A model generated the notes under the pieces. The model did no database searches. It worked only from the letters and a program-made list of their open reading frames with translations, and was not told where the DNA came from. Positions 1 to 64,000 of a DNA stretch of 64,000 bases are shown one piece after another (within the stretch, counting starts at the first letter, position 1; each line of letters starts with the position of its first letter). The position numbers and the translations under genes were made by a program. Source of the DNA: Sphaerisporangium corydalis (lineage in GTDB: Bacteria; Actinomycetota; Actinomycetes; Streptosporangiales; Streptosporangiaceae); NCBI RefSeq assembly GCF_025506355.1, contig NZ_JANZYP010000058.1, forward strand, positions 1 through 64,000. Direction: 5' to 3'.

Positions 1-124
1 AGTCTGGCTCGGGGCCGTATATGGCGCCGACTTCGCCGTACTGCGTCCCGCCGCCTCGGCGCCCGGTACATGAGCACAGCAGCGGCCGAGGGTACCGTCC
101 GCCCCGCCTGGCAACGTGTGCGGG

Positions 125-853
125 TCAGCGGGTGGGGGCGGGGCGGCGGGTGTGGGGGGTGGGGTGGGTGGACTGGCGGCTGAGGCCGGAACGGCCGGGG
201 GCCGGGACGATGACGGCGGTGAGGATGAGGCCGGCGTCGACCATCCAGCGCCCGCCGAACGCCGAGATCCGCTGCCCGCGCACGCGCGGCCCGGTCACCC
301 GCAGCCAGGCGGAGAAACTGCCGTTCGCCGGGTCGACGCTGATCATGACGTCCTCGAAGTCGAGCCACCGCTTGGTCAGCGGGAACCACGCCTTGTACAC
401 CGACTCCTTGGCGCTGAACAGCATCCGGTCCCAGTGCACGCGGGGGTGGCGCGCCGCGAGCCTGCGCAGGCTCTCGCGCTCCTCGGGCAGGGAGACGGCG
501 TCCAGGACGCCGTGCACCAGCGGCTCGTTGGGCTCGGCGTCGATGCCGATCGTGGTCACCTTGGAGGAGACGCCGACGACCGCGCCACGGTAGCCCGCGC
601 AGTGGGTGATGCTGCCGACGACGCCCGGCGGCCACTGGGGCTCGCCGCGGAGCCCGGGCAGGACCGGGCTCGGGCGCATCCCGAGCTTGCGGAGCGCGTC
701 GTGGGCGCAGACCCGCGCCGTGCTGAACTCCTTGCGCCGCTTGTCGTCGGCGTGGATGATCGCCAGTTCCTCTTCGGGGAACAGGGCGGCGTCCGGCGGG
801 TCGGTGAGCAGGTCGGCCGCCACCACGAAGTCCGGCAGGATCGACTTGATCAT
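125..853 (-). CDS. 4'-phosphopantetheinyl transferase (Sfp/EntD type)
   Basis: This enzyme would move the phosphopantetheine arm of coenzyme A onto a serine of carrier proteins in polyketide, nonribosomal peptide or fatty acid synthases. The 242-residue product carries both family signatures: GIDAEP, the Mg-binding G-[IV]-D-x-E motif, in mid-protein, and FSAKESVYKAW, the [FW]-x-x-K-E-x-x-x-K motif, about 45 residues later. An upstream in-frame ATG at 1063 would add 70 Arg/Pro-rich residues unlike the family, so I chose the ATG at 853, which has a GAGG a few bases upstream. The gene ends close to the window edge and lies in the same orientation as the SARP regulator behind it. That pairing suggests a role in secondary metabolism. 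Family assignment is firm; the carrier-protein partner is unknown. Confidence 0.9.
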   Translation of the reverse strand: MIKSILPDFVVAADLLTDPPDAALFPEEELAIIHADDKRRKEFSTARVCAHDALRKLGMRPSPVLPGLRGEPQWPPGVVGSITHCAGYRGAVVGVSSKVTTIGIDAEPNEPLVHGVLDAVSLPEERESLRRLAARHPRVHWDRMLFSAKESVYKAWFPLTKRWLDFEDVMISVDPANGSFSAWLRVTGPRVRGQRISAFGGRWMVDAGLILTAVIVPAPGRSGLSRQSTHPTPHTRRPAPTR

Positions 854-1374
854 GGTGCCTCGCGGCGGGGGAGGGACCGCCTGGGCGCGTCGCCGTCTCG
901 CGCTCGCCCGCCGGCCCCCGGCCGGGGCGGGCCGTGCCCGAGGGCACCGCGGGTCGCGGAAACGGCGAAATGGAGAACGCCGGCCCCCGGGGACCTTTCG
1001 TTGCTCACTCGCGTAGCGGTCACCACCCAAGCGTATCGATGCCGAGGTACCACGAGTAATCAACGCAAATCTTTCTCGGGACGGGCCTCCAGCGGGCTAG
1101 GGCAGGGGCGTGGGGAAGTAAGGGTTCACGCAGGGGACGCCCGCGCGACCGCCGCCACGGGGCGTGTGCGGCCGTCGCCGCAGGTCAGCACGGTATCGCG
1201 GCCTTATCGGATTAACGCCGGGAAGCCCGGAGAAACGCCTCCGGCGCGGGAGGGCTGTTTGCGAGATGCGAACACGGAGATTCGGGTGTTCCATGGCGCG
1301 AAAGGACCGTAAGACATTCGGCGCGGTGAATGTTCCTTTGATGCCTGAAAAGCATTCAGTGGTGTCGTAAGGGG
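854..1374. other. 520-bp gene-free spacer
   Basis: No convincing coding frame was found between the phosphopantetheinyl transferase start and the AfsR-type regulator stop. Reading frames here are shadows with Arg/Pro-rich composition. A short hairpin, CTGAA-AAGCA-TTCAG, lies at about 1347-1361, just downstream of the regulator stop, but it has no U-tract and is a weak terminator candidate. The segment 940-1080 would hold the transferase promoter on the minus strand; no clear -10/-35 pair was seen. Confidence 0.5.
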
Positions 1375-4368
1375 TCAGCCGACCAGTTCCCCCGACTCGC
1401 CCATCCGCCCCTCCGAGCCGCGCATGGTCCGCGCCTCGGTCAGCATCGCCAGGGCCCGCGCCTCGTAGGCCGGGGTGCGGATCGACTGGAACAGGCTCAG
1501 CGCCTGCTCGAAGTGGATGACGGCGTGCTCGGCGTCCTCGCAGGCCAGGGCCAGTTCGCCTAGGCCCAGCAGGGAGCGCGCCTCGGCCAGCCGGTCGCCG
1601 GTCGTCCTGGCCAGCCGGACGGCGTGCCGCAGCGCGTCCTCGGCGACGGCGGTCTCGCCCAGCCGCAGGCGCGCGATGCCGAGCCCGTTGAGGATGTACG
1701 CCTCGCCGGCCGGGTCGCCGATCTCCCGCACCATCGCGAGCGCCGTGTCGAAGATCTCCGCCGCGAGGGCCGGTTCGTCCCACCCGAGGTAGGTGTCGCC
1801 CATCCGGTGGAGCACCTGGGTCTCCACCCGCCTGCTGCCGCCCTGGCGGCTGAGTTCCAGCGCCTCCGACAGCAGGTTGCTGGCCCCCTCGGGGTCGCCG
1901 GTCTCCAGCCTGAGCTGCGCCAGGTTGTGCAGCACGTACGCCGAGGCCACCTGGTCGCCGGTGCTGGTGAACATCGACAGGGCCCGCTCGTAGTGCGCCG
2001 TGGCCTGTTCGTAGTCGCCGCTCATCCGGTCGAGGAAGGCGATGTTGCGCAGCACCAGGGCGGTGCCCGTGTCGTCGCCGATGTCGTCGAACAGCCGGGT
2101 CGCCGCCTCGAAGTCGCGGCGCGCCTCGGGGAACCGCTTCTCGGTGATGTGCAGGGAGCCCCGCGAGTACAGCATCGCGGCCTCGCCCCGGACGTTGGAG
2201 GTGTGGCGGACGGCCGCCAGCGCGACCTCGTGGGTCTCCCGCCAGTCGTCGAGGTACACGCGCGACTCGAAGAGCGTCACCGCGCTGATCGCGAGGTCCC
2301 AGGACAGGTCGACGAAACCCGCCTGCGCCGCCAGCCGGATGCCGGAGACCAGCAGCGGGCGCTCGCGCTCGTACCAGGGCAGCGGCTCGGCGACGATCTG
2401 GGCGGTCAGCCGCTCGGGCAGCGGCCAGCGCGGGGCGTCGCTGTGGATCTGGACGTAGTCCCCGCCGTACGCGCGGCGGTTGGCGGCCTCGGCGAGGAAG
2501 AGCAGGGCGCCGAGCATCCTTTCGAGCGCCGCCCTGCGGTCGGCGGGGGTCTCCTCGCCGGCCAGGCACTCGCGGGCGAACACGCGGATGAGGTCGTGGA
2601 AGCGGTACAGGCCGTGCACGCCGTAGCCGCCCGCCGACTCGATGAGCTGGGCGTCGGCCAGTTCGTCGAACAGGTCCTCGGCGTCGGTGAACGGCAGGCC
2701 GAGCAGCGCCGCGCCGGTCCAGACCGAGAAGTGCCCGGTGTCCAGGATCGCCAGCCGCCGGAACAGCCGCCGCGCGTCCGCGCCGACGCTCTCGTAGGTC
2801 AGGGAGATGCTCGCCCGGATGCCCATATCGCCATGATTGAGCTCGTCGAGCCGCCGCGTCTCGTCTTCGAGGCGATTGACGAGTTGTTCGATGCTCCAGT
2901 GCGGGCGGGCCGACAGGCGGGCGCCGGCGATGCGCAGCGCCAGGGGGAGCTGCCCGCACAGCTCGGCCAGCGCCTTGGCGGACTCCACCTCCGAGCGGAC
3001 GCGCGCGGGCCCGGCGATGCGCCCGAGCAGCTCCATCGACTGGTCGGCGTCGAAGATGTCCATGTCGACGTGGATGGCCCCGGCCAGCCCGGCCAGCCGG
3101 CTGCGGCTGGTGATGAGGACGGCCGACATGCGGGTGCCGGGCAGCAGCGGCAGGACCTGGCTCTCGGTGGCGGCGTCGTCCAGGACGATCAGGGTCCTGC
3201 GGTCGGCGAGCAGGTCGCGGTACATCTCCGCGCGCTCCTCCAGCCCTTCGGGCATCGAGCTGCCGGGCACGCCGAGGGCGCGCAGGAAGCGTTCCAGGAC
3301 GTGCATCGGGCTGACCTGCCGGGAGGCCCCGCCGTGCAGGTCGGCGAACAGCTGGCCGTCGGGGAACCGCTCGGCCACCATGTGGGCGGTGTGCACGGCG
3401 ACGGTGGTCTTGCCGATGCCGCCCTTCCCGGCGACGATGATGATCGGCACGGCGAAGCGGGCCGGGTCCTCGCCGGCCAGCGCCAGCTCACGTTCGATGG
3501 CGTCGATCTGCTTGGTGCGGCCGGTGAAGTCGGCGATCGCGCTCGGCAGCAGGAACGGCACCGCGACGGTGGGGGCGGGCGGCGGCTCGGCCGGGATGGT
3601 GGTGGCCTTGGCCGGGGTGTCCAGGCTCTCGTCGGCGGTGAGGATCGCGTGTTCCAGGCGCTGGAGCTGGTCGTTGGGCTCGATGCCCAGCTCCTCGATC
3701 ATGGTCTCCCTGGCCAGCCGGTACACCTGCAGCGCCTCGGCCCTGCGGCCCGACCGGTAGAGCGCCAGCATGAGCTGCCCGCGCAGCCGCTCGCGCAGGG
3801 GGTACTCGTCGATGAGCCGGGTCAGCTCGCCGACCAGCTCCTGGTGGCGGCCGAGCTCCAGTTCGAGCTGGATGCAGTCCTCGTTGGTCGTCATCCGCTC
3901 CTCGGTCAGCCGGCTCGCCGCCGACTGGACCGGCCTGCTCTCGATGCCCTGCAGGGCCTCCTCGCCGCGCCACAGCCCGAGCGCCTCGCGGTAGGTCCTC
4001 ACGGCCCCGTCGAGGTCGCCGGCGTTGCGCGCGCGGCGCGCCTGGGCGCTGAGCGCCTCGAACCGCTGCGCGTCGAGGTCGCCCTCCTCGACGCGGATGA
4101 TGTAGCCCCGGGAGTGGGTGGAGATGATGTCGGCGCCGGTGTGCGCGGCGAACAGCCGCCGCAGCGAGGAGATGCAGATCTGGACCTGGGCGCGCGCCGT
4201 CGAGGGCAGGTCCTCGCCGTAGATGGCCTCGGCGAGGCGGTCCACGGTGACCAGCCGGTTGGCGTCCAGCAGGAGGTGGGCCAGTGTGATGCGCTGGCGG
4301 GTCCCCCCGATGTCCAGTCGTTCAGTGTCTGCGATCACCTCAAGTGGCCCCAGGATCCGGAACTCCAC
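1375..4368 (-). CDS. AfsR/SARP-family transcriptional regulator (OmpR-like DNA-binding, BTAD, NB-ARC, TPR)
   Basis: A 997-residue activator of the large AfsR/DnrI class that controls antibiotic genes in actinomycetes. Order of domains: OmpR-like winged helix at about 1-90 (starts MEFRILGPLEV), bacterial transcriptional activation domain (BTAD) at about 97-245, a proline-rich linker, an NB-ARC ATPase with the P-loop GKGGIGKTT near residue 315 and LIVLDDA as Walker B, then tetratricopeptide repeats from about residue 700 to the end. The start is a GTG at 4368 preceded by AAGGAG at a 7-base spacing. It is transcribed away from metK and lies in the same direction as the phosphopantetheinyl transferase. 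The intact P-loop and TPRs argue for a functional, nucleotide-controlled regulator. Targets could include the neighbouring metK-metH pair, but no operator repeats were identified. Confidence 0.92.
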   Translation of the reverse strand: MEFRILGPLEVIADTERLDIGGTRQRITLAHLLLDANRLVTVDRLAEAIYGEDLPSTARAQVQICISSLRRLFAAHTGADIISTHSRGYIIRVEEGDLDAQRFEALSAQARRARNAGDLDGAVRTYREALGLWRGEEALQGIESRPVQSAASRLTEERMTTNEDCIQLELELGRHQELVGELTRLIDEYPLRERLRGQLMLALYRSGRRAEALQVYRLARETMIEELGIEPNDQLQRLEHAILTADESLDTPAKATTIPAEPPPAPTVAVPFLLPSAIADFTGRTKQIDAIERELALAGEDPARFAVPIIIVAGKGGIGKTTVAVHTAHMVAERFPDGQLFADLHGGASRQVSPMHVLERFLRALGVPGSSMPEGLEERAEMYRDLLADRRTLIVLDDAATESQVLPLLPGTRMSAVLITSRSRLAGLAGAIHVDMDIFDADQSMELLGRIAGPARVRSEVESAKALAELCGQLPLALRIAGARLSARPHWSIEQLVNRLEDETRRLDELNHGDMGIRASISLTYESVGADARRLFRRLAILDTGHFSVWTGAALLGLPFTDAEDLFDELADAQLIESAGGYGVHGLYRFHDLIRVFARECLAGEETPADRRAALERMLGALLFLAEAANRRAYGGDYVQIHSDAPRWPLPERLTAQIVAEPLPWYERERPLLVSGIRLAAQAGFVDLSWDLAISAVTLFESRVYLDDWRETHEVALAAVRHTSNVRGEAAMLYSRGSLHITEKRFPEARRDFEAATRLFDDIGDDTGTALVLRNIAFLDRMSGDYEQATAHYERALSMFTSTGDQVASAYVLHNLAQLRLETGDPEGASNLLSEALELSRQGGSRRVETQVLHRMGDTYLGWDEPALAAEIFDTALAMVREIGDPAGEAYILNGLGIARLRLGETAVAEDALRHAVRLARTTGDRLAEARSLLGLGELALACEDAEHAVIHFEQALSLFQSIRTPAYEARALAMLTEARTMRGSEGRMGESGELVG

Positions 4369-5451
4369 CTGTTGACTCCTTGCCAGAAAACCCGCGGACC
4401 CATCCGGAAGTCTTCACGCTCTCAGCCCTGCTGAGACAAGTATCAGGTACGTCGCCTCAGGCGGGACGGGCTTTGCTGCCGGTGGCGGCGGATCGCCTGG
4501 CGGGACGTGCGGCCATGCGCGACGATGCTGGTCGTCCCTCCCCAGAGCCTCTTACCACTAATGCCCCGTATAGTACAACCAACCAGCCACGGGAACCAGC
4601 CGGATATTTACCTGCCGAAAACTTTTGTACTGAAGACCGTTATCTTCTGGAAAAATACCACCTTATAGAACGAAATGACTCATTTGTGTGCGGTGCGCGT
4701 GGGGTGTTTCACCAAGGGTGACCACTAGGTCGATATGACAGTATGTCCGGTCCCATCGGGGGCCGGGACGCGGACCGGGCCACGAGGGCGCCGGGTCCCG
4801 CGCGGGACGGGCCCGCGCCCCGGACCCCCGGCCGCCGCGGCGGTCCCGCGCCGGTGGCGGGGCGGTGGGCGGGGCGGAAGAATTCCCAGAATGGCGGGGC
4901 CGGCCGGTATTCACGGCGCTATTCCGGCCACTGTTCGCCGATACGCGCGGTGCCGCCGGAAACGGGGCGGAGCACGGTGGGATAAGGCGGTTATCTCCCC
5001 CGGGTAACGGTAGGGGGAGTGCAGGGGTGTCAGCGTGCTTCGGTCCCGGCCTAGCATCTAATCAATCGAGTTTGACGGAATTTTATCAGCACGGTGAGGT
5101 GGTGTCTCTGGTCGGTGGCTTCCTATGTAGCAAGTCCCCACGCGGGCAAGGGCCGTCGCGCGAGCGTCACTCGCACGATGGCCCTTGCTTTTCACGCGAG
5201 CGTGCATCCATAGCATCGTTGAATTGATAATAAAAAAGGATATCCGGACGAATGCGGTCATCGTCGGGGGTCCCGGGGACACGGCCACGCCCCGGCGCCC
5301 GCGCGGCGGTGAGGGGGACGCCTCCGTCATCGCCGGGCGGCTCCTGTCGCGCCGTCGAGCGATCCTTGAGCGTGGCCGCCGACAATCGCTTCCGAGATGA
5401 AGCTCCCCACGCGCGGAGCAGAGCTCGCGCCCATGAATCCGAGGAGTGAAG
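4369..5451. other. 1.08-kb divergent intergenic region between the AfsR-type regulator and metK
   Basis: This gap holds the promoters of both divergent genes. Two AT-rich islands stand out from the GC-rich background, at about 4555-4700 on the regulator side and at about 5205-5245 on the metK side. A strong stem-loop with a short T-run lies between the metK-side island and the upstream promoter-like segment (separate entry). TTGACG at 5072-5077 resembles a -35 element for rightward transcription, but no good -10 follows at the right distance. No protein-coding frame in the gap looks real. Confidence 0.5.
5147..5192 (+). terminator. Long stem-loop with CTTTT tail in the metK leader (candidate attenuator)
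   Basis: Positions 5147-5164 and 5170-5187 pair as an 18-position stem with one G-T and one C-A mismatch and a 5-base loop. The outer arm is CAAGGGCC against GGCCCTTG, and CTTTT follows at 5188-5192. This is the form of an intrinsic terminator for rightward transcription, yet no gene lies between it and metK, which starts 260 bp further on. It could therefore be an attenuator of metK or the end of a small leader RNA. Its sequence does not match the SAM-I, SAM-II or SAM-IV cores that I know. Confidence 0.6.
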
Positions 5452-6633
5452 ATGTCCCGCCGCCTGTTCACCTCCGAGTCGGTCACCGAAGGCCACCCGG
5501 ACAAGATCGCCGACCAGATCAGTGACGCGATCCTCGACTCGATGCTCAAGGGGGACCCCAAGAGCCGTGTCGCCGTCGAGACGATGATCACGACCGGTCA
5601 GGTCCACGTCGCCGGTGAGGTGACCACGGAGACCTACGTCGACATCCCCGGCCTGATCCGGGAGAAGATCCTCGAGATCGGGTACGACGCCTCCCACAAG
5701 GGCTTCGACGGCGCCTCGTGCGGCGTGTCGGTGTCCATCGGGGCGCAGTCGCCCGACATCGCCCAGGGCGTCGACGACGCCTACGAGCACCGCGAGGAGG
5801 AGGGCGACGACGAGCTCGACCGTCAGGGCGCCGGCGACCAGGGCCTGATGTTCGGCTACGCGACCAGCGAGACCCCCGAGCTGATGCCGCTGCCGATCAC
5901 CCTGGCCCACCGCCTGGCGTACCGGCTGTCGCAGGTGCGCAAGGACGGCACCATTCCCTACCTGCGCCCCGACGGCAAGACCCAGGTCACCATCGAGTAC
6001 GACGGCGACCGGCCCGTCCGCCTGGACACCGTCGTCCTGTCCACCCAGCACGCCGCCGGCATCGACCTCGCCGACATGCTGGCCCCCGACATCAAGGAGC
6101 AGGTCGTCGACGTGATCCTCGACGGCCTCCAGCTCGACACCGAGGGCTACCGCCTGCTGGTGAACCCGACCGGCCGGTTCGAGATCGGCGGCCCGATGGG
6201 CGACGCGGGGCTGACCGGGCGGAAGATCATCGTGGACACCTACGGCGGCATGGCCCGGCACGGTGGCGGCGCGTTCTCCGGCAAGGACCCCTCCAAGGTG
6301 GACCGCTCGGCCGCCTACGCCATGCGGTGGGTCGCCAAGAACGTGGTGGCCGCCGGGCTGGCCGACCGCGCCGAGGTGCAGGTGGCGTACGCCATCGGCA
6401 AGGCGCAGCCGGTCGGGGTGTTCGTGGAGACCTTCGGCACCGAGAAGGTGGCGGCGGAGAAGATCCAGGACGCGATCCTGCGGGTGTTCGACCTGCGGCC
6501 CGCCGCGATCATCCGCGACCTGGACCTGCTCCGCCCGATCTACTCGGCCACCGCCGCCTACGGCCACTTCGGCCGCGAGGAGTTCCCCTGGGAGTCGGTG
6601 GACCGGGCCGACGCGCTCCGCCAGGCGATCTAG
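5452..6633 (+). CDS. metK: S-adenosylmethionine synthetase
   Basis: MetK makes S-adenosylmethionine from methionine and ATP in the cytoplasm. The 393-residue product has the expected full length and begins with the hallmark [18 protein letters not shown] region; it keeps the ATP-binding hexapeptide-like GAGDQG and the [17 protein letters not shown]-loop-like segment. A GTG at 5446 is in frame, but GAGGAG at 5441-5446 is spaced five bases from the ATG at 5452, so I chose the latter. metH follows 50 bp downstream, and the two probably share a transcript. Physical linkage of metK with metH is unusual and suggests a dedicated methyl-supply unit. The gene is probably controlled through the long leader containing a stem-loop at 5147-5192. 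Confidence 0.97.
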
Positions 6634-6683
6634 GAAAATGAGTTCGATCCCGCTCAGCCCGACCCGTCTATAGGAGGCACACC

Positions 6684-9600
6684 ATGACGACCTTCCGCGA
6701 GCTCCTGGCCCGGCGAGTCCTGGTCGCGGACGGGGCCATGGGGACGATGTTGCAGGCCCACGACCCGACCCTCGACGACTTCGAGGGGTACGAGGGCTGC
6801 AACGAGGTGCTCAACGTCACCCGTCCCGACATCGTCCAGGGCGTCCACGACGCCTACTTCGAGGTCGGTGTCGACTGCGTCGAGACCAACACCTTCGGTG
6901 CCAATCTGGCCGCGCTCGGGGAGTACGACATCCCCGAGCGCGTCTTCGAGTACTCCGAGGCGGGCGCGCGGCTGGCGCGGGAGCGGGCCGACCACTGGTC
7001 GACCCCTGATCACCCGAGGTTCGTGCTGGGGTCGATGGGCCCGGGCACCAAGCTTCCGACGCTGGGTCACATGCCGTTCGCGACGTTGCGCGACGCCTAC
7101 CGGGACAACGCGGCCGGGCTGATCGCGGGCGGCGCCGACGCGCTGATCATCGAGACGTGCCAGGACCTGTTGCAGGTGAAGGCGGCGGTGATCGGGGCGC
7201 GGCGGGCGATCGAGGCGGCGGGGCGTGACGTGCCGGTGATCGCGCAGGTGACGATCGAGACCAACGGCGCGATGCTGCTGGGCTCGGAGATCGGCGCCGC
7301 GCTCACCGCCATCGAGCCGCTGGGCGTCGACGTGATCGGGCTCAACTGCGCCACCGGCCCGGCCGAGATGAGCGAGCACCTCCGCTACCTGGCCCGCCAC
7401 TGCGACGCCCGGCTGTCGGTCATGCCCAACGCGGGCCTGCCGGTGCTCACCTCGGACGGCGCGTACTACCCGCTGTCGCCCGAGGAGCTGGCCGGCGCGC
7501 ACGAGGGCTTCATGCGCGAGTACGGGGTGTCGCTCGTGGGCGGGTGCTGCGGCACCACCCCCGAGCACCTGCGCAAGGTGGTGGAGCAGGTGCGCGGCCA
7601 GGCGCCCGGCGCACGCGACCCGCGTCCCGAGGCCGGCGCGGCCTCGCTGTACGCGCACGTGCCGTTCCGCCAGGACACCTCCTACCTGGCCATCGGCGAA
7701 CGGTGCAACACCAACGGCTCCAAGGCGTTCCGCGACGCCATGCTCGCCGGTGAGTGGGACGAGTGCGTCGAGATGGCGCGCGCCCAGTCGCGGGGCGGCG
7801 CGCACATGCTGGACCTGTGCGTGGACTACGTGGGCCGCGACGGCGTGGCCGACATGAAGGAGCTGGCGTTCCGCTTCGCCACCGCCTCCACGCTGCCGAT
7901 CGTGCTGGACTCCACCGAGCCGGCGGTGCTCGCGGCCGGGCTGGAGATGCTGGGCGGGCGCGCGGTGGTCAACTCGGTGAACTACGAGGACGGCGACGGC
8001 CCCGACTCCCGGTTCCAGAAGATCATGGGCCTGGTGCGGGAGCACGGCGCGGGCGTGGTGGCGCTGACCATCGACGAGGAGGGCCAGGCGCGCACCGCCG
8101 AGTGGAAGGTGCGGGTCGCCAAGCGGCTGATCGAGGACCTGACCGTCAACTGGGGGATGCGCGTCGGGGACATCCTGGTCGACGTGCTGACGTTCCCGAT
8201 CGCCACCGGCCAGGAGGAGACCCGGCGCGACGCGCTGGAGTCGATCAACGCCATCCGCGAGCTGAAGCGCCTCTACCCCGGCGTGCAGACGACGTCCGGG
8301 TTGTCGAACGTGTCGTTCGGCCTGAACCCGGCGGCGCGCATCGTGCTGAACTCGGTGTTCCTGAACGAGTGCGTGGACGCGGGCCTGGACTCGGCCATCG
8401 TGCACGCTTCCAAGATCCTCCCCATGGCACGGATCCCTGATGAGCAGCGTCAGGTGGCGCTGGACATGGTCTACGACCGGCGTCGTGAGGGATACGACCC
8501 GTTGCAGCGGTTCATGGAGCTGTTCGACGGCGTGGACGCGGCCTCGATGCGCCAGGACCGGGCCGCGGAGCTGCTGGGCCTGCCGTTGTGGGAGCGGCTC
8601 CAGCGGCGCATCGTGGACGGGGAGAAGAAGGGCCTGGAGGCCGACCTGGACGAGGGTCTGGGGCAGCGGCCGGCGCTGGAGATCATCAACGAGGTGCTGC
8701 TGGAGGGGATGAAGACCGTCGGCGAGCTGTTCGGCTCGGGGCAGATGCAGCTCCCGTTCGTGCTGCAGTCCGCCGAGGTCATGAAGACCGCCGTCGCCTA
8801 CCTGGAACCCCACATGGAGCGCCTCGAAGGGGTGACCAAGGGGCGCATCGTGCTGGCGACCGTCAAGGGCGACGTGCACGACATCGGCAAGAACCTGGTG
8901 GACATCATCCTGTCCAACAACGGCTACGAAGTGATCAACCTGGGCATCAAGCAGCCGGTGTCGACGATCCTCGAGGCGGCCGTCGAGAAGGACGCCGACG
9001 TGATCGGCATGTCGGGCCTGCTGGTGAAGTCCACGGTGATCATGAAGGAGAACCTCCAGGAGATGAACGCCCGGGGGATCGCCGACCGCTTCCCCGTGCT
9101 GCTCGGCGGAGCGGCGCTGACCCGCGCCTACGTCGAACAGGACCTGGCGGACATCTTCGGCGGCCACGTCCGGTACGCCAGGGACGCCTTCGAGGGACTG
9201 CGCCTCATGGACTCCTTCATGGCGGTCAAGCGCGGGGTGGCCGGGGCGAGCCTGCCGCCGCTGCGCGAACGCCGCGTCAAGGCGGGCGCCACCCTGGTGC
9301 GCACCGCTGTCGAGGAGCTCCCCGCCCGCTCGGACGTGGCGACCGGCAACGCGGTCCCGGTGGCACCGTTCATCGGTGAACGGATCGTGAAGGGCGTCTC
9401 ACTGGCGGAGTACGCGGCGTTCCTGGACGAGCGGGCCACGTTCATGGGGCAGTGGGGGCTGAAGGCCGCGCGCGGCGGCGAGGGGCCCTCCTACGAGGAG
9501 CTGGTGGAGACCGAGGGCCGGCCCCGGCTGCGCATGTGGCTGGAGCGGATGCAGACCGAGAACCTCCTGGAGGCCGCGGTCGTGTACGGGTATTTCCCGT

Positions 9601-10139
9601 GCGTCAGCGACGGCGACGATCTCATCATCCTCAATGAGGCGGGAAATGAGCGCACCCGGTTCACCTTCCCCCGGCAGCGCCGCGACCGGCATTTGTGTTT
9701 GTCGGACTTTTTCCGCTCGCGCGAGTCGGGAGAGGTCGACGTCGTGGAGTTCCAGGTGGTGACGATGGGCGGCCGGGTGTCGGACGCGACGGCGGAGTTG
9801 TTCGCCAAGGACGCCTACCGGGATTATCTGGAGCTGCACGGGTTGTCGGTGCAGCTGACCGAGGCGCTGGCGGAGTATTGGCACGCGCGGGTGCGGTCCG
9901 AGCTCGGGATCGGGGGTGACGAGACGCTGGCGGATATGTTGAAGGTGAATGTTCAGGGCTGCCGTTATTCATTCGGGTATCCGGCGTGCCCGAACCTGGA
10001 GGACCAGACGCAGTTGTTCGAACTGCTCGACCCCTCCCGCATCGGCGTGAGCCTGTCGGAGGAGTTCCAGCTCCACCCCGAGCAGGCCACCTCCGCCATG
10101 ATCGTCCACCACCCCGAGGCCAGCTACTTCAACGTCTGA
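6684..10139 (+). CDS. metH: Cobalamin-dependent methionine synthase
   Basis: MetH transfers a methyl group from 5-methyltetrahydrofolate through cobalamin to homocysteine. The 1151-residue protein contains all four modules. The homocysteine-binding barrel (about 1-310) has zinc ligands in NCATGP (near 221) and GGCCGTTP (near 286). The folate barrel lies at about 330-610. The B12 domain has the cobalamin-coordinating GDVHDIGKN near 730. The C-terminal reactivation domain has RYSFGYPACP near 1094. The ribosome binding site AGGAGG at 6672-6677 sits six bases before the ATG. The 3' end overlaps the end of the convergent DUF1772 gene by 16 bp. With metK it regenerates and activates the methyl donor, so together they could feed methyltransferases of a nearby biosynthetic cluster. 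Confidence 0.97.
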   Translation: MTTFRELLARRVLVADGAMGTMLQAHDPTLDDFEGYEGCNEVLNVTRPDIVQGVHDAYFEVGVDCVETNTFGANLAALGEYDIPERVFEYSEAGARLARERADHWSTPDHPRFVLGSMGPGTKLPTLGHMPFATLRDAYRDNAAGLIAGGADALIIETCQDLLQVKAAVIGARRAIEAAGRDVPVIAQVTIETNGAMLLGSEIGAALTAIEPLGVDVIGLNCATGPAEMSEHLRYLARHCDARLSVMPNAGLPVLTSDGAYYPLSPEELAGAHEGFMREYGVSLVGGCCGTTPEHLRKVVEQVRGQAPGARDPRPEAGAASLYAHVPFRQDTSYLAIGERCNTNGSKAFRDAMLAGEWDECVEMARAQSRGGAHMLDLCVDYVGRDGVADMKELAFRFATASTLPIVLDSTEPAVLAAGLEMLGGRAVVNSVNYEDGDGPDSRFQKIMGLVREHGAGVVALTIDEEGQARTAEWKVRVAKRLIEDLTVNWGMRVGDILVDVLTFPIATGQEETRRDALESINAIRELKRLYPGVQTTSGLSNVSFGLNPAARIVLNSVFLNECVDAGLDSAIVHASKILPMARIPDEQRQVALDMVYDRRREGYDPLQRFMELFDGVDAASMRQDRAAELLGLPLWERLQRRIVDGEKKGLEADLDEGLGQRPALEIINEVLLEGMKTVGELFGSGQMQLPFVLQSAEVMKTAVAYLEPHMERLEGVTKGRIVLATVKGDVHDIGKNLVDIILSNNGYEVINLGIKQPVSTILEAAVEKDADVIGMSGLLVKSTVIMKENLQEMNARGIADRFPVLLGGAALTRAYVEQDLADIFGGHVRYARDAFEGLRLMDSFMAVKRGVAGASLPPLRERRVKAGATLVRTAVEELPARSDVATGNAVPVAPFIGERIVKGVSLAEYAAFLDERATFMGQWGLKAARGGEGPSYEELVETEGRPRLRMWLERMQTENLLEAAVVYGYFPCVSDGDDLIILNEAGNERTRFTFPRQRRDRHLCLSDFFRSRESGEVDVVEFQVVTMGGRVSDATAELFAKDAYRDYLELHGLSVQLTEALAEYWHARVRSELGIGGDETLADMLKVNVQGCRYSFGYPACPNLEDQTQLFELLDPSRIGVSLSEEFQLHPEQATSAMIVHHPEASYFNV

Positions 10140-10606
10140 GACCCGACCACCAGCGCCCAGGCCAGGAAGCCGAGGGCGGCGGTGGAGAACACGGTGCGGG
10201 CCAGGTTCCACCGCACCCACCTCTCCTCGAAGTTCCCGCGCACGGCGGCGAGGTCCGTGCCGGCCTTCGCCGCCGCCTCCAGCGCGTCGTTCATGGGCAC
10301 GTTCACCACGAACGTGACGGCCAGCATCACCAGGTAGCAGACGAGCGCCGCCACGATCCACGGCACGGCGGGGCGCCCGGCACCGCGCAGGTGCAGCACC
10401 CCGGAGACCGCGATCAGCACCGGCGCGCCGAGGAAGGCGAGCATGAACCAGCCGTTGAGGATCGCCACGTTGATCCCCCGCATCGTCCCGACGAAGGAGT
10501 GGTCGTCCGCCCGGCCGAGGCCGGGCATGACCGCGATGGAGAAGGCGTAGAACAGGCCGGCGACCAGGCCTGTGGCGATCGTGGCGGCGACCAGCGTGAG
10601 GGACAT
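10124..10606 (-). CDS. DUF1772 (anthrone oxygenase-like) membrane protein
   Basis: A 160-residue integral membrane protein with four predicted hydrophobic segments: LVAATIATGLVAGLFYAFSI near the N-terminus, a second around GWFMLAFLGAPVLIAV, a third WIVAALVCYLVMLAVTF and a fourth near the C-terminus. It fits DUF1772, a family that includes anthrone oxygenase-like proteins. The motif VNVPMNDAL after the third segment is typical of the family. An upstream ATG at 10642 lacks a ribosome binding site, while the ATG at 10606 has GGAAAGGA just upstream, so I used 10606. It diverges from an AraC regulator, which probably controls it. Its last 16 bp overlap the 3' end of metH on the other strand. The substrate is unknown. 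Confidence 0.85.
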   Translation of the reverse strand: MSLTLVAATIATGLVAGLFYAFSIAVMPGLGRADDHSFVGTMRGINVAILNGWFMLAFLGAPVLIAVSGVLHLRGAGRPAVPWIVAALVCYLVMLAVTFVVNVPMNDALEAAAKAGTDLAAVRGNFEERWVRWNLARTVFSTAALGFLAWALVVGSQTLK

Positions 10607-10723
10607 CTTCCGATCCTTTCCGACGTGGTGGTTGGTATCCATAGGGACCAGTGAAGCGCCGGGCCGTGAGACGGGCCATGGTTGAGAAGCGCGATCCCAT
10701 GTTCAGGCGTCTAGGGTGGGCGG

Positions 10724-11650
10724 ATGGACACCCTCGCGAGCCTTCTCGACGGCCCGAGAGCGCGGGGCGCCTTCCTGCTGCGCTCCATCCTCACCCCGCC
10801 CTGGTCCCTGCGCATCAAGGACCGCGCGCCGCTCACGGTGGTGGCCATGGTGCGCGGCCAGGCGTGGGTGGTGCCGGACGCGGGGGAGAAGGTGCTGCTG
10901 CGGCCGGGTGACGTGGCGATCGTCCGGGGGCCGGACGAGTACACCGTGGCCGACGACCCGGCCACCCCGCCCCAGATCCACATCCACCCCGGGCAGCACT
11001 GCACGACCCCCGAGGGGGAGTCGCTGACCCAGGCGATGGACCTCGGCGTGCGCACGTGGGGCGACAGCCTGGACGGGCCGACGATGATGCTCACCGGCAC
11101 CTACCAGATGCGCGGGGAGGTCAACGGGCGGCTGCTCGCCGCGCTGCCACCGCTGCTGGCCCTGCGCGCCGACGCCTGGCGGTGCCCGTTCGTCCCCCTG
11201 CTCGGCGACGAGATCGTCAAGGACGAGCCGGGGCAGGAGGCCGTCCTTGACCGGCTGCTCGACCTGCTGCTCATCGCGGCCCTGCGCGCCTGGTTCTCCC
11301 GGCCCGAGGCGCGGGCGCCCGCCTGGTACCGCGCGCACGGCGACCCGGTGGTGGGCAAGGCGCTGCGCGTGCTGCACAACCATCCCGACCGGCCGTGGAC
11401 GGTGGCCTCGCTGGCCGCCGAGACCGGCGTGTCCCGCGCCGCCCTGGCCCGCCGCTTCGCCGAGCGGGTGGGCGAGCCGCCGATGGCCTACCTCACCGGC
11501 TGGCGGCTGGCCCTGGCCGCCGACCTGCTGCGCGAGACGGACGTCACCGTGGGCGCGGTGGCCCGGCGGGTCGGCTACGGGAGTTCCTTCGCGCTCAGCA
11601 CGGCCTTCAAACGCGTGCACGGCCTCAGCCCGCAGGAGTACCGCCGCTGA
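10724..11650 (+). CDS. AraC-family transcriptional regulator
   Basis: A 308-residue regulator with an N-terminal cupin-type sensing domain (about 10-180, including MVRGQAWVVPDAGEKVLLRPGD-like strands) and a C-terminal AraC pair of helix-turn-helix motifs (about 205-308). The second motif matches the family signature: GAVARRVGYGSSFALSTAFKRVHGLSPQEYRR region. It faces away from the DUF1772 membrane protein gene, with a 117-bp intergenic space that would carry both promoters. This layout is typical of an AraC regulator controlling a divergent oxidoreductase or membrane protein gene. The effector is unknown. No clear operator repeat was seen in the short intergenic region. Confidence 0.9.
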   Translation: MDTLASLLDGPRARGAFLLRSILTPPWSLRIKDRAPLTVVAMVRGQAWVVPDAGEKVLLRPGDVAIVRGPDEYTVADDPATPPQIHIHPGQHCTTPEGESLTQAMDLGVRTWGDSLDGPTMMLTGTYQMRGEVNGRLLAALPPLLALRADAWRCPFVPLLGDEIVKDEPGQEAVLDRLLDLLLIAALRAWFSRPEARAPAWYRAHGDPVVGKALRVLHNHPDRPWTVASLAAETGVSRAALARRFAERVGEPPMAYLTGWRLALAADLLRETDVTVGAVARRVGYGSSFALSTAFKRVHGLSPQEYRR

Positions 11651-12678
<1,028 letters not shown>

Positions 12679-12781
12679 CTGTCCCGCTCCTGAGTAGGTC
12701 GACGCCGGGAATCCGGGCCTTTCACCCGACCATCCGCGATGTCAATCAAGATACTCAGAAGTTCGGCCGTACCCCCCTGTT

Positions 12782-12899
12782 GGCGGCCGTGCCGACGGTA
12801 AACAGAGAATCGGGGGGGGCCCCCGAAAGAGCCGGGGGGCGGGGCGGGGCACAACCCGAACACCGCCGGGCGGCCGTGCCCACGTTAAACAGAGAAGCG
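12782..12899. repeat. Duplicated 31-bp direct repeat between the lipase and collagen genes
   Basis: Two copies, at 12782-12812 and 12869-12899, agree at about 28 of 31 positions and share the core TAAACAGAGAA. Read on the minus strand, each copy follows a GC-rich hairpin and supplies a U-rich CTCTGTTTA tail. They could be two tandem intrinsic terminators behind the lipase gene. Equally, they could be duplicated regulatory sites upstream of the collagen-like gene, whose start is at 12678. Confidence 0.6.
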
Positions 12900-12924
12900 C
12901 CGATCCGCCAGGACGGCGGATCGG
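12900..12924 (-). terminator. Hairpin downstream of the lipase gene
   Basis: Positions 12900-12909 and 12915-12924 are perfectly complementary (10 bp) around a 5-base loop. On the minus strand the stem is followed by a partly U-rich tail within the direct repeat. It lies 33 bp past the lipase stop and is the likely end of that transcript. Confidence 0.65.
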
Positions 12925-12956
12925 CGACAGGTGTCACAGCGGAGAATCCGGCCGGC

Positions 12957-14306
12957 TCAGTCGCCGAACTCGTTCTGTACTCCTGGCGGGGTCAGCGCCG
13001 AGACGTAGTGCTGCGGGAGATGGTCGTCGGCCGAATAGACGACCGGCAGCGAGCGGGTCGCCTCGAACTTCCTGGCGACGAACCCCATCACCGACATCGG
13101 GATCTCCAGCAGGCCCATCATCTGCTGCGCCGGGTGCCTCCTGGCCTCCCACCGGCCCTTGCGCATCTGCGAGGAACATCGCGGATAGCTCATCATGTTG
13201 ACCATGCTGTTGCGCAGGTGCGGCACCCGGTAGTGCATCTCGCGGCCGAAGTGCCGGAAGGCGCCCGACAGGGTGGACGGCAGGTGCGGCACCACGTCAC
13301 CGTCGTAGACGTAGCGGATGACGTTCTGCCGCAGGAACTCGTCGCTCTCGCAGGCCTCCGCGAACGCGCGGTCGCCGATCATCGGCTGGCCGAAGGTGTA
13401 GACGGCCCGCAGCCGGTCGGCGAACGCCTCCCGGTACTTGCGCTCGTGCCTGATCATGACGCCCATCAGCGCGGCCATGGCCCCGCCGAGGCTGTGCCCG
13501 GTGATGTACAGCGCCTCCAGGTTCCCCTCCATCCGCAGGTCGCCGTGGGACTGCGTGACCCCCATGGCCTGCGGGTTGCCGTTGTGCTGGGAGACGCCGC
13601 CCATGTCCATGGCGCGGACCGACTGGCGGTCGCAGGCGAGCCGCAGCGCGTTCATCACCTCGAAGCGCGTCGCCCGCACGTTGCGGTAGACGCCGGCGTG
13701 CACGGTCGCGCACGGGTCGCTGATCTGGTAGCCCATCCGCTCCGGCTCGACGTCGATGCCGCTCATCCAGTCGATGAGGTTCATCGGCGCGGTGCCCCGG
13801 TAACACAGGATGCCGACCTTGCCGCTCTTGCTCTGGATCAGGAAGGCGGTCGAGTCGATGAGCATCGCGTCGACCGACGTCCGGATCATCCGGCACTGGT
13901 TGTCCTCGAGCCCCATCCTGGCCATGATCATGGAGAGGGTCGCGGGGTCGGAGTAGGAGTACGCGGCGCACGTCGCCATGAGGTGCGCGATCTCCGGGTC
14001 CGGGTGGCCGGTCGCTTCGAGCAGCCGCGCCTCCAGGTCCTTGTAGACGGGGAACCCCGACGTCTCGCGGTGCCCGTACGGGCGGAGCTCGTCATAGCTC
14101 GGCGCCTTCGCGTCCCGCGTCCACATCCCGCCGGCCTCGAGGACGTTGCGCATCCCCTGCTCGGCCGCGGGCATCCCGCCGGTCATGTCCGGTTTCCTGG
14201 TGCCGCTCACCATCTTGCCCGCGGCGGTCTGGCCGACAGTGGCCGTGACCGTCTTGTCGGACTGGCGATTGTTCCTGGTGGTATCCACGCTTGCCACGCC
14301 ATACAC
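12957..14306 (-). CDS. Lipase class 3 family alpha/beta hydrolase
   Basis: A 449-residue protein with the lipase class 3 fold. The nucleophile elbow is ITGHSLGGAMAAL near residue 270, the expected catalytic Asp is in YVYDGDVVPHLP near 330, and a candidate catalytic His lies in the C-terminal QHYVSAL. The upstream CYRGTAPMNLIDW segment corresponds to the FRGT oxyanion-loop motif of the family. No clear signal peptide is seen: the N-terminus is polar and Thr-rich, so it may be cytoplasmic or exported by another route. The start is uncertain because GGAAGG lies close to the ATG at 14306. It stands alone between an orphan kinase gene and a collagen-like gene, with a hairpin terminator downstream. 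The acyl-ester substrate is unknown. Confidence 0.85.
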   Translation of the reverse strand: MYGVASVDTTRNNRQSDKTVTATVGQTAAGKMVSGTRKPDMTGGMPAAEQGMRNVLEAGGMWTRDAKAPSYDELRPYGHRETSGFPVYKDLEARLLEATGHPDPEIAHLMATCAAYSYSDPATLSMIMARMGLEDNQCRMIRTSVDAMLIDSTAFLIQSKSGKVGILCYRGTAPMNLIDWMSGIDVEPERMGYQISDPCATVHAGVYRNVRATRFEVMNALRLACDRQSVRAMDMGGVSQHNGNPQAMGVTQSHGDLRMEGNLEALYITGHSLGGAMAALMGVMIRHERKYREAFADRLRAVYTFGQPMIGDRAFAEACESDEFLRQNVIRYVYDGDVVPHLPSTLSGAFRHFGREMHYRVPHLRNSMVNMMSYPRCSSQMRKGRWEARRHPAQQMMGLLEIPMSVMGFVARKFEATRSLPVVYSADDHLPQHYVSALTPPGVQNEFGD

Positions 14307-14486
14307 CTTCCGTCAGCGACGGTTTCGACTGGTACGCGGTCTCCATGATGAGCAGGATGGCAATCGCCCCCCGCGCTTGATGCGCCCGAGATCCGCCTGC
14401 TCTCTCACAATTTCCGCCACATGCCAGGGCGAATCTCATGCGCTCGCAAACTCATGCCCGCCGTCCGCCCAGGCGGACGGCCCGGG

Positions 14487-15956
14487 TCAGCGGCGGGAGG
14501 TGGCCACGGTGGTGGCCAGGGGGAGCGGGGCGTCGGGGAAGTGCGGCGCCGGTTCACCGGCCAGGGGGAACCGCACGACGAAGCGGGCGCCGCCCGCCTG
14601 CGACGTCCCCACTTTGATGCTCCCGCCGTGGGCGCGGGCGATGTCGCGGACGATCGCGAGCCCGAGGCCGGTCCCCCCGCTGTCGCGGCACCGGGAGGCG
14701 TCCAGCCGGGTGAAGCGCTCGAAGACGCGCTCGCGGTCGGCCTCGGCGATGCCGTCGCCGTCGTCGGCGACGATGAGCTCCGCCCAGTGCCCCTCGCGGC
14801 GCACCTCGACCAGCACCGCCCGCTTGGCGTGCCGCTGGGCGTTGTCCAGCAGGTTGGTGAGGACCCGGGTGACCTGGGTGTCGACCGCCTTGACGACGAC
14901 CCCGGGGGTCAGCCGGAGCCGCACGGGCAGCCGGTCGGCGCGGCGGGAGACCGCCAGGTTGACCGTGTCGGCCAGGTCGACGTCCTCGAGCTGGGTGAGC
15001 GGTCCCGCGCCGACCTTCGCCAGCAGGAGCAGGTCGGTGAGAATGGCCTGCAGCCGGTCGACGTCGCCGAGCGTGCGGTCGAGCAGGTCGGGAAGATCGG
15101 TGTCCTCGGGGTGCAGCCGCGCCTCCTCAAGCTGGGCGCGCAGGCCGGCGACCGGGGTGCGCAGCTCGTGCGAGGCGTCGGAGGTGAACTGGCGCTGGGC
15201 GGCGAGCACCCGGTCCATGCGTTCCTTGGCGTGCTCCAGGCGCTCCAGCGTGCTGTTGACCGTGCGGGCGAGGCGGCTGATCTCGTCGTCGCCGTCGGGC
15301 TGGGGGACCCGGCTGCTCAGGTCGTTCACGTTGGTCGCGGCCAGCTCGCCGCGGATGGCCTCCACCGGCCGCAGCGTCCGGCCGGTGATCTTCCAGGTGG
15401 CCCAGATCGCCAGCGAGATCAGCGCCGCGACCTGCACCGCGAACAGCGCGTCGAACACACCGGTCGAGATCACCCCGCGGACCGGCCCGCCCGCGTAGAT
15501 CACGTTGGAGTTCTGCCCGGGGATCACCCGGACGGCCGCGACGCGGATGCAGCCGAGGCGGGGGCTGGCGCAGGTCTGCACGTCCCGCTGCGGATCCTCC
15601 GGCGAGGGACTGACGGTGCTGAGCCGGCCGTGGCCGCGCGCGCCCGGCGAGGAGGCGAGGATCCGGCCGTCGGGGCCGACGAGCTGGACCAGGTCGACGC
15701 CGGGGACGCTGCTGGTGATGACGGGGCCGGTCAGCTTCCCGGCCCGGTCGGCCGCCGCCATCAGGTCGGCCGCGCGGCGCGCGTCCAGCCATCCGGCGTT
15801 GTTCAGCTCCTGGCGCGCGACCATGCCGGCCAGGATGCCGCAGGGGACCAGGAGCAGCATCGCGAGGACGGCGACCAGGGCGGTGACCCGGCCGCGGATG
15901 GACCGGGGCCGCCACAGGGGGAGGCGGCGTCTCGCCGGGGTGGTGCGGGTGCGCAC
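14487..15956 (-). CDS. Sensor histidine kinase (orphan)
   Basis: A 489-residue membrane kinase. A basic N-terminus leads to a first membrane span near residues 25-45. An extracellular domain of about 125 residues with two cysteines (VQTCASPRLGC) and a second span near 180-200 follow. Next come a HAMP linker, the HisKA dimerisation domain with the phospho-accepting His in DASHELRTPVAGL near residue 258, and an HATPase domain with NLLDNAQRHA and GGTGLGLAIV. I chose the GTG at 15956 because GAGGAGG lies just upstream; the longer frame to 16010 is not supported. No response regulator gene is adjacent on either side. It is clearly paralogous to the kinase at 56512-57972, including the extracellular domain. 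The ligand is unknown. Confidence 0.92.
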   Translation of the reverse strand: MRTRTTPARRRLPLWRPRSIRGRVTALVAVLAMLLLVPCGILAGMVARQELNNAGWLDARRAADLMAAADRAGKLTGPVITSSVPGVDLVQLVGPDGRILASSPGARGHGRLSTVSPSPEDPQRDVQTCASPRLGCIRVAAVRVIPGQNSNVIYAGGPVRGVISTGVFDALFAVQVAALISLAIWATWKITGRTLRPVEAIRGELAATNVNDLSSRVPQPDGDDEISRLARTVNSTLERLEHAKERMDRVLAAQRQFTSDASHELRTPVAGLRAQLEEARLHPEDTDLPDLLDRTLGDVDRLQAILTDLLLLAKVGAGPLTQLEDVDLADTVNLAVSRRADRLPVRLRLTPGVVVKAVDTQVTRVLTNLLDNAQRHAKRAVLVEVRREGHWAELIVADDGDGIAEADRERVFERFTRLDASRCRDSGGTGLGLAIVRDIARAHGGSIKVGTSQAGGARFVVRFPLAGEPAPHFPDAPLPLATTVATSRR

Positions 15957-16148
15957 GGGGTCCTCCTCTCGGCCGGGGTCAGGGAGCCGTCGCGGCCTGG
16001 CCTGGTCCACGGGGGCCCGCCGGGTCGCGGGGCGCCCGATGGGGCGCCGGAGGAGGGTGGGCGCGGGCGTCGCCGGGCGTTTCCCGTCACCGTGGGTGGG
16101 CGCCGGGTCCGATCGGGTGACCGGTAACGACTCGCTAGGGCAAAATCC

Positions 16149-16177
16149 AACCTACCAGACACCCCAAAATGGTGCAA
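16149..16177 (-). promoter_or_regulatory. Candidate promoter of the orphan kinase gene
   Basis: On the minus strand TTGCAC (16172-16177) and TAGGTT (16149-16154) are separated by 17 bp, a good match to a vegetative actinobacterial promoter. It lies about 190 bp upstream of the GTG start of the kinase gene. Confidence 0.5.
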
Positions 16178-16247
16178 ATGCGACAAAAGCCTCACATGAT
16201 CGCGTCAGCGCCGGGTCAAGCGCGCGTGACCGGGCCCAGAACTCCGG

Positions 16248-16302
16248 CGGGGGGGGGGGGGGGGGGGGGGGCCCCGCGCCCCCCCCCCCCCCCCCCCCCC
16301 CG
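16248..16302. repeat. G23/C23 homopolymer inverted repeat
   Basis: Twenty-three G (16249-16271) are followed by CCCCGCG and then twenty-three C (16279-16301). With the flanking C-G pair this forms a perfect 24-bp inverted repeat with a 7-base loop. It lies between the GH99 stop at 16353 and the start of the kinase gene, so it may terminate GH99 transcription. Equal tract lengths in a region hard to sequence raise the possibility of an assembly artefact. G-quadruplex formation and length variation would also be expected here. Nothing coding was found in the rest of the 15957-16352 gap. Confidence 0.9.
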
Positions 16303-16352
16303 GATGCCGCGTGCCCGCCCGTCCCCTCGCCCCGCTCCCGGCGGCGGACGCT

Positions 16353-17864
16353 TTACGTCCGGTAGACCTGGAAATCGGAGACCTGCCCGGCTGGCCACCC
16401 GGTGTTCCCGGTGATCAGCAGCCGGATGTAGCGCTGCGACGAGGCCGTGAAGGTGGCCGTCGCGGTGTTGCCGCTCCCGGGGTTGAAGGTGTAACCGCGC
16501 GACCCCGACAGCGTCGAGTACGCCGAGTTGTTCTGGCTGCCGAGCACCGACAGCGTCTGGGTCCGCGTGCCCCACGACGGCGGCAGCTTCAGCACGATCT
16601 TGCCGACGCTGGTCACCGCGCCCAGGTCGACCGTGATCGACTGCGGGAAGGCGTTGTTGGCGCTCTCCCAGTAGGTGCCGGCGTTGCCGTCGTTGGCGTT
16701 GCCCGCGACGTAGTTCTGGTTGTGGCTGCTGGAGGTGATCGCCTTGCCGGCCGCGAGGTCGGGGTTGGCGGGCGGGGTGCTGGTCCCGGTGTACTGGTCC
16801 ACCCAGTACTTGGTCCGGTCCAGGTAGGCCGTCTCGGCGGCGGTGCCGGTCCTGCCGTACGCGCCGTTGAAGGTCTCGTAGCCGTTTCCGGCCGGCGGCG
16901 TGGAGCTCGCCGGCTCCAGCACCGACCCCTCGTGCCACTCGTTGAACGAGGTGACCGAGACCCAGCTCGGCGCGCCGCCGTTCGCGGCCGACAGGGCGTT
17001 CTGCCACTCGGTGTCGTAGGTGGCGCCGTTGTTGCGGCCGAGCGTCGGTGAGGTGTTGCCCGGCACGGCGCGGTCGTCGATGTACCCGGGGCCGACCGAG
17101 GGCGCCCAGACCAGGCCGTTGGCCTTGCAGTAGTCGCTGGCGCCCCGCCAGCCGGGGGCGGTGGCGCCGGCGATGGCGTCGTAGGTGTACATGCCGCCGA
17201 AGTGCGCGACCTTGGAGGTGTCGGTGGTCTGGGCCAGGACGATGCTGGTGGAGCTCACCTGGTCCAGGGCGGTCCAGTCGGTGATGTCCAGGCTGTTGAA
17301 GACGTAGAAGGCGCCCCGGTTACCGTGCGCGGCGTCACGGTAGAACGCCGGGCTGCTCCCGTAGCGCGAGTTGATGTAGGTGACGTCGGCGACCGTCGAG
17401 GCGGCGGTGCGCCCGGTGTACGGTTCCAGGTGCCAGGCGACCTTGATGCCGAACCGGGCGGCCGTGGCCAGGACCCCCGCGGCGAGGCCGTCCTCGTAGG
17501 AGCCCTGCCCCCACCAGCTGAAGACGATGACCCCGGCGCCGGACTGCTGGATCCACCGCATGTGCTGGGTCACCGCGCCGGGCAGGTCGCCGGAGTCGTA
17601 GGGGCCGAGCTTCGGGTACAGGTTCGCGCCGATGTCGGCCGGCGGGGTGTGGCCGCCCTGCTGCCAGTGCCGGTAGCTCCCGTACGTGGTGGGCGAGCCG
17701 TACCACGGATAGTAGAACAGGTGCACGTCGGAGCTCGTGTGCGCCGCCGCGGCGGCGGGCGCCGCCTTCGGCGCCGAGGCGAGGGCGGGCTGGGCCGGGA
17801 TCGACGTCAGGCCCGACGCCAGGAGCAGGACGGTGGCGGCTGTCACGCTGCGCCAGTTAGGCAT
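16353..17864 (-). CDS. Secreted glycoside hydrolase family 99-like endo-alpha-mannosidase/mannanase with C-terminal discoidin (CBM32) domain
   Basis: A 503-residue secreted enzyme. A signal peptide (about 1-30, SVTAATVLLLASG...ALASA) precedes a GH99-like catalytic domain (about 45-360). That domain begins with the family-typical VHLFYYPWYGSP, contains VAWHLEPYTGR, and ends with SFNEWHEGSVLEP. The two glutamates of EWHE correspond to the residues used by GH99 enzymes that cleave alpha-1,2-linked mannose. The C-terminal 130 residues form an F5/8-type (discoidin) carbohydrate-binding module. The ATG at 17864 is preceded by GAGGAG; the longer frame to 18026 is not supported. It diverges from a ROK regulator, which likely controls it in response to a sugar. 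Substrate may be fungal or yeast mannan, or glycoprotein glycans; this is inferred from the family. Confidence 0.87.
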   Translation of the reverse strand: MPNWRSVTAATVLLLASGLTSIPAQPALASAPKAAPAAAAAHTSSDVHLFYYPWYGSPTTYGSYRHWQQGGHTPPADIGANLYPKLGPYDSGDLPGAVTQHMRWIQQSGAGVIVFSWWGQGSYEDGLAAGVLATAARFGIKVAWHLEPYTGRTAASTVADVTYINSRYGSSPAFYRDAAHGNRGAFYVFNSLDITDWTALDQVSSTSIVLAQTTDTSKVAHFGGMYTYDAIAGATAPGWRGASDYCKANGLVWAPSVGPGYIDDRAVPGNTSPTLGRNNGATYDTEWQNALSAANGGAPSWVSVTSFNEWHEGSVLEPASSTPPAGNGYETFNGAYGRTGTAAETAYLDRTKYWVDQYTGTSTPPANPDLAAGKAITSSSHNQNYVAGNANDGNAGTYWESANNAFPQSITVDLGAVTSVGKIVLKLPPSWGTRTQTLSVLGSQNNSAYSTLSGSRGYTFNPGSGNTATATFTASSQRYIRLLITGNTGWPAGQVSDFQVYRT

Positions 17865-18392
17865 GGATGGTTGACTCCTCGCATCGATGTTCCGCCGTCG
17901 CCGCGTTGACGGTCTCGCGAGGGTCGCGCTCACTCCCGGTGGAGCCGGCCGGCCGTGGCCTGGTCCCGCCACGGCCGGCCGGAGCAAGGGGTCCCGTCCA
18001 TCCGGACGGCCGAGCGGCACCACCATGGCGGAGCCGAAGTCGGCGGGAACGACTCCGCCGTGGGTCTGGCCGGCCGGACGGACGGGAGTTCAGGGAGTGA
18101 CTACCGCAACCCTCCTCGTGAAATTTCAAACATCAACGAGCAACTTGCGGGTTTGCGGAACTTATTTGCAGGGCTTGTCGCATTAAAGAGCGCCCCTCCG
18201 ACAGGGTGCAAGTGTCGAAGCGCTTCGGCTTTCGTAACGCTTCTGTAACGCGAACCGTCGCGTCGCGCTGACCTCGGGCGCGTCGCAGGATGCCAAGTCG
18301 TTACCAGGCTCGGGGATTTACGGGGATGTTCGGTCCGTGTTAGAACTCGGTTAATTGGTCTCCGATACATACAAACTTGGACGGGTGACGGC
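17865..18392. promoter_or_regulatory. 528-bp divergent regulatory region between the GH99 gene and the ROK regulator
   Basis: No coding frame is convincing here. The region holds a perfect 12-bp palindrome at 18216-18227 and a 15-bp element at 18165-18179 (TTTGCAGGGCTTGTC). The latter recurs with 12 of 15 matches at 19719-19733, just before the sugar dehydrogenase gene. These may be operators for the ROK regulator or for a LacI-type regulator elsewhere. Confidence 0.5.
18216..18227. promoter_or_regulatory. Perfect 12-bp palindrome CGAAGCGCTTCG
   Basis: The sequence CGAAGCGCTTCG is self-complementary and has the central AAGCGCTT of classical LacI-family sugar operators. It lies 177 bp before the ROK start and 352 bp before the GH99 start. 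A regulator of the LacI class encoded elsewhere could use it. Confidence 0.5.
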
Positions 18393-19691
18393 GTGGCCCA
18401 GAGGCAGCCTCCGACGCGCGTGGCCGGCATCGGCGCGCAGGCCGTCGGTCACGCCTCGCTCCGCCGGGCCAACCTCGCCCTCGTCCTGCGCCACCTGCGC
18501 GACGAGGGATCCTGTTCCCGCTCCGACATCGCCGACGCGACGGGCCTGCACCGGGCCACCGTCTCCAGCCTGATGGCCGAGCTGCTCGACCGGGGCCTGG
18601 CCCGCGAGGTGGGCATCGAGCACGTCGGCGCGGTCGGCCGGCCCCGGCGGGCCGTCGCTCTCGACGGCTCCCACGTGGGCATACTCGGCACGGAGATCAA
18701 CGTCGACTACGTCGCGGTCTACGGCACCGACCTCGGCGGACGGGTCCTGGTCGAGCGGCGCGTCGGCTTCGACGCCATGGGCATGGGCCCCGACCGCTCG
18801 CTCAAGGAGCTGGGCCGGGTGGCCAAGGACGCCATCGACGACCTCTCCCGCGCCGGGGCCTCCCCGGCCGGCATCGGGGTCGCCGTCCCCGGCCTGGTCG
18901 ACGTCGCCCGGGGCGCGGTCGCCTTCGCGCCCAACCTCGGCTGGCGCGACCTGCCGCTGGCCGACCTGCTCAGGGCCGAGATCGGCGACGTGCGCGCACC
19001 GGTGATGGTGGACAACGACGCCAACCTCGCGGCCCTGGCCGAGTACACCGGCGGCGTCGCCGCGGGCACCGCCGACATGGTCTACCTCACAGGTGAGGTG
19101 GGCGTCGGCGGCGGCATCATCGTCGGCGGCCGGCTGCTCCGCGGCGCGGACGGGTTCTCCGGTGAGGTCGGGCACCTTCCCGTCGACCCCACCGGGATCC
19201 GGTGCGGCTGCGGGCGCACCGGCTGCTGGGAGACCAAGGTCGGGCTGGCCGCGCTGGTCAGGGCGGCGACGCCCGAGCTGGCCTACGAGCTCGACACCGC
19301 CCCGACCCCCGACCCGGAGGAGAGGGTGGCCGAGATCTCCCTCGGCCTGGCCGCGGGAGATCCGCGCATGCTGGCCGCGGTGGCGGAGGTGGGACGGTGG
19401 CTGGGGCTCGGCGGCTCCATCCTGGTCAACCTCTTCAACCCGCGGGTCATCGTGCTCGGCGGCTACTTCGCCAAGCTGGCGGAACGGCTCATCCCGCCCG
19501 CCCAGGCGGAGCTGGAACGGCTGGTCATCGCCGGTCCCGCCGCCCGCTGCCGGTTCCTGGCCTCCGGCCTCGGCTTCGGCGCCGCCTCGCGCGGCGCCGC
19601 GAGCATGGTGGTCGACCAGGTGATCAACGATCCCACCGCGATCGGCTCCGCGCCGCTCGCGGTAACCCCAACCGATCTGGCAGGTAGCTGA
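18393..19691 (+). CDS. ROK-family transcriptional regulator (NagC/XylR type)
   Basis: A 432-residue regulator. The N-terminal winged helix (about 20-85) contains SRSDIADATGLHRATVSSLMAEL. It is followed by a ROK sugar-binding domain that has DNDANLAALAEY, TGEVGVGGGIIVGG and the zinc-coordinating CGCGRTGCWE near residue 275. The retained GxGxGG-like loop could bind a sugar rather than phosphorylate it. It starts at a GTG (18393). The gene diverges from the secreted GH99 enzyme and is followed, 204 bp later and in the same direction, by the sugar dehydrogenase and ThuA genes. That position makes it the probable carbohydrate-responsive switch for the whole secreted glycan-processing set, and possibly the ebo-like operon after it. 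The inducer is unknown. Confidence 0.92.
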   Translation: MAQRQPPTRVAGIGAQAVGHASLRRANLALVLRHLRDEGSCSRSDIADATGLHRATVSSLMAELLDRGLAREVGIEHVGAVGRPRRAVALDGSHVGILGTEINVDYVAVYGTDLGGRVLVERRVGFDAMGMGPDRSLKELGRVAKDAIDDLSRAGASPAGIGVAVPGLVDVARGAVAFAPNLGWRDLPLADLLRAEIGDVRAPVMVDNDANLAALAEYTGGVAAGTADMVYLTGEVGVGGGIIVGGRLLRGADGFSGEVGHLPVDPTGIRCGCGRTGCWETKVGLAALVRAATPELAYELDTAPTPDPEERVAEISLGLAAGDPRMLAAVAEVGRWLGLGGSILVNLFNPRVIVLGGYFAKLAERLIPPAQAELERLVIAGPAARCRFLASGLGFGAASRGAASMVVDQVINDPTAIGSAPLAVTPTDLAGS

Positions 19692-19718
19692 CGATTAATT
19701 TCATCATTTGATACGCTT

Positions 19719-19733
19719 TTTGCAGAGCTGATC
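19719..19733 (+). promoter_or_regulatory. Candidate operator repeat before the sugar dehydrogenase gene
   Basis: TTTGCAGAGCTGATC matches the element at 18165-18179 at 12 of 15 positions. Both lie in AT-richer promoter segments on either side of the ROK gene. A shared ROK-binding site is one explanation; chance is another. Confidence 0.35.
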
Positions 19734-19894
19734 ATTCGCAGCGCTGCACAGCCGAACGGCACCAACCAGCCAGGGGGCGGCACCCTCCGGCGGCACCTCG
19801 GCACAGCACGAATGCACCATCGGCATCACCCGGCAACAAGCGCGGCGGCGCGCGCCTTGCCTGACTGACCCCCCAAGTCAGGAAAGGACCCCCC

Positions 19895-22726
19895 ATGTCA
19901 CCACGTCCTCGGCCGTGGACCCGATTGCTCGCCACGATCACGCTGGTCATCTCCGGCAGCGTGGCGACCGTGACGGCCGCCGGTTCCGCGGCCCAAGCGT
20001 CCGTCATCCCGGCCTCCGACTACCAGCAGGTCTCCCTCGCCACCGGCTCGGCCGAACTCGGCGAGGCCATGTCCCTGGCGGTGCTCCCCAACCGCTCGGT
20101 CATCCACACCGCCCGTGACGGCACGGTCCGGGTCACCGACGCGGCCGGCAACACCAAGGTGTCGGGCAAGCTCAACGTCTACACCCACGACGAAGAGGGC
20201 CTGCAGGGCGTCGCGGTCGACCCCGGCTTCGCGACCAACCGCTACGTCTGGCTGTACTTCTCGCCCCGGCTGAGCACGCCGGACGGCGACGCGCCCACCA
20301 GCGGCACCCAGTCGCAGTTCGACGCGTGGAAGGGCGAGCTCCACCTGTCGCGCTTCACGCTGAACTCCGACGACACCCTCAACCTCGGCAGCGAGAAGGT
20401 CGTGCTCACGGTCGCCAACGACCGCGGCCAGTGCTGCCACGTCGGCGGCGACATCGACTTCGACGCGGCCGGCAACCTGTACCTGACCACGGGTGACGAC
20501 ACCAACCCGTTCGAGTCGAACTCGTACTCGCCCCTGGACGAGCGCACCGACCGCAACCCGCAGTTCGACGCCCAGCGCTCCGCGGGCAACACCAACGACC
20601 TGCGCGGCAAGCTGCTGCGGATCCACCCGCAGGCCGACGGCACGTACACCATCCCCTCGGGCAACCTGTTCGCGCCCGGGACGGCCAAGACGCGCCCCGA
20701 GATCTACGGTATGGGCTTCCGCAACCCGTTCCGCATGTCGGTCGACAAGGCCACCGGCATCGTCTACCTGGGCGACTACGGCCCGGACGCCGGCGGTGCC
20801 GACGCCAACCGCGGCCCCGGCGGCCAGGTGGAGTTCGATCGCGTCACCTCGGCCGGCAACTTCGGCTGGCCGTACTGCACCGGCACCAACACCACCGCCG
20901 AGACCTACAACGAGTACACCTTCCCGAGCGGCCCCTCCCAGGCCAAGTACAACTGCTCGGGCGGCCCGACCAACAACTCGTTCCGCAACACCGGCTTGAC
21001 CACGCTCCCCGCGGCCAAGCCGAGCTGGATCAGGTACGGCGGCGAGGCCGGCTCCCCGGCGGACTTCGGCAGCGGCTCCGAGTCGCCCATGGGCGGCCCG
21101 GTCTACCGGTTCAACTCGGGACTCAACTCCGCCGTCAAGTTCCCGCAGTCGCTCGACGGCAGGTTCTTCGCCGGCGAGTACGGCCGCAGGTGGATCAAGG
21201 CCATCCAGGTCAACTCCGACGGCTCACCCGGTGACATCGGCGCCTTCCCCTGGACCGGCACCCAGGTCATGGACATGGCCTTCGGACCGGACGGCGCGCT
21301 GTACGTGCTGGACTACGGCACCGGATCCAACAACCAGGCCCTGTTCAGGATCGAGTACATCGGCGGGACCAACCGCAACCCGATCGCCAAGGTGGCCGCG
21401 AACAAGACCTCCGGCCCCGCACCGCTGGCGGTGACCTTCTCCTCGTCCGGCAGCTCCGACCCCGAGGGCGGCGCGCTGACGTACTCGTGGGCCTTCGGCG
21501 ACGGCGGCACCTCCACCGCGGCCAACCCCTCCCACACCTACACCACCAACGGGACCTTCACCCCGACGCTGACCGTCCGTGACCCGCAGGGGCTCACCGG
21601 CACCGCCAGCATGGTGGTGACCGTCGGCAACACCGCGCCGAGCGTGACCCTCACGACACCGGTGCAGGGCCAGCTGTTCTCCTTCGGCGACACCGTGCCC
21701 TACACGGTCACCGTCACCGACCCCGAGGACGGCACGATCAACTGCAGCCGTGTCACCGTGACCTACTCGCTGGGCCACGACAGCCACGCCCACCAGATCA
21801 CCTCCAAGACCGGGTGCAGCGGCTCCATCGCGGTGCCGGTCGACGGTGAGCACGACGCGGCGGCGAACATCTTCGGCGTCTTCGACGCGGCCTACACCGA
21901 CAACGGCGGCCTGGTGTCGCACGACATCCACACCCTGCAGCCCAGGCACCGGCAGGCCGAGCACTTCGGCGCCCAGCAGGGCATCCAGACCGCCGACCAC
22001 GCCGCCGCCGAAGGCGCCAAGACGGTGGGCTTCGTCGACAACGGCGACTGGATCTCCTTCACGCCCTACAACGTCTCCAACGCCCAGAGCATCACCGCGA
22101 GGGTCTCCTCCGGCGGCGTCGGCGGCACCCTGGAGGTGCGCACCGGTTCGGCCACCGGCACCCTGCTGGCCACGGCGACCGTCGCGCCCACCGGTAGCTG
22201 GGACACCTTCGTCAACGTCACGGCGCCGATCAACACCAGGCCCACGGGCACCCAGACGCTGTTCCTGGTGTTCAAGGGCGTGACCGGCCAGGGCAACCTG
22301 TTCGACCTGGACGCCTACACGCTCAACACCTCGTCCTCGGGCACCCCCACCACCACCGAGGGCGAGGCGTTCAGCTCGCAGTCCGGCGTGCAGACGGCCG
22401 GGCACACCGGGGCCAGCGGAGGCACGACGCTCGGGTACATCGACAACGGTGACTGGGCGGCGTACTCGCAGGTCAACACCTCGGGCGCGAAGAACTTCTC
22501 CGCGCGCGTGTCCTCGGGCGGACCCGGTGGCACCATCACCATCCGCTCGGGCTCGCAGACCGGCACCGTCCTCGGCACGGTCAACGTCGCCAACACCGGC
22601 AGCTTCGACACCTTCGCGACCGTCTCGACCGCGCTCACCGGGTCGGTCTCGGGAACGCTGTTCCTGACCTTCACCGGAGGCTCGGGCTCCCTGTTCGACG
22701 TCGACACCTTCACCATCACCCGCTAG
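19895..22726 (+). CDS. Secreted PQQ-dependent sugar dehydrogenase-like protein with PKD and CBM6 domains
   Basis: A 943-residue secreted protein. A signal peptide (about 1-36) leads into a six-bladed glucose/sorbosone dehydrogenase propeller (about 40-490). The propeller includes the characteristic GQCCHVGGDIDFD, TGDDTNPF, NDLRGKLLRIHP, GMGFRNPFRM and GNFGWPYC motifs. A PKD domain (about 493-577), a spacer with two cysteines, a CBM6-like module (about 688-800) and a second CBM6 module (about 822-943) follow. Enzymes of this family oxidise sugars outside the cell using PQQ or a similar cofactor, while CBM6 modules bind glycans. The start has AGGAAAGGA upstream. The ThuA-CBM6 gene follows after 108 bp containing two hairpins. 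The same propeller-PKD unit recurs inside the giant protein at 29211-35195. Confidence 0.88.
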   Translation: MSPRPRPWTRLLATITLVISGSVATVTAAGSAAQASVIPASDYQQVSLATGSAELGEAMSLAVLPNRSVIHTARDGTVRVTDAAGNTKVSGKLNVYTHDEEGLQGVAVDPGFATNRYVWLYFSPRLSTPDGDAPTSGTQSQFDAWKGELHLSRFTLNSDDTLNLGSEKVVLTVANDRGQCCHVGGDIDFDAAGNLYLTTGDDTNPFESNSYSPLDERTDRNPQFDAQRSAGNTNDLRGKLLRIHPQADGTYTIPSGNLFAPGTAKTRPEIYGMGFRNPFRMSVDKATGIVYLGDYGPDAGGADANRGPGGQVEFDRVTSAGNFGWPYCTGTNTTAETYNEYTFPSGPSQAKYNCSGGPTNNSFRNTGLTTLPAAKPSWIRYGGEAGSPADFGSGSESPMGGPVYRFNSGLNSAVKFPQSLDGRFFAGEYGRRWIKAIQVNSDGSPGDIGAFPWTGTQVMDMAFGPDGALYVLDYGTGSNNQALFRIEYIGGTNRNPIAKVAANKTSGPAPLAVTFSSSGSSDPEGGALTYSWAFGDGGTSTAANPSHTYTTNGTFTPTLTVRDPQGLTGTASMVVTVGNTAPSVTLTTPVQGQLFSFGDTVPYTVTVTDPEDGTINCSRVTVTYSLGHDSHAHQITSKTGCSGSIAVPVDGEHDAAANIFGVFDAAYTDNGGLVSHDIHTLQPRHRQAEHFGAQQGIQTADHAAAEGAKTVGFVDNGDWISFTPYNVSNAQSITARVSSGGVGGTLEVRTGSATGTLLATATVAPTGSWDTFVNVTAPINTRPTGTQTLFLVFKGVTGQGNLFDLDAYTLNTSSSGTPTTTEGEAFSSQSGVQTAGHTGASGGTTLGYIDNGDWAAYSQVNTSGAKNFSARVSSGGPGGTITIRSGSQTGTVLGTVNVANTGSFDTFATVSTALTGSVSGTLFLTFTGGSGSLFDVDTFTITR

Positions 22727-22740
22727 CGGCACGGCCGGCC

Positions 22741-22811
22741 GGCGCGGGTGCCACAGAGCCCGCGCCGCACCGGACCGGCGAGCCCGGGCGCGCGGCGACG
22801 CGCGCCCGGGC
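22741..22811 (+). terminator. Two tandem GC hairpins between the sugar dehydrogenase and ThuA genes
   Basis: Hairpin one pairs 22741-22748 with 22759-22766 (8 bp). Hairpin two pairs 22782-22794 with 22799-22811 (13 bp, perfect) and is closed by a GCGA tetraloop of the stable GNRA type. Neither has a U-tract. They may partly terminate transcription or stabilise the 3' end of the upstream message, uncoupling the levels of the two secreted proteins. Confidence 0.6.
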
Positions 22812-22834
22812 GAGCCGTAGACGAAAGGACAGCC

Positions 22835-24397
22835 ATGCTCAAGGTCATGCGCCGAGGCCTGGCGCTGGTCGCCGCCACGCTGGTCGCCTTCCAGTTCGCC
22901 CCGGCGGCCGCCCAGGCCGCCGCCGATCCGGCCTACAAGGTCCTGGTCTTCTCCAAGACCGCCGGATTCCGGCACGACTCCATCCCGACCGGCATCCAGA
23001 CCATCCGCGACCTCGGCACCGCCAACAACTTCACCGTCACCGCCACCGAGGACGCCACCGCCTTCACCACGGCGAACCTCGCCCAGTTCAAGGCGGTGGT
23101 CTTCCTCAGCACCACCGGCGACGTACTGAACGACGCCCAGCAGACCGCGTTCACCTCCTACGTGAACGGGGGCGGCGGCTACCTCGGCATTCACGCCGCC
23201 GCCGACACCGAGTACGACTGGCCCTACTACGGCCAGCTCGTGGGCGCCTGGTTCAAGAGCCACCCGGCGATCCAGGTGGCGACGGTCAAGAACGAGGACC
23301 GCACGCACCCCGCCACCTCGGGCTTGGCGGCCACGTGGTCGCGCACCGACGAGTGGTACAACTACCGCACCAACCCCCGCTCCACCGTCCACGTGCTGCA
23401 GAGCCTGGACGAGAGCAGCTACACCGGCGGCGAGATGAGCGGGGACCACCCGATCACCTGGTGCCACCCGCAGGCCTCCGGCCGGTCGTTCTACACCGGC
23501 CTCGGGCACACGATCGAGTCCTACGCCGACCCGAGCTACCGGGCGCTGCTGCTCGGCGGCATCAGGTACGTCGCGGGCATGGTCACGGCCAACTGCGCGC
23601 CGCCGACCACCCAGCCGCCCGGCGGCACGGTCGAGGCCGAGTCGTTCTCCTCGCAGTCGGGCGTCCAGGCGGCCGGCCACGCGGGCGCCAGCGGCGGCAC
23701 CACGCTCGGGTACATCGACAACGGCGACTGGGCCGGGTACGCGTCGGTGTCCACGGCCGGGGCGACGGGCTTCACGGCCCGCGTCTCCTCGGGCGGCGCC
23801 GGCGGCACCATAACCATCCGCTCGGGCTCCCAGACCGGGACCGTCCTCGGCACGGTCGCGGTCCCGAACACCGGGAGCTTCGACAACTTCCAGAACGTGA
23901 CCACGACGCTGAACGGCTCGGCGTCGGGGGCGCTGTTCCTGTCGTTCACCGGAGGCTCGGGGTCGCTGTTCGACGTCGACACCTTCACGCTGACCAAGAC
24001 GAGCACCCCGCCCACCACCACCACGACCGAGGGCGAGGCGTTCACCTCGCAGTCGGGCGTGCAGACGGCCGGGCACGCGGGCGCCAGCGGCGGCACCACG
24101 CTCGGGTTCGTCGACAACGGCGACTGGGCCGGGTACTCGCAGGTCAACACCTCGGGCGCCAAGACGTTCGCGGCGCGGGTGTCCTCGGGCGGTCCCGGCG
24201 GAACCATCACGGTCCGCTCGGGCTCGCAGACCGGCACGGTCCTCGGCTCGGTCGCGGTCCCCTCGACCGGTAGCTGGGACACCTTCCAGAACGTGACCAC
24301 GACGCTGAGCGGTTCGGCGTCCGGCACGTTGTTCCTGTCGTTCACCGGAGGGTCGGGGTCGCTGTTCGACGTCGACACCTTCACCATCACGAAGTAA
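22835..24397 (+). CDS. Secreted ThuA-domain protein with two CBM6 modules
   Basis: A 520-residue secreted protein. The signal peptide is at about 1-31 (GLALVAATLVAFQFAP...AQAA). The ThuA domain, a glutamine-amidotransferase-like fold, is at about 33-255 and contains VLVFSKTAGFRHDSI, GGGGYLGIHAAADTEYDWP and YTGLGHTIESY. Two CBM6 modules of about 122 residues each follow (about 266-387 and 397-520), joined by a Thr-rich linker. ThuA proteins accompany disaccharide oxidation and 3-keto-sugar metabolism, but their reaction is not settled. The ATG at 22835 has AAAGGA upstream; the longer frame to 22748 is unlikely. The CBM6 modules are close copies of the last CBM6 of the preceding gene. ThuA and dehydrogenase are separate here but fused in the gene at 29211. 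Confidence 0.88.
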   Translation: MLKVMRRGLALVAATLVAFQFAPAAAQAAADPAYKVLVFSKTAGFRHDSIPTGIQTIRDLGTANNFTVTATEDATAFTTANLAQFKAVVFLSTTGDVLNDAQQTAFTSYVNGGGGYLGIHAAADTEYDWPYYGQLVGAWFKSHPAIQVATVKNEDRTHPATSGLAATWSRTDEWYNYRTNPRSTVHVLQSLDESSYTGGEMSGDHPITWCHPQASGRSFYTGLGHTIESYADPSYRALLLGGIRYVAGMVTANCAPPTTQPPGGTVEAESFSSQSGVQAAGHAGASGGTTLGYIDNGDWAGYASVSTAGATGFTARVSSGGAGGTITIRSGSQTGTVLGTVAVPNTGSFDNFQNVTTTLNGSASGALFLSFTGGSGSLFDVDTFTLTKTSTPPTTTTTEGEAFTSQSGVQTAGHAGASGGTTLGFVDNGDWAGYSQVNTSGAKTFAARVSSGGPGGTITVRSGSQTGTVLGSVAVPSTGSWDTFQNVTTTLSGSASGTLFLSFTGGSGSLFDVDTFTITK

Positions 24398-24564
24398 GCC
24401 CGGAGGGCCGTTCTCGCCCGGAATATCCGTGTATCGGGTGTTCCGGGCGTACGGATGTCCGGCGTACGGTCCGCGTGGGGCCGCACGCCGTGGACGGGCC
24501 CCTCTCGCACGGCCGCAAGAGGCCGGCCTGTCGGCGGCCGGCTCGTGAGAAGAAGGAGAAGCTG

Positions 24565-25713
24565 ATGGATGTCGGGGTCTGGCTCGTCGGAGCTCGCGGA
24601 TCGGTCGCCACCACGGTCGTCACAGGCGCCGCGGCGTTACGGGCCGGGCTCGCGACGCCCATCGGCTGCGTGACACAAGGACCTGATTTCGCCGGCGCCG
24701 GGCTGCCGCCGCTGGACCGGCTCGTCTTCGGCGGGCACGACATCGCCAGCACCCCGCTGCCCAAGAAGGCCGAGGAGTTGAGCCGCGCGGGCGTCATCCC
24801 GCACCCGCTCGCCGAGCTGGTGCGCCACGACCTGGAGGCCGCCGAGGCCGAGATCAGGCCCGGCATCCCCGCCGCCGCCGACACCGCCCACGGCCAGGCC
24901 GCCCTGGCGCGCGGGCTCGCCCGCGACATCACCGACTTCCGCGAACGCCTCGGGCTCGCCCGGGTCGTCGTGGTGCACGTCGCCTCGACCGAGCCGCCCG
25001 CCACGCCGCACCCCGCCCACCAGAGCCTGGCGGCCCTGACCGCCGCGCTGGAGGAGCCGGGGGAGGTGCTGCCGCCCAGCTCGCTGTACGCTTACGCCGC
25101 GCTCGGCGCCGGCTGCGCTTACGTCGACTTCACCCCCTCCACCGGCGTCTCGCTGCCCGCGCTCGACGAGCTGGCCCGCGAGCGCGGCCTGCCGTACGCG
25201 GGCCGGGACGCCAAGACGGGGGAGACCCTGGTCAAGACGGCGCTCGCCCCGATGTTCGCCGACCGCGCCCTGGCGGTGCGGTCCTGGTCGGGGACCAACC
25301 TGCTCGGCGGGGGAGACGGCGCCACCCTGGCCGACCCGGCGGCCGGGGAGAGCAAGCGGATCTCCAAGGAGCGGTCGCTGCCCGGCATACTCGGCCACCC
25401 CGTCGAGGGCCGCACCCACATCGACCACGTGCCGCACCTCGGCGACTGGAAGACCGCCTGGGACCACATCACCTTCGAGGGCTTCCTCGGGGTGCGGATG
25501 TCGCTGCAGTTCACCTGGCAGGGCTGCGACTCCGCGCTCGCCGCGCCCCTGGTGCTGGACCTGGCCCGGCTGATGGCCCGCGCCCACGAACGCGGCCACG
25601 CCGGCCCGGTCAAGGAGCTCGGCTTCTTCTTCAAGGACCCCATCGCGCTGGACGAGCACCGCCTGCAGTCCCAGTACGACCTGCTGCGCGCGTGGGCCGG
25701 GACGCTCGCGTGA
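24565..25713 (+). CDS. Inositol-3-phosphate synthase family protein
   Basis: A 382-residue member of the myo-inositol-phosphate synthase family, which cyclises glucose 6-phosphate with NAD as internal redox cofactor. The N-terminal nucleotide-binding loop is VGARGSVATTVVTG. The family-typical YAALGAGCAYVDFTPS and KTGETLVKTALAPMFA follow, as do SWSGTNLLGGGDG and WDHITFEGFLG. The ATG at 24565 has AAGGAG seven bases upstream. The gene opens a coupled operon with UbiA, isomerase and Ebo genes. In the known ebo clusters the corresponding slot is filled by EboD, a sugar-phosphate cyclase related to 3-dehydroquinate synthase. This unrelated cyclase may replace it and make a cyclitol phosphate used as a precursor or carrier headgroup. 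That role is an inference. Confidence 0.9.
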   Translation: MDVGVWLVGARGSVATTVVTGAAALRAGLATPIGCVTQGPDFAGAGLPPLDRLVFGGHDIASTPLPKKAEELSRAGVIPHPLAELVRHDLEAAEAEIRPGIPAAADTAHGQAALARGLARDITDFRERLGLARVVVVHVASTEPPATPHPAHQSLAALTAALEEPGEVLPPSSLYAYAALGAGCAYVDFTPSTGVSLPALDELARERGLPYAGRDAKTGETLVKTALAPMFADRALAVRSWSGTNLLGGGDGATLADPAAGESKRISKERSLPGILGHPVEGRTHIDHVPHLGDWKTAWDHITFEGFLGVRMSLQFTWQGCDSALAAPLVLDLARLMARAHERGHAGPVKELGFFFKDPIALDEHRLQSQYDLLRAWAGTLA

Positions 25714-26663
25714 GCCTGCCCGCCCACCCGCGCGAGGACGCCCGCCCGTACGCGGCCCCCGCGCACCGGCCGGACCTCGCCACGCTCGCCGAACTGGTCC
25801 GGGCGCCCGCCGCGCTCACCGTGCCCGGTGACACCGCCGCCGGAGGCGCGGCGTCACCGGGCCTGGCGCTGTCGTCGGTCTGCCTGTACTGGGCCGGGAT
25901 GGCGCTCAACGACTACGCCGACCGCGACCTGGACGCCGTGGAACGCCCCGAGCGGCCCATCCCCTCCGGGCGGGTGCGGCCGGGCCAGGCGCTCGGCCTG
26001 GCCGCCGGGCTGACGCTCGCCGGGCTGGCCGTCGCCGCCAAGGCCGGCGGGCGTCCCGCCCTTGGGATGGCGACCGCGCTGGCCGCGGTCGTCTGGTCCT
26101 ACGACCTGGCGCTCAAGGCCACCCCCGCGGGCCCTTTGGCGATGGCCGCCGCCCGTGGCCTGGACGTGCTGCTCGGCGGCGCCTCCGGGGGCGGTCCCCG
26201 GCGGGACCGGCTGCTGGCGGCGGGCGCCGTGGCCGCGCACACCTACGGCGTCACCGCGCTCAGCCGGGGCGAGGTCACCGGAGGCTCGGCTGCCCGCTCC
26301 GCCACGGCGCTCACCGCGACGGCCGTGGCCTCCGCGCTGGCCTGCGCCCACGTGTCGTCGGTGACCTCCCGCGCGGCCGGCCCCGGCGCGCCCGCGGCCG
26401 GGGGCGTTTCGCTCGCCGTGCGCAGGGCGGCCGGGTTCGGGCTGACGGCGGTGTACGCGGCGCTGGTCGGCCGGGCGCAGCTCGCGGCGGCCCGCCACCC
26501 CGACGCGGGCCGCACCCGGGCCGCCGTCGGCCAGAGCATCCTCGGCGTGCTCCCGCTGCAGGCCGCGCTCACCGCCGGGCGCGGCGGACTGGCCTCCGCC
26601 GCCGCCCTGGCCGCCGCGCACCCGCTGGCCAGGCGCCTGTCCAGGAAGGTCTCCCCGACATGA
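25710..26663 (+). CDS. UbiA-family prenyltransferase (EboC-like)
   Basis: A 317-residue membrane protein of the UbiA superfamily. The first aspartate-rich motif is NDYADRDLDAVERPERPIPSGR near residue 75. It is followed by several Ala/Leu-rich membrane spans and a second, less conserved loop around VVWSYDLALKATP. Members attach a polyprenyl chain to an aromatic or sugar-derived acceptor at the membrane. It starts at a GTG at 25710 that overlaps the TGA of the preceding synthase, so translation is coupled. It matches the EboC position of ebo clusters and the actinobacterial family often named after Streptomyces SCO3242. The acceptor could be the product of the upstream cyclase; this is inferred from the operon. 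Confidence 0.88.
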   Translation: MSLPAHPREDARPYAAPAHRPDLATLAELVRAPAALTVPGDTAAGGAASPGLALSSVCLYWAGMALNDYADRDLDAVERPERPIPSGRVRPGQALGLAAGLTLAGLAVAAKAGGRPALGMATALAAVVWSYDLALKATPAGPLAMAAARGLDVLLGGASGGGPRRDRLLAAGAVAAHTYGVTALSRGEVTGGSAARSATALTATAVASALACAHVSSVTSRAAGPGAPAAGGVSLAVRRAAGFGLTAVYAALVGRAQLAAARHPDAGRTRAAVGQSILGVLPLQAALTAGRGGLASAAALAAAHPLARRLSRKVSPT

Positions 26664-26718
26664 GGCCGCCCGCCGCCCGCCGCCCCGCCGGGACACCGCA
26701 GAGAGAGGCCCGCCCGAC

Positions 26719-27576
26719 ATGAGGTTCGGCTACGGCACCAACGGGTTCGCCAACCACCGGCTGGACGAGGCGCTCGCGGTCCTGGCCGACCTCGGGTACG
26801 ACGGCGTGGCGCTGACCCTGGACGCCGGCCATCTCGACCCCTACGCGCCGGACGTCGCCCGCGAGGCCGGCCGCGTCGCCAAACGGCTGGGCGAACTCGG
26901 CCTGGCCGTGGTGGTCGAGACCGGCGGCCGCTACGTCCTCGACCCCTTCCGCAAGCACCACCCGACGCTGCTCCACCCGGCGCCGGAGGCGGCGGCCCGC
27001 GTCGACCTGCTGCTGCGCGCGGTGCGCATCGCCGCCGACCTCGGGGCGGAGGCCGTCTCCTTCTGGAGCGGGATCCGCCCGCCCGAGGTCACCGGGCCGC
27101 AGGCGTGGCGCAACCTGGTCGCTGGGGTCGAGGCCGTGCTCGACGAGGCCACCGCGCGCGAGGTGACCCTCGGCTTCGAGCCCGAGCCGGGAATGCTGGT
27201 CGAGGACATCTCCGGCTTCGAGCGGCTGTACGAACTGTCCGGCCGGCCCGCGCGGCTCGGCATGACCCTGGACATCGGCCACTGCCGCTGCCTGGAGGCC
27301 GACCCGGTGCCCGAGTGCGTACGCCGCGCCGGGCCGCACCTGGTCAACGTGCAGATCGAGGACATGCGGCGAGGTGTGCACGAGCACCTCCCGTTCGGCG
27401 AGGGCGAGATCGACTTCCCGCCCGTCCTCGCCGCGCTGGACGCCACCGGGTACCGGGGGCTGGTGGGCGTGGAACTGCCCCGCCACAGCCACGCGGCCCC
27501 CCTGGTCGCCGCCCGGTCCCTGAGCTTCCTGCGCGAGCACGAACCCCCCGCCACCGCCCTGCCCGGTCCCGCGTGA
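26719..27576 (+). CDS. Sugar phosphate isomerase/epimerase (xylose isomerase-like TIM barrel)
   Basis: A 285-residue protein with the AP-endonuclease-2/xylose-isomerase TIM-barrel fold. Conserved metal-binding residues appear in GFEPEPGMLVED, GMTLDIGHCRC, VNVQIEDM (with nearby HEHLPFGEGEIDF) and GVELPRHSH. These fit the pattern of Glu, Asp, His and Glu ligands seen in family members. It likely isomerises or epimerises a sugar or cyclitol derivative. It lies between the UbiA gene (55 bp gap) and the eboA unit. A related but distinct member of the same superfamily, EboE, is encoded at 35192-36445, so the operon has two such barrels. The exact substrate cannot be read from the sequence. Confidence 0.85.
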   Translation: MRFGYGTNGFANHRLDEALAVLADLGYDGVALTLDAGHLDPYAPDVAREAGRVAKRLGELGLAVVVETGGRYVLDPFRKHHPTLLHPAPEAAARVDLLLRAVRIAADLGAEAVSFWSGIRPPEVTGPQAWRNLVAGVEAVLDEATAREVTLGFEPEPGMLVEDISGFERLYELSGRPARLGMTLDIGHCRCLEADPVPECVRRAGPHLVNVQIEDMRRGVHEHLPFGEGEIDFPPVLAALDATGYRGLVGVELPRHSHAAPLVAARSLSFLREHEPPATALPGPA

Positions 27577-27596
27577 CCGGCGCCGCAGGAGAACCC

Positions 27597-27659
27597 ATGA
27601 CCCCCCGAAGCATCACCTGGCCTTCCCGAAGGGCGGCACCGGCCGTGAGACGACGATGA
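27597..27659 (+). CDS. 20-codon leader ORF translationally coupled to eboA
   Basis: A short frame encodes MTPRSITW followed by a basic, Arg/Ala-rich tail. It starts at an ATG preceded by GCAGGAG at a good spacing, whereas the eboA start has no clear ribosome binding site of its own. Its TGA (27657-27659) overlaps the ATG of eboA (27656) in an ATGA junction. The frame probably delivers ribosomes to eboA; the peptide itself may have no function. I know of no family for it. Confidence 0.5.
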   Translation: MTPRSITWPSRRAAPAVRRR

Positions 27660-28345
27660 CCTCGCCCAACCTGTCCGGAGTGGAACTGAGCGAGGACGGC
27701 GCGCGCTGGCTGGAGACCGCGACCCGGCGGATCCGCGAGGACGAGCGCGCCCTCGCGGCGCTGTTCCCCGCCGCCGGCCGGGCCTGCGGCCGGGGCCCCA
27801 TCCCGTCCCGCCCCGGCTGGACCGTCGACCAGGCCGTCCGGGCCGAGCTGCTCGCCGCCCTGCCCGGCAAGGGCGCCGCGCTCGGCGAGACCCTGTTCGA
27901 GCTGTACGCGCACGGGGACGCCGCAGAACGGCTCGCGGTCCTGAAGGCGCTGCCGCTGCTCGCCGGGGACGGCCGGCTCGGCGACGAGGGCCTGCCCATC
28001 GTCCGCGACGCGCTGCGCACCAACGACGCGCGCCTGGTCCAGGCCGCGCTCGGCGGCTACGGGGCCGACCACCTGTCCGATCACGCCTTCCGGCAGGCGG
28101 TGCTGAAGTGCGTGTTCATCGGCGTGCCGCTGGCCTCGGTGTCCGGCCTGGACCGGCGGGCCGACGAGGAGCTCGCCCGGATGATGGCCGACTTCGCCGA
28201 GGAACGCCTGCGCGCGGGCCGCGAGGTGCCGCCCGACACCTGGCCGCTGATGGAACGCCACCCCCACGTGCTCACCAAGGTTCACGCCCTGCGGTCCGCG
28301 AAGGCCTCCCCGCCCCCTGGGGACGGCCTGGACGGCCGGGCTTGA
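27656..28345 (+). CDS. eboA: EboA family metabolite-traffic protein
   Basis: A 229-residue protein of the EboA family: alpha-helical, with HEAT-like character and the conserved stretch VQAALGGYGADHLSDHAFRQAVLKCVFIGVPL. The family is the signature of the ebo cluster, which in Nostoc punctiforme is needed for a scytonemin precursor to reach the periplasm. No signal peptide or membrane span is visible, so it is probably cytoplasmic and may act as an adaptor. The ATG at 27656 overlaps the stop of a 20-codon leader frame, and I see no independent Shine-Dalgarno sequence. The TatD-like gene follows after 17 bp. The exact biochemical activity of EboA is unknown. Confidence 0.88.
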   Translation: MTSPNLSGVELSEDGARWLETATRRIREDERALAALFPAAGRACGRGPIPSRPGWTVDQAVRAELLAALPGKGAALGETLFELYAHGDAAERLAVLKALPLLAGDGRLGDEGLPIVRDALRTNDARLVQAALGGYGADHLSDHAFRQAVLKCVFIGVPLASVSGLDRRADEELARMMADFAEERLRAGREVPPDTWPLMERHPHVLTKVHALRSAKASPPPGDGLDGRA

Positions 28346-28362
28346 CGGAAAAAGGAACCATC

Positions 28363-29214
28363 ATGCGTATCTTCGACCCCCACATCCATATGACCTCCCG
28401 CACCACCGACGACTACGAGCGCATGTACGAGGCCGGGGTGCGCGCCGTCGTCGAGCCGGCCTTCTGGCTGGGCCAGCCCCGCACCTCCCCTGACACCTTC
28501 GCCGACTACTTCGACGGCCTCCTCGGCTGGGAGCCCTACCGCGCCGCGCAGTTCGGCATCACCCACCACTGCACGATCGCGCTGAACCCCAAAGAGGCCA
28601 ACGACCCGCGCCTGCGGCCCGTGCTCGACCTGCTCCCGCGCTACCTGGCCAAGGACGGGGTCGTCGCGGTCGGCGAGGTCGGCTACGACGACATGACCCC
28701 CGCCGAGGACGAGGTGCTGTCCCTGCAGCTCGGGCTGGCGGCCGAGCACGACCTGCCCGTACTGGTCCACACCCCGCACCGCGACAAGGCCGCCGGCACC
28801 CGGCGCACGCTCGACGTCGTGCGCGAGTCGGGCCTGCCGCCGGAGCGGGTGCTGGTCGACCACCTCAACGAGGTGACGGTCGCGATGGTCGCCGAGAGCG
28901 GCTGCTGGATGGGCTTTTCCGTATACCCCGACACCAAAATGGACGAGGAACGCATGATCACGATATTGAAGGAGCACGGCCTCGAGCGCGTGCTGGTCAA
29001 CTCGGCGGCCGACTGGGGGCGCAGCGACCCACTGAAGACCAGGAAGGTCGGTGACGCCATGCTGGCGTCCGGCTTCTCCGACGCCGACGTGGAGACCGTC
29101 CTTTGGGACAACCCGGTCGCGTTCTACGCCCAGAGCGGGCGCCTGGAACTGGCCGAGCCCACCGCCGGTGAGTCCTTCGCCGGCAACAGCGTCCGCCGGG
29201 GGGTGCCCGCGTGA
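28363..29214 (+). CDS. TatD family metal-dependent hydrolase (EboB-like)
   Basis: A 283-residue amidohydrolase-fold enzyme. It begins MRIFDPHIHM, the HxH metal-binding motif. It also has VAVGEVGYDD (bridging Glu), LPVLVHTPHRD and VDHLNEVT (metal-binding His residues) and LVNSAADWGRSD (catalytic Asp). In ebo clusters the TatD-like protein is EboB and sits next to EboA, as here. The ATG at 28363 is preceded by AAAGGAAC; an upstream extension to 28108 would overlap eboA and is not credible. The stop overlaps the GTG of the giant secreted protein gene. The substrate is unknown; it may hydrolyse an activated or protected form of the trafficked metabolite. Confidence 0.88.
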   Translation: MRIFDPHIHMTSRTTDDYERMYEAGVRAVVEPAFWLGQPRTSPDTFADYFDGLLGWEPYRAAQFGITHHCTIALNPKEANDPRLRPVLDLLPRYLAKDGVVAVGEVGYDDMTPAEDEVLSLQLGLAAEHDLPVLVHTPHRDKAAGTRRTLDVVRESGLPPERVLVDHLNEVTVAMVAESGCWMGFSVYPDTKMDEERMITILKEHGLERVLVNSAADWGRSDPLKTRKVGDAMLASGFSDADVETVLWDNPVAFYAQSGRLELAEPTAGESFAGNSVRRGVPA

Positions 29215-32200
29215 CCCGGCTCCGCACGGGCGGTCCGGCCAGGACCACCCGCCGTACGGGCGTGCTCGGGCGCTTCGGCGTCGCCGCGCTCGCCGGCGTC
29301 CTCGCCCTGTCGGCCGCCCTCACCGCGGCGGCCCCGGCGCAGGCCACCACGTCCCGCGCCGCCACGGCGTCCAGCACGACGGCGTCGAGCAAGACGACTT
29401 CGAGCACGGCGTCCAGCACCGTCAAGGCGTCGTCGAGCGCGGTGGCCTCCTCCGCGGCGACCGCGTCCAGCGACGCCGCCGACCCGCCGTTCTCCGCCCT
29501 GGTCTTCTCCAAGACCGCGGGCTTCCAGCACTCCTCGATCCCCAACGGCATCGCGGCGATCAAGCAGCTCGGGCAGGCGCACGGCTTCACCGTCGACGCG
29601 ACCGACGACGCGGGCGCCTTCACCGACGCCAACCTGGCCAAATACCAGGTGGTGATCTTCCTTTCCACCACCGGTGACGTGCTCACGGCCGACCAGCAGG
29701 GCGCCTTCGAGCGCTACATCAAGGCCGGCGGCGGGTACGCGGGCGTGCACTCGGCCGCCGACACCGAGTACGACTGGCCCTGGTACGGCAAGCTCGTCGG
29801 CGCCTACTTCAAGGAGCACCCGGCGCCGCAGCAGGCCGTCGTCAAGGTCGAGGACCCGGCCCACCCCTCCACCAAGGGCCTGCCGACCCGGTGGACCCGC
29901 ACCGACGAGTGGTACGACTACCGGACGAACCCGCGCGGCACCGTCCACGTGCTGACCTCGCTGGACGCCTCCTCCTACACCGGCTCCACCATGGGCGCCG
30001 ACCACCCGAACACCTGGTGCCAGAACTACGACGGCGGACGCTCGTGGTACACCGGCCTCGGGCACACCGAGGAGAGCTACACCGACCCGCAGTTCCTCGG
30101 CCTGCTGCTCGGCGGCATCCAGACCGCCGCGGGCGTGGTCGACGCCGACTGCTCGGCCAGCCTGGACGGCAGCTTCGAGAAGGTCACCCTGGACGACAAC
30201 ACGTCCAACCCGATGATGCTGGACGTCGCCGCCGACGGCAGCGTCTTCTACATCGACCGGCTCGGCGACGTCAAGGTGATCAAGCCGGACGGCGGCGGCC
30301 TGGTGACCGCGGCGCGCCTGCCCGTGTTCACCGCCAACGAGAGCGGCCTGCTCGGTCTCGCGCTCGACCCGGCGTACGCCACCAACCACTGGGTCTACCT
30401 GTACTACTCGCCCACCTCCAAGGTCGTCGACCGGCTCTCGCGGTTCACGGTGACCGACGGCACGACCATCGACCTGGCCAGCGAGAAGGTCCTGCTGGAG
30501 GTCCCGGTGCAGCGGGCCGAGTGCTGCCACCACGGCGGCGGCATGGTGTTCGACAAGGCCACCGGCGACCTGTGGCTCGCCAACGGCGACAACACCAACC
30601 CGTTCGACTCCGACGGGTACGCCCCCATCGACGAGCGGTCCGGCCGCTCCTCCTGGGACGCGCAGGGCACCGCGGCCAACACCAACGACCTGCGCGGCAA
30701 GGTCCTGCGGATCCACCCCGAGGCCGACGGCACCTACACCGTCCCGAGCGGCAACCTGTTCCCGCCCGGCACCGACAAGACCAAGCCCGAGATCTACGCC
30801 ATGGGCATGCGGAACCCGTTCCGCATCGGCATCGACCCCAAGACGCACAAACTGCTGGTGGCCAACTACGGGCCCGACGCGTCGACGGCGAACGCGGCCC
30901 GGGGGCCGGAGAACACCGTCGAGTGGGACATCCTCAACCAGCCCGGCTTCTACGGCTGGCCGTACTGCATCGGCGCCAACAAGCCCTATATCGACTTCGA
31001 CTTCGCCACCCGCACCTCGGGGGCGGCCTTCGACTGCGCGGCGCCGAAGAACGAATCGCCCAACAACACCGGCCTGACCGACCTGCCCGCGGCCAAGCCC
31101 GCGATGGTCTACTACCACTACTCCGCCGACCCGGCGTTCCCCGAGATCGGCGGCGGCGGCGCGCCGATGGCCGGCCCGGCCTACCGCTACGACCCGGCCC
31201 TGGTCTCCGATCGCAAGTGGCCGGCGTACTGGGACGGCAAGGCGATCTTCGGTGAGTGGAACCAGGACAACCTGTACTCCTTCCAGCTCAGCGAGGACGG
31301 CAGCCGGCTGACCGACATCAACCGGATGCTGCCCACCTTCGCCTTCAAAAAGCCGATGGACATGAAGTTCGGCCCCGACGGCGCCCTGTACCTCATCGAA
31401 TGGGGCTCGGGGTTCGGCGGGGACAACACCGACTCGGGCATCTACCGCATCGACTACGTGTCAGGCAACCGGGCGCCGATCGCCAAGGCGGCGGCCGACA
31501 AGACCTCGGGACCCGCGCCGCTGACCGTCGCGTTCGACAGCGCCGGCTCGCGCGACCCCGACGGCACCGCGATCACCCTGGCCTGGGACTTCGACGGCAA
31601 CGGCACCACCGACTCCACCGACGCCGCCCCGAGCCACACCTACCAGGAGAACGGCGACTTCAGCGCCACCCTCACCGTCACCGACGAGGGCGGCAAGACC
31701 GCGAGCGCGAGCATCCCGATCGTGGTCGGCAACAGCCTGCCGAAGGTGACGCTGCTGCCCCCGCCGGACGGCGGCTTCTTCGACTTCGGCGACCAGGTGA
31801 AGTTCACCGTCGAGGTCACCGACGCCGAGGACGGCACCGTCGACTGTGACGACGTGAAGGTGCAGGCGATCCTCGGCCACGACACCCACGGCCACCCGCT
31901 CGACCAGTACACCGGCTGCTCGGGCACCGTACAGACCACGCTGTCCTCCGGGCACAGCGACGGCGACAACGTCTTCTACGTCCTTGAGGCGACCTACACC
32001 GACAAGGGCGGCGCCGGCGGATCGAAGGCGCTGACCGGCCGCGACCAGGTCATCCTGCAGCCCAAGCACAAGCAGGCCGAGTTCTTCTCCACGACCGGCC
32101 GCGTCGCGGGCGCCACCGGCACCGGCGACCCCGGTGTCCGGGCCGAGACCGCGTCCGACCCCCAGGGCGGCTTCCAGGACATCGGCTTCATCGAGGACGG

Positions 32201-35195
32201 CGACTACTGGACCTTCGACCCCGCCAACCTGTCGGGCCTCACGGGCATCCGGTTCCGCGCCGCGTCCGCGTCCTCCGGCGGGACCATCGAGGTCCGCAGC
32301 GGCGCCGGGGACGGCCCGCTGGTCGGCAAGGCCGACGTGCCCGGCACCGGCGGCTGGCAGTCCTACCGCGACATCACGATGACGCTGACCGACCCGCCCA
32401 CCACCAGCGGGCCGCTGTTCTTCGTGGTGCGCAAGCCCGCGGGCAGCACCGACAACGGCTCCCTGGTCAACGTCAACTGGGTCGACTTCCTCGGCCAGGG
32501 CGTCACCGACAACCAGCGGCCCGACGTCACCCTCACCGCCGACCCGGCATCGGGCATCGCGCCGCTGTCGGTGAACTTCCACACCGAGGCGACCGACCCC
32601 GACGGCGACACCCCGCTGAAGTACGCCTGGGACTTCGGCGTGACCGGGGCCCCCAAGCCCACCACGGCCGACGCGACCTACGTCTACCAGTCGCCCGGCA
32701 CCTTCCAGGCGGCGGTGACCGTCACCGACGCCAAGGGCGCCGCGCGCACCGAGCACGTGGCGATCACCGTGGACAGCCCGAGCGCGGCGTGCCTCACCGG
32801 CAAGTCGGACGGGTTCGACGGCGCGCAACTGGACCACACCAAGTGGACGGTCATCCGGGAGAACCAGGACCTGCGGACCGCCGGCGGCAGCCTGCACATC
32901 CCGACCGCCGTCGCCGAGATCTACAGCGGCGACAACAGCACCCCGGTGCCGAACATCGTCGTCCAGCCCGCCCCCGCCGGGGCATGGCAGGCCACCGCCA
33001 AGGTGACGGTCGCGGCCCGCGACGCCTACCAGCAGGCCGGCCTGATCCTCTACGGCGACGACGACAACTACGCCAAGATGGTGATCCAGGGGCGCGGCAC
33101 CAACGACGCGGCCCAGCGCATCTTCCAGTTCGTCCGTGAAGAGGCGGGCACCCCCAACGAGGTGGCCGCGTCCAACACCGCCAACCTCGGGGCCGCCTTC
33201 CCCGACACCGCCTACGTGCGGCTGGCCAGCGACGGCACCCACGTCACCGCGGCGTACTCCGCCGACGGCGAGACGTGGACCGCCATGCCGCAGACCGACA
33301 AGCTGATCGCCGGGATCACCAACCCGAGGATCGGCCTGGTGTCGTTCGCCAGCACCGGTGACCGCAAGGTCATCGACGCGGCGTTCGACTGGTTCCAGCT
33401 CGTGCCCGACGACACCGCCGGCCCCTCGACCCCCGACGACGAGTTCGACGGCACCGCGCTCGACGCCTGCCGGTGGAACGCCGTGGTGCGCCCCGACCCC
33501 GCCGCCCTTCGGGTGACCGGGGGCAACCTGGAGATCGACACCAGCACGGGCGACATCTACGGGACCGGCGACTCCGGCCCGAAGAACTTCGTCCTGCAGA
33601 CCCCGCCCACCGGTGACTGGAGCATCGAGACCAAGGTCGACGGCAGCGCCTTCAACGAGGCCTACCAGCAGGGCGGCCTGATCGCCTACCTCGACGACGC
33701 CAACTACGTCAAGGTCGACTACGTCACCGACAACCAGGCCGGCGCGACGGTCACGCGCAGGCTCGAGTTCCGCAGCGAGATCGCCAACGCCGTGCAGGAC
33801 CCGCAGCCGCAGGTCGGCAACCTCACCCAGGGTGTGTGGTGGCTGCGCCTGACCAAGCAGGGCAACGCCTACCACGGCTTCTACTCCGCCGACGGCACCA
33901 CCTGGACCGAGATCGGCGCGACGACCGGGCTCGTCAACGCGGCCGTCAGTACCGCCAAGGCCGGCGTGTTCGCGTTCGGGGTCAACCAGGCGGCCGCCAA
34001 GACCGCCAAGTTCGACTACTTCCACGCCTCGTGGGGGCAGCCGGCCGACACCACGCCCCCGGTCGTGACCGCCACGACGGCGCCCGCCGCCGCCGACGGC
34101 GCCAACGGCTGGTTCGTGTCCAGCGTCTCGGTCACCGTGGCCGCGACCGACGCCGGGTCCGGCGTCGCCAAGACCGAGACCGGCCTCGACGGCGGCCCGC
34201 TCACCGCCTACACCGACCCGGTGAGCGTCACCGCCGACGGGAACCACACCGTGGCCTACCGGGTGACCGACGTCGCCGGGAACGTCACCGAGGGCACGGT
34301 GCCGGTGAAGAAGGACGCCACCGCGCCGCTGACCACCGCCCAGTTCGCCCCGGCGAACGACGACGGCTGGCACGGCGGCACCGTGCCGGTGACGCTGGCC
34401 GCCACCGACGCCACCTCCGGGGTGGCCGGCATCGAGTACGCCCTGGACGGCGCCGCGTGGAAGGCGTACACCGAACCGGTGAACATCACCGGGGACGGCA
34501 CGCACGAGCTGGCCTACCGCGCCAAGGACAAGGCCGGCAACACCGAGACCGAGAAGGCCGGCACCGTCAAGATCGACGGGACGAAGCCGACCGTGCTGAT
34601 CTCCGGCATCTCCGACGGGCTGATCTACGGTGACAGCCAGGACCTGCGCATCGGCTGGCAGGCCGTCGACAGCACCTCCGGAGTCAAGACGCTGTCGGGC
34701 AACCTGGACGGCGACCCGTACGCGACGGGCACCCTGCAGGCCCTGTACACGCTCGACCTCGGCATCCACCTGCTCACCGTCACCGCCGTGGACAAGGCGG
34801 GGAACCCGACCACCCAGCAGGTGACCTTCGGTGTCACCACCTCCACCCGCGACCTGGCCAACCTCGTCGACCGCTTCGCCGCGACCGGCAGGCTCAGCCA
34901 GGCGGGGGCCAACAAGCTGCAGGCCCAGCTCACCAAGGCGCGCAAGGCCGAGGCCAACGGCAACGACGCCAAGACCGTGAAGGAGCTGCAGAAGTTCCGC
35001 ACCCTGGCCACCGACGTGAAGATCGTGACGGTGGCCGAGGTCCGGGACGCCCTCGCCCGCGACACCGACGCGGTGATCGCGCGGCTGTCCGGTCCCGCGG
35101 CCGCCAGGGCGGTGCCGAAGCGCCTCGGCGCGGCGGAGATCGCGGCGGCCAGGAACCGGGCGGCCCACCCCCTCAACCGAGGAGTGGCACGGTGA
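29211..35195 (+). CDS. Giant secreted multidomain protein: ThuA, sugar dehydrogenase propeller, PKD, CBM6-like, LamG-like and Ig-like repeats
   Basis: A 1994-residue secreted protein. Order: signal peptide (about 1-45); Ser/Thr/Ala linker (46-92); ThuA domain (94-314, ALVFSKTAGFQHSSIPNG); sugar dehydrogenase propeller (320-750, with ECCHHGGGMVFD, NDLRGKVLRIHP, GMRNPFRIGID and GFYGWPYC); PKD (751-842); a two-cysteine spacer; CBM6-like module (952-1098); second PKD (1102-1190); two concanavalin-like/LamG modules (1192-1401 and 1404-1609); three Ig-like repeats (1615-1875); and a charged helical C-terminus (1877-1994) that may be a coiled coil. It starts at a GTG overlapping the stop of the TatD gene and ends at the GTG of eboE, so it is an integral part of the operon. 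It fuses in one chain the two activities that are separate genes at 19895 and 22835. No cell-wall sorting signal was seen. Confidence 0.9.
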   Translation: MTRLRTGGPARTTRRTGVLGRFGVAALAGVLALSAALTAAAPAQATTSRAATASSTTASSKTTSSTASSTVKASSSAVASSAATASSDAADPPFSALVFSKTAGFQHSSIPNGIAAIKQLGQAHGFTVDATDDAGAFTDANLAKYQVVIFLSTTGDVLTADQQGAFERYIKAGGGYAGVHSAADTEYDWPWYGKLVGAYFKEHPAPQQAVVKVEDPAHPSTKGLPTRWTRTDEWYDYRTNPRGTVHVLTSLDASSYTGSTMGADHPNTWCQNYDGGRSWYTGLGHTEESYTDPQFLGLLLGGIQTAAGVVDADCSASLDGSFEKVTLDDNTSNPMMLDVAADGSVFYIDRLGDVKVIKPDGGGLVTAARLPVFTANESGLLGLALDPAYATNHWVYLYYSPTSKVVDRLSRFTVTDGTTIDLASEKVLLEVPVQRAECCHHGGGMVFDKATGDLWLANGDNTNPFDSDGYAPIDERSGRSSWDAQGTAANTNDLRGKVLRIHPEADGTYTVPSGNLFPPGTDKTKPEIYAMGMRNPFRIGIDPKTHKLLVANYGPDASTANAARGPENTVEWDILNQPGFYGWPYCIGANKPYIDFDFATRTSGAAFDCAAPKNESPNNTGLTDLPAAKPAMVYYHYSADPAFPEIGGGGAPMAGPAYRYDPALVSDRKWPAYWDGKAIFGEWNQDNLYSFQLSEDGSRLTDINRMLPTFAFKKPMDMKFGPDGALYLIEWGSGFGGDNTDSGIYRIDYVSGNRAPIAKAAADKTSGPAPLTVAFDSAGSRDPDGTAITLAWDFDGNGTTDSTDAAPSHTYQENGDFSATLTVTDEGGKTASASIPIVVGNSLPKVTLLPPPDGGFFDFGDQVKFTVEVTDAEDGTVDCDDVKVQAILGHDTHGHPLDQYTGCSGTVQTTLSSGHSDGDNVFYVLEATYTDKGGAGGSKALTGRDQVILQPKHKQAEFFSTTGRVAGATGTGDPGVRAETASDPQGGFQDIGFIEDGDYWTFDPANLSGLTGIRFRAASASSGGTIEVRSGAGDGPLVGKADVPGTGGWQSYRDITMTLTDPPTTSGPLFFVVRKPAGSTDNGSLVNVNWVDFLGQGVTDNQRPDVTLTADPASGIAPLSVNFHTEATDPDGDTPLKYAWDFGVTGAPKPTTADATYVYQSPGTFQAAVTVTDAKGAARTEHVAITVDSPSAACLTGKSDGFDGAQLDHTKWTVIRENQDLRTAGGSLHIPTAVAEIYSGDNSTPVPNIVVQPAPAGAWQATAKVTVAARDAYQQAGLILYGDDDNYAKMVIQGRGTNDAAQRIFQFVREEAGTPNEVAASNTANLGAAFPDTAYVRLASDGTHVTAAYSADGETWTAMPQTDKLIAGITNPRIGLVSFASTGDRKVIDAAFDWFQLVPDDTAGPSTPDDEFDGTALDACRWNAVVRPDPAALRVTGGNLEIDTSTGDIYGTGDSGPKNFVLQTPPTGDWSIETKVDGSAFNEAYQQGGLIAYLDDANYVKVDYVTDNQAGATVTRRLEFRSEIANAVQDPQPQVGNLTQGVWWLRLTKQGNAYHGFYSADGTTWTEIGATTGLVNAAVSTAKAGVFAFGVNQAAAKTAKFDYFHASWGQPADTTPPVVTATTAPAAADGANGWFVSSVSVTVAATDAGSGVAKTETGLDGGPLTAYTDPVSVTADGNHTVAYRVTDVAGNVTEGTVPVKKDATAPLTTAQFAPANDDGWHGGTVPVTLAATDATSGVAGIEYALDGAAWKAYTEPVNITGDGTHELAYRAKDKAGNTETEKAGTVKIDGTKPTVLISGISDGLIYGDSQDLRIGWQAVDSTSGVKTLSGNLDGDPYATGTLQALYTLDLGIHLLTVTAVDKAGNPTTQQVTFGVTTSTRDLANLVDRFAATGRLSQAGANKLQAQLTKARKAEANGNDAKTVKELQKFRTLATDVKIVTVAEVRDALARDTDAVIARLSGPAAARAVPKRLGAAEIAAARNRAAHPLNRGVAR

Positions 35196-36445
35196 GATTC
35201 CGCCATCCGGACGGAACCGCCGTCCACGTGGCCTACTGCACCAACGTCCACCCGGCCGAGGACCTGGCCGGGGTGCTCGGCCAGCTCCGCCGCTACGCGG
35301 GCCCCGTCCGTGAGCGGCTGGGCGTCCCGAGGCTCGGGCTCGGGCTGTGGCTGTCGCGGCCGGTCTGCGACACGCTGACCGCCGACCCCGGTGAGGTCGC
35401 TCGGCTCCGTGACGAGCTCGCCGCGCACGGGCTGGAGGTCGTGACCCTCAACGGGTTCCCCTACCAGGGGTTCCACGACTACGAAGGGGAGAGCGAGGCC
35501 GGGGCGGCCGTTCCCGGGTCGCCCAAGCTGCGGGTCTACCACCCCGACTGGACCACGCGTGAGCGGCTTTCCTACACGCTGGACCTGGCACGGGTCCTCG
35601 CCGGGCTGCTCCCCGACGACGTCACGTCGGGGAGCGTCTCGACCCTCCCGCTGGCCTGGCGCACCCCGTGGACGCCCGAGCGGTCCGCCGCGGCGGCGGC
35701 GACCCTCGGCCTGCTCGCCGAAGGGCTCGCCGAGGTGGCCGCCACCACCGGCCGTACCATCAGGGTCGGCTTCGAACCCGAACCCGGCTGCGTGGTGGAG
35801 AACACCACGCAGGCGGCGCACCACCTGGGCGGCGTCGACCACGACTACCTCGGAGTGTGCCTGGACGCCTGCCACCTGGCCGTCCAGTTCGAGGAACCCG
35901 GCGAGGCGGTGGCCCGGCTCGCCGCGGCGGGACTGCCGGTGGTCAAACTCCAGGCGTCGTGCGCCCTCCAGGCCGACCGTCCCGCCGAGGCGGCCACCAG
36001 GGAGGCGCTCGCGGCGTTCGCCGAGCCGCGCTTCATCCACCAGACCCGCGAACGCGGCACCGCCGGGGGCGACCCCCGCGGTGCCGCCGGGGGGGGTTGC
36101 GGGGATAAGGGTGCACCGCTGGCGGTGGACGCCCACGGAGAGGCGCTGGGGGGGTCCCTGCCCGGGGACGCCCCCTGGCGGGTCCACTTCCATGTGCCGC
36201 TGCACGCGCCCCCGGCCCCGCCGCTCACCTCCACCCAGGGCGTGCTCGGCGAGACCCTGCGCGTCCTGCTCGCCGGGCCCGCGGCGCTGACCCGCCACGT
36301 CGAGGTGGAGACCTACACCTGGGAGGCGCTGCCACCCGACCGCCGCCCGCGGACCGAGGAGGCGCTGGTCGAGGGCATCGCGCTCGAACTCGCGTGGATC
36401 CGCGACCGCCTCGTCGACCTCGGGCTGAAAGAGGAGACCCCATGA
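35192..36445 (+). CDS. eboE: EboE family metabolite-traffic protein (xylose isomerase-like)
   Basis: A 417-residue protein of the EboE family, related to xylose-isomerase-like TIM barrels. Typical segments are VAYCTNVHPAEDL, LEVVTLNGFPYQGFH, RIRVGFEPEPGCVVE-like (TIRVGFEPEPGCVVENT), YLGVCLDACHLAVQFE, FHVPLH and HVEVETYTWEALP. Together these contain the conserved acidic and His metal ligands. A Gly-rich, low-conservation loop (about 290-315) looks like an insertion. Translation starts at a GTG overlapping the stop of the giant secreted protein, and the stop overlaps the ATG of the phosphodiesterase gene. EboE is one of the genes that define the ebo cluster. Its enzymatic activity has not been established, though isomerisation of a sugar-like metabolite fits the fold. 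Confidence 0.9.
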   Translation: MRFRHPDGTAVHVAYCTNVHPAEDLAGVLGQLRRYAGPVRERLGVPRLGLGLWLSRPVCDTLTADPGEVARLRDELAAHGLEVVTLNGFPYQGFHDYEGESEAGAAVPGSPKLRVYHPDWTTRERLSYTLDLARVLAGLLPDDVTSGSVSTLPLAWRTPWTPERSAAAAATLGLLAEGLAEVAATTGRTIRVGFEPEPGCVVENTTQAAHHLGGVDHDYLGVCLDACHLAVQFEEPGEAVARLAAAGLPVVKLQASCALQADRPAEAATREALAAFAEPRFIHQTRERGTAGGDPRGAAGGGCGDKGAPLAVDAHGEALGGSLPGDAPWRVHFHVPLHAPPAPPLTSTQGVLGETLRVLLAGPAALTRHVEVETYTWEALPPDRRPRTEEALVEGIALELAWIRDRLVDLGLKEETP

Positions 36446-37815
36446 CGAACGACGTGCGGCCGATGGTCCTCATCGACGTCGTCGGCCTGACGCCCCGCCT
36501 GCTGGAATCGATGCCGAACCTGTCCCGGCTGGGCCGCCCGGCCTCACTCGGGACGGTCCTGCCCGCCGTGACCTGCTCGGTGCAGTCGACCTTCCTGACC
36601 GGCGCCCTCCCGCGCGACCACGGGATCGTCGGCAACGGCTGGTACTTCCGCGACCTCGGCGAGGTCATGCTGTGGCGCCAGCACAACGGCCTGGTCGAGG
36701 GGCCGAAGATCTGGGACGACGCCCGCCGGGTCCACCCCGGCTACCGCGTCGCCAACATCTGCTGGTGGTACGCCATGGGCGCCGCCACCGACTTCACGGT
36801 GACGCCCCGGCCGATCTACCACGCCGACGGCCGCAAGTCGCCCGACTGCTACACGACCCCGCCGGCCCTGCGCAACGACCTGACTCGCGAGCTGGGCCGG
36901 TTCCCGCTGTTCTCCTACTGGGGACCCAACGCGGGGATCGCGTCCAGCCAGTGGATCGTCGACGCGTCCCGGCTGATGCTCGCCCGGGAGAAGCCCGACC
37001 TGACCCTCGTCTACATCCCGCACCTGGACTACGACCTCCAGCGGTTCGGCCCCTCGGGGCCGGAGGCCGTGGCCGCGGCCCGGCAGGTGGACACCGCGCT
37101 GAAGCCGCTGCTCGACGACGCGGAGGCCATGGGCGCGGTGACCGTCGTGCTGTCGGAGTACGGCATCACCGACGTCTCCCGGCCCGTCGACATCAACCGG
37201 GCGCTGCGTCAGGAAGGCCTGCTGTCGGTCTACCGGCAGGCCGGGATGGAGTACCTGGACACCTGGACCTCGCGGGCGTTCGCCGTCGCCGACCACCAGC
37301 TCGCCCACGTGTACGTGAAGGACCCGGCCGACGTGGCCAAGGTCCGGTCCATCCTGTCCGCGCTCCCCGGCGTGGACGAGGTGCTGGACGAGGCGGGCAA
37401 GGCGGCGCACGGCCTCGACCACGCAAGGGCGGGGGAGCTGGTCGCGGTGGCCACGCCCGAGTCGTGGTTCACGTACTACTACTGGCTGGACGACGACCTG
37501 GCGCCGGACTTCGCCCGGTCGGTCGAGATCCACCGCAAGCCCGGGTACGACCCGGCCGAGCTGTTCCTCAACCCCGAGGACCGGCTGGTGAAGGCGAAGG
37601 CCGGTCTGGCGCTGGCCCGCAAGACCCTGGGCTTCCGCTACACCATGCCCGTCGTCCCGCTGAACCCCGCCCCCGTTCGAGGCAGCCACGGCCGCCTCCC
37701 CACCGACCTCCGCGACGCCCCCGTCCTGCTCTGCAGCGACCCTCTCGACAAGGATTCCTACGCCGCCACCGAAATCAAATCTCTCTGCCTCCGCCTCTCC
37801 GGCCTAACCACCTAA
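36442..37815 (+). CDS. Alkaline phosphatase-like/type I phosphodiesterase (EboF-like)
   Basis: A 457-residue member of the nucleotide pyrophosphatase/phosphodiesterase group of the alkaline phosphatase superfamily. Metal and nucleophile signatures are LIDVVGLTP (first Asp), PAVTCSVQSTFLTGALPRDHGIVGN (nucleophile Thr/Ser region), YIPHLDYDLQ (Asp and His ligands) and VVLSEYGITDVSRP (the SEYG/DHG site). Ebo clusters end with such a phosphatase, EboF. The ATG at 36442 overlaps the stop of eboE, and GAGGAG lies at 36431-36436. It would remove a phosphate or pyrophosphate-linked carrier from the metabolite. No signal peptide is visible. A strong hairpin nine bases past the stop closes the operon. 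Confidence 0.9.
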   Translation: MTNDVRPMVLIDVVGLTPRLLESMPNLSRLGRPASLGTVLPAVTCSVQSTFLTGALPRDHGIVGNGWYFRDLGEVMLWRQHNGLVEGPKIWDDARRVHPGYRVANICWWYAMGAATDFTVTPRPIYHADGRKSPDCYTTPPALRNDLTRELGRFPLFSYWGPNAGIASSQWIVDASRLMLAREKPDLTLVYIPHLDYDLQRFGPSGPEAVAAARQVDTALKPLLDDAEAMGAVTVVLSEYGITDVSRPVDINRALRQEGLLSVYRQAGMEYLDTWTSRAFAVADHQLAHVYVKDPADVAKVRSILSALPGVDEVLDEAGKAAHGLDHARAGELVAVATPESWFTYYYWLDDDLAPDFARSVEIHRKPGYDPAELFLNPEDRLVKAKAGLALARKTLGFRYTMPVVPLNPAPVRGSHGRLPTDLRDAPVLLCSDPLDKDSYAATEIKSLCLRLSGLTT

Positions 37816-37823
37816 CCCCCTCT

Positions 37824-37852
37824 GACCGGCGGCGCCCCCCGCGCCGCCGGTC
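37824..37852 (+). terminator. 12-bp hairpin ending the ebo-like operon
   Basis: Positions 37824-37835 and 37841-37852 are perfectly complementary (GACCGGCGGCGC with its inverse) around a loop of five C. It begins nine bases after the last stop codon of the operon. There is no U-tract, as is common for actinomycete terminators. Confidence 0.75.
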
Positions 37853-38266
37853 AAAGGTCCTCGCCTTCGGCTCGGGCAGTTTTTCCAAGGCCTCCCGGCC
37901 CCTCCGCCTCCCCGCCGACATCGCCCTGCCACCATCGCTCCAGCTCCTGACCTCCGTCGCCCTCGGCCCTGTTGGGCCCCAGGTCGGATCCCCTTCGTCG
38001 TCGTAGTGTCCTTTCACCACGGCGCCGACGCGGTGGGGAGTGGTACGGCGAATCCGGCGCCGTTGTGCGGCGACCGGCCGGTCAAAGGTCCTCGCCTTCG
38101 GCTCGGGCAGTTTTTCCAAGGCCTCCCGGCCCTTCCGCCCCCCTGCCCCCATCGCCTGGCCGCAGGCGGGATCCCCTTCGTCGTCGTAGTGTCCTTTCAC
38201 CACGGCGCCGACGCGGTGGGGAGTGGTACGGCGAATCCGGCGCCGTCGTGCGGCGACCGGCCGGTC
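37849..38266. repeat. Interleaved intergenic repeats A1-B1-A2-B2
   Basis: Element A (about 60 bp, containing CTCGCCTTCGGCTCGGGC, a T-run and CCAAGG) occurs at 37849-37908 and 38080-38140. A third, slightly diverged copy lies at 45053-45110. Element B (about 98 bp, starting GGATCCCCTTCGTCGTCG and containing GGCGCCG/CGGCGCC inverted arms) occurs at 37986-38083 and 38169-38266 with nearly identical sequence. A and B alternate, with a 48-bp length difference between the two A-B spacers. They fill most of the 554-bp gap before the ArsR gene and encode nothing obvious. They look like genome-specific intergenic repeats. Confidence 0.85.
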
Positions 38267-38362
38267 CGTTCTCCCGGCTAGGCACCGGTCCTTACCAACC
38301 ACGCCGCCCAGCGCGGCCCGCTTACCCCTAAGCACCTTCCGATTGACAAAATAATTTTTTAC

Positions 38363-38399
38363 GTACAGGATGATTTTTGTGATGAGAGACCTCCTGTAC
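38363..38399 (+). promoter_or_regulatory. Inverted repeat overlapping the ArsR gene start
   Basis: GTACAGGA (38363-38370) and TCCTGTAC (38392-38399) are perfect inverse complements across 21 bp. The interval contains the candidate starts at 38370, 38379 and 38382. The left arm includes the only AGGA ribosome binding site candidate. TTGACA at 38343-38348 lies just upstream. The pair could be an autoregulatory operator or an mRNA hairpin that hides the ribosome binding site. Confidence 0.6.
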
Positions 38400-39134
38400 C
38401 TGGAGCGCGTCGAGCAGGCCGAGACGCTGCTCAAACCGCAGCGCATCGAGGTGCTGCGGCAGTTGGCCGAGCCGCGCTCGTGCACCGAGGTCGCCGCCCG
38501 GCTGGACCAGACCCAGCAGCGCGTCTACTACCACGTCAAGCGGCTCGTAGAACACGGCCTCGTCACCCAGGTCGCCGAGCGCCGGGTGCGCGGCATCAAC
38601 GAGGGCGTCTACCAGGCCACCGCGCGCGCCTACTGGCTCTCCCCCCGACTCGTCGGCCGGATCGGCCGGCCCCAGGAACGCGACGAGGCCAGCCTCGGCT
38701 ACCTCCTCGACCTCATGGAAGAGGTCCAATCCGATGTCGCCGCCCTCCATACCCAAGCGGCCCGCCGAGCCGCCCGGCGCCGCGAAGCGGACCACCAGGC
38801 GGCCCGGCACGCCGAAGGGCCGCACGCGGACGAGTTGGACGCGGGGGAGTCGGGCGCGCTCGAGCCGCATACGGACGGGCCGCATACGGACGGGCCGCAT
38901 ACGGATGAGCCGAACCCGGACGAGCCGGAGCTGCCGTCACTCGGTGTCTCCGGTGAGATCCGGGTGCGGCCGGACCGGCGCCCCGAGTTCATGGCCGACC
39001 TGAAGGCCGCCCTGCAGGACCTCTTCGCCAGATACGGCGGCGCAGAAGGTGACGCGTTCAAACTCGCCGTCGCCTGCTACCCCGACCGCCAACGCGACGA
39101 AGACGACAGAAGCCGACAAGGAGAAGCCCGATGA
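38370..39134 (+). CDS. ArsR-type winged-helix regulator with repeat-bearing linker
   Basis: A protein of up to 254 residues. The N-terminal winged helix (about 15-90) includes LLKPQRIEVLRQLAEPRSCTEVAARL and QQRVYYHVKRLVEHGLV, typical of ArsR-like regulators. A long, charged and Ala/His-rich linker (about 120-195) contains four 15-bp repeats giving PHTDG-type units. A C-terminal domain of about 60 residues may sense a ligand. The start could be ATG 38370, GTG 38379 or ATG 38382; only the last two leave room for the AGGA at 38367-38370. Its stop overlaps the ATG of the SRPBCC gene, so the two are co-translated. ArsR-SRPBCC pairs are common and often autoregulated. An inverted repeat spans the start region. 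Confidence 0.85.
   Translation: MIFVMRDLLYLERVEQAETLLKPQRIEVLRQLAEPRSCTEVAARLDQTQQRVYYHVKRLVEHGLVTQVAERRVRGINEGVYQATARAYWLSPRLVGRIGRPQERDEASLGYLLDLMEEVQSDVAALHTQAARRAARRREADHQAARHAEGPHADELDAGESGALEPHTDGPHTDGPHTDEPNPDEPELPSLGVSGEIRVRPDRRPEFMADLKAALQDLFARYGGAEGDAFKLAVACYPDRQRDEDDRSRQGEAR
38865..38924 (+). repeat. Four 15-bp tandem repeats in the ArsR linker
   Basis: Units at 38865-38879, 38880-38894, 38895-38909 and 38910-38924 encode PHTDG, PHTDG, PHTDE and PNPDE. The first two are identical at the DNA level. The unit length keeps the reading frame, so copy number can change without breaking the gene. Confidence 0.8.
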
Positions 39135-40021
39135 CCACCATGAAGAAGAGCCTCCGGATCGCCGCCCCGCCGCGCGCGGTACATCGTGCTCTCACCGACC
39201 CGGCGGCGTTGCGGGTCTGGCTCGCCGAGCACGCCGAGGTGGACCTGCCCGGCAGCTACCGGTTCTGGGGTCGCTTCACCCCGGACGGCGAAGCGCCGCA
39301 CCAGCGCCTGCTGCACGCCGACGACGGCTCGCTGCGCTTCTCCTGGGAGCTCGACGGCGTTCCCACCATCGTCGACATCGCACTGACCGCCGAGCCGGGA
39401 CCGGGTGGGGAAAGCGGGTCGACCCTGCTGACGCTCACCCAGACCGAGGTGCCCGGCTGGCCCGAGCTGCTGACGGACGGCGGCGACCGCGGCCTGATGC
39501 ACACCTACTGGGCGCTGGCCCTGGCCAACCTGGCCGACTACGCCGAGGGGCGGGAACCCATCGCGCGGTGCGACTTCACCAGCGCGGTGCTGCGCGGCGA
39601 GGTGCTGATCGACGCCGATCGGCTCGCGGTCTACGAGTCGCTGACCGAGCCGGAGCGGTTCTCCCGGTGGTTCGGCGTGAAGCTCGACGCCGAGCTGCGC
39701 CCGGGGGGTCGCTGGGCGATGGGCGGGTTCGAGGCGAACAGCGAACCCGCGCACATCATCGACATCCAGCCGGGGCGTTCGATGTCGGTCGACTGGGGCG
39801 AGATGGTGGAGTCCTGGGAGCTGGCCGACTCGGCGGGGCACACCCGGCTGACGTTCGTCCACAGTGGATTCGACGAAACCCGGCCGCCGTACGACGGCTG
39901 GATGGGCTGGCTCGCGGGCCTGGCGGAACTGCGCCGCTACCACGAGGTCAAGAACTGGCGCACGATGTGGGTCGAGGTACACCTCGAAGGCATCCCGCAG
40001 GGACTCCTGACGATCAACTAG
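39131..40021 (+). CDS. Tandem SRPBCC (AHSA1-like) domain protein
   Basis: A 296-residue protein made of two SRPBCC/START-like halves. The first begins KKSLRIAAPPRAVHRALTDPAALRVWLAEHAEVD and the second VLRGEVLIDADRLAVYESLTEPERFSRWFGVKLDAELRPGG. Both show the AHSA1-type pattern of a phi-Ile-x-Ala-x-x-x-x-Val-x-x-Ala-Leu-Thr-Asp/Glu-Pro start. Such domains hold a hydrophobic cavity for a small ligand. The ATG overlaps the stop of the ArsR-type gene, and the two should be made together. A strong intrinsic terminator follows at 40069-40126. The ligand and any enzymatic role are unknown. Confidence 0.88.
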   Translation: MTTMKKSLRIAAPPRAVHRALTDPAALRVWLAEHAEVDLPGSYRFWGRFTPDGEAPHQRLLHADDGSLRFSWELDGVPTIVDIALTAEPGPGGESGSTLLTLTQTEVPGWPELLTDGGDRGLMHTYWALALANLADYAEGREPIARCDFTSAVLRGEVLIDADRLAVYESLTEPERFSRWFGVKLDAELRPGGRWAMGGFEANSEPAHIIDIQPGRSMSVDWGEMVESWELADSAGHTRLTFVHSGFDETRPPYDGWMGWLAGLAELRRYHEVKNWRTMWVEVHLEGIPQGLLTIN

Positions 40022-40068
40022 CCGACACTCCTCCACCGGCGACCACGCGTCCGACGACCACACTCACC

Positions 40069-40126
40069 AAGGCCTGTGTCAAAGCCTCCGCCAGACCTCC
40101 GGCGGCGCCTTCGACACAGGCCTTTT
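40069..40126 (+). terminator. Strong intrinsic terminator of the ArsR-SRPBCC operon
   Basis: AAGGCCTGTGTC (40069-40080) pairs perfectly with GACACAGGCCTT (40113-40124), and TTTT runs to 40126. A smaller CCGCC/GGCGG stem lies inside. This is one of the clearest terminators in the window. Confidence 0.85.
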
Positions 40127-40242
40127 GTCCGCTCCCCAGCGAGTCCGCCCCCGGCGCCGATGTGTGGCGGCCGACCGGTGAACCGGCCAAGGACCGCGAG
40201 TGCGTGGCTTTCTCACCGGTTTCTTATATGCGAGACCCTATA

Positions 40243-40252
40243 GTACTAGTAC
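40243..40252. promoter_or_regulatory. Palindrome GTACTAGTAC before the GntR remnant
   Basis: The 10-bp perfect palindrome GTACTAGTAC lies 21 bp upstream of the GTG of the broken GntR gene, inside an AT-richer promoter segment. YtrA-type GntR regulators bind GT-(N)-AC palindromes near their own promoters. The site probably served the now-defective regulator. Confidence 0.5.
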
Positions 40253-40272
40253 GGTAGATAAATGGAGGAACG

Positions 40273-40504
40273 GTGATCGAGTTCTACCGGGATGCCAAGT
40301 CCGGACGTTCGCCGTACCAGCAGCTCGTCCAGCAGGTGCGGCACGCGCTGCGGCTCGGGCTGTTGCGGGAGGGCGACCGGCCCCCTCCGGCTGGAACTGC
40401 GGCGCCGGCTGGCCAAGGCCCGCCGCGCCGGTCTTGACGACGAGAGCATCGAGGCCCTTTTCATGACAACCTTTCGGACCGCCTCTCAGGAGGACATAGC
40501 GTGA
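40273..40504 (+). pseudogene. GntR-family (YtrA-type) regulator with internal deletion
   Basis: The N-terminal start is perfect for a YtrA-type GntR regulator: the frame from GTG 40273, with GGAGG at 40264-40268, reads IEFYRDAKSGRSPYQQLVQQV and continues to LREGDR. It then loses homology and stops at 40435-40437. A second frame picks up the typical C-terminus, LAKARRAGLDDESIEALF, and ends at 40504. Between GDR and this tail the rest of the winged helix and the linker are missing, roughly 60-70 residues by comparison with intact family members, and the frame is shifted. The remnant therefore lacks its recognition helix. The start of the ABC ATPase gene overlaps the second-frame stop. Loss of the repressor may leave the transporter operon constitutively on. 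Confidence 0.8.
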
Positions 40505-41391
40505 CCGCTGTCTTGGAGGCCCAGGCACTGGGCAAGAAGTACGGCCGGCACTGGGCGCTGCGCGAGTGCACCATCGACATCCCGGCGGGACACGTCGTGG
40601 GGCTGGTGGGCCCCAACGGAGCCGGCAAGACCACGCTGCTGAAGCTGGCCGGCGGCCAGCTCGAACCGACGGCGGGCGAGATCACCGTGCTGGGCGGGCG
40701 GCCCGGGGGCACGCCCGCCCAGCTCGCCAGGGTCGGGTTCGTCGCCCAGGAGACCCCCGTCTACGCGGCACTGACCATCGCCGACCACCTCCGGCTGGGC
40801 GCACGGCTCAACCCCCGCTGGGACGCCACCATGGCGGAGGACCGCATCGCGCGGCTCGGCCTCGCCCCCAAGCACCGGGTGGGCAAGCTGTCGGGCGGCC
40901 AGCGCGCCCAGCTCGCCCTGACCCTGGGCCTGGCCAAACGGCCCGAGCTGCTGATCCTGGACGAGCCCGTGGCCTCCCTCGACCCGCTGGCCCGCCGGGA
41001 GTTCCTGCAAGGGCTGATGGAGGCCACCGCCGAGCACGAGTTCAGCGTCGTCCTCTCCTCCCACCTGGTCTCCGACCTGGAACGGGTCTGCGACTACCTG
41101 ATCGTCCTCATCGACTCCCGGGTCCAGGTGGCCGGGGAGGTCGACCGGCTGCTGGCCACCCACCACCGCCTCACCGGCCCGCGCCTCGACCCCGACCGGC
41201 TCCCCGCCGACCAGCACGTCATCTCCGCCGGCCACACCGACCGGCAGAGCACGTTGGTGGTCCATACCGACTCCCCGATCCACGACCCCGCCTGGACGGT
41301 CACCCAGCTCAGCCTGGAGGACCTCGTCCTGGCCTACATGGAGCAGCGCGCCGCCGAGAACCGGCGAGTGGCTCTGGAGGTGCAGAGATGA
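40501..41391 (+). CDS. ABC transporter ATP-binding protein
   Basis: A 296-residue ATPase with Walker A GPNGAGKTTLLKL (near 40), the Q-loop FVAQETPVYAAL, the ABC signature KLSGGQRAQLALTLGLAK and Walker B ELLILDEPVASLDP followed by the H-loop LSSHLVSDLER. The C-terminal 80 residues are an accessory domain of the kind found in drug or peptide exporters of the YtrB/CcmA type. It starts at a GTG overlapping the TGA of the GntR remnant. The permease ATG overlaps its stop. It powers export of an unknown substrate with the permease downstream. Confidence 0.93.
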   Translation: MTAVLEAQALGKKYGRHWALRECTIDIPAGHVVGLVGPNGAGKTTLLKLAGGQLEPTAGEITVLGGRPGGTPAQLARVGFVAQETPVYAALTIADHLRLGARLNPRWDATMAEDRIARLGLAPKHRVGKLSGGQRAQLALTLGLAKRPELLILDEPVASLDPLARREFLQGLMEATAEHEFSVVLSSHLVSDLERVCDYLIVLIDSRVQVAGEVDRLLATHHRLTGPRLDPDRLPADQHVISAGHTDRQSTLVVHTDSPIHDPAWTVTQLSLEDLVLAYMEQRAAENRRVALEVQR

Positions 41392-42467
41392 CCTGGCTGA
41401 CCTGGCGTCAGTTCCGCGGTTCGGCCGTGATGACGGCCGCCCTGCTCGTCGTCCTCACCACCACCCTGGCCCTGACCGGCCCGAACATGGCCTCCGGCTA
41501 CACCACCGGCATCGCCGCCTGCACCCAGGACGACACCTGCGGCCGCTTCTACGACCGGTTCTTCGGCCAGTACGACATGCCCTTCATGGCCGTCAGCCTC
41601 ATCGTGCTGCTCCTGCCCGCCCTCGTCGGGCTCTTCTGGGGGGCACCGCTGATCACACGCGAGCTGGAGGCGGGCACCCACCTGCTGGTGTGGAACCAGA
41701 GCGTCACCCGCGTCCGCTGGCTGGCGGTCAAACTCGGGGTCGTCGGCCTGGCGGCCATGGCCGCCGCCTGCGTGTGCGGCCTCGCGGTGACCTGGTGGTC
41801 GGACCCCCTGGACAAGTCGGCCCCGGGGAACCTGGCCCTGATGACCCCCCTGGTGTTCGGCGCGCGCGGCATCGCCCCGGTGGGGTACGCGGCCTTCGCC
41901 TTCGTCCTGGGCGTGACCGTGGGCATGCTGGTCCGCCGCACGCTGCCCGCGATGGCCCTCACCCTGGCGGTCTTCGTCGCGATCCAGCTCGCCATGCCGC
42001 TGCTGGTCCGGCCCCACCTGATGCCCCCGGTCACCTCGACCTTCGAGCTCAGCGAGGCGAACGTGGACGGGCTGGGCGTGTCACGGGACGAAGGCGGAAA
42101 GGTGCGCGTCTCCCTGGAGACCGCCGTTCCCGGTGACACGGGCGCCTGGGTCCTGGCCAACACGATGGTCGATCCGTCCGGACGTACGCTCGGCGGTGCC
42201 GGTGGAGGTGGCGGCGGCCGTGACGGTGGCGGGGGTGAAGGCTCCGTCCCGATCTCCACGACCTCGGGACCCTGCGCACCGACGCAGGCGCAGGGCCTGG
42301 GCACGTGCCTTGTCGAGATCAACCGGCTCGGCTACCGGCAGCAGGCGACGTACCAGCCCCTCGCCCGCTTCTGGCCCTTCCAGTGGATCGAGACCGGCAT
42401 CTACGCCGTCCTCACCCTCGGCCTCACGTGGTTCGCCTTCTGGTGGATCCGCAGGCGCCTGTCATGA
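41388..42467 (+). CDS. ABC transporter permease
   Basis: A 359-residue membrane protein partnering the ATPase before it, joined by an ATGA overlap. Hydrophobic segments: AVMTAALLVVLTTTLAL near the start, MPFMAVSLIVLLLPALVGLFW near 70, LGVVGLAAMAAACVCGLAV near 130, VGYAAFAFVLGVTVGML near 170, ALTLAVFVAIQLAMPLL near 195 and a last span near the C-terminus. A long extracellular region (about 205-325) lies between the last two spans and includes a Gly-rich low-complexity stretch and two cysteines. Its substrate is unknown. The downstream lipoproteins suggest that it acts in an envelope process, such as export of a peptide or lipid. Confidence 0.9.
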   Translation: MTWLTWRQFRGSAVMTAALLVVLTTTLALTGPNMASGYTTGIAACTQDDTCGRFYDRFFGQYDMPFMAVSLIVLLLPALVGLFWGAPLITRELEAGTHLLVWNQSVTRVRWLAVKLGVVGLAAMAAACVCGLAVTWWSDPLDKSAPGNLALMTPLVFGARGIAPVGYAAFAFVLGVTVGMLVRRTLPAMALTLAVFVAIQLAMPLLVRPHLMPPVTSTFELSEANVDGLGVSRDEGGKVRVSLETAVPGDTGAWVLANTMVDPSGRTLGGAGGGGGGRDGGGGEGSVPISTTSGPCAPTQAQGLGTCLVEINRLGYRQQATYQPLARFWPFQWIETGIYAVLTLGLTWFAFWWIRRRLS

Positions 42468-43882
42468 CCGCCCTCAGGACCACCGCCGCCGGGCTCGCCA
42501 TCCTCCTGGCGGCGGCCTGCACCGCGCCGGCACCGCCGCGCGGCCAGGCGGGCACGGCGGCCGGCGCGGTCTGCACACAGCCCCAGGGCCCCCCGGCCGC
42601 GGAGACGGCCACCACGATCGACGTCATCGAGCAGGCGTACTTCTGCATCCTCGGCAAGTACTACAGCGGCGCCACACTGGACGCCCGCGCCCTGCTGACC
42701 GCCGGATTCGTCGCCCTGACCCAGGAGCTCAACCGCGACGGGCGCGACCTGCCCGAGGCGACCATGCCCGCGCTGACCGGCGACCGCAAGGCCGACTGGA
42801 CCGCCTTCGAGACCGCCTACCGGAAGGTCACCGACCAGGTCCCCACCCTCCGCGACAAGCTGGCCGTCGTCACCCTGGAGGCCATGGTGGCCGCCCTCGG
42901 CGACGACCACGCCCGCTGGGCGCACGACCTCAAGCGCCCGCCCGACTACTACGACGGCGACGATTACGGCCTCGGTCTCCGGGCGAACGTCAACGGCTCG
43001 CAGGCGGAGGGCAACCCCGGCACCGCCCTCCCCCCGTTGTTCGTCACCGTCGTCCAGGGCGGCGCCGCGAAGGCCGCCGGGCTGCGCCCCGGCGACATCA
43101 TCGAATCGGTCGACGGATCGGCGCCCTTCGCCGGCGGCAGGGCCACCCCCGCGATCGCCGCCCTCTACCCGCGGTACCCGCAGGCCCGCCCGGTCCGGGT
43201 TCGGCTCCTGCGGCAGACCACCGGCCGCCGCTGGACGGTCACGCTCAAACCCGGCCTCTACCAGCGGGACCTGGCCACCCTTCAGGTGGTGCGGTCGAAG
43301 CTGCTGGACGACGACATCGCCTACGTACGGCTGACCGGATTCGCCCCCGACGTCGCGAACAGGGTCTTCACGGCGATATCCCGGCTGCGCACCGGCAGGA
43401 CGCTGTCCGGCGTCGTGCTGGACCTGCGCGGCAACGGCGGCGGCAGTCCCGTGGAGGCGACCCGGCTGCTGAGCGCGTTCGTCCACGGCAAGGTGACCGC
43501 CTACCAGTGCACCGTGGACGCCAGATGCGAGATCGGGCGGACCGATGACACCGTCGAGCTGCTCGGCCTGCCGCTGGTGACGCTCACCGACCGCGGCTGC
43601 GCCTCGGCGTGCGAGCACTTCAGCTCCGCGGTCAAGGATCTGCGCATCGGCCTGCTGGTGGGCACCAGGACCGCGGGGCTCATCTCCGGCCCGGCGCAGT
43701 CGTACCTGCTCGCCAACAACACCGCCCTGGGCTTCCCCGCCAGGCACCACCTGGGGCCCGATCACGAGGTGATCGACCGGATCGGCGTGCCGCCCGACCA
43801 CTACGTGCCCCTGACCCCGAAGGACGCGGCCGCCGGGCGCGACCCGGCGCTGGCCAAGGCCCTGGCCTTGCTGCACAAGTGA
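42464..43882 (+). CDS. S41-family (C-terminal processing) peptidase lipoprotein
   Basis: A 472-residue exported peptidase. The lipobox LLAAAC lies near residue 19, so it should be membrane-anchored outside the cell. A PDZ-like segment (PLFVTVVQGGAAKAAGLRPGDIIESVDG) lies near 190-215. The S41 catalytic core follows with VVLDLRGNGGGSPVEATRLL and the nucleophile Ser in TDRGCASACEHFSSAVKD near 380. The ATG overlaps the stop of the permease gene. Linkage with an ABC exporter suggests processing of an exported peptide or quality control of the envelope. The general-base Lys typical of some members is not obvious to me by eye, and members with a Ser-His arrangement exist. Confidence 0.87.
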   Translation: MTALRTTAAGLAILLAAACTAPAPPRGQAGTAAGAVCTQPQGPPAAETATTIDVIEQAYFCILGKYYSGATLDARALLTAGFVALTQELNRDGRDLPEATMPALTGDRKADWTAFETAYRKVTDQVPTLRDKLAVVTLEAMVAALGDDHARWAHDLKRPPDYYDGDDYGLGLRANVNGSQAEGNPGTALPPLFVTVVQGGAAKAAGLRPGDIIESVDGSAPFAGGRATPAIAALYPRYPQARPVRVRLLRQTTGRRWTVTLKPGLYQRDLATLQVVRSKLLDDDIAYVRLTGFAPDVANRVFTAISRLRTGRTLSGVVLDLRGNGGGSPVEATRLLSAFVHGKVTAYQCTVDARCEIGRTDDTVELLGLPLVTLTDRGCASACEHFSSAVKDLRIGLLVGTRTAGLISGPAQSYLLANNTALGFPARHHLGPDHEVIDRIGVPPDHYVPLTPKDAAAGRDPALAKALALLHK

Positions 43883-45052
43883 ATGGACCTCCCGATGAGA
43901 CAGATCCTGGCCGTTGCCGCGGGACTGGCCGTCCTCGCCGCGACCGCCTGCTCCGCGCCGGTTCCACCCCGGTCCGGCGGCGGCCCGTCGGCCACGCCCA
44001 CCGGGCCCGCCGTCCTGCCCGCCCCCACCGGCACCCATCCGGTCGGCACCACCGCCCTGTACCTGAAGGACACCTCACGTCCCGACCCCTGGAACCTCGA
44101 CGTCCAGGTCAGGGAGCTCAAGGTCACCCTGTGGTACCCGGCCGGACGGAGCGACGGGCGTCGCGCGCCGTACATGACGCCGAAGGAGTCCGAACTCCTC
44201 ATGAAAGGCTCCGGGATCGCGACGGTGCCGTACGACACGCTGAGCAAGACGCGCACCAACGCCGTCCAGGACGCCGCCCCTGTGGGGCGGAGGCTTCCCC
44301 TGGTGGTGCTCTCACCCGGCTTCACCAAGCCGATGAGCACGCTCACGGCCCTGGCCGAGGACCTGGCCGGCCGGGGGTACGTCGTGGCCGGGATCGACCA
44401 CACCTACGAGAGCTACGCCACCACCTTCCCCGGCGGGCGGGTCGCCGAATGCCTGGCCTGTGACAGTGACACCGACCCTGGCTTCGGCACGGGGGTGGTC
44501 CAGGGGCGGGCGGCCGACGCCTCGTACGTCCTCGACGAGCTGACCACGAAGTGGGATCGTTCCGGACTGATCGATCCCGCCAGGATCGCGATGGTGGGCC
44601 AGTCGATCGGCGGGGCCGCCGCCATGGCGACCATGGTGAAGGACTCCCGTGTACGCGCCGGAATCGACATGGACGGCACCACCTACGCCCGGATCCCCAA
44701 GGGCGGGTTCACCCGGCCGTTCATGTTCATGGGTGCGCCGCCGCACGTCCCCGGGGGGCGCGACGCCACGTGGGACCGCGACTGGAAGCTGCTGACCGGG
44801 TGGAAACGCTGGGTCGTGCTGACGGGCGCGGACCACGCGTCCTTCACCGACCTCCCGCTGCTGTCGGGCGCCCTCGGCCTCAAGCCCCTCCCCGGCGCCC
44901 TGCCCTGGGCGCGCTCCGCCGAGCTGACCCGCACGTACGTGGCGGCCTTCCTCGACCAGCACCTCAAATCACAACGTCAACCCCTGCTGGACAAACCCTC
45001 GACCCGCTACCCGGAGGTCAAATTCTGCCCCGCCACCTGCGCCCAACCCTGA
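43883..45052 (+). CDS. Lipoprotein alpha/beta hydrolase (PAF-acetylhydrolase-like)
   Basis: A 389-residue hydrolase. The N-terminus has a signal sequence ending in a lipobox (LAATAC), followed by a Pro/Gly-rich linker. The alpha/beta-hydrolase core shows LPLVVLSPGFTKPMSTL (oxyanion loop), AMVGQSIGGAAAMA (nucleophile elbow, near 236), GIDMDGT (acid) and TGADHASFTD (catalytic His, near 315), a layout close to platelet-activating factor acetylhydrolases. Either ATG 43883, directly after the preceding stop, or ATG 43895 could be the start; the second gives a more usual signal peptide. It is the last gene of the ABC operon. Element A of the intergenic repeats begins at once after its stop. Confidence 0.86.
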   Translation: MDLPMRQILAVAAGLAVLAATACSAPVPPRSGGGPSATPTGPAVLPAPTGTHPVGTTALYLKDTSRPDPWNLDVQVRELKVTLWYPAGRSDGRRAPYMTPKESELLMKGSGIATVPYDTLSKTRTNAVQDAAPVGRRLPLVVLSPGFTKPMSTLTALAEDLAGRGYVVAGIDHTYESYATTFPGGRVAECLACDSDTDPGFGTGVVQGRAADASYVLDELTTKWDRSGLIDPARIAMVGQSIGGAAAMATMVKDSRVRAGIDMDGTTYARIPKGGFTRPFMFMGAPPHVPGGRDATWDRDWKLLTGWKRWVVLTGADHASFTDLPLLSGALGLKPLPGALPWARSAELTRTYVAAFLDQHLKSQRQPLLDKPSTRYPEVKFCPATCAQP

Positions 45053-45110
45053 AAGGTCCTCGCCTTCGGCTCGGGCGGTTTTCCAAGGACTCCCGGCCCT
45101 TCCGCCCCCC
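45053..45110 (+). repeat. Third copy of intergenic repeat A
   Basis: This 58-bp segment matches elements A1 and A2 at 37849 and 38080 with only a few differences, including one T fewer in the T-run. Like A1 it follows directly on the 3' end of an operon. Confidence 0.8.
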
Positions 45111-45204
45111 GCCTTCCCCGGTCGCGAGCCCGCTACATAGCCCGCCGTCCACGATGCGACCCAGGCCGCCTGACCACGACGCCACCGGTTTCTTCGCGTT
45201 GGGC

Positions 45205-45289
45205 GGTCGTTTTCCGGTCGTTTGGATTGGGGGGTGGGGGAGGGGGACCATGCTTGGTGACAATGGGTCGCTGATCGGTGACCCATTGT
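45205..45289 (+). promoter_or_regulatory. Shared promoter element and palindrome before the XRE regulator
   Basis: GGTCGTTTTCCGGTCGTTTGG at 45205-45225 is followed by TGGTGACAATGGG (45255-45267). ACAATGGGTC (45260-45269) and GACCCATTGT (45280-45289) form a perfect 10-bp inverted repeat with a 10-bp spacer. It ends 13 bp before the GTG at 45303. A diverged copy lacking the right arm is at 49595-49660. An autoregulatory operator is likely. Confidence 0.6.
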
Positions 45290-45302
45290 TTCGGAGGTGG
45301 TC

Positions 45303-46679
45303 GTGGGCGGGTCGGGGCGGGGTGTGGGGCGTCCGGAGTTGGCGCGGGCGCGCAGGCGGCTGGGCATGAGCCAGGACGCGATGGCGGAGGCGCTGTGGGT
45401 GTCGCCGACGACGTGGGGCCGGTGGGAGCGGGGCAGGCAGGAGATCCGGCCGGTGTACCGGGCGCGGATGGCCGAGGTGTTCGGCGTGGATCCGGTCGAG
45501 GTGGAGCGGTGGGTGGAGGGCGGGGAGCCGGTCGATACGGAAGCCTGGCTGTGTCCGGACTTCAGCGACTTGTCGCTCGCGGCTACCGTCGAGGCGGCCA
45601 GACGACTGTGGAGGTACGACGTGGATCCGGAACGGCGTCATCTGCTCGCCGCCATGCCGTTCGTCCCCGCCGCCCTCGGGAGCTGGCTGTCGGCTTGGAG
45701 TTATGGCGCTCCCGTCGCCTCTGCCGCGAGTCAAGGTTCCGGGCCTGTCGTCGGCCTCTCGGACGTCAAGCGGATCGTTGAGGCGCGGCAGGCGTTCGGG
45801 CAGATGGATCACCAGTTCGGTGCCGGACTCGTGCGCCCGGCTGTGGTCGACTACCTGAACACGACCGTCGCGCCGCTGCTCCGAGGCCGTTACAACGACA
45901 GGGTCGGTGCCGAGCTGATGACTGCCGCCGCCGCGATGACTGAGATGGCAGGTTGGACGGCTTTCGACCTGGACCATCACGGGCAGGCCCAGTACTACTT
46001 CGGCCAGGCGCTCAAGCTGGCGAAGTCGGGGGACGATGCTCTGACGGGTGCGTTGGTCCTGGAGAGCATGACGCATCAAGCACTGCACCTGAATCAGTCT
46101 GCCCAGGCGGTATGGCTGACCAGGGCCGCTGTGGAAACGGCCCGCCGCGTTCAGGCGCCCCCGCGCGTAATCGCCATGTCGCTGGTGGACGGAGCATGGG
46201 CCGCGGCGCTGCACACCCGACCGGCCGAGACCGGTGACACGCACAGCGCAAAAAGGATCGAACTTCAACTCGTCCAAGCGGAGCGGGTGTTCGCCCAGGG
46301 AACCACGGATCGGGATCCAGACTGGGCCGCTTGGAACGACGAACCAGAGCTCATCGCCCGGATGGGTATGTGCTGGAACCTGCTCGGCCAGCACAAGCGC
46401 GCGACCGACTGCGCGGAGCTGGCGGTACGGGAATTCACACAGGACCGTCCCCGATCGGCCCAGCTCAACCTGGTGAACGCGGCAGAGGCATATCTGGACA
46501 TGGGGGAGGTGGAACAGGCCATCGACTCGGCCCGAAAAGCCATCCCGGGGGCGAGGTCGCTGACGTCCGTCCGGGCCGTCGAGCGTGTCCGGAAGTTCTC
46601 CGACCGCCTTGAGCCCTACGCCACCACCGTCCAGGTCAAGGAGTTCCGCGCCCACCTGGCAGACCAGCTCGCCTCCTGA
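45303..46679 (+). CDS. XRE-family helix-turn-helix regulator with TPR-like domain
   Basis: A 458-residue protein. The Cro/CI-type helix-turn-helix at about 12-70 contains LARARRRLGMSQDAMAEALWVSPTTWGRWERGRQEIRPVYRA-type sequence. An alpha-helical TPR-like region (about 150-440) typical of actinomycete XRE regulators with developmental or antibiotic roles follows. I chose the GTG at 45303 because GGAGG at 45293-45297 is spaced five bases from it; the GTG at 45297 lacks room. Its promoter carries a perfect 10-bp inverted repeat. The last 67 bp of the gene are duplicated twice more downstream, as decayed copies. The signal and targets are unknown. Confidence 0.88.
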   Translation: MGGSGRGVGRPELARARRRLGMSQDAMAEALWVSPTTWGRWERGRQEIRPVYRARMAEVFGVDPVEVERWVEGGEPVDTEAWLCPDFSDLSLAATVEAARRLWRYDVDPERRHLLAAMPFVPAALGSWLSAWSYGAPVASAASQGSGPVVGLSDVKRIVEARQAFGQMDHQFGAGLVRPAVVDYLNTTVAPLLRGRYNDRVGAELMTAAAAMTEMAGWTAFDLDHHGQAQYYFGQALKLAKSGDDALTGALVLESMTHQALHLNQSAQAVWLTRAAVETARRVQAPPRVIAMSLVDGAWAAALHTRPAETGDTHSAKRIELQLVQAERVFAQGTTDRDPDWAAWNDEPELIARMGMCWNLLGQHKRATDCAELAVREFTQDRPRSAQLNLVNAAEAYLDMGEVEQAIDSARKAIPGARSLTSVRAVERVRKFSDRLEPYATTVQVKEFRAHLADQLAS

Positions 46680-46840
46680 ACCTCGTTCTCACGCGCACGG
46701 CCGCAAAGGAGTTCCGCGCCCGCTTGGCAGATCGGTTCGCCTGCTGAGGCTGGGTCTCACGTGCGCGGCGTCATAGGAGTTTCACGCCACCTGGTCGGCC
46801 GACTTGCCTCACGGGCTTCGGGCTTCACGTGCGTGGCCGC
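46638..46840 (+). repeat. Three tandem copies (67-68 bp) of the XRE gene 3' end
   Basis: Units at 46638-46704, 46705-46772 and 46773-46840. The first encodes the true C-terminus KEFRAHLADQLAS and stop. The second still encodes KEFRARLADRFAC and a stop in register, and the third is further decayed. Identity falls with distance from the gene, consistent with old tandem duplication and loss of constraint. They occupy the start of the 363-bp gap before the protease gene. Confidence 0.85.
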
Positions 46841-46921
46841 TGCCGAAAAGCTTTTCAGTGGGTTCGTTTTTTTTCTGTCCTTCGCGGTAGCCGCTGAGAG
46901 CAGCTTGCCGAAAAGCTTTTC
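46841..46921 (+). promoter_or_regulatory. Two copies of TGCCGAAAAGCTTTTC flanking a T-tract
   Basis: TGCCGAAAAGCTTTTC occurs at 46841-46856 and 46906-46921. Its core GAAAAGCTTTTC is a perfect 12-bp palindrome. An eight-T run (46867-46874) lies between them. They sit 121-202 bp upstream of the secreted protease gene and could be paired operators. A terminator role for the first one is also possible. Confidence 0.6.
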
Positions 46922-47042
46922 GTGAGTCAGGGTGGCCACACGCCGGGATCGAGGATCTCGCCTGGGCCGATGAAGGCGCCACTCGGGACCCCTGGAGATC
47001 GTCATCCTGCACTCGTTCCCGTGACACGGAGGATGTGCATCA

Positions 47043-48188
47043 ATGAAACGGTTATCCGCCGCCATCTCGACGCTCACGGCCCTCGTGGCCTGCCTGATCA
47101 CGATGGTGGCCGTCCCCCCGGCCGGCGCGGCGACCACGTTCACCTCGGTGGCCGTGAACCAGAACGGCGGCAACTGCCTGGACCTGCCCAACGGTTCCAC
47201 CGCCAACGGCGTCCAGCTCACTCAGCGGGCCTGCGGCGGCGGCGCCAACCAGAACTTCACCTTCACCCCGGTGAGCGGAACCACCGACCAGTACACCATC
47301 GGCGCGCCGGCCGCCGGCAAGTGCGTGGACGTCTACGGCGCCTCCACCGCCGACAACGCCACGGTCATCTCGTGGAGCTGCTCCACGGGTGACAACCAGA
47401 AGTTCCGCCTGGTCGCGGTGACGGTCACCGGAACCGACAGGACCTTCCGCCTGCAGGCGGTGCACTCCGGCAAGTGCGTCGTCCCGGCGGGCGGCTCGTC
47501 GGCCGCGGGCACCGGCCTCGTCCAGTCGCCCTGCGACGCGGTGTCCTCACGGGTCTGGCGGCTGCCGAACCACACCAGCGGCGGTGGCGGTCCGGCCACG
47601 CCCCCGGAAAAGACGGTCCGGGTGTACTGGCTGAAGCCGTCCGACGTGGCGTTCGACCAGCGGTGGCCGGACGGCATCGCCGGCGTCATGCGGGAGGCGC
47701 AGCGGTACTACAAGCAGGAACTGGGCAAGACGTTCACGCTCAACAGCACCGTGGTCGAGGTCGTCAACGGCGACCACGTGAAGAGCTGGTACGAGACCAC
47801 GCCCAACGGGAGCGACCCGTACTGGTGGACCGTGTTCAACATGCAGCAGGAGCTGCTCAGGAAGCTGAGCCTGCGCGCGCCGGACCCGCGCTGGATCAAC
47901 GTGGGTGAGATCAGCGCGGAGGGCTCCGGCGCGGGTGGCGGCGGCGGGGGCGGCTGGGTGGTGCTCAACCAGCACGACGCCGACGGCGCCGCGGGCGTGA
48001 ACGGCCCGATGAACCGCTGGTACGGCGGCATGGTCCACGAACTGGGCCACGCCTTCGGCCTGCCCGACTCGTCGTCCACCGACGGCACACCGATGTCCGC
48101 GTCGTTCTACGCCTACCCGAACACCCACTTCAGCCAGAGCCAGAAGAACCAGATCCTGAACGGCCCGTACGGCGCCTTCCTGACCTGA
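47043..48188 (+). CDS. Secreted ricin-type lectin domain metalloprotease (M7/snapalysin-like)
   Basis: A 381-residue secreted protein. The signal peptide covers about 1-30. A ricin-type beta-trefoil lectin domain (about 31-178) shows the repeated Q-x-W-like blocks GANQNFTF, GDNQKFRL and SSRVWRL, with cysteine pairs per lobe. A Gly/Pro linker precedes a zinc protease domain (about 190-381) with HELGHAFGLPD. That is the metzincin motif HExxHxxGxxD, with Asp as third ligand as in snapalysin. The later Met of GTPMSASFY provides the metzincin Met-turn. It should bind and digest glycoprotein or hyphal surface material. The start has a GGAGG a few bases upstream. Paired palindromes lie in its promoter. 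Confidence 0.87.
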   Translation: MKRLSAAISTLTALVACLITMVAVPPAGAATTFTSVAVNQNGGNCLDLPNGSTANGVQLTQRACGGGANQNFTFTPVSGTTDQYTIGAPAAGKCVDVYGASTADNATVISWSCSTGDNQKFRLVAVTVTGTDRTFRLQAVHSGKCVVPAGGSSAAGTGLVQSPCDAVSSRVWRLPNHTSGGGGPATPPEKTVRVYWLKPSDVAFDQRWPDGIAGVMREAQRYYKQELGKTFTLNSTVVEVVNGDHVKSWYETTPNGSDPYWWTVFNMQQELLRKLSLRAPDPRWINVGEISAEGSGAGGGGGGGWVVLNQHDADGAAGVNGPMNRWYGGMVHELGHAFGLPDSSSTDGTPMSASFYAYPNTHFSQSQKNQILNGPYGAFLT

Positions 48189-48251
48189 CCTGATCTGACC
48201 TGGGCAGATCGGACGCCCGCGCCCGGGGTCGGACGAGCTCCAGAGATTGGA

Positions 48252-48872
48252 CTACTGGAGCTCGGCCGACCCGCCCAGCGGGACGCGGGCGTAGTCGGTC
48301 CCGCCCTTCGCCCCCAGCCACCAGTCGAAGGTCTCGATGCCGACCTCGTTGAGGTGCGCGTCGTGGATGGGGATCGCGCGGGCCGGGCCGACCGCCCGGA
48401 CGAACTCGATGACCTCGCCGAGTTTCACCCACGGGCCGGAGACCGGGACCAGCAGCGTGCCGACCGTCTCCTCGGGGACGAACAGCGAGTCACCGGGATG
48501 GTAGACGCCCTCGACGATGAAGCCGATGTTCGGGCAGCCGGGCAGGCCGTCCACGATCTCGGCGTGCTCGCCGCCGACGGCCCGTACGCTGAACCCGGCC
48601 GCGGTGAAGGTGTCACCCGCCGCGACGGCGGTCACGCCCTCACCGAGATCCGCCGCCAGGGCGGCATGGGTGTGGACGGTCAGCGCGGGGTTGCCCTCAC
48701 GGGCCGCCTTCAGTTTGTCGGCGTCGATGTGGTCGTCGTGCTCGTGGGTGATGAGCACGGCGGTGGCGCCGGACAGCGCCTCCATCTCCGACAGGGTGCC
48801 CGGGTCGATCACGAGCACCCGGTCGCCGTCCTCGATCCGCACACACGCGTGGCCGTACTTTGTCAGACGCAT
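48252..48872 (-). CDS. MBL-fold metal-dependent hydrolase (UlaG-like)
   Basis: A 206-residue metallo-beta-lactamase-fold protein. It contains GHACVRIEDGD, the metal motif THEHDDHID (HxHxDH) near residue 43-50, VGGEHAEI, the ligand-bearing YHPGDSLF (Asp/His) and IPIHDAHLNEVG. Proteins of this type hydrolyse phosphodiester or lactone bonds; the UlaG-like group is the closest in pattern. It follows the RsbW-like gene by only 4 bp on the same strand and is probably cotranscribed with it. The substrate is unknown. Confidence 0.88.
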   Translation of the reverse strand: MRLTKYGHACVRIEDGDRVLVIDPGTLSEMEALSGATAVLITHEHDDHIDADKLKAAREGNPALTVHTHAALAADLGEGVTAVAAGDTFTAAGFSVRAVGGEHAEIVDGLPGCPNIGFIVEGVYHPGDSLFVPEETVGTLLVPVSGPWVKLGEVIEFVRAVGPARAIPIHDAHLNEVGIETFDWWLGAKGGTDYARVPLGGSAELQ

Positions 48873-48876
48873 TCGA

Positions 48877-49440
48877 TCAACCTACCGTCCCCCTCTCGGA
48901 CGGGGCGGGCGCCCCGGGGCCATCGGCGCATCCCGGACGCCGCCGCCGGTCACCGGTGGGGAGGGCGAAGGCGACGGCCTTGGCCGGGGTACCCGTGGCG
49001 TGGGTCGTCGTGAGGTAGGCGTCGCATCGCCCCTGGGAGAGCTCGCGGACCAGGAGCAGGCCGCGCCCGTCCTCCGCGAGCGCGTCGGGCGAGTCCTGGA
49101 CGCGGGGCCGGCTCAGGACGGCGGGGATCCAGCGCAGGTCGGGGTCCCCGTCCACGACCTCACACCACGTGGGGACGCCGCCCACCACCAGGACCCGGAT
49201 CTCGTACGGTGGCCGGCCGTGCTTCTCGCAGTTGGCGGCCAGCTCGCTGACGACGATCTCGGCGTCGGCGACCTCGCCGGCGGTCACCCCCGCCGCCCGG
49301 AGCACCTCCCGTACGACCTCGCGTGCCCGGCGGCAGGCCGAACCGGGCAGCAGGGGCGTGACCAGCACGCCGACCTCGGCGTGGACCTCGGCGTGGACCT
49401 CGTGTGCCGGGCCGGGCGGGTGGTGGGGGGTCGGTCGCAT
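48877..49440 (-). CDS. RsbW/SpoIIAB-like ATP-binding regulatory kinase
   Basis: A 187-residue histidine-kinase-like ATPase of the anti-sigma factor group. It has ADAEIVVSELAANCEKHGRPPYEI (N-box) and ALAEDGRGLLLVRELS (G1/G2 region), without a HisKA domain. Such proteins bind sigma factors or phosphorylate STAS antagonists. An N-terminal extension includes the in-frame repeat HEVHAEVHAEV. The ATG at 49440 has AGGAG seven bases upstream. The longer frame to 50460 is spurious. A candidate partner, a STAS-domain protein, is encoded at 55741-56112, though it lacks the usual phospho-acceptor serine. The MBL gene lies just downstream. Confidence 0.82.
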   Translation of the reverse strand: MRPTPHHPPGPAHEVHAEVHAEVGVLVTPLLPGSACRRAREVVREVLRAAGVTAGEVADAEIVVSELAANCEKHGRPPYEIRVLVVGGVPTWCEVVDGDPDLRWIPAVLSRPRVQDSPDALAEDGRGLLLVRELSQGRCDAYLTTTHATGTPAKAVAFALPTGDRRRRPGCADGPGAPAPSERGTVG

Positions 49441-49749
49441 GGGCGTGCTCCTGGGTCGACGGTGAACGTGATGAGCAGGAGACGCCATCCGGCGGCGCGG
49501 CGGCAGGTCACCACGAGGGCATCGCCCTTCGCCGCGCCGCCCGGCGCGCGCGTACGACCTCCGCCGCCCGCCGTCCGGATCACCGCGCCGGGCACGTCGT
49601 TTTCCGGTCGTTCGGCCCAGGGACGGACGGGGTCGACCAATGCCTGATGACAATGGGGTTCGGACTGTGACGGCGGGCCTTTGGTGAGGGGCCGATCGGC
49701 GACGGAACCTGCGGATGCCGGTGCGGAGCGGGCCCATAGGATCGCCGGC
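49441..49749. other. 309-bp divergent gap with a second copy of the XRE promoter element
   Basis: The segment 49595-49660 repeats the layout of 45205-45268: a GTCGTTTTCCGGTCGTT block, then TGATGACAATGGGG 30-40 bp later. The right palindrome arm is missing. It lies 90 bp before the VOC gene and 155 bp upstream of the divergent RsbW-like gene. No coding frame is convincing in the gap. Confidence 0.6.
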
Positions 49750-50487
49750 ATGACGCTGCGACCTGTTCAGGTGAACGTGAAGGCTCTTGATCATTCGGCG
49801 GTCGGCCGGTTCTGGGCGGAGGCGCTCGGCTGGAGTGTTTTCGGCGGTATGACCACTTACGCCGGACCCGCCGGCGACTTCGTCTGGCCGGACCCGGTCT
49901 TCGTCGGCGTCGACGTCGTTCCCGTCCCGGAGCCCAAGACGGCGACGAAGAACCGTGTGCACCTCGATCTCGCGACCACCTCGGCGGACCATCAGGCGGA
50001 GCTGGTCGCGCGCCTCCAGGCTCTCGGTGCGACGCCCGCCGATGTGGGCCAGGGCGACGTGCCGTGGGTGGTGCTGGCCGACCCGGAGGGCAACGAGTTC
50101 TGCGTGCTGGAGCCCCGGGAGCTCTACCGGGACACCGGGCCGATCGCCGCGGTGGTCGTCGACTGCGCCGACCCGCAGGCCATGGCCCGGTTCTGGGGCG
50201 AGGCGATCGACTGGACCCTGCACGAGGTGACCGAAGATCACGCGCGGCTGCGCTCCGCCAAGGGCGGCGGCCCGTACCTGGAGTTCCTCCGCACGCCCGG
50301 CGTGAAGACCGTGCCGGACCGCGTCCACCTCGACCTGCTGCCGTACCCCGGCGACGACAAGGCGGCGGAGGCGGACCGGCTGCGGGCCCTCGGCGCCACC
50401 GACCTCGACCTCGGCCAGGGCGACGTGCCGTGGACGTGCCTGGCCGACCCGGAGGGCCACGAGTTCTGCGTCCTGGCCCTGCCCTGA
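49750..50487 (+). CDS. VOC-family (glyoxalase-like) protein with two domains
   Basis: A 245-residue protein with two vicinal-oxygen-chelate-type halves. The first begins PVQVNVKALDHSAVGRFWAEALGW and the second AAVVVDCADPQAMARFWGEAIDW. Each half ends with the same motif, DVPWVVLADPEGNEFCVLEP and DVPWTCLADPEGHEFCVLALP, which includes the conserved Glu near the metal site. The halves are clearly related by internal duplication. Members bind or modify small molecules such as antibiotics or glyoxal adducts. The upstream region carries a half-copy of the XRE promoter element. The start is the ATG at 49750; no strong ribosome binding site was seen. Confidence 0.85.
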   Translation: MTLRPVQVNVKALDHSAVGRFWAEALGWSVFGGMTTYAGPAGDFVWPDPVFVGVDVVPVPEPKTATKNRVHLDLATTSADHQAELVARLQALGATPADVGQGDVPWVVLADPEGNEFCVLEPRELYRDTGPIAAVVVDCADPQAMARFWGEAIDWTLHEVTEDHARLRSAKGGGPYLEFLRTPGVKTVPDRVHLDLLPYPGDDKAAEADRLRALGATDLDLGQGDVPWTCLADPEGHEFCVLALP

Positions 50488-50678
50488 CGCCTCCGGGGCC
50501 GACGCCGGTCAGGCGCCCTGTGCCCGCGCCTCCTGGGCCCGGATCGTCCCGGTCAGGGAGGTGCCGAGGGACCCGTTGAGTTCGTTCCACGCAAGGACTT
50601 TGGGGAGGGCCGGTGAGTTCCGGGAGGCCCGGCGGTCCTAAGCGGTGAACCGTCCGAGAAGCGATGAAGGAGACCGAT

Positions 50679-51185
50679 ATGGAAGCCAGAGAGCCGGTCG
50701 CCGAGCTGGACGCCCGGTACAGCGACCCGAAGGCGACCGCGACCCCGTGGGCGGAGGCGCGCGGGCTGCTCCAGGGCGCCGGGACCTTCTGGCTGTCGAC
50801 CGTGCGCCCCGACGGACGTCCGCACGTCACCCCGCTGCTGGGCATCTGGGCCGAGGGCGCGATGTACTTCTGCACCGGCCCGGCCGAGCGCAAGGCCGCC
50901 AACCTCGCCGCGAACCCGCACTGCGTCCTCACCACCGGGTGCAACTCCCTCACCGAGGGTTTGGACGTCGTGGTCGAGGGCGACGCGACGGTGGTCGGCG
51001 ACGACGCCCTGCTGCGGCGCCTCGCCGGGGCCTACGAGGAGAAGTACGGCCAGAACTGGCACTTCGACGTGCGCGACGGCGCGTTCCACGGCGAGGGCGG
51101 CCGGGCCCTGGTGTACGAGGTCGCCCCCTCCAAGGTCCTCGGCTTCGCCAAGGACCCTTACGGCCAGACCCGCTGGCGCTTCTGA
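50679..51185 (+). CDS. Pyridoxamine 5'-phosphate oxidase family (FMN/F420-binding split barrel) protein
   Basis: A 168-residue protein with a split-barrel fold. Characteristic blocks: GTFWLSTVRPDGRPHVTPLLGIW, MYFCTGPAERKAANLAANPHCVLTTGCN and LDVVVEGDATVV. Actinomycete members of this size bind flavin or F420 and reduce small molecules, or only bind them. The ATG at 50679 has AAGGAG six bases upstream and is preferred over the ATG at 50664. It lies 112 bp before a TetR-type regulator and may be part of its regulon. The cofactor cannot be settled from the sequence. Confidence 0.85.
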   Translation: MEAREPVAELDARYSDPKATATPWAEARGLLQGAGTFWLSTVRPDGRPHVTPLLGIWAEGAMYFCTGPAERKAANLAANPHCVLTTGCNSLTEGLDVVVEGDATVVGDDALLRRLAGAYEEKYGQNWHFDVRDGAFHGEGGRALVYEVAPSKVLGFAKDPYGQTRWRF

Positions 51186-51260
51186 TACCTCGTTCGGCCC
51201 AGGCGATCCCTTCTGGGGCGGGTGCCCAGCGCGCGGGCGAACAGGATGGCTCATCGCAAG

Positions 51261-51296
51261 GTGTACAACGTATACCTCATGGTATACGTTGTACAC
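51261..51296. promoter_or_regulatory. Perfect 16-bp inverted repeat abutting the TetR start codon
   Basis: Positions 51261-51276 (GTGTACAACGTATACC) and 51281-51296 are exact inverse complements around TCAT. The repeat ends one base before the ATG at 51298. It is almost surely the operator of the TetR-type gene. If transcribed, it would also form a stable hairpin hiding any ribosome binding site. Confidence 0.85.
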
Positions 51297-51297
51297 C

Positions 51298-51870
51298 ATG
51301 CAGACGGGGGAGAAGATCGTCGAGGCGGCGCGGGGCATCCTGGTCAGCGAGGGGGCCCAGGCCGTGACCATGCGGCGGGTGGCCGAGGCGGTCGGCGTCA
51401 CGGCCATGGCGATCTACAAGCACCACCGCAACCGGGAGGCGCTCCTCGGCGCGGTGGCCGACCGGACGTTCCGTGACCTGGCCGAGGGGTGGGGGACACG
51501 GGTCCCCGAGGGCGGCTGGGAGGCGCGCGTCGATGGCCTCATGCACGACTTCCTCGACTTCGCGCTGGGCAGCCCGCACCTGTACGCGTTCCTGATGACC
51601 GACCGCCGGGAACAGGCCAGGCGCTTCCCCGACGACTTCAAGGGCGGCGGGTCGCCGGCGTTCGACCGCCTGGTCGAGCTGGTCGAGGAGGGCATGCGCG
51701 CCGGTGTGCTGCGCGAGGACGACCCACTGGAGGTCTCCCTGGCGATGACATCGTCCACTCAGGGCCTCGTGCACCTCTACCTCGGCGGCCGCATCGGCCT
51801 GCCGGAGACCGAGTTCCGCGCCCTGTGCGCCCGCATGGTCGGGAGGATCCTCGATGGCGTCCGGGCGTAG
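51298..51870 (+). CDS. TetR-family transcriptional regulator
   Basis: A 190-residue regulator. The N-terminal helix-turn-helix (about 5-55) shows GEKIVEAARGILVSEGAQAVTMRRVAEAVGVTAMAIYKHHRNREALL-type sequence. An all-helical ligand-binding domain including TDRREQARRFPDDF and ITSSTQGLVHLYLGG-like stretches follows. The ATG at 51298 is preferred over the TTG at 51289, which lies inside the palindrome. There is no room for a separate Shine-Dalgarno sequence outside the palindrome, so the message may be leaderless or translation may depend on operator structure. It overlaps the start of the next hydrolase gene by 17 bp. It likely represses itself and that gene. Confidence 0.93.
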   Translation: MQTGEKIVEAARGILVSEGAQAVTMRRVAEAVGVTAMAIYKHHRNREALLGAVADRTFRDLAEGWGTRVPEGGWEARVDGLMHDFLDFALGSPHLYAFLMTDRREQARRFPDDFKGGGSPAFDRLVELVEEGMRAGVLREDDPLEVSLAMTSSTQGLVHLYLGGRIGLPETEFRALCARMVGRILDGVRA

Positions 51871-52972
51871 GCGATCATGGCTCGTGCTGGCCGCGACCCT
51901 GCTGGTCCTCACCGGCGCGGCGGGATGGGGCGGCTGGTACGGCAGCGACCAGGCGATCAAGGTCGTGCGCTGGGGCGGCGGCGCCGACAGCGTGCTCGCC
52001 TCGGGGAACGGCACCGTGACCCTCACGGACTCGCCGAGGACCCGCAAGCCCGGGACGTACTGGTTCGAATGGACCGGCGCCTTCACGATGTTCGGCGACA
52101 TCGTGTCGCGGGCCCCCGGCCGGGTGACGCGCAAGGTGATCGGCGGCGGCACCCCGTCCGTCGGAACCTCGGGCGCCTTCAACGCGGTCGCGCCCGGCGA
52201 CCCCAAGGTCACCTGGGGCATCGACTACTCCGAGATCATGGTTCCGACCGAGCTCGGGCCCGCCCCCGCGTGGTACGTCCCAGGGAAGGGATCCACCTGG
52301 GTCGTCGCCGTTCACGGGCAGAACGGGCGGCGCAAGGCGGAACTGGCGGTGCTCCCGGTCGTTCATCGGCTCGGCCTGCCGTTCCTCGACATCACCTACC
52401 GCAACGACGAGGGCGCCCCCGCGTCGCCCGACGGGCTCCTGCACCTCGGCGACGCCGAATGGCGAGACCTCGAAGCCGCCGTCCGCACGGCGCGGAGCAT
52501 GGGTGCGCGGCGCGTCCTGCTGTACGGCACCTCGATGGGCGGCGTCATCGTCGGTGCGTTCCTGTCCAGGTCGGCGCTGGCGATCACCGTCTCCGCGGTG
52601 ATCATGGATGCTCCGCCGTACGACTGGGAGCGGGTGGGCCGGTGGTTCGCCGGCAACCAGTTGCACCTGCCGGCCGCCGCCGCGTGGCTGTCCGATCGGG
52701 TCGTGGAGTGGCGGACGGGCGTCGACCTGGCCAGGCTCGACCTGCTCACCCACCCGCCCGCCGTCCGGCCGCCCCTGCTCCTGATCCACACCGATGCCGA
52801 CCTCCAGGTTCCCGTGCAGGCCTCACGCGATCTCGCCGCCGCGGGCGCCCGGCTGAACTGGAAGATCCGGTACGAGGAGTTCCACGGCGGCGACCACACC
52901 GAGGCATGGAACGTCGACCGCACGCGCTACGACCGCCTGGTGGGCGACTTCCTGACCCCGTTCAAACCCTGA
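51854..52972 (+). CDS. Membrane-anchored alpha/beta hydrolase
   Basis: A 372-residue protein with an N-terminal membrane anchor or signal (SWLVLAATLLVLTGAAGWGGW) and an alpha/beta-hydrolase core. That core has WVVAVHGQNGRR (oxyanion region), LLYGTSMGGVIVG (nucleophile Ser near 230), LLLIHTDADLQVP (catalytic Asp) and FHGGDHTEAWN (catalytic His near 350). It begins inside the end of the TetR gene (17-bp overlap), so the two are coupled and the regulator probably controls it. The active site should lie outside the membrane. The substrate is unknown. Confidence 0.88.
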   Translation: MASGRRRSWLVLAATLLVLTGAAGWGGWYGSDQAIKVVRWGGGADSVLASGNGTVTLTDSPRTRKPGTYWFEWTGAFTMFGDIVSRAPGRVTRKVIGGGTPSVGTSGAFNAVAPGDPKVTWGIDYSEIMVPTELGPAPAWYVPGKGSTWVVAVHGQNGRRKAELAVLPVVHRLGLPFLDITYRNDEGAPASPDGLLHLGDAEWRDLEAAVRTARSMGARRVLLYGTSMGGVIVGAFLSRSALAITVSAVIMDAPPYDWERVGRWFAGNQLHLPAAAAWLSDRVVEWRTGVDLARLDLLTHPPAVRPPLLLIHTDADLQVPVQASRDLAAAGARLNWKIRYEEFHGGDHTEAWNVDRTRYDRLVGDFLTPFKP

Positions 52973-53132
52973 CCGCCCAAGCCCTTGCCCAAGGTCGGCA
53001 TTCCCTCCCGAAGCCGGGACGTCTTACCTGAGGTCTGGGCGGGTCATGGTCACTTGAGGCCAAGGCAGGTCGCGATCACCCCGGACCAGGGCGGGTGGTG
53101 GTCGCCGGGGCGGGGGGGTGCGGTCGCTCGGG

Positions 53133-54125
53133 TCAGGGCAGGTCGCGGAGGAACTTTCCGAGAGTGGGGGCTATTGCGGAGGGTACGAGGTCGTGGGTCT
53201 GGCCGTCGAGCACCTGGAGCTCGGCGTGCGGGACGGCGCCGGCGAGGTCCTGGGCCGCCTGGCGGAGCGCCTCGGGGCTGTCCCCGCCGCAGAGGACCAG
53301 GGTGGGGACCGTCAGCGAACCGGTCAGCTCGGCCGGTATCCCGCCTTCGAGGATGAGCGCCTCGTACACCAGGGTGTGGGCCATCTTCTCCAGCGCCGGG
53401 CGGAAGGGCGCGTTGCGCATGCGGGTCACGACCTCGGCGGGGATGCCGACCATGTCCGTCTGGAAGTACTCGACCGCCTCACCCCGCCGGCCGGCCGACA
53501 CCATCTCGCCGAGCCGCGCCACGTGGTCCTGCGGGGGCGCCGAAGGATCGTGCCCGCTGGACGGCGGCGGCTCGTACAACGCCAGCCCGGTCACGCCCCG
53601 CCCGCCTGCGGTGCCCTGCTCGCTTGCGGTGCCCTGCTCGCTTGCGGTGCCCTGCTCACCTGCGGTGCTCTGCTCACCTGCGGCGCCCTGCCCGCTTACG
53701 GTGCCCTGCTCGTTCGGAGTGTGCTCCCCGCCTACGGTGGCGGTGACCCGTCCGCTCGGGGCGGACTGACCGCTCGCGGTGGCCGTCAGGCTCGCGGTGG
53801 CCTTCAGGGCCAGGACCGCGCCGGAGGAGTAGCCGAAGACCGCCGCGGACCCGCCGGCCTCGGTGATGAGGGCCGCGATGTCCTCGATCTCACGCTCGAC
53901 CGCGTACGGAGCGGTGTCGCCGCTGTCGCCCCGGCCCCGGCGATCGTAGGCGAAGACGGTGAAGTCGCCGGCCAGCGCCTCGGCCAGCGGCATGCCCGTG
54001 GACCGCTCGTTGAACGCGCCGACCACCAGGATGACCGGCGGGCCCTCGCCCAGCTTTTCGAACGCGATCGTGGTGCCGTCGGCGGAACGCGTTTCCCGCA
54101 GGCCGCTCGGCCCTCTGTCTGCCAT
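53133..54125 (-). CDS. Alpha/beta hydrolase with low-complexity repeat insert
   Basis: A 330-residue hydrolase. It has GEGPPVILVVGAFNERSTGMPL, YDRRGRGDSGDTAPYAVEREIEDI, the nucleophile elbow VFGYSSGAVLALKA (near 100), a late Asp in LVLCGGDSPEAL and the catalytic His in DGQTHDLVPSA. Between the elbow and the lid, residues 111-176 are a Gly/Thr/Glu/Ala-rich insert that includes six 18-bp tandem repeats (EQGTAS, EQGTAG and variants). Closely related hydrolases lack this insert. The insert keeps the frame and lies on the lid side, so the fold may tolerate it. The ATG at 54125 has GGAGGAG upstream; the longer frame to 54167 is less likely. Confidence 0.86.
   Translation of the reverse strand: MADRGPSGLRETRSADGTTIAFEKLGEGPPVILVVGAFNERSTGMPLAEALAGDFTVFAYDRRGRGDSGDTAPYAVEREIEDIAALITEAGGSAAVFGYSSGAVLALKATASLTATASGQSAPSGRVTATVGGEHTPNEQGTVSGQGAAGEQSTAGEQGTASEQGTASEQGTAGGRGVTGLALYEPPPSSGHDPSAPPQDHVARLGEMVSAGRRGEAVEYFQTDMVGIPAEVVTRMRNAPFRPALEKMAHTLVYEALILEGGIPAELTGSLTVPTLVLCGGDSPEALRQAAQDLAGAVPHAELQVLDGQTHDLVPSAIAPTLGKFLRDLP
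53607..53714 (-). repeat. Six 18-bp tandem repeats inside the hydrolase gene
   Basis: Units of 18 bp at 53607, 53625, 53643, 53661, 53679 and 53697. The first two are identical, and the rest differ at a few bases. They encode six-residue units (EQGTAS-like) at residues 138-173. A further diverged copy follows at 53715. Confidence 0.9.
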
Positions 54126-54455
54126 CGGAGTCTCCTCCATTCGTGAACGGGGGGGTATCCGCTCCACCGACGCACGGGCCCCGGAGCACCTGTAAAGGGC
54201 CCGGCGCGCGGACGGACAGGGGCCACCGCGCGATTCCCGTCAACGGACCCGGCCGGTCCGTTGACCTCGAGCTTAGCCGCAGAGCCGGCCGTCCTCGCGA
54301 CTTTTCTAGAAACTGTGTTCGAGAGCCTTTCTGACGGGCTAGGCTCCTGAAGGTCTTCGGATATTGCTGGTGGGACGGGGTATGTTACCTTCTACCTATA
54401 CCCCCTATATGTATTTGAAGGCCATTATCTGGACAACGGGGAAGGGGTCGCCGGT
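54126..54455. other. 330-bp divergent region between the hydrolase and the heptad-repeat gene
   Basis: No coding frame is convincing in this gap. The rightward promoter side holds a CsoR-like inverted repeat at 54377-54404 in an AT-rich island that runs to about 54425. The hydrolase side is GC-rich and unremarkable. Confidence 0.5.
54377..54404. promoter_or_regulatory. GGGGTAT-N14-ATACCCC inverted repeat (CsoR/RcnR-like)
   Basis: GGGGTAT (54377-54383) and ATACCCC (54398-54404) are exact inverse complements. G/C-tracts flanked by TAT/ATA are the hallmark of operators for copper or metal sensors of the CsoR/RcnR family. It lies 52 bp before the heptad-repeat gene and the His-rich membrane protein, which fits a metal-responsive operon. 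No csoR gene is present in the window. Confidence 0.5.
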
Positions 54456-54620
54456 ATGGATACCGCCGGGCGAAGGACGTACGGATTCACCCGCGAGGCG
54501 CGCGGGCTCACCCGCGAGGCGTTCGGTGTTACACGCGAGCCGTTCGGGGTCGGTCGCGGGCTGTATGTGGTCACACGAGGGGCGTTCGGGGTCATGCGCG
54601 ACGCGGGAGGTCTCCTATGA
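54456..54620 (+). CDS. 54-residue protein made of six heptad repeats
   Basis: After ten residues (MDTAGRRTYG) the product is six 7-residue units in tandem: FTREARG, LTREAFG, VTREPFG, VGRGLYV, VTRGAFG and VMRDAGG, then LL. The DNA shows a matching 21-bp period. The stop (54618-54620) overlaps the ATG of the next gene, so translation is coupled. AAGGGG lies nine bases before the ATG. The repeats alternate hydrophobic, Thr, Arg and acidic residues, which could give an amphipathic or beta-solenoid-like structure. I do not recognise a family. The frame could also be a translated leader; repeat conservation at the protein level favours a real product. Confidence 0.55.
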   Translation: MDTAGRRTYGFTREARGLTREAFGVTREPFGVGRGLYVVTRGAFGVMRDAGGLL

Positions 54621-55609
54621 GCACGTCACTCAAAGTCGGGGCCTACGCCCTCGGGCTTGTGGTGATCTTCGGCGGGGCGTTCGGTGCAGGCAAGGCGGCC
54701 GGCGCCGTGGGCCTGGCGCCGCCACGCTCCACCGAGGCCACGCACACCGCGATGAACCGCCCCGACCTCCCTCCGAGCCGGCACGACACGGCCACCACCA
54801 CGTCCGACGGCCCAGACGAACACTCCGCGACCGGTGGGCATGGGGAGCATTCCGCGTCGCCGGGCGACGGTGGTCAGGGGCGGGCGGTCGCGGCGCCGAT
54901 TCCCGGTGGTCTTCAGGTGTCCCAGAACGGCTACACGCTCAGCCCGGTGACGACCACGGTGCGGGCGGGCGAGGCGACGGACTTCCGCTTCACCGTCACG
55001 GGTCCCGACGGCAGGCCGGTCACGGCCTACCAGGTGCGTCACGGTAAGAGGCTGCACTTCATCGTGGTCGACCGCGGCCTCGGCACCTTCCGCCACCTTC
55101 ATCCCTCGCAGGACGCGGGCGGCGTCTGGTCGGTGCGGCTGACGCTGCCCGAGCCGGGGGCGTACCGCGCGTTCGCCGACTTCGCTCCCGAGGGTGGCGA
55201 GGCCCTGACGCTGGGAGTCGACCTCGACGCGCCCGGCGACCATACGACCCGGGCGCTGCCCGGCACCGGCCGCACGGTCGTGACCGGCGGCTACACGGTC
55301 TCGCTTCGAGGCGACCTGGTCCCCGGACGGTCCAGCGAGCTGACCCTGAACGTCGTCAGGGACGGACGGCCGGTGACCGACCTCCAGCCCTATCTCGGCG
55401 CCTACGGGCACCTGGTCGCGCTGCGGGCGGGTGATCTCGCCTACCTCCACGTCCATCCGGACGGCCAGCCGGGCGACGGCAGGACCTCACCGGGCCCGGA
55501 CGTCACCTTCCACGCCGAGGTCCCCAGCCGAGGCGAATACCGCCTGTTCCTGGACTTCCAGCACAACGGCACCGTCCACACCGCCGCCTTCACCACACGC
55601 GCCGGGTGA
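54617..55609 (+). CDS. Membrane-anchored His-rich protein (putative metal-handling)
   Basis: A 330-residue protein. One membrane span near residues 5-30 (YALGLVVIFGGAFGAGKAAGAVG) is followed by a Thr/His/Asp-rich region (38-85) including DEHSATGGHGEHS. Two beta-rich repeats follow at about 95-200 and 215-330. They share the pattern L-x-F/A-x-V-D/R...L-H-F/V...H-x-H-P: KRLHFIVVDRGLGTFRHLHP and GHLVALRAGDLAYLHVHP. Actinomycete proteins with this layout are found near copper P-type ATPases. A CsoR-like inverted repeat upstream fits copper control. The ATG overlaps the stop of the heptad-repeat gene, with GGGAGG at 54605-54610 as ribosome binding site. A metal-binding role is inferred. Confidence 0.75.
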   Translation: MSTSLKVGAYALGLVVIFGGAFGAGKAAGAVGLAPPRSTEATHTAMNRPDLPPSRHDTATTTSDGPDEHSATGGHGEHSASPGDGGQGRAVAAPIPGGLQVSQNGYTLSPVTTTVRAGEATDFRFTVTGPDGRPVTAYQVRHGKRLHFIVVDRGLGTFRHLHPSQDAGGVWSVRLTLPEPGAYRAFADFAPEGGEALTLGVDLDAPGDHTTRALPGTGRTVVTGGYTVSLRGDLVPGRSSELTLNVVRDGRPVTDLQPYLGAYGHLVALRAGDLAYLHVHPDGQPGDGRTSPGPDVTFHAEVPSRGEYRLFLDFQHNGTVHTAAFTTRAG

Positions 55610-55740
55610 CCCCATGCCGACATCTCCTCCCCCCGCTCCGGCTTCCAGGCATCTGCACGTACCAAGCGACCCGTGACGTACCAGGTGCCGCCGGGCACCG
55701 GCTTCGGTGGGGATCGTCGCTTCGAGGGAAGGGTCCGGGG

Positions 55741-56112
55741 TCAGGGCCGGCGGCTCAGGGGTCTGAGGGTGAGGGCGGAAGGGTCCGGGAGTCCGGGGTG
55801 GGCCGTGATGGTGAAGGTGTGCTCCAGCATGGTGAGGCGCAGCAGTCGTCTGACCTTGGGCGGGACCCTGGTCAGCGACAGTAAGCGGCCGGAGTCGGTG
55901 GCGTGCCGGCGGCACATCACCAGCGCGGACAACCCCTGGGCGTCGATGAACGACACCCGGGACATCTCGATGACCAAGGGGCCGTCCCCCGCGTGGATGG
56001 CATGGTCGACCCCGGCACGCAGTACCGGTTTGCCGGCCATGTCGAGCTCGCCCTGGACAGTGATGATCATTAGCCCGTTGACCTGGGCAACGAGGACCAC
56101 CAGTGCGTACAT
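55741..56112 (-). CDS. STAS-domain protein (anti-sigma factor antagonist type)
   Basis: A 123-residue single STAS domain with LMIITVQGELDMAGKPVLRAGVD and PLVIEMSRVSFIDAQGLSALVMC. In SpoIIAA-type antagonists the phospho-acceptor serine lies in the motif D-S-S-G-L. Here the motif reads D-A-Q-G-L, so phosphorylation at the usual site is not possible. The protein may act as a constitutively active antagonist or bind a different partner. The ATG at 56112, with GGGAG upstream, is preferred over the GTG at 56127. The RsbW-like protein encoded at 48877-49440 is a possible partner. Confidence 0.85.
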   Translation of the reverse strand: MYALVVLVAQVNGLMIITVQGELDMAGKPVLRAGVDHAIHAGDGPLVIEMSRVSFIDAQGLSALVMCRRHATDSGRLLSLTRVPPKVRRLLRLTMLEHTFTITAHPGLPDPSALTLRPLSRRP

Positions 56113-56511
56113 CACCGCTCCCGTCACTCGAAGCGCCGGGCAGGGCCAGGTCGGGGCCGCCTCTGACGGCGCCCTGGGCGTTCACCGGGGTCCTGCGCGC
56201 CTCACTGACACATCGCACGTGCGCGTGTGTCGCGGGTAGGAGCGGCACGGTTCATCAACCTCGTGATGTCCCACATGATCGATTTGCTACTTTAGGTAAT
56301 CAATCATATACACAGCGCAGCGTACAGCCTGACGTGCACTTCCGGCCATCCCTTCGAGCTTTCTCCGGATTTGCCACCTTGCCGCAGCTCACCTGCAACA
56401 CGCCATACGCCCACAGAAGCACCAGGTGCGCGGGAAATCCCGACACTCAGGGGTCGCGGCGCGGGGATTAGGGGGCACGGGGGCGGTGGGGGAGTTGGTG
56501 GGGGTGCGGGG
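56113..56511. other. 399-bp spacer between the STAS gene and the second orphan kinase
   Basis: This holds the promoter of the STAS gene (minus strand) and the 3' flank of the kinase gene. An AT-richer island at 56270-56320 contains TTAGGTAATC at 56292-56301, which recurs at 58341-58350. No coding frame looks real. Confidence 0.45.
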
Positions 56512-57972
56512 TCAGGCAGGGGTGTGGGTGGAGTGGGAGGTGTTCGGGGTGGAGCGTGAGGGTTCGGTGAGGGGGATGGTGATGGTGAAGCGCGCGCCGC
56601 CGGTGGGGGAGGCGCCGACCTCGATCGTGCCGCCGTGCGCCTGGACGATGTCGCGGGTGATGGCGAGGCCGAGACCCGTGCCGCCACGGTCGCGGCTGCG
56701 GGCCGCGTCCAGGCGGGTGAAGCGCTGGAAGATCCTTTCCCGGTCGGCCAGCGCGATGCCGTCCCCGTCGTCGTCGACGAGGAGCTCCGCGCCGTCCTGG
56801 TGCTTGCGCACCTCGACCGACACCGTGTGCCGGGCGTGCCGCTCGGCGTTGTCGAGCAGGTTGGTGATCACTCGCCCGATCTGGGTGTGGATGGCGTCGA
56901 TGGTCACGTCGGGGGACAGGCGCAGGCGGATCCTGCCCGGGTCCGCCCGCCGGGACACCTCGGCACGGACCGCCGATGACAGGTCGACCGGCTCCTTCGG
57001 CCGGAGCACCTCGGCGTCCACCCGCTCCAGCAGCAGCAGGTCGGCGATGATCGACTGCAGCCGGTCGACGTCCCTGAGCGAGTGCCCGAGCAGTTCGGCC
57101 AGGTCGGTCTCGCTGGGATGGAGCTGGGCCTCCTCCAGCTGGGCGCGAAGACCCGCCACGGGCGTGCGCAGTTCGTGCGAGGCGTCGGCGGCGAACTGCC
57201 GTTGCTGGTTGAGCGCGAGCTCCATCCGGCCCCTGGCGTGCTCCAGCCGTTCCAGGGTGCTGTTGACGGTGCGGGCGAGCCGGGCGATCTCGTCGTCCCC
57301 GGAGGTTTCGGGCACGCGGCTGCTGAGGTCGTTGACGTTGATCGCGGCCAGTTCGGCGCGGATGGCCTCCACCGGCCGCAGGGTGCGCTCGGTGACCTTC
57401 CAGGTCGTGACCACGGCCAGGATGATCAGGGCGATGCCCTGGGTCAGGAAGATGGCGTTGATCAGCCCTGTCGCGCCTTCGGCGGGGGCCCGCTTGCCGG
57501 CGTAGACAACGGGGGAGTCCGGCGCGGAGGTGACACGCAGCGCGGAGAGGCGGACACAGCCCACCGAGCCCTCCGCGCAGTTCTGCACGTCCTCCTGCGG
57601 ATCCTCCGCGGCGGGCCAGGCCGAGCTGAGCGGCGGCAGGCCACGCGCGGCGGGGGACGAGGCGATCACATGGTGATCGGGCCCCACGACCTGGATCAGG
57701 TCGATGCCGGGGACGTCCGACTTGATGGTTGTCTTGAGCTGTCCCAGGCGGTCGGTCGCGGCGGCGATGGTCGCCTCCTTGCGGGCCTCCAGCCAGACGG
57801 TGTTCGCCACGGACTGATGTGCAACCACACTGGCCAGCACACCCGAAGGCACCAGTAGAAGGATCGCCAAGAGGCTGACCAGGGCAGTGACCCGTCCGCG
57901 GATGGACCGCGGGCGAAATCGCACATGCGTCGGAGGGCGATACGTGTCACGTACGCGATCCTCACCAAACAT
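56512..57972 (-). CDS. Sensor histidine kinase (orphan, paralogue of the kinase at 14487-15956)
   Basis: A 486-residue membrane kinase with the same architecture as its paralogue. A first span starts after RPRSIRGRVTALVSLLAILLL. An extracellular sensor with two cysteines (VQNCAEGSVGC) and the conserved GIDLIQVVGPD and ASSPAARG segments follows, then a second span near 180-205. HAMP is next, then HisKA with DASHELRTPVAGL near 262 and HATPase with NLLDNAERHA and GGTGLGLAIT. The ATG at 57972 has GGGA upstream at a six-base spacing; the longer frame to 58044 is weaker. No response regulator is adjacent. The shared extracellular domain suggests both kinases sense related signals. Confidence 0.92.
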   Translation of the reverse strand: MFGEDRVRDTYRPPTHVRFRPRSIRGRVTALVSLLAILLLVPSGVLASVVAHQSVANTVWLEARKEATIAAATDRLGQLKTTIKSDVPGIDLIQVVGPDHHVIASSPAARGLPPLSSAWPAAEDPQEDVQNCAEGSVGCVRLSALRVTSAPDSPVVYAGKRAPAEGATGLINAIFLTQGIALIILAVVTTWKVTERTLRPVEAIRAELAAINVNDLSSRVPETSGDDEIARLARTVNSTLERLEHARGRMELALNQQRQFAADASHELRTPVAGLRAQLEEAQLHPSETDLAELLGHSLRDVDRLQSIIADLLLLERVDAEVLRPKEPVDLSSAVRAEVSRRADPGRIRLRLSPDVTIDAIHTQIGRVITNLLDNAERHARHTVSVEVRKHQDGAELLVDDDGDGIALADRERIFQRFTRLDAARSRDRGGTGLGLAITRDIVQAHGGTIEVGASPTGGARFTITIPLTEPSRSTPNTSHSTHTPA

Positions 57973-58543
57973 GATCATTCCCAACCAAGTGGACCCCAAT
58001 GTGCCTGTTGACCTGGATTGCGGCGTGCCATCAGGCGGCGGCACGGTCTACCGGTCCTGGTGCCCACGACGGGATAGCGCTTTCCAGGCGCCTCACAATG
58101 AACCTGTCTTTCCTCGCGTCGTGAGCAGGCCGGTCAACAAGCGCGGGAGCGGGGCGGTCTTGGGGGGTGGAGCCAGGGTGGATCCGCGCCCTGAGGGGCG
58201 TCTGCCAGCGGGCTCCGCGGCCTGAACCGGGCCGTTCCATGCCCCCGGCGGATCACGTCGGAGGCGATGCGCTTCTGGAGTTATCTGGAAACACTCAAGT
58301 TAGCACGTCAAACCGCCTTTACAAGATCATTCTCAGGCTTTTAGGTAATCCTAACCACGTTGAGCCCTACCCGTGGATGCTGTATACGGAATGCTGGCAT
58401 TGGCCGCGAACGCGGGTGCCTCCGCCTTGATCGGACCGGGCCGGGGCTCGCGCACGGGGACCTGGGTGCGTTCACGAAGGCGCCGGGGGTGTCGCCCTCG
58501 GCGGGCCGGACGTCCGTGCCGTCCGCCGTGCCGCACCGTCGTG
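57973..58543. other. 571-bp gap upstream of the second orphan kinase
   Basis: The gap separates the kinase start and the FAD oxidoreductase stop. An AT-rich island at 58280-58360 likely carries the kinase promoter; TTGTAA (58319-58324) and TAACTT (58297-58302) on the minus strand are 16 bp apart. A perfect TTAGG-TAAT-CCTAA palindrome lies at 58341-58354. No coding frame is convincing. Confidence 0.5.
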
Positions 58544-59674
58544 TCATCCCCGGTCAGGAGCGTAGGGGGTCACTTCACGGTCGGGCGCGTAGGGGGTCAC
58601 GTCAAGCGGCGGCGGCTCGTCCAGGGCCAGACAGGCGGCGACCAGCCCACTATACGGCCCCGCTGTCAAGCCGTAGGCGCTCAGACCGGTCGCCACGACC
58701 ACGCGGCCCCCGGAGCGGCCCTGGAGGCGGCCCAGCAGCGGGATCCCGTCGGCGGTCATCGGGCGGAGCCCGGAGCGGGACTCGACGAGCGTGGCCCCGG
58801 CGAGACCGGGCGCCAGCCGGACGGCGCCCGCCAGCACCTCGGCGATGCCGCCGACGGTCACCCTCGAGTCGAACCCGGCGTCCTCGACCGTGGCGCCGAG
58901 GACGACGCGGGACCCGGGGAAGCCGAGCAGGTAGGGGCCGCGCCGGGGCAGGATGATCGGCCAGCCGGCCGTCTCGGCCCCCGGGAGCTCGGCGTGGACG
59001 ATCTGGCCGCGCGCGGGCCCGATCGCGAGCGTGTGGCCGAGGGGAAGGCACAGCTCGCCCGTCCAGGCCCCGGCGGCCACCACGACGGCGTCCGCGTCGA
59101 TCGGCGAGCCGTCCAGCAGGGGTGTGCCGGTGGCGGTCAGCTCCACGGCGCCGGTCAGCTCCACGGCGCCGCGCCGCAGGGCGGCGCGCATCAGGGTGTC
59201 GCGTACGGTCCGGCCGTCGACCCGGGCGGCGCCGCCGACGCGCAGGCCGACCAGGTCGGGGCTCAGCGGCGGGAACACCTCGACGGGGCGGTCGATGACG
59301 GTGACCTCCCCCATCTCGGGGGCCGACGGGCGCCGGTGCCGCAGCAGGTTCTCGACCCCGGCCAGCTCGGAGGGGTCCTCGGCCACCAGGATCGCGCCCA
59401 CGCTCGCGTAGCCGATCTCCGGCTCCCCGTCGCCGTCGCCGTCGAGCAGCTTGGCGAGCACGGGGTAGTAGCGGGCGCCCTCCCGGGCCAGGCGGTACCA
59501 GGCCTCGTCACCGTCATGATCCACCCAGGGGCAGACGATGCCGGCGCCCGCGCGGGTGGCCTGGCCGTCGCGCGGGCGGTCGACGACGGTCACCGCCGCA
59601 CCCCGGATGCTGAGGTGGTATGCGGTGCTCGCTCCGACGATGCCACTTCCGGCGACGACAACGCGATAGGCCAT
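58544..59674 (-). CDS. FAD-dependent oxidoreductase (DAO family)
   Basis: A 376-residue flavoprotein of the D-amino-acid oxidase/glycine oxidase family. The N-terminal dinucleotide-binding loop is VVVAGSGIVGASTAYHLSIRGAAVTVVD. Later come VVVAAGAWTGEL and the C-terminal SGLRPMTADGIPLLGRL and GLSAYGLTAGPYSGLVAACL motifs typical of the family. It oxidises an amine or amino acid; the substrate is not known. Two in-frame duplications are visible: an 18-bp repeat giving GAVELTGAVELT (about 59135-59172) and a C-terminal repeat giving VTPYAPDREVTPYAPDRG. The ATG at 59674 is a good start. It stands alone on the minus strand, upstream of the second kinase gene in the direction of transcription. Confidence 0.88.
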   Translation of the reverse strand: MAYRVVVAGSGIVGASTAYHLSIRGAAVTVVDRPRDGQATRAGAGIVCPWVDHDGDEAWYRLAREGARYYPVLAKLLDGDGDGEPEIGYASVGAILVAEDPSELAGVENLLRHRRPSAPEMGEVTVIDRPVEVFPPLSPDLVGLRVGGAARVDGRTVRDTLMRAALRRGAVELTGAVELTATGTPLLDGSPIDADAVVVAAGAWTGELCLPLGHTLAIGPARGQIVHAELPGAETAGWPIILPRRGPYLLGFPGSRVVLGATVEDAGFDSRVTVGGIAEVLAGAVRLAPGLAGATLVESRSGLRPMTADGIPLLGRLQGRSGGRVVVATGLSAYGLTAGPYSGLVAACLALDEPPPLDVTPYAPDREVTPYAPDRG

Positions 59675-59735
59675 GCCCGAATGATCCCAGGCCCCCTCTC
59701 CGAGCGAGACGAGAGGGGGGTGGCGACCGGTGGTA

Positions 59736-59888
59736 CTACATCTTCTGGAAGACGGGGATGAGCTCGGTGAGGACCAGAAGCGCCAGACCGAGGCCGATCA
59801 GGTTCACCCGCGGCACGTTGGCGTTGATCGCGGCGAGCAGGAAGGCGACGAAAGCCGCGAGAAGCAGGATCAGCGTCACGGTGTTCAT
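59736..59888 (-). CDS. 50-residue small membrane protein
   Basis: A minus-strand frame from ATG (59886-59888) to TAG encodes MNTVTLILLLAAFVAFLLAA followed by INANVPRVN and a second hydrophobic stretch, LIGLGLALLVLTELIPVF, ending QKM. AAGGA lies seven bases before the ATG. Two membrane-spanning segments joined by a short polar loop are predicted. Similar small hydrophobic proteins occur in other actinomycetes, but I know of no function. It contains no Cys or Ser/Thr-rich core, so it is not a lanthipeptide precursor despite lying downstream of the LanC-LanB locus on the same strand. Confidence 0.7.
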   Translation of the reverse strand: MNTVTLILLLAAFVAFLLAAINANVPRVNLIGLGLALLVLTELIPVFQKM

Positions 59889-60058
59889 AGGGGGATCCTT
59901 ACGTAGAGTAGCCCTTCGAATCGCTGAGCTACCCGAGGCCGCCCACCGTAACCTCCAAAGTGATCACGATCAGGTCGCGACGGTCCTGCCCTCCGTCTTC
60001 CAGGCCGGACCACCCGCCCACCGGGACCACGGCGGCCCGAAAGCCCGGTCCCCTGTCT

Positions 60059-60820
60059 CTACTCGCTGAAGACGACCTCTTTGGAAGCCTGGGCGATGGC
60101 CGCCTGTGCCTGCTTGGGGAGGCCGAGCCGGTTCCAGGCGAAGATCATGTGGTGGGCGATGGTCGGGCGGAGCCCCCGGGTGAGGCGGCCGTCGCGGTCG
60201 AGGTCCGCCAGGACGGCCCCGGCCCGTTCGAAGGCGGCGAACCAGTCGGCGGCGAACTCCAGGGAGCCGCCGGCGCGCAGGGGACCGGTGTCCACGGTGA
60301 GCAGCCGGTGCGTGCCGGCTTTGAAACCGTCCCATCGAATGGGGCCGGGGAGGGCGGCCGGGGGTCGCAGATCGGCCGCACGGGCCCAGACGTCGCCTTG
60401 CTCGAACCATTCGAGTCCGGCGGCCCGCATCATCGCCGTGAAGAGCAGGAGGGTGAGCTCCCGCCGATCTCCGGGGTCGTGGGCGCCGGACAGGATGTGC
60501 CGGCTGTCGGCGTGGAACAGGGCGTGGGCGGTGTCCATGGCCGCGGGCCCGCCGAAGGCGTGTGTCTCGGGTTCGTACACGCTGGTGGTCCACGACCACG
60601 GGCCTGGCGTCGTGAGCGCGTCGAAGACGTCGTGGGCCGCCGCGCCGCCGGCGGCCAGGTAGCGGATTCTCCACTGCCGTTTGCGGATGAACCACCACGA
60701 GTTGATGAGTTCGGCATGTCCGGCTTCGCGCAGGATGGGGGCGATGCGGGTCGCGGCCAGATGTTCGGCGTCGCGGGGGTCGGCGAAGGTGACGTTGGCT
60801 TGGTGCCATGAGTGCCGCAT
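60059..60820 (-). CDS. Stand-alone SpaB_C/thiopeptide-type bacteriocin biosynthesis protein
   Basis: A 253-residue protein of the family that corresponds to the C-terminal elimination domain of class I lanthipeptide dehydratases. Family-typical segments are HAELINSWWFIRKRQWRIRYL near residue 40 and YEPETHAFGGPAAMDTAHALFHADSRHIL near 85-110. In split LanB systems and thiopeptide clusters such a protein removes glutamate from glutamylated Ser/Thr to give dehydro-residues. Here the LanB gene upstream also contains an elimination domain, so this may be a second enzyme or a substitute for the damaged one. It starts at an ATG with AAGGA upstream, 15 bp after the lanC stop. Confidence 0.88.
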   Translation of the reverse strand: MRHSWHQANVTFADPRDAEHLAATRIAPILREAGHAELINSWWFIRKRQWRIRYLAAGGAAAHDVFDALTTPGPWSWTTSVYEPETHAFGGPAAMDTAHALFHADSRHILSGAHDPGDRRELTLLLFTAMMRAAGLEWFEQGDVWARAADLRPPAALPGPIRWDGFKAGTHRLLTVDTGPLRAGGSLEFAADWFAAFERAGAVLADLDRDGRLTRGLRPTIAHHMIFAWNRLGLPKQAQAAIAQASKEVVFSE

Positions 60821-60835
60821 CCGGAGGTCCTTCGG

Positions 60836-61909
60836 TCAGCGGAGCAGGAGGCAGGAGTCCCACGAGGTCGTGGTCCCGGCGGCGGCCAAGGCGGCGCCGG
60901 CCGATCCGTTGAGGAACCCGGCAGGTTCGTCGCCGGCGGCCACCGCCCGCTGGTGCAGGCGCAGGAGCGGTGCCAGGGGGATCGGGGTGAGGGCGTCGGC
61001 GGCGATCCGGCGCCCGGCCACCAGTACCCCGGCGGTCCCATGGCACAGTCCGCGGTCGATGAGACGACCCATCTGCTCCGGGTCGTTCAGGCACCCGGTG
61101 AACGCGGCTTCGGCGTCGCGTTGGCGGGTGGTGTCGCCGAGGGCGCGGGCGGCGAGCTGCTGGGCGCGGGCGATGCCGGGGGTTCCGTAACACCAGGACG
61201 GCCGCAGCGGGCCGGTCTGGGCGGGTTCGCCGCGTTCCAGGTCGGTGAGGGTGACGGTCTGCGGCCACCACGCGGCGCCGTCGGCGGTGTGCTGCTGCCA
61301 GGCGTCCAGCCATCGCAGGATCCGCTGCATGGCCTCGGTGTGGCCGTCGACGTGGACGCCGTCGAGGTGGGTGAGGGCCAGGAGTGCGAGCGGGCCGATG
61401 CCGTGCGCCATCCCGTGGTTGGCGTGCCCACCGGGCGGGGCGGGCTGACCGCGGTCGGGTCCGGTGTGGCACCACCAGCCGGGCAGGTGGCCGATCGGGT
61501 CGGTGAGGCGCACCAGGTAGATCAGCACCTGACGGAGCAGATCGAGATCGCCGATGCGGCGCAGGGCGACGCCGAGCCCGGCCAGTCCGCGGATCAGGTC
61601 GAATTCGGCGTAGTGCGGCCGCCGGTGGTGGTCCATGCGGCGGTGCGCGGCCTCGAGGCGGTGGCGGGTCACCGCCTGAGTCCCTGCGGCGGCGATGGCT
61701 TTCGCTTCGGCCAGGCCCGGCTGGTCGCAGGCGGCCAGGACGAACGCCAGGGCGGGGGCGCCGTAGTAGAGGCTGGCACCATCGGCGACGCTGACCCCGC
61801 CGGCGGCGGCCTGTCGCAGCGCCGCGTACGCCGCCTCCGCATCGCCGGTCTCCAGGTGCAGCAGGGCGATGCCGGCGGCTCCTTCGGCCAGGGACTGCCC
61901 CACTGTCAT
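60836..61909 (-). CDS. Lanthionine synthetase C family protein (LanC)
   Basis: A 357-residue cyclase of the LanC family, which joins Cys thiols to dehydroalanine or dehydrobutyrine in the precursor peptide. The double alpha-barrel repeats carry Gly-rich loops such as GAAGIALLHL, GLAGLGVALR and HGIGPLALLAL. The zinc ligands are present: Cys in PSWCYGTPGIARA and Cys-His in GLCHGTAGVLVAG. The catalytic-region NHGMAHG block is also visible. Translation starts at an ATG overlapping the TGA of lanB. With LanB and the SpaB_C protein it makes a class I lanthipeptide locus. The precursor gene and transport genes must lie beyond the window. Confidence 0.93.
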   Translation of the reverse strand: MTVGQSLAEGAAGIALLHLETGDAEAAYAALRQAAAGGVSVADGASLYYGAPALAFVLAACDQPGLAEAKAIAAAGTQAVTRHRLEAAHRRMDHHRRPHYAEFDLIRGLAGLGVALRRIGDLDLLRQVLIYLVRLTDPIGHLPGWWCHTGPDRGQPAPPGGHANHGMAHGIGPLALLALTHLDGVHVDGHTEAMQRILRWLDAWQQHTADGAAWWPQTVTLTDLERGEPAQTGPLRPSWCYGTPGIARAQQLAARALGDTTRQRDAEAAFTGCLNDPEQMGRLIDRGLCHGTAGVLVAGRRIAADALTPIPLAPLLRLHQRAVAAGDEPAGFLNGSAGAALAAAGTTTSWDSCLLLR

Positions 61910-64000
61910 GACGTCCCGCGTATGAGATCGGTGTGGGCGACGGCGCGGGCCAGGCGCAGGCAGTGCCGTTCGGAGGCGGTGTCGACTCCGATCATCCGGG
62001 CGTGGTGCATGTGCAACAGGTCGGCCAGCATCTGGTCGACCTCCAGGCCGTCCCGGTCGGCCAGGGCGCGGTAGGTGGACAGCGCCGCGGCCAGGCCGTC
62101 ATCCTCGTAGGCGCGGCGGGCGTGGGCGAGCTGGGCGGGCTGCAGGCGGGGGCCCGTGCGGTGGGGCACGTGGTCGACGAGCCAGCGCCCACCATCACCG
62201 GTGAACCCGTGGGCCATGGCGATCATCCCCGCGGCCGTGGCTGCCTGCCGGTCGCCGGACAGCCGTCCCAGGACGGCGCGGGAGTCGGCGGCGAACACCG
62301 CCTCGGCAGCCGCCAGGGTCGGCCCGGTTCCGTAGCGGGTCGGGGCGGTAGGTGCCCAGCGTGTAATCGGCCAGCAGACCATCGTCGTACAGCCGCCGCG
62401 CCCACAGGGCCAGGTCGCGGGCGGCGTCGGCGAAGTGGGCGGCGTCGCGCAGGCGGAGCCGTAGTCGCAGGTGGGATCGAGGGCAGGGGTAGCGCAGGAA
62501 CCACCACCCCGCCGGGAAGTCGCCCAGGTGGGGCACGATGTCCTCGGCTTGGCCGTACAGGCGGGCGTCCAGCCACGGCGACAGGCCGGGCCGGTGCTGA
62601 AAGGTGTTCGCGGGGCGGGCCGGCCGGGGAGGCGGCCGGTGTGACGGCTGGGCGCGGGTGAGGGTGAGCAGGAGTTCGGCGGGTCTGCCGTCGATCCACC
62701 CGGACGGGCCGCAGGCCTCGGTGAGGACGGCGTTGCCGCGCCGGTCAAGGTGGGTGCGCAGCACCACCAGATGGGCGCTCTCCTCCAAATCAAGGCGTAG
62801 CCGCACATCGTCATCGCCGATCAGGACCTCACGCGGCAGCCGGTGGCGTACGCGGTGCCGCCGCCAGGCGGCCTCCCACCGCGGCCACGTCGCGGCATGG
62901 GCGGGCAGTGCGGTCGCGGGGATGATCCAGCGGGCCGGGTGCAAGATGGAGCGGCCTCGCCGGATGCGTGGCAGGAACGGCAAGGCTCGGGCGTGACCCC
63001 AGGCGAAACGGGCGCACGGGGCCGTCCACGCCGTCCAGATCTCCGCCAGGAACCGGATGAGGGGCTGCTGGCGGGTCGCCATCAGCACGCAGTTGACCAG
63101 CAACGGTTCGACCGGGCGCCCGGTGGTGCGGGACACCAGCCACAGCCGGTGGCCGTCGCCGGTCACCGCCAGATCCGCGAGCGTCCACGGCGGGTCGGGG
63201 TGGAATTCTCCGACGGGCAGGACGGGAAGCAGTTCGGGTGTCCGGGCGAGCGTGGCCAGCCGGGTGTCCAGCGGTGGCCCGGACAACTGGACCGTGTCGG
63301 CGCCGGGCATGGCGGTCGGCAGGCCGGTGTAGACGCGGCGGAAACGCTCCAGCTCCGCAGGGGTGAGCAGGTGCAGGAACCGGGCGGAGGCGACCCCTGC
63401 GTGGCGGGCGCCGCTCACCACCGTCAATGTGAACGCGCCTCGATCGAGATCCTGGGGTGTCGCGGCGGCCAGGGTGAACCGCAGTTCGGTGTGCGGGATC
63501 GGCGGCCGGTCATCGCCGCCGCCGCGCAGCGAGGCGATCAGGTCGTCGTCGAGGACCACTTCGGCGCAGCCGTCCAGGGCGGATTGCTGGGCGATCGCCG
63601 ACAGCGAGGCGTCGCGGGCGGTGAACGCGGCCGGGTCACGGCGGGGCGATCCCCGATACCCGGCGGGGAACCCCAAAGTAGTGATGACCGCGCCCAGCGG
63701 CACGGCCGCGCCCGGCCCCCACCGGTCGATGAACGCTCGATGGTAGGCGACCCAGCCGGGCAGGTGCGGCGCGACGGAGACGAGCGCGGAAGCGGCCGCA
63801 GCCGCCTCGTCGGCCACCGCGGGGGGCAGCGTCACCGAGCAGTCGAGGCGTAGATCGACGGCGACCCGGTCGCCGGGGTCGGGGAGGTCGATGTGGCGTG
63901 CCAAGTGTGCGGCCGGGTCGGTCACGGTCATCGGCGGCCTGACCGCCGACAGCAGCACCCCCGCGCCGACCAGTCCGGCTACCAGTCGTTCGGCCGCCGT
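61906..64000 (-). pseudogene. Lantibiotic dehydratase (LanB), 5' end beyond the window, with apparent frameshift
   Basis: The frame is open to the window edge, reading ERLVAGLVGAGVLLSAVRPPMTV, the typical middle of a LanB glutamylation domain, so some 250-300 N-terminal residues are missing. The frame ends with the elimination domain: WWFLRYPCPRSHLRLRLR, ARRLYDDGLLADYTLGTYRP. At this point the homologous sequence jumps to another frame (RYGTGPTLAAAEAVFAADSR onward) and continues to 61906. Removing one G from the four-G run at 62342-62345 on the plus strand restores an uninterrupted TYRPTRYGTGP. Thus either a one-base insertion has broken the gene, or a sequencing error or programmed +1 frameshift is present. 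In the first case the separate SpaB_C protein might compensate. The lanC start overlaps its stop. Confidence 0.85.

Follow-up and report, generated by a model that had tools for sequence, protein, structure and literature searches.

Passages of PMC5133447 and PMC6282210 place the eboABCDEF cluster in cyanobacteria, Bacteroidota, and the plastids of eustigmatophytes. Nostoc ebo mutants, as described in a part of PMC6282210, make no scytonemin, and the monomer stays in the cytoplasm. One EboC homologue has been tested and farnesylates aromatic acids (PMC9235831). In Streptomyces coelicolor, passages of PMC3610822 include the consecutively numbered SCO3242 and SCO3243 in the CDA cluster, the first as a 'putative transferase', which is also how model NF045897 is named, and the second as a 'myo-inositol phosphate synthase'. 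These passages do not mention ebo, and the likeness to the operon described here is drawn from the descriptions, not from the sequence of that locus.

In the window (the whole stretch of 64,000 nucleotides analysed), positions 24565–37815 hold eight genes on the same strand: MIPS-like (myo-inositol-3-phosphate synthase-like), UbiA, ISO, EboA, EboB, a secreted protein, EboE, and EboF (Table 1). Homologous EboA, EboB, EboC-related UbiA, EboE, and EboF are shared, in one operon, with the known ebo cluster. The gene order differs between the two, and the known cluster has the DHQ-synthase-like EboD, whereas the operon here has a MIPS-type cyclase and an extra TIM-barrel isomerase (ISO). Because EboD is missing and the MIPS-like gene is in its place, the locus is classed as an ebo variant, not as a standard ebo operon. 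Among the open-access papers listed by the literature searches, which covered neither subscription journals nor preprints, none was seen to describe this variant.

Table 1. Features of the ebo-type operon and of the genes upstream of it in the window
Feature	Position	Strand	Match or remark
ROK-family regulator, upstream	18393..19691	+	PF00480 165 bits
Secreted-type GSDH-PKD-CBM6 protein	19895..22726	+	PF07995 114 bits
Secreted-type ThuA-CBM6 protein	22835..24397	+	PF06283 266 bits
MIPS-like cyclase, archaeal-type myo-inositol-3-phosphate synthase-like	24565..25713	+	382 aa; in EboD's place
UbiA-superfamily prenyltransferase, SCO3242/EboC kind	25710..26663	+	NF045897
20-codon 'leader' frame, probably no gene	26660..26722	+	
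ISO, xylose-isomerase-like TIM barrel	26719..27576	+	PF01261 135 bits
EboA	27656..28345	+	NF035938 167 bits, cut-off 50
EboB, TatD-like metal hydrolase	28363..29214	+	PF01026 49 bits
Secreted-type protein, ThuA + GSDH	29211..35195	+	1994 aa
EboE TIM barrel	35192..36445	+	NF035939 393 bits, cut-off 250
EboF, nucleotide pyrophosphatase/phosphodiesterase-like	36442..37815	+	PF01663 199 bits (frame from 36394)

Six junctions are 4-bp ATGA/GTGA overlaps (MIPS/UbiA, UbiA/leader, leader/ISO, EboB/secreted, secreted/EboE, and EboE/EboF), two of which exist only via the doubtful leader frame. EboB, starting at 28363, does not overlap with EboA. The earlier note had counted five such overlaps, which the recount corrects, and had listed the leader beside the eight genes. 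The eight genes stand, but the leader is probably no gene and is rejected as one: it is absent from Planotetraspora mira (locus L076), where UbiA and ISO overlap directly.

Recognition of EboA, TatD-like EboB, UbiA, EboE, and EboF as family members is borne out by the matches in Table 1. The EboA match is unique in the genome according to a genome-wide search, and the protein scores 95 bits with the family model NF035937, below the cut-off of 320. UbiA (frame from 25692) scores 339 bits with NF045897, the SCO3242 model (cut-off 260), and 121 bits with the EboC model (cut-off 250). An NDxxDxxxD motif is seen in all 101 UbiA sequences, with DxxxD missing at the usual second place. The closest solved sequence to EboB is AF_1765 (3guw, E = 2e-31), and the EboB residues H7, H9, E105, H136, H167, and D217 are at least 95% conserved among 106 sequences. 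By tblastn, the EboB of the window finds the TatD gene adjoining the annotated EboE in nine of the ten EboD-type loci, the exception being Gloeothece. Likewise, EboF matches nine of these ten with 455–517 bits and has no match in Gloeothece (L163); T44, D196, E239, and Y240 are identical in 35 of 35 EboF sequences. ISO, the additional isomerase of the earlier note, is a regular member of the actinobacterial operon, being found in 68 of the 80 MIPS loci of the organism-named set. It shares a single frame with EboA in 12 of the 101 loci having both. A second EboE-like protein of the genome (contig C89) was rejected as a sign of a second ebo operon, since its 20-kb locus has no other ebo match. 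Its neighbours, judged from their sequence, are presumably ClpC- and MutY-like genes.

The cyclase (frame from 24475) contains PF07994 (172 bits) and PF01658 (110 bits), both over the Pfam cut-offs in the profile search. Its best solved relative is A. fulgidus MIPS (1u1i, E = 1e-71, near full-length alignment). Six residues, N245, D251, K264, K268, K296, and K357, align with the active site of 1u1i and are invariant in 114 of 114 sequences; we take these positions to be catalytic in archaeal MIPS. Compared with 1u1i, two A. fulgidus entries carry alanine in place of two of the lysines among the six sites. Archaeal-type MIPS and the operon cyclase thus share these lysines, the asparagine, and the aspartate, but, unlike the A. 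fulgidus protein, the predicted cyclase here sits in an ebo operon. Given the fold family and active-site residues of MIPS, the gene could simply add inositol for mycothiol or phosphatidylinositol, its placement among ebo genes being incidental. This is highly implausible, and we disfavour it: the genome has another MIPS (contig C75), 29% identical to the operon MIPS over 219 aligned columns, EboE is present in 34 of 34 genomes with the operon-type MIPS, and the MIPS gene heads the operon in most loci. Mycothiol as the purpose is disfavoured by the same second gene, and the operon cyclase scores 49 bits with the mycothiol-type Ino1 equivalog TIGR03450, whose cut-off is 638.

EboD was reported missing in the earlier note, and the wider searches agree. 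A search of the whole genome (9.48 Mb in 162 contigs, 99.4% complete) gave no EboD; the single DHQ-synthase match adjoins a shikimate-kinase-like frame, and a hidden EboD elsewhere in this genome is rejected on that basis. Nor was it found in any of the 116 MIPS/EboE loci searched with EboD and AroB queries; the AroB query alone recovers EboD in 10 of 10 EboD-type plasmid loci (102–126 bits). A nearby DHQ-synthase-like gene had been named beforehand as evidence against a replacement. Such genes were looked for and none is near: the DHQ synthases of 38 genomes lie away from the ebo loci, the nearest on a shared contig about 91 kb off. The set of 36 loci given to the EboD queries does not include L047 and L071, in which a distant EboE has another context; searched with MIPS and AroB, these two have a match to neither.

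Of the 148 genomes surveyed in the class, 37 have EboE over the cut-off, and 34 of these also encode a MIPS-like protein above 500 bits; the other 111 have no such protein. The MIPS and EboE surveys covered 148 genomes each, assumed to be the same sample as the handles agree. Tabulated per actinobacterial EboE gene, the cyclase alongside is MIPS for 34 of 39 (33 of 38 fetched loci and the window) and EboD for none. This linkage in relatives supports the proposal that the MIPS-like gene takes the place of EboD. The arrangement is real but not peculiar to the window; the MIPS-type ebo operon is widespread in actinobacteria, being the norm in the samples examined, and is no local oddity. Among 22 further ebo loci, 10 have EboD, 11 have MIPS, one has neither, and none has both. 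The plasmid ebo loci examined were 19 of 51 records, picked to span genera, with two Salipiger plasmids from one strain. Locus counts here are not independent, because the loci are related, many are cut by contig ends, and the 80- and 36-locus sets may repeat species (L057/L138 and L068/L148 look alike). This comparison shows the two predicted cyclase genes standing in for each other, never together in the loci compared. MIPS-type loci outside the class include those of Gemmatimonadota and haloarchaea. In the trees, EboF and EboB of the MIPS-type Gemmatirosa locus branch with EboD-type rows, which suggests more than one exchange between MIPS and EboD.

The 1994-aa protein contains ThuA, GSDH, PKD, CBM6, two concanavalin-A-like (GH43_C2/DUF1349), OmpL47, and FIMAH domains, with a signal peptide called by eye from the sequence. 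GSDH (PF07995) and ThuA (PF06283), the secreted families, are represented by domains over the Pfam cut-offs in this protein and the two upstream genes. The secreted-type protein in mid-operon is present as described earlier. Its position looks local, with a secreted gene between EboB and EboE also in Planotetraspora mira, but genes for secreted ThuA/GSDH proteins are frequent neighbours of the operon. Among 102 ebo loci, neighbours include GSDH (57), Gfo (44), ABC binding protein (41), ThuA (40), secreted TIM (29), and polyprenyl synthase (17). Each of these is seen in 0 of 40 arbitrary stretches, taken at hand-chosen round coordinates in 16 ebo genomes and not at random. These counts show a strong association of the operon with genes for predicted secreted GSDH/ThuA proteins, a Gfo/Idh/MocA protein, and a ribose-type ABC importer. 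A ROK-like match is present in 36 of 80 loci of the organism-named set. With the levoglucosan dehydrogenase model (cut-off 650), Gfo scores 373 bits in an actinobacterium and 358 bits near ebo genes in Haladaptatus. The minus-strand neighbours in the window were considered as an ABC importer and rejected, being a GH99 protein, a sensor kinase, a lipase, and a collagen-like protein.

The ThuA/GSDH, Gfo, and ABC genes might instead form a glycoside-catabolism (3-keto sugar) locus of their own that is only adjacent to the operon. ThuA also occurs at a distance from ebo, with a total of 218 copies across 35 genomes, and the link with ThuA, GSDH, Gfo, and ABC genes is missing in many loci. We regard this as rather unlikely. 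Genome density predicts about 0.02 ThuA per 20 kb, and 40 of 102 loci have one; a similar Gfo is near ebo genes in Haladaptatus. In genome G136 (L156) and Lentzea (L096 and L118), a MIPS is accompanied by Gfo, ISO2, and GSDH but by no ebo genes, and this joint occurrence ties MIPS itself to the Gfo/ISO2/GSDH module.

We consider it fairly likely that the operon is the known ebo pathway with its ring-forming enzyme exchanged, with inositol phosphate in place of the EboD cyclitol and the pathway serving extracytoplasmic oxidoreductases. The MIPS-like cyclase would convert glucose 6-phosphate to inositol 3-phosphate, EboF would remove or rearrange the phosphate, and the two TIM barrels and EboB could remodel the ring. 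The EboC-type UbiA would couple a prenyl chain to the ring-derived head group; a prenylation step is probably part of the pathway. The chain may come from the polyprenyl-diphosphate synthase, whose gene is nearby in some lineages. The membrane product would then aid chemistry outside, acting as a carrier that takes a metabolite over the membrane or partnering secreted oxidoreductases. Since two unrelated cyclases are interchangeable, both types probably feed a common intermediate. Glucose 6-phosphate then becomes a candidate substrate of EboD, too.

Metabolite carriage is a real possibility, if somewhat short of probable: a prenylated cyclitol lipid would export a small metabolite, in line with the proposal for Nostoc ebo, and the secreted ThuA/GSDH proteins would then act on this metabolite. 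This is close to the model of the earlier note. ScyD/ScyE-family proteins adjoin the MIPS-type ebo genes in Streptomyces NBC_00663 and Thermomonospora echinospora, and such operons are found near natural-product genes, NRPS (L179) and type II PKS (L169). However, the core has no transporter, the nearby ABC genes are of sugar-importer type, and no exported substrate is evidently common to the sugar oxidation, NRPS, and PKS contexts.

Alternatively, the operon could make a membrane-bound, prenylated, possibly aromatised ring from which extracytoplasmic oxidoreductases of the beta-propeller kind draw an electron acceptor or cofactor, which we find unlikely. Beta-propeller neighbours include GSDH (57 of 102 loci), ScyD/ScyE with NHL matches, and a PQQ dehydrogenase (Salipiger), but such a neighbour is seen in only two of ten EboD-type loci, and these folds are not always redox enzymes. 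In Ketogulonicigenium, a DUF7133/Piru_Ver protein, presumably a beta-propeller, comes with a c-type cytochrome. pqqC was found in only one of 35 genomes searched and in none of 14 control genomes, so the sensitivity of this search rests on one match, and PQQ could be taken up. The farnesylation of aromatic acids by the EboC homologue (PMC9235831) fits such a ring; no gene of the core operon is an obvious candidate for ring oxidation, and the Nostoc localisation data favour transport. It can be speculated further, as a long shot, that both ebo types make a new membrane cofactor, prenylated and derived from the ring (a quinone-like compound or a glycolipid), which these oxidoreductases need, with the two unrelated cyclases turning glucose 6-phosphate into one and the same six-carbon ring. 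If true, a cofactor role would account both for the scytonemin phenotype of Nostoc and for the presence of GSDH, ScyE, and PQQ enzymes as neighbours in bacteria and archaea.

Many phyla, and plastids as well, have ebo genes, and the exchange of the cyclase for a member of a well-understood family offers a practical way into the pathway. Should the MIPS-type protein form inositol phosphate, the ring from which the ebo product derives would be known, and labelled inositol or glucose could then help to trace that product. Judging by the neighbours, extracytoplasmic sugar oxidation is where a phenotype might be sought, in easily grown Streptomyces. It may also give context to the gene pair counted with the CDA antibiotic cluster.

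The eight genes of the operon lie in a row on one strand (see the table). With curated models, its EboA scores 167 bits (cut-off 50) and its EboE 393 bits (cut-off 250). Its UbiA belongs to the SCO3242 family (339 bits, cut-off 260) and reaches 121 bits with the EboC model, under the cut-off of 250. Pfam assigns myo-inositol-3-phosphate-synthase-like cyclase (MIPS), TatD, phosphodiesterase and xylose-isomerase-like (ISO) domains. The 1994-aa protein contains ThuA, glucose/sorbosone dehydrogenase (GSDH), PKD, CBM6, concanavalin-A-like and FIMAH domains. Upstream of the operon, the same strand encodes a ROK regulator and two proteins with the architectures GSDH-PKD-CBM6 and ThuA-CBM6.

Coordinates of the operon and of other features mentioned in the text
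Feature	Sequence	Coordinates	Remark
Operon	Window	24565-37815	Eight genes
EboF gene	Window	36442-37815	
GH99 glycoside hydrolase with F5/8-type domain	Window	16353-18026	Divergent from the upstream ROK gene
Short EboE-like TIM barrel	Window's genome, G000:C89 (L072)	60934-61605	
Trehalose-6-phosphate synthase and phosphatase genes	Halobaculum, L170	15.7-18.1 kb	Immediately follow haloarchaeal ebo-type genes
Run headed by MIPS-like gene	Micromonospora, L112, L127	10-19 kb	No ebo matches; also L133

The closest solved relative of the window MIPS is the Archaeoglobus fulgidus enzyme 1u1i (E=1e-71, residues 5-380 of 382). Mycobacterium-type Ino1 (1gr0, E=2e-12) and a five-membered-cyclitol-phosphate synthase (6k96, E=8e-13) are weaker by far. 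N245, D251, K264, K268, K296 and K357 (window numbering) align with the archaeal active site; these six residues are invariant in 14 aligned homologues and identical in 114/114 sequences.

In the window's genome (9.48 Mb, 162 contigs, completeness 99.4%), the search found no EboD. The sole DHQ-synthase match adjoins a frame whose start we take to be shikimate-kinase-like. EboA is single-copy, and one EboE is over the cut-off, accompanied by a shorter EboE-like protein elsewhere. Two MIPS genes are present, the operon copy and one on contig C75, sharing 29% identity over 219 aligned columns. Six genomes from the family of the window carry a short EboE-like TIM barrel (176-192 bits, under the cut-off); at the two loci examined (L072 and L073), the gene is near what is presumably a ClpC-like gene.

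Among 148 genomes of the class, the model search finds EboE over the cut-off in 37, and MIPS aligned above 500 bits in 34 (37 genes), all 34 being EboE genomes. The three EboE genomes without such a MIPS are G028 (a 325-bit MIPS elsewhere), G040 and G068. Besides the window, 38 EboE genes over the cut-off (39 in total) were all taken as loci. MIPS is present at the window and at 33 of the 38; the others are L036, L055, L058 (contig break), L047 and L071, and L036 is a second ebo copy in a genome whose other copy has MIPS. Three of the 37 MIPS genes are off contigs of over-cut-off EboE: G075 (contig break), G136:C11 and G087:C47, the last adjoined by UbiA, EboA and EboB.

The commonest gene order is MIPS-UbiA-ISO-EboA-EboB-EboE-EboF. 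Within 10 kb of MIPS at the 80 named loci, which are the top 80 among at least 577 confirmed stretches, all Actinomycetota by their titles and including loci cut by contig ends, we found UbiA in 70/80, EboA and EboB each in 69/80, ISO in 68/80, EboE in 67/80 and EboF in 65/80. The EboD and AroB (DHQ synthase) queries matched none of 116 loci from actinobacteria. The AroB query does detect EboD, at 102-126 bits, in 10/10 EboD-type plasmid loci, which served as the positive control. The DHQ synthases of 38 genomes are away from the ebo loci, the closest on the same contig at ~91 kb (G016, G087).

An EboB tblastn returned 51 plasmid-collection records, and 22 loci were compared: 19 of these records and three loci (L220-L222) from a family not belonging to the window's class. 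Ten contain EboD, 11 contain MIPS, one (Haladaptatus) contains neither, and none contains both. The EboD-type loci are from Azospirillum, Mycetohabitans, Salipiger (two plasmids of one strain), Gloeothece (EboB and EboD alone found), Aureibacter, Ketogulonicigenium, Roseivivax and Deinococcus (two). The MIPS-type loci are from three haloarchaea, Gemmatirosa (unannotated record, genes assigned by similarity), four records from actinobacteria and the three loci from outside the class. The haloarchaeal loci contain EboC-related UbiA, EboB, EboF and TIM barrels, and EboA is neither annotated nor matched there; the Natronococcus UbiA, the only haloarchaeal one scored, has 197 bits with the EboC model (cut-off 250). 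A ferritin-like protein is annotated near the EboD-type ebo genes of Aureibacter (L164), Mycetohabitans (L161) and Gloeothece (L163), PF12902 being confirmed for L164 only. The two cyclases exclude each other, MIPS is linked to the ebo genes and its active-site residues are intact, which together strongly support the replacement of EboD by MIPS.

In midpoint-rooted trees of 35 EboF and 36 EboB rows, haloarchaea are separate from the others. Gemmatirosa, a MIPS-type locus, groups with EboD-type EboF (97/91) and with Deinococcus EboD-type EboB (100/100). Well-supported branches force only one change of the EboD label in the EboF tree and at least two in the EboB tree, for which the software gave a long-branch warning. 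Taken together, the trees make more than one cyclase exchange likely, albeit not proven.

Neighbours of the 116 loci were compared with 40 control stretches (20 kb, round coordinates, 16 of the ebo genomes). Near the 102 loci with MIPS and EboB are GSDH (57), Gfo/Idh/MocA (44), ABC binding protein (41), a second isomerase (41), ThuA (40), secreted-type TIM barrel (29), polyprenyl synthase (17), Tat-signal protein (2) and ScyE family (1), counts that are inflated by relatedness among loci; each is 0/40 in the controls. ThuA has 218 copies in 35 genomes (~233 Mb, rounded sizes), or ~0.02 expected per 20 kb. Of the 81 loci that span 19 kb or more, 57 carry one or more of GSDH, ThuA, ScyE and the Tat protein; the other 24 lack all four, and three of these 24 end inside the secreted protein.

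Similar neighbours occur at some loci outside Actinobacteria: an annotated PQQ-dependent sugar dehydrogenase in Natronococcus (151 bits to the window GSDH part), ThuA in Halocatena, a DUF1080 protein and a Gfo that resembles levoglucosan dehydrogenase in Haladaptatus, a PQQ dehydrogenase in EboD-type Salipiger (L162), and a Piru_Ver/DUF7133 protein and an annotated c-type cytochrome in EboD-type Ketogulonicigenium. No gene of these kinds is annotated at Halobaculum or at 8/10 EboD-type loci. Characterised sugar dehydrogenases with the GSDH fold need PQQ; the search found pqqC in 1/35 genomes. MIPS-type ebo genes adjoin ScyD/ScyE-family genes in Streptomyces NBC_00663 and in Thermomonospora echinospora, whose proteins score 253 and 291 bits, respectively (cut-off 80). 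MIPS-type ebo genes are also found near an NRPS gene and near a type II PKS. The Tat-signal-type protein is seen in L038, L089, L093, L100 and L179 (the locus near the NRPS gene), and lies immediately upstream of MIPS in L038, L089, L093 and L179; the two checked (L089, L038) match no Pfam family.

The secreted gene lies between EboB and EboE in the window and in Planotetraspora mira (L076, 1911 aa), and not so in Acrocarpospora (L078, L079, L094). In Sphaerisporangium album (L077), MIPS, ISO, EboA and EboB are matched; UbiA, EboE and EboF are not matched in the stretch available.

EboB retains H7, H9, E105, H136, H167 and D217, which we take to be metal ligands. The EPEPG motif is seen in 100/101 ISO and 101/103 EboE proteins. 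UbiA has NDxxDxxxD in 101/101; DxxxD is absent from the region aligned to window 165-200, occurs elsewhere past position 100 in 4/101, and is found later in 0/8 EboC-type sequences, EboD-type loci among them. EboF of the window and 34 others retains T44 and D196, whereas E239-Y240 stands at the place of the D-H pair of phosphonoacetate hydrolase (35/35). With this substitution, EboF metal chemistry may differ from that of phosphonoacetate hydrolase across the family.

More distant MIPS-like genes are accompanied by ISO-like and Gfo-like genes, with no other ebo matches, at L158, L159 and L223-L225, possibly another cyclitol pathway; L158 and L159 also have frames that we take to be LmbE-like and glycosyltransferase-like. 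In the Micromonospora run, the first gene after MIPS in L112/L127 has no NCBIfam match, and genes that are presumably AMP-ligase-like, PLP-decarboxylase-like and carrier-protein-like follow MIPS.

The six-gene ebo operon was described with a proposed isoprenoid-cyclitol product; for EboD, sedoheptulose 7-phosphate was considered a likely substrate (PMC5133447). The same paper mentions fusions of EboA with xylose-isomerase-like proteins in actinobacteria, as well as an EboA/EboG alternative; its main text does not use the word "inositol". Ebo genes are reported in the actinobacterium Saccharomonospora (PMC9235831), and SCO3242 and SCO3243 have been listed among the CDA-cluster genes (PMC3610822). 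No description of a MIPS-type ebo operon was found in the open-access literature searched.

A prenylation step is suggested by UbiA family membership and, at 17/102 loci, by a nearby polyprenyl synthase gene. A tested EboC homologue favours aromatic acids (PMC9235831), which counts against a plain cyclitol as acceptor. A link to extracytoplasmic chemistry is suggested by Nostoc genetics (PMC6282210) and the neighbour counts; for this chemistry the operon may either send out a metabolite or provide a partner molecule. Because the remaining genes are common to both types and the cyclases have apparently been exchanged, we infer that both cyclases feed one pathway.
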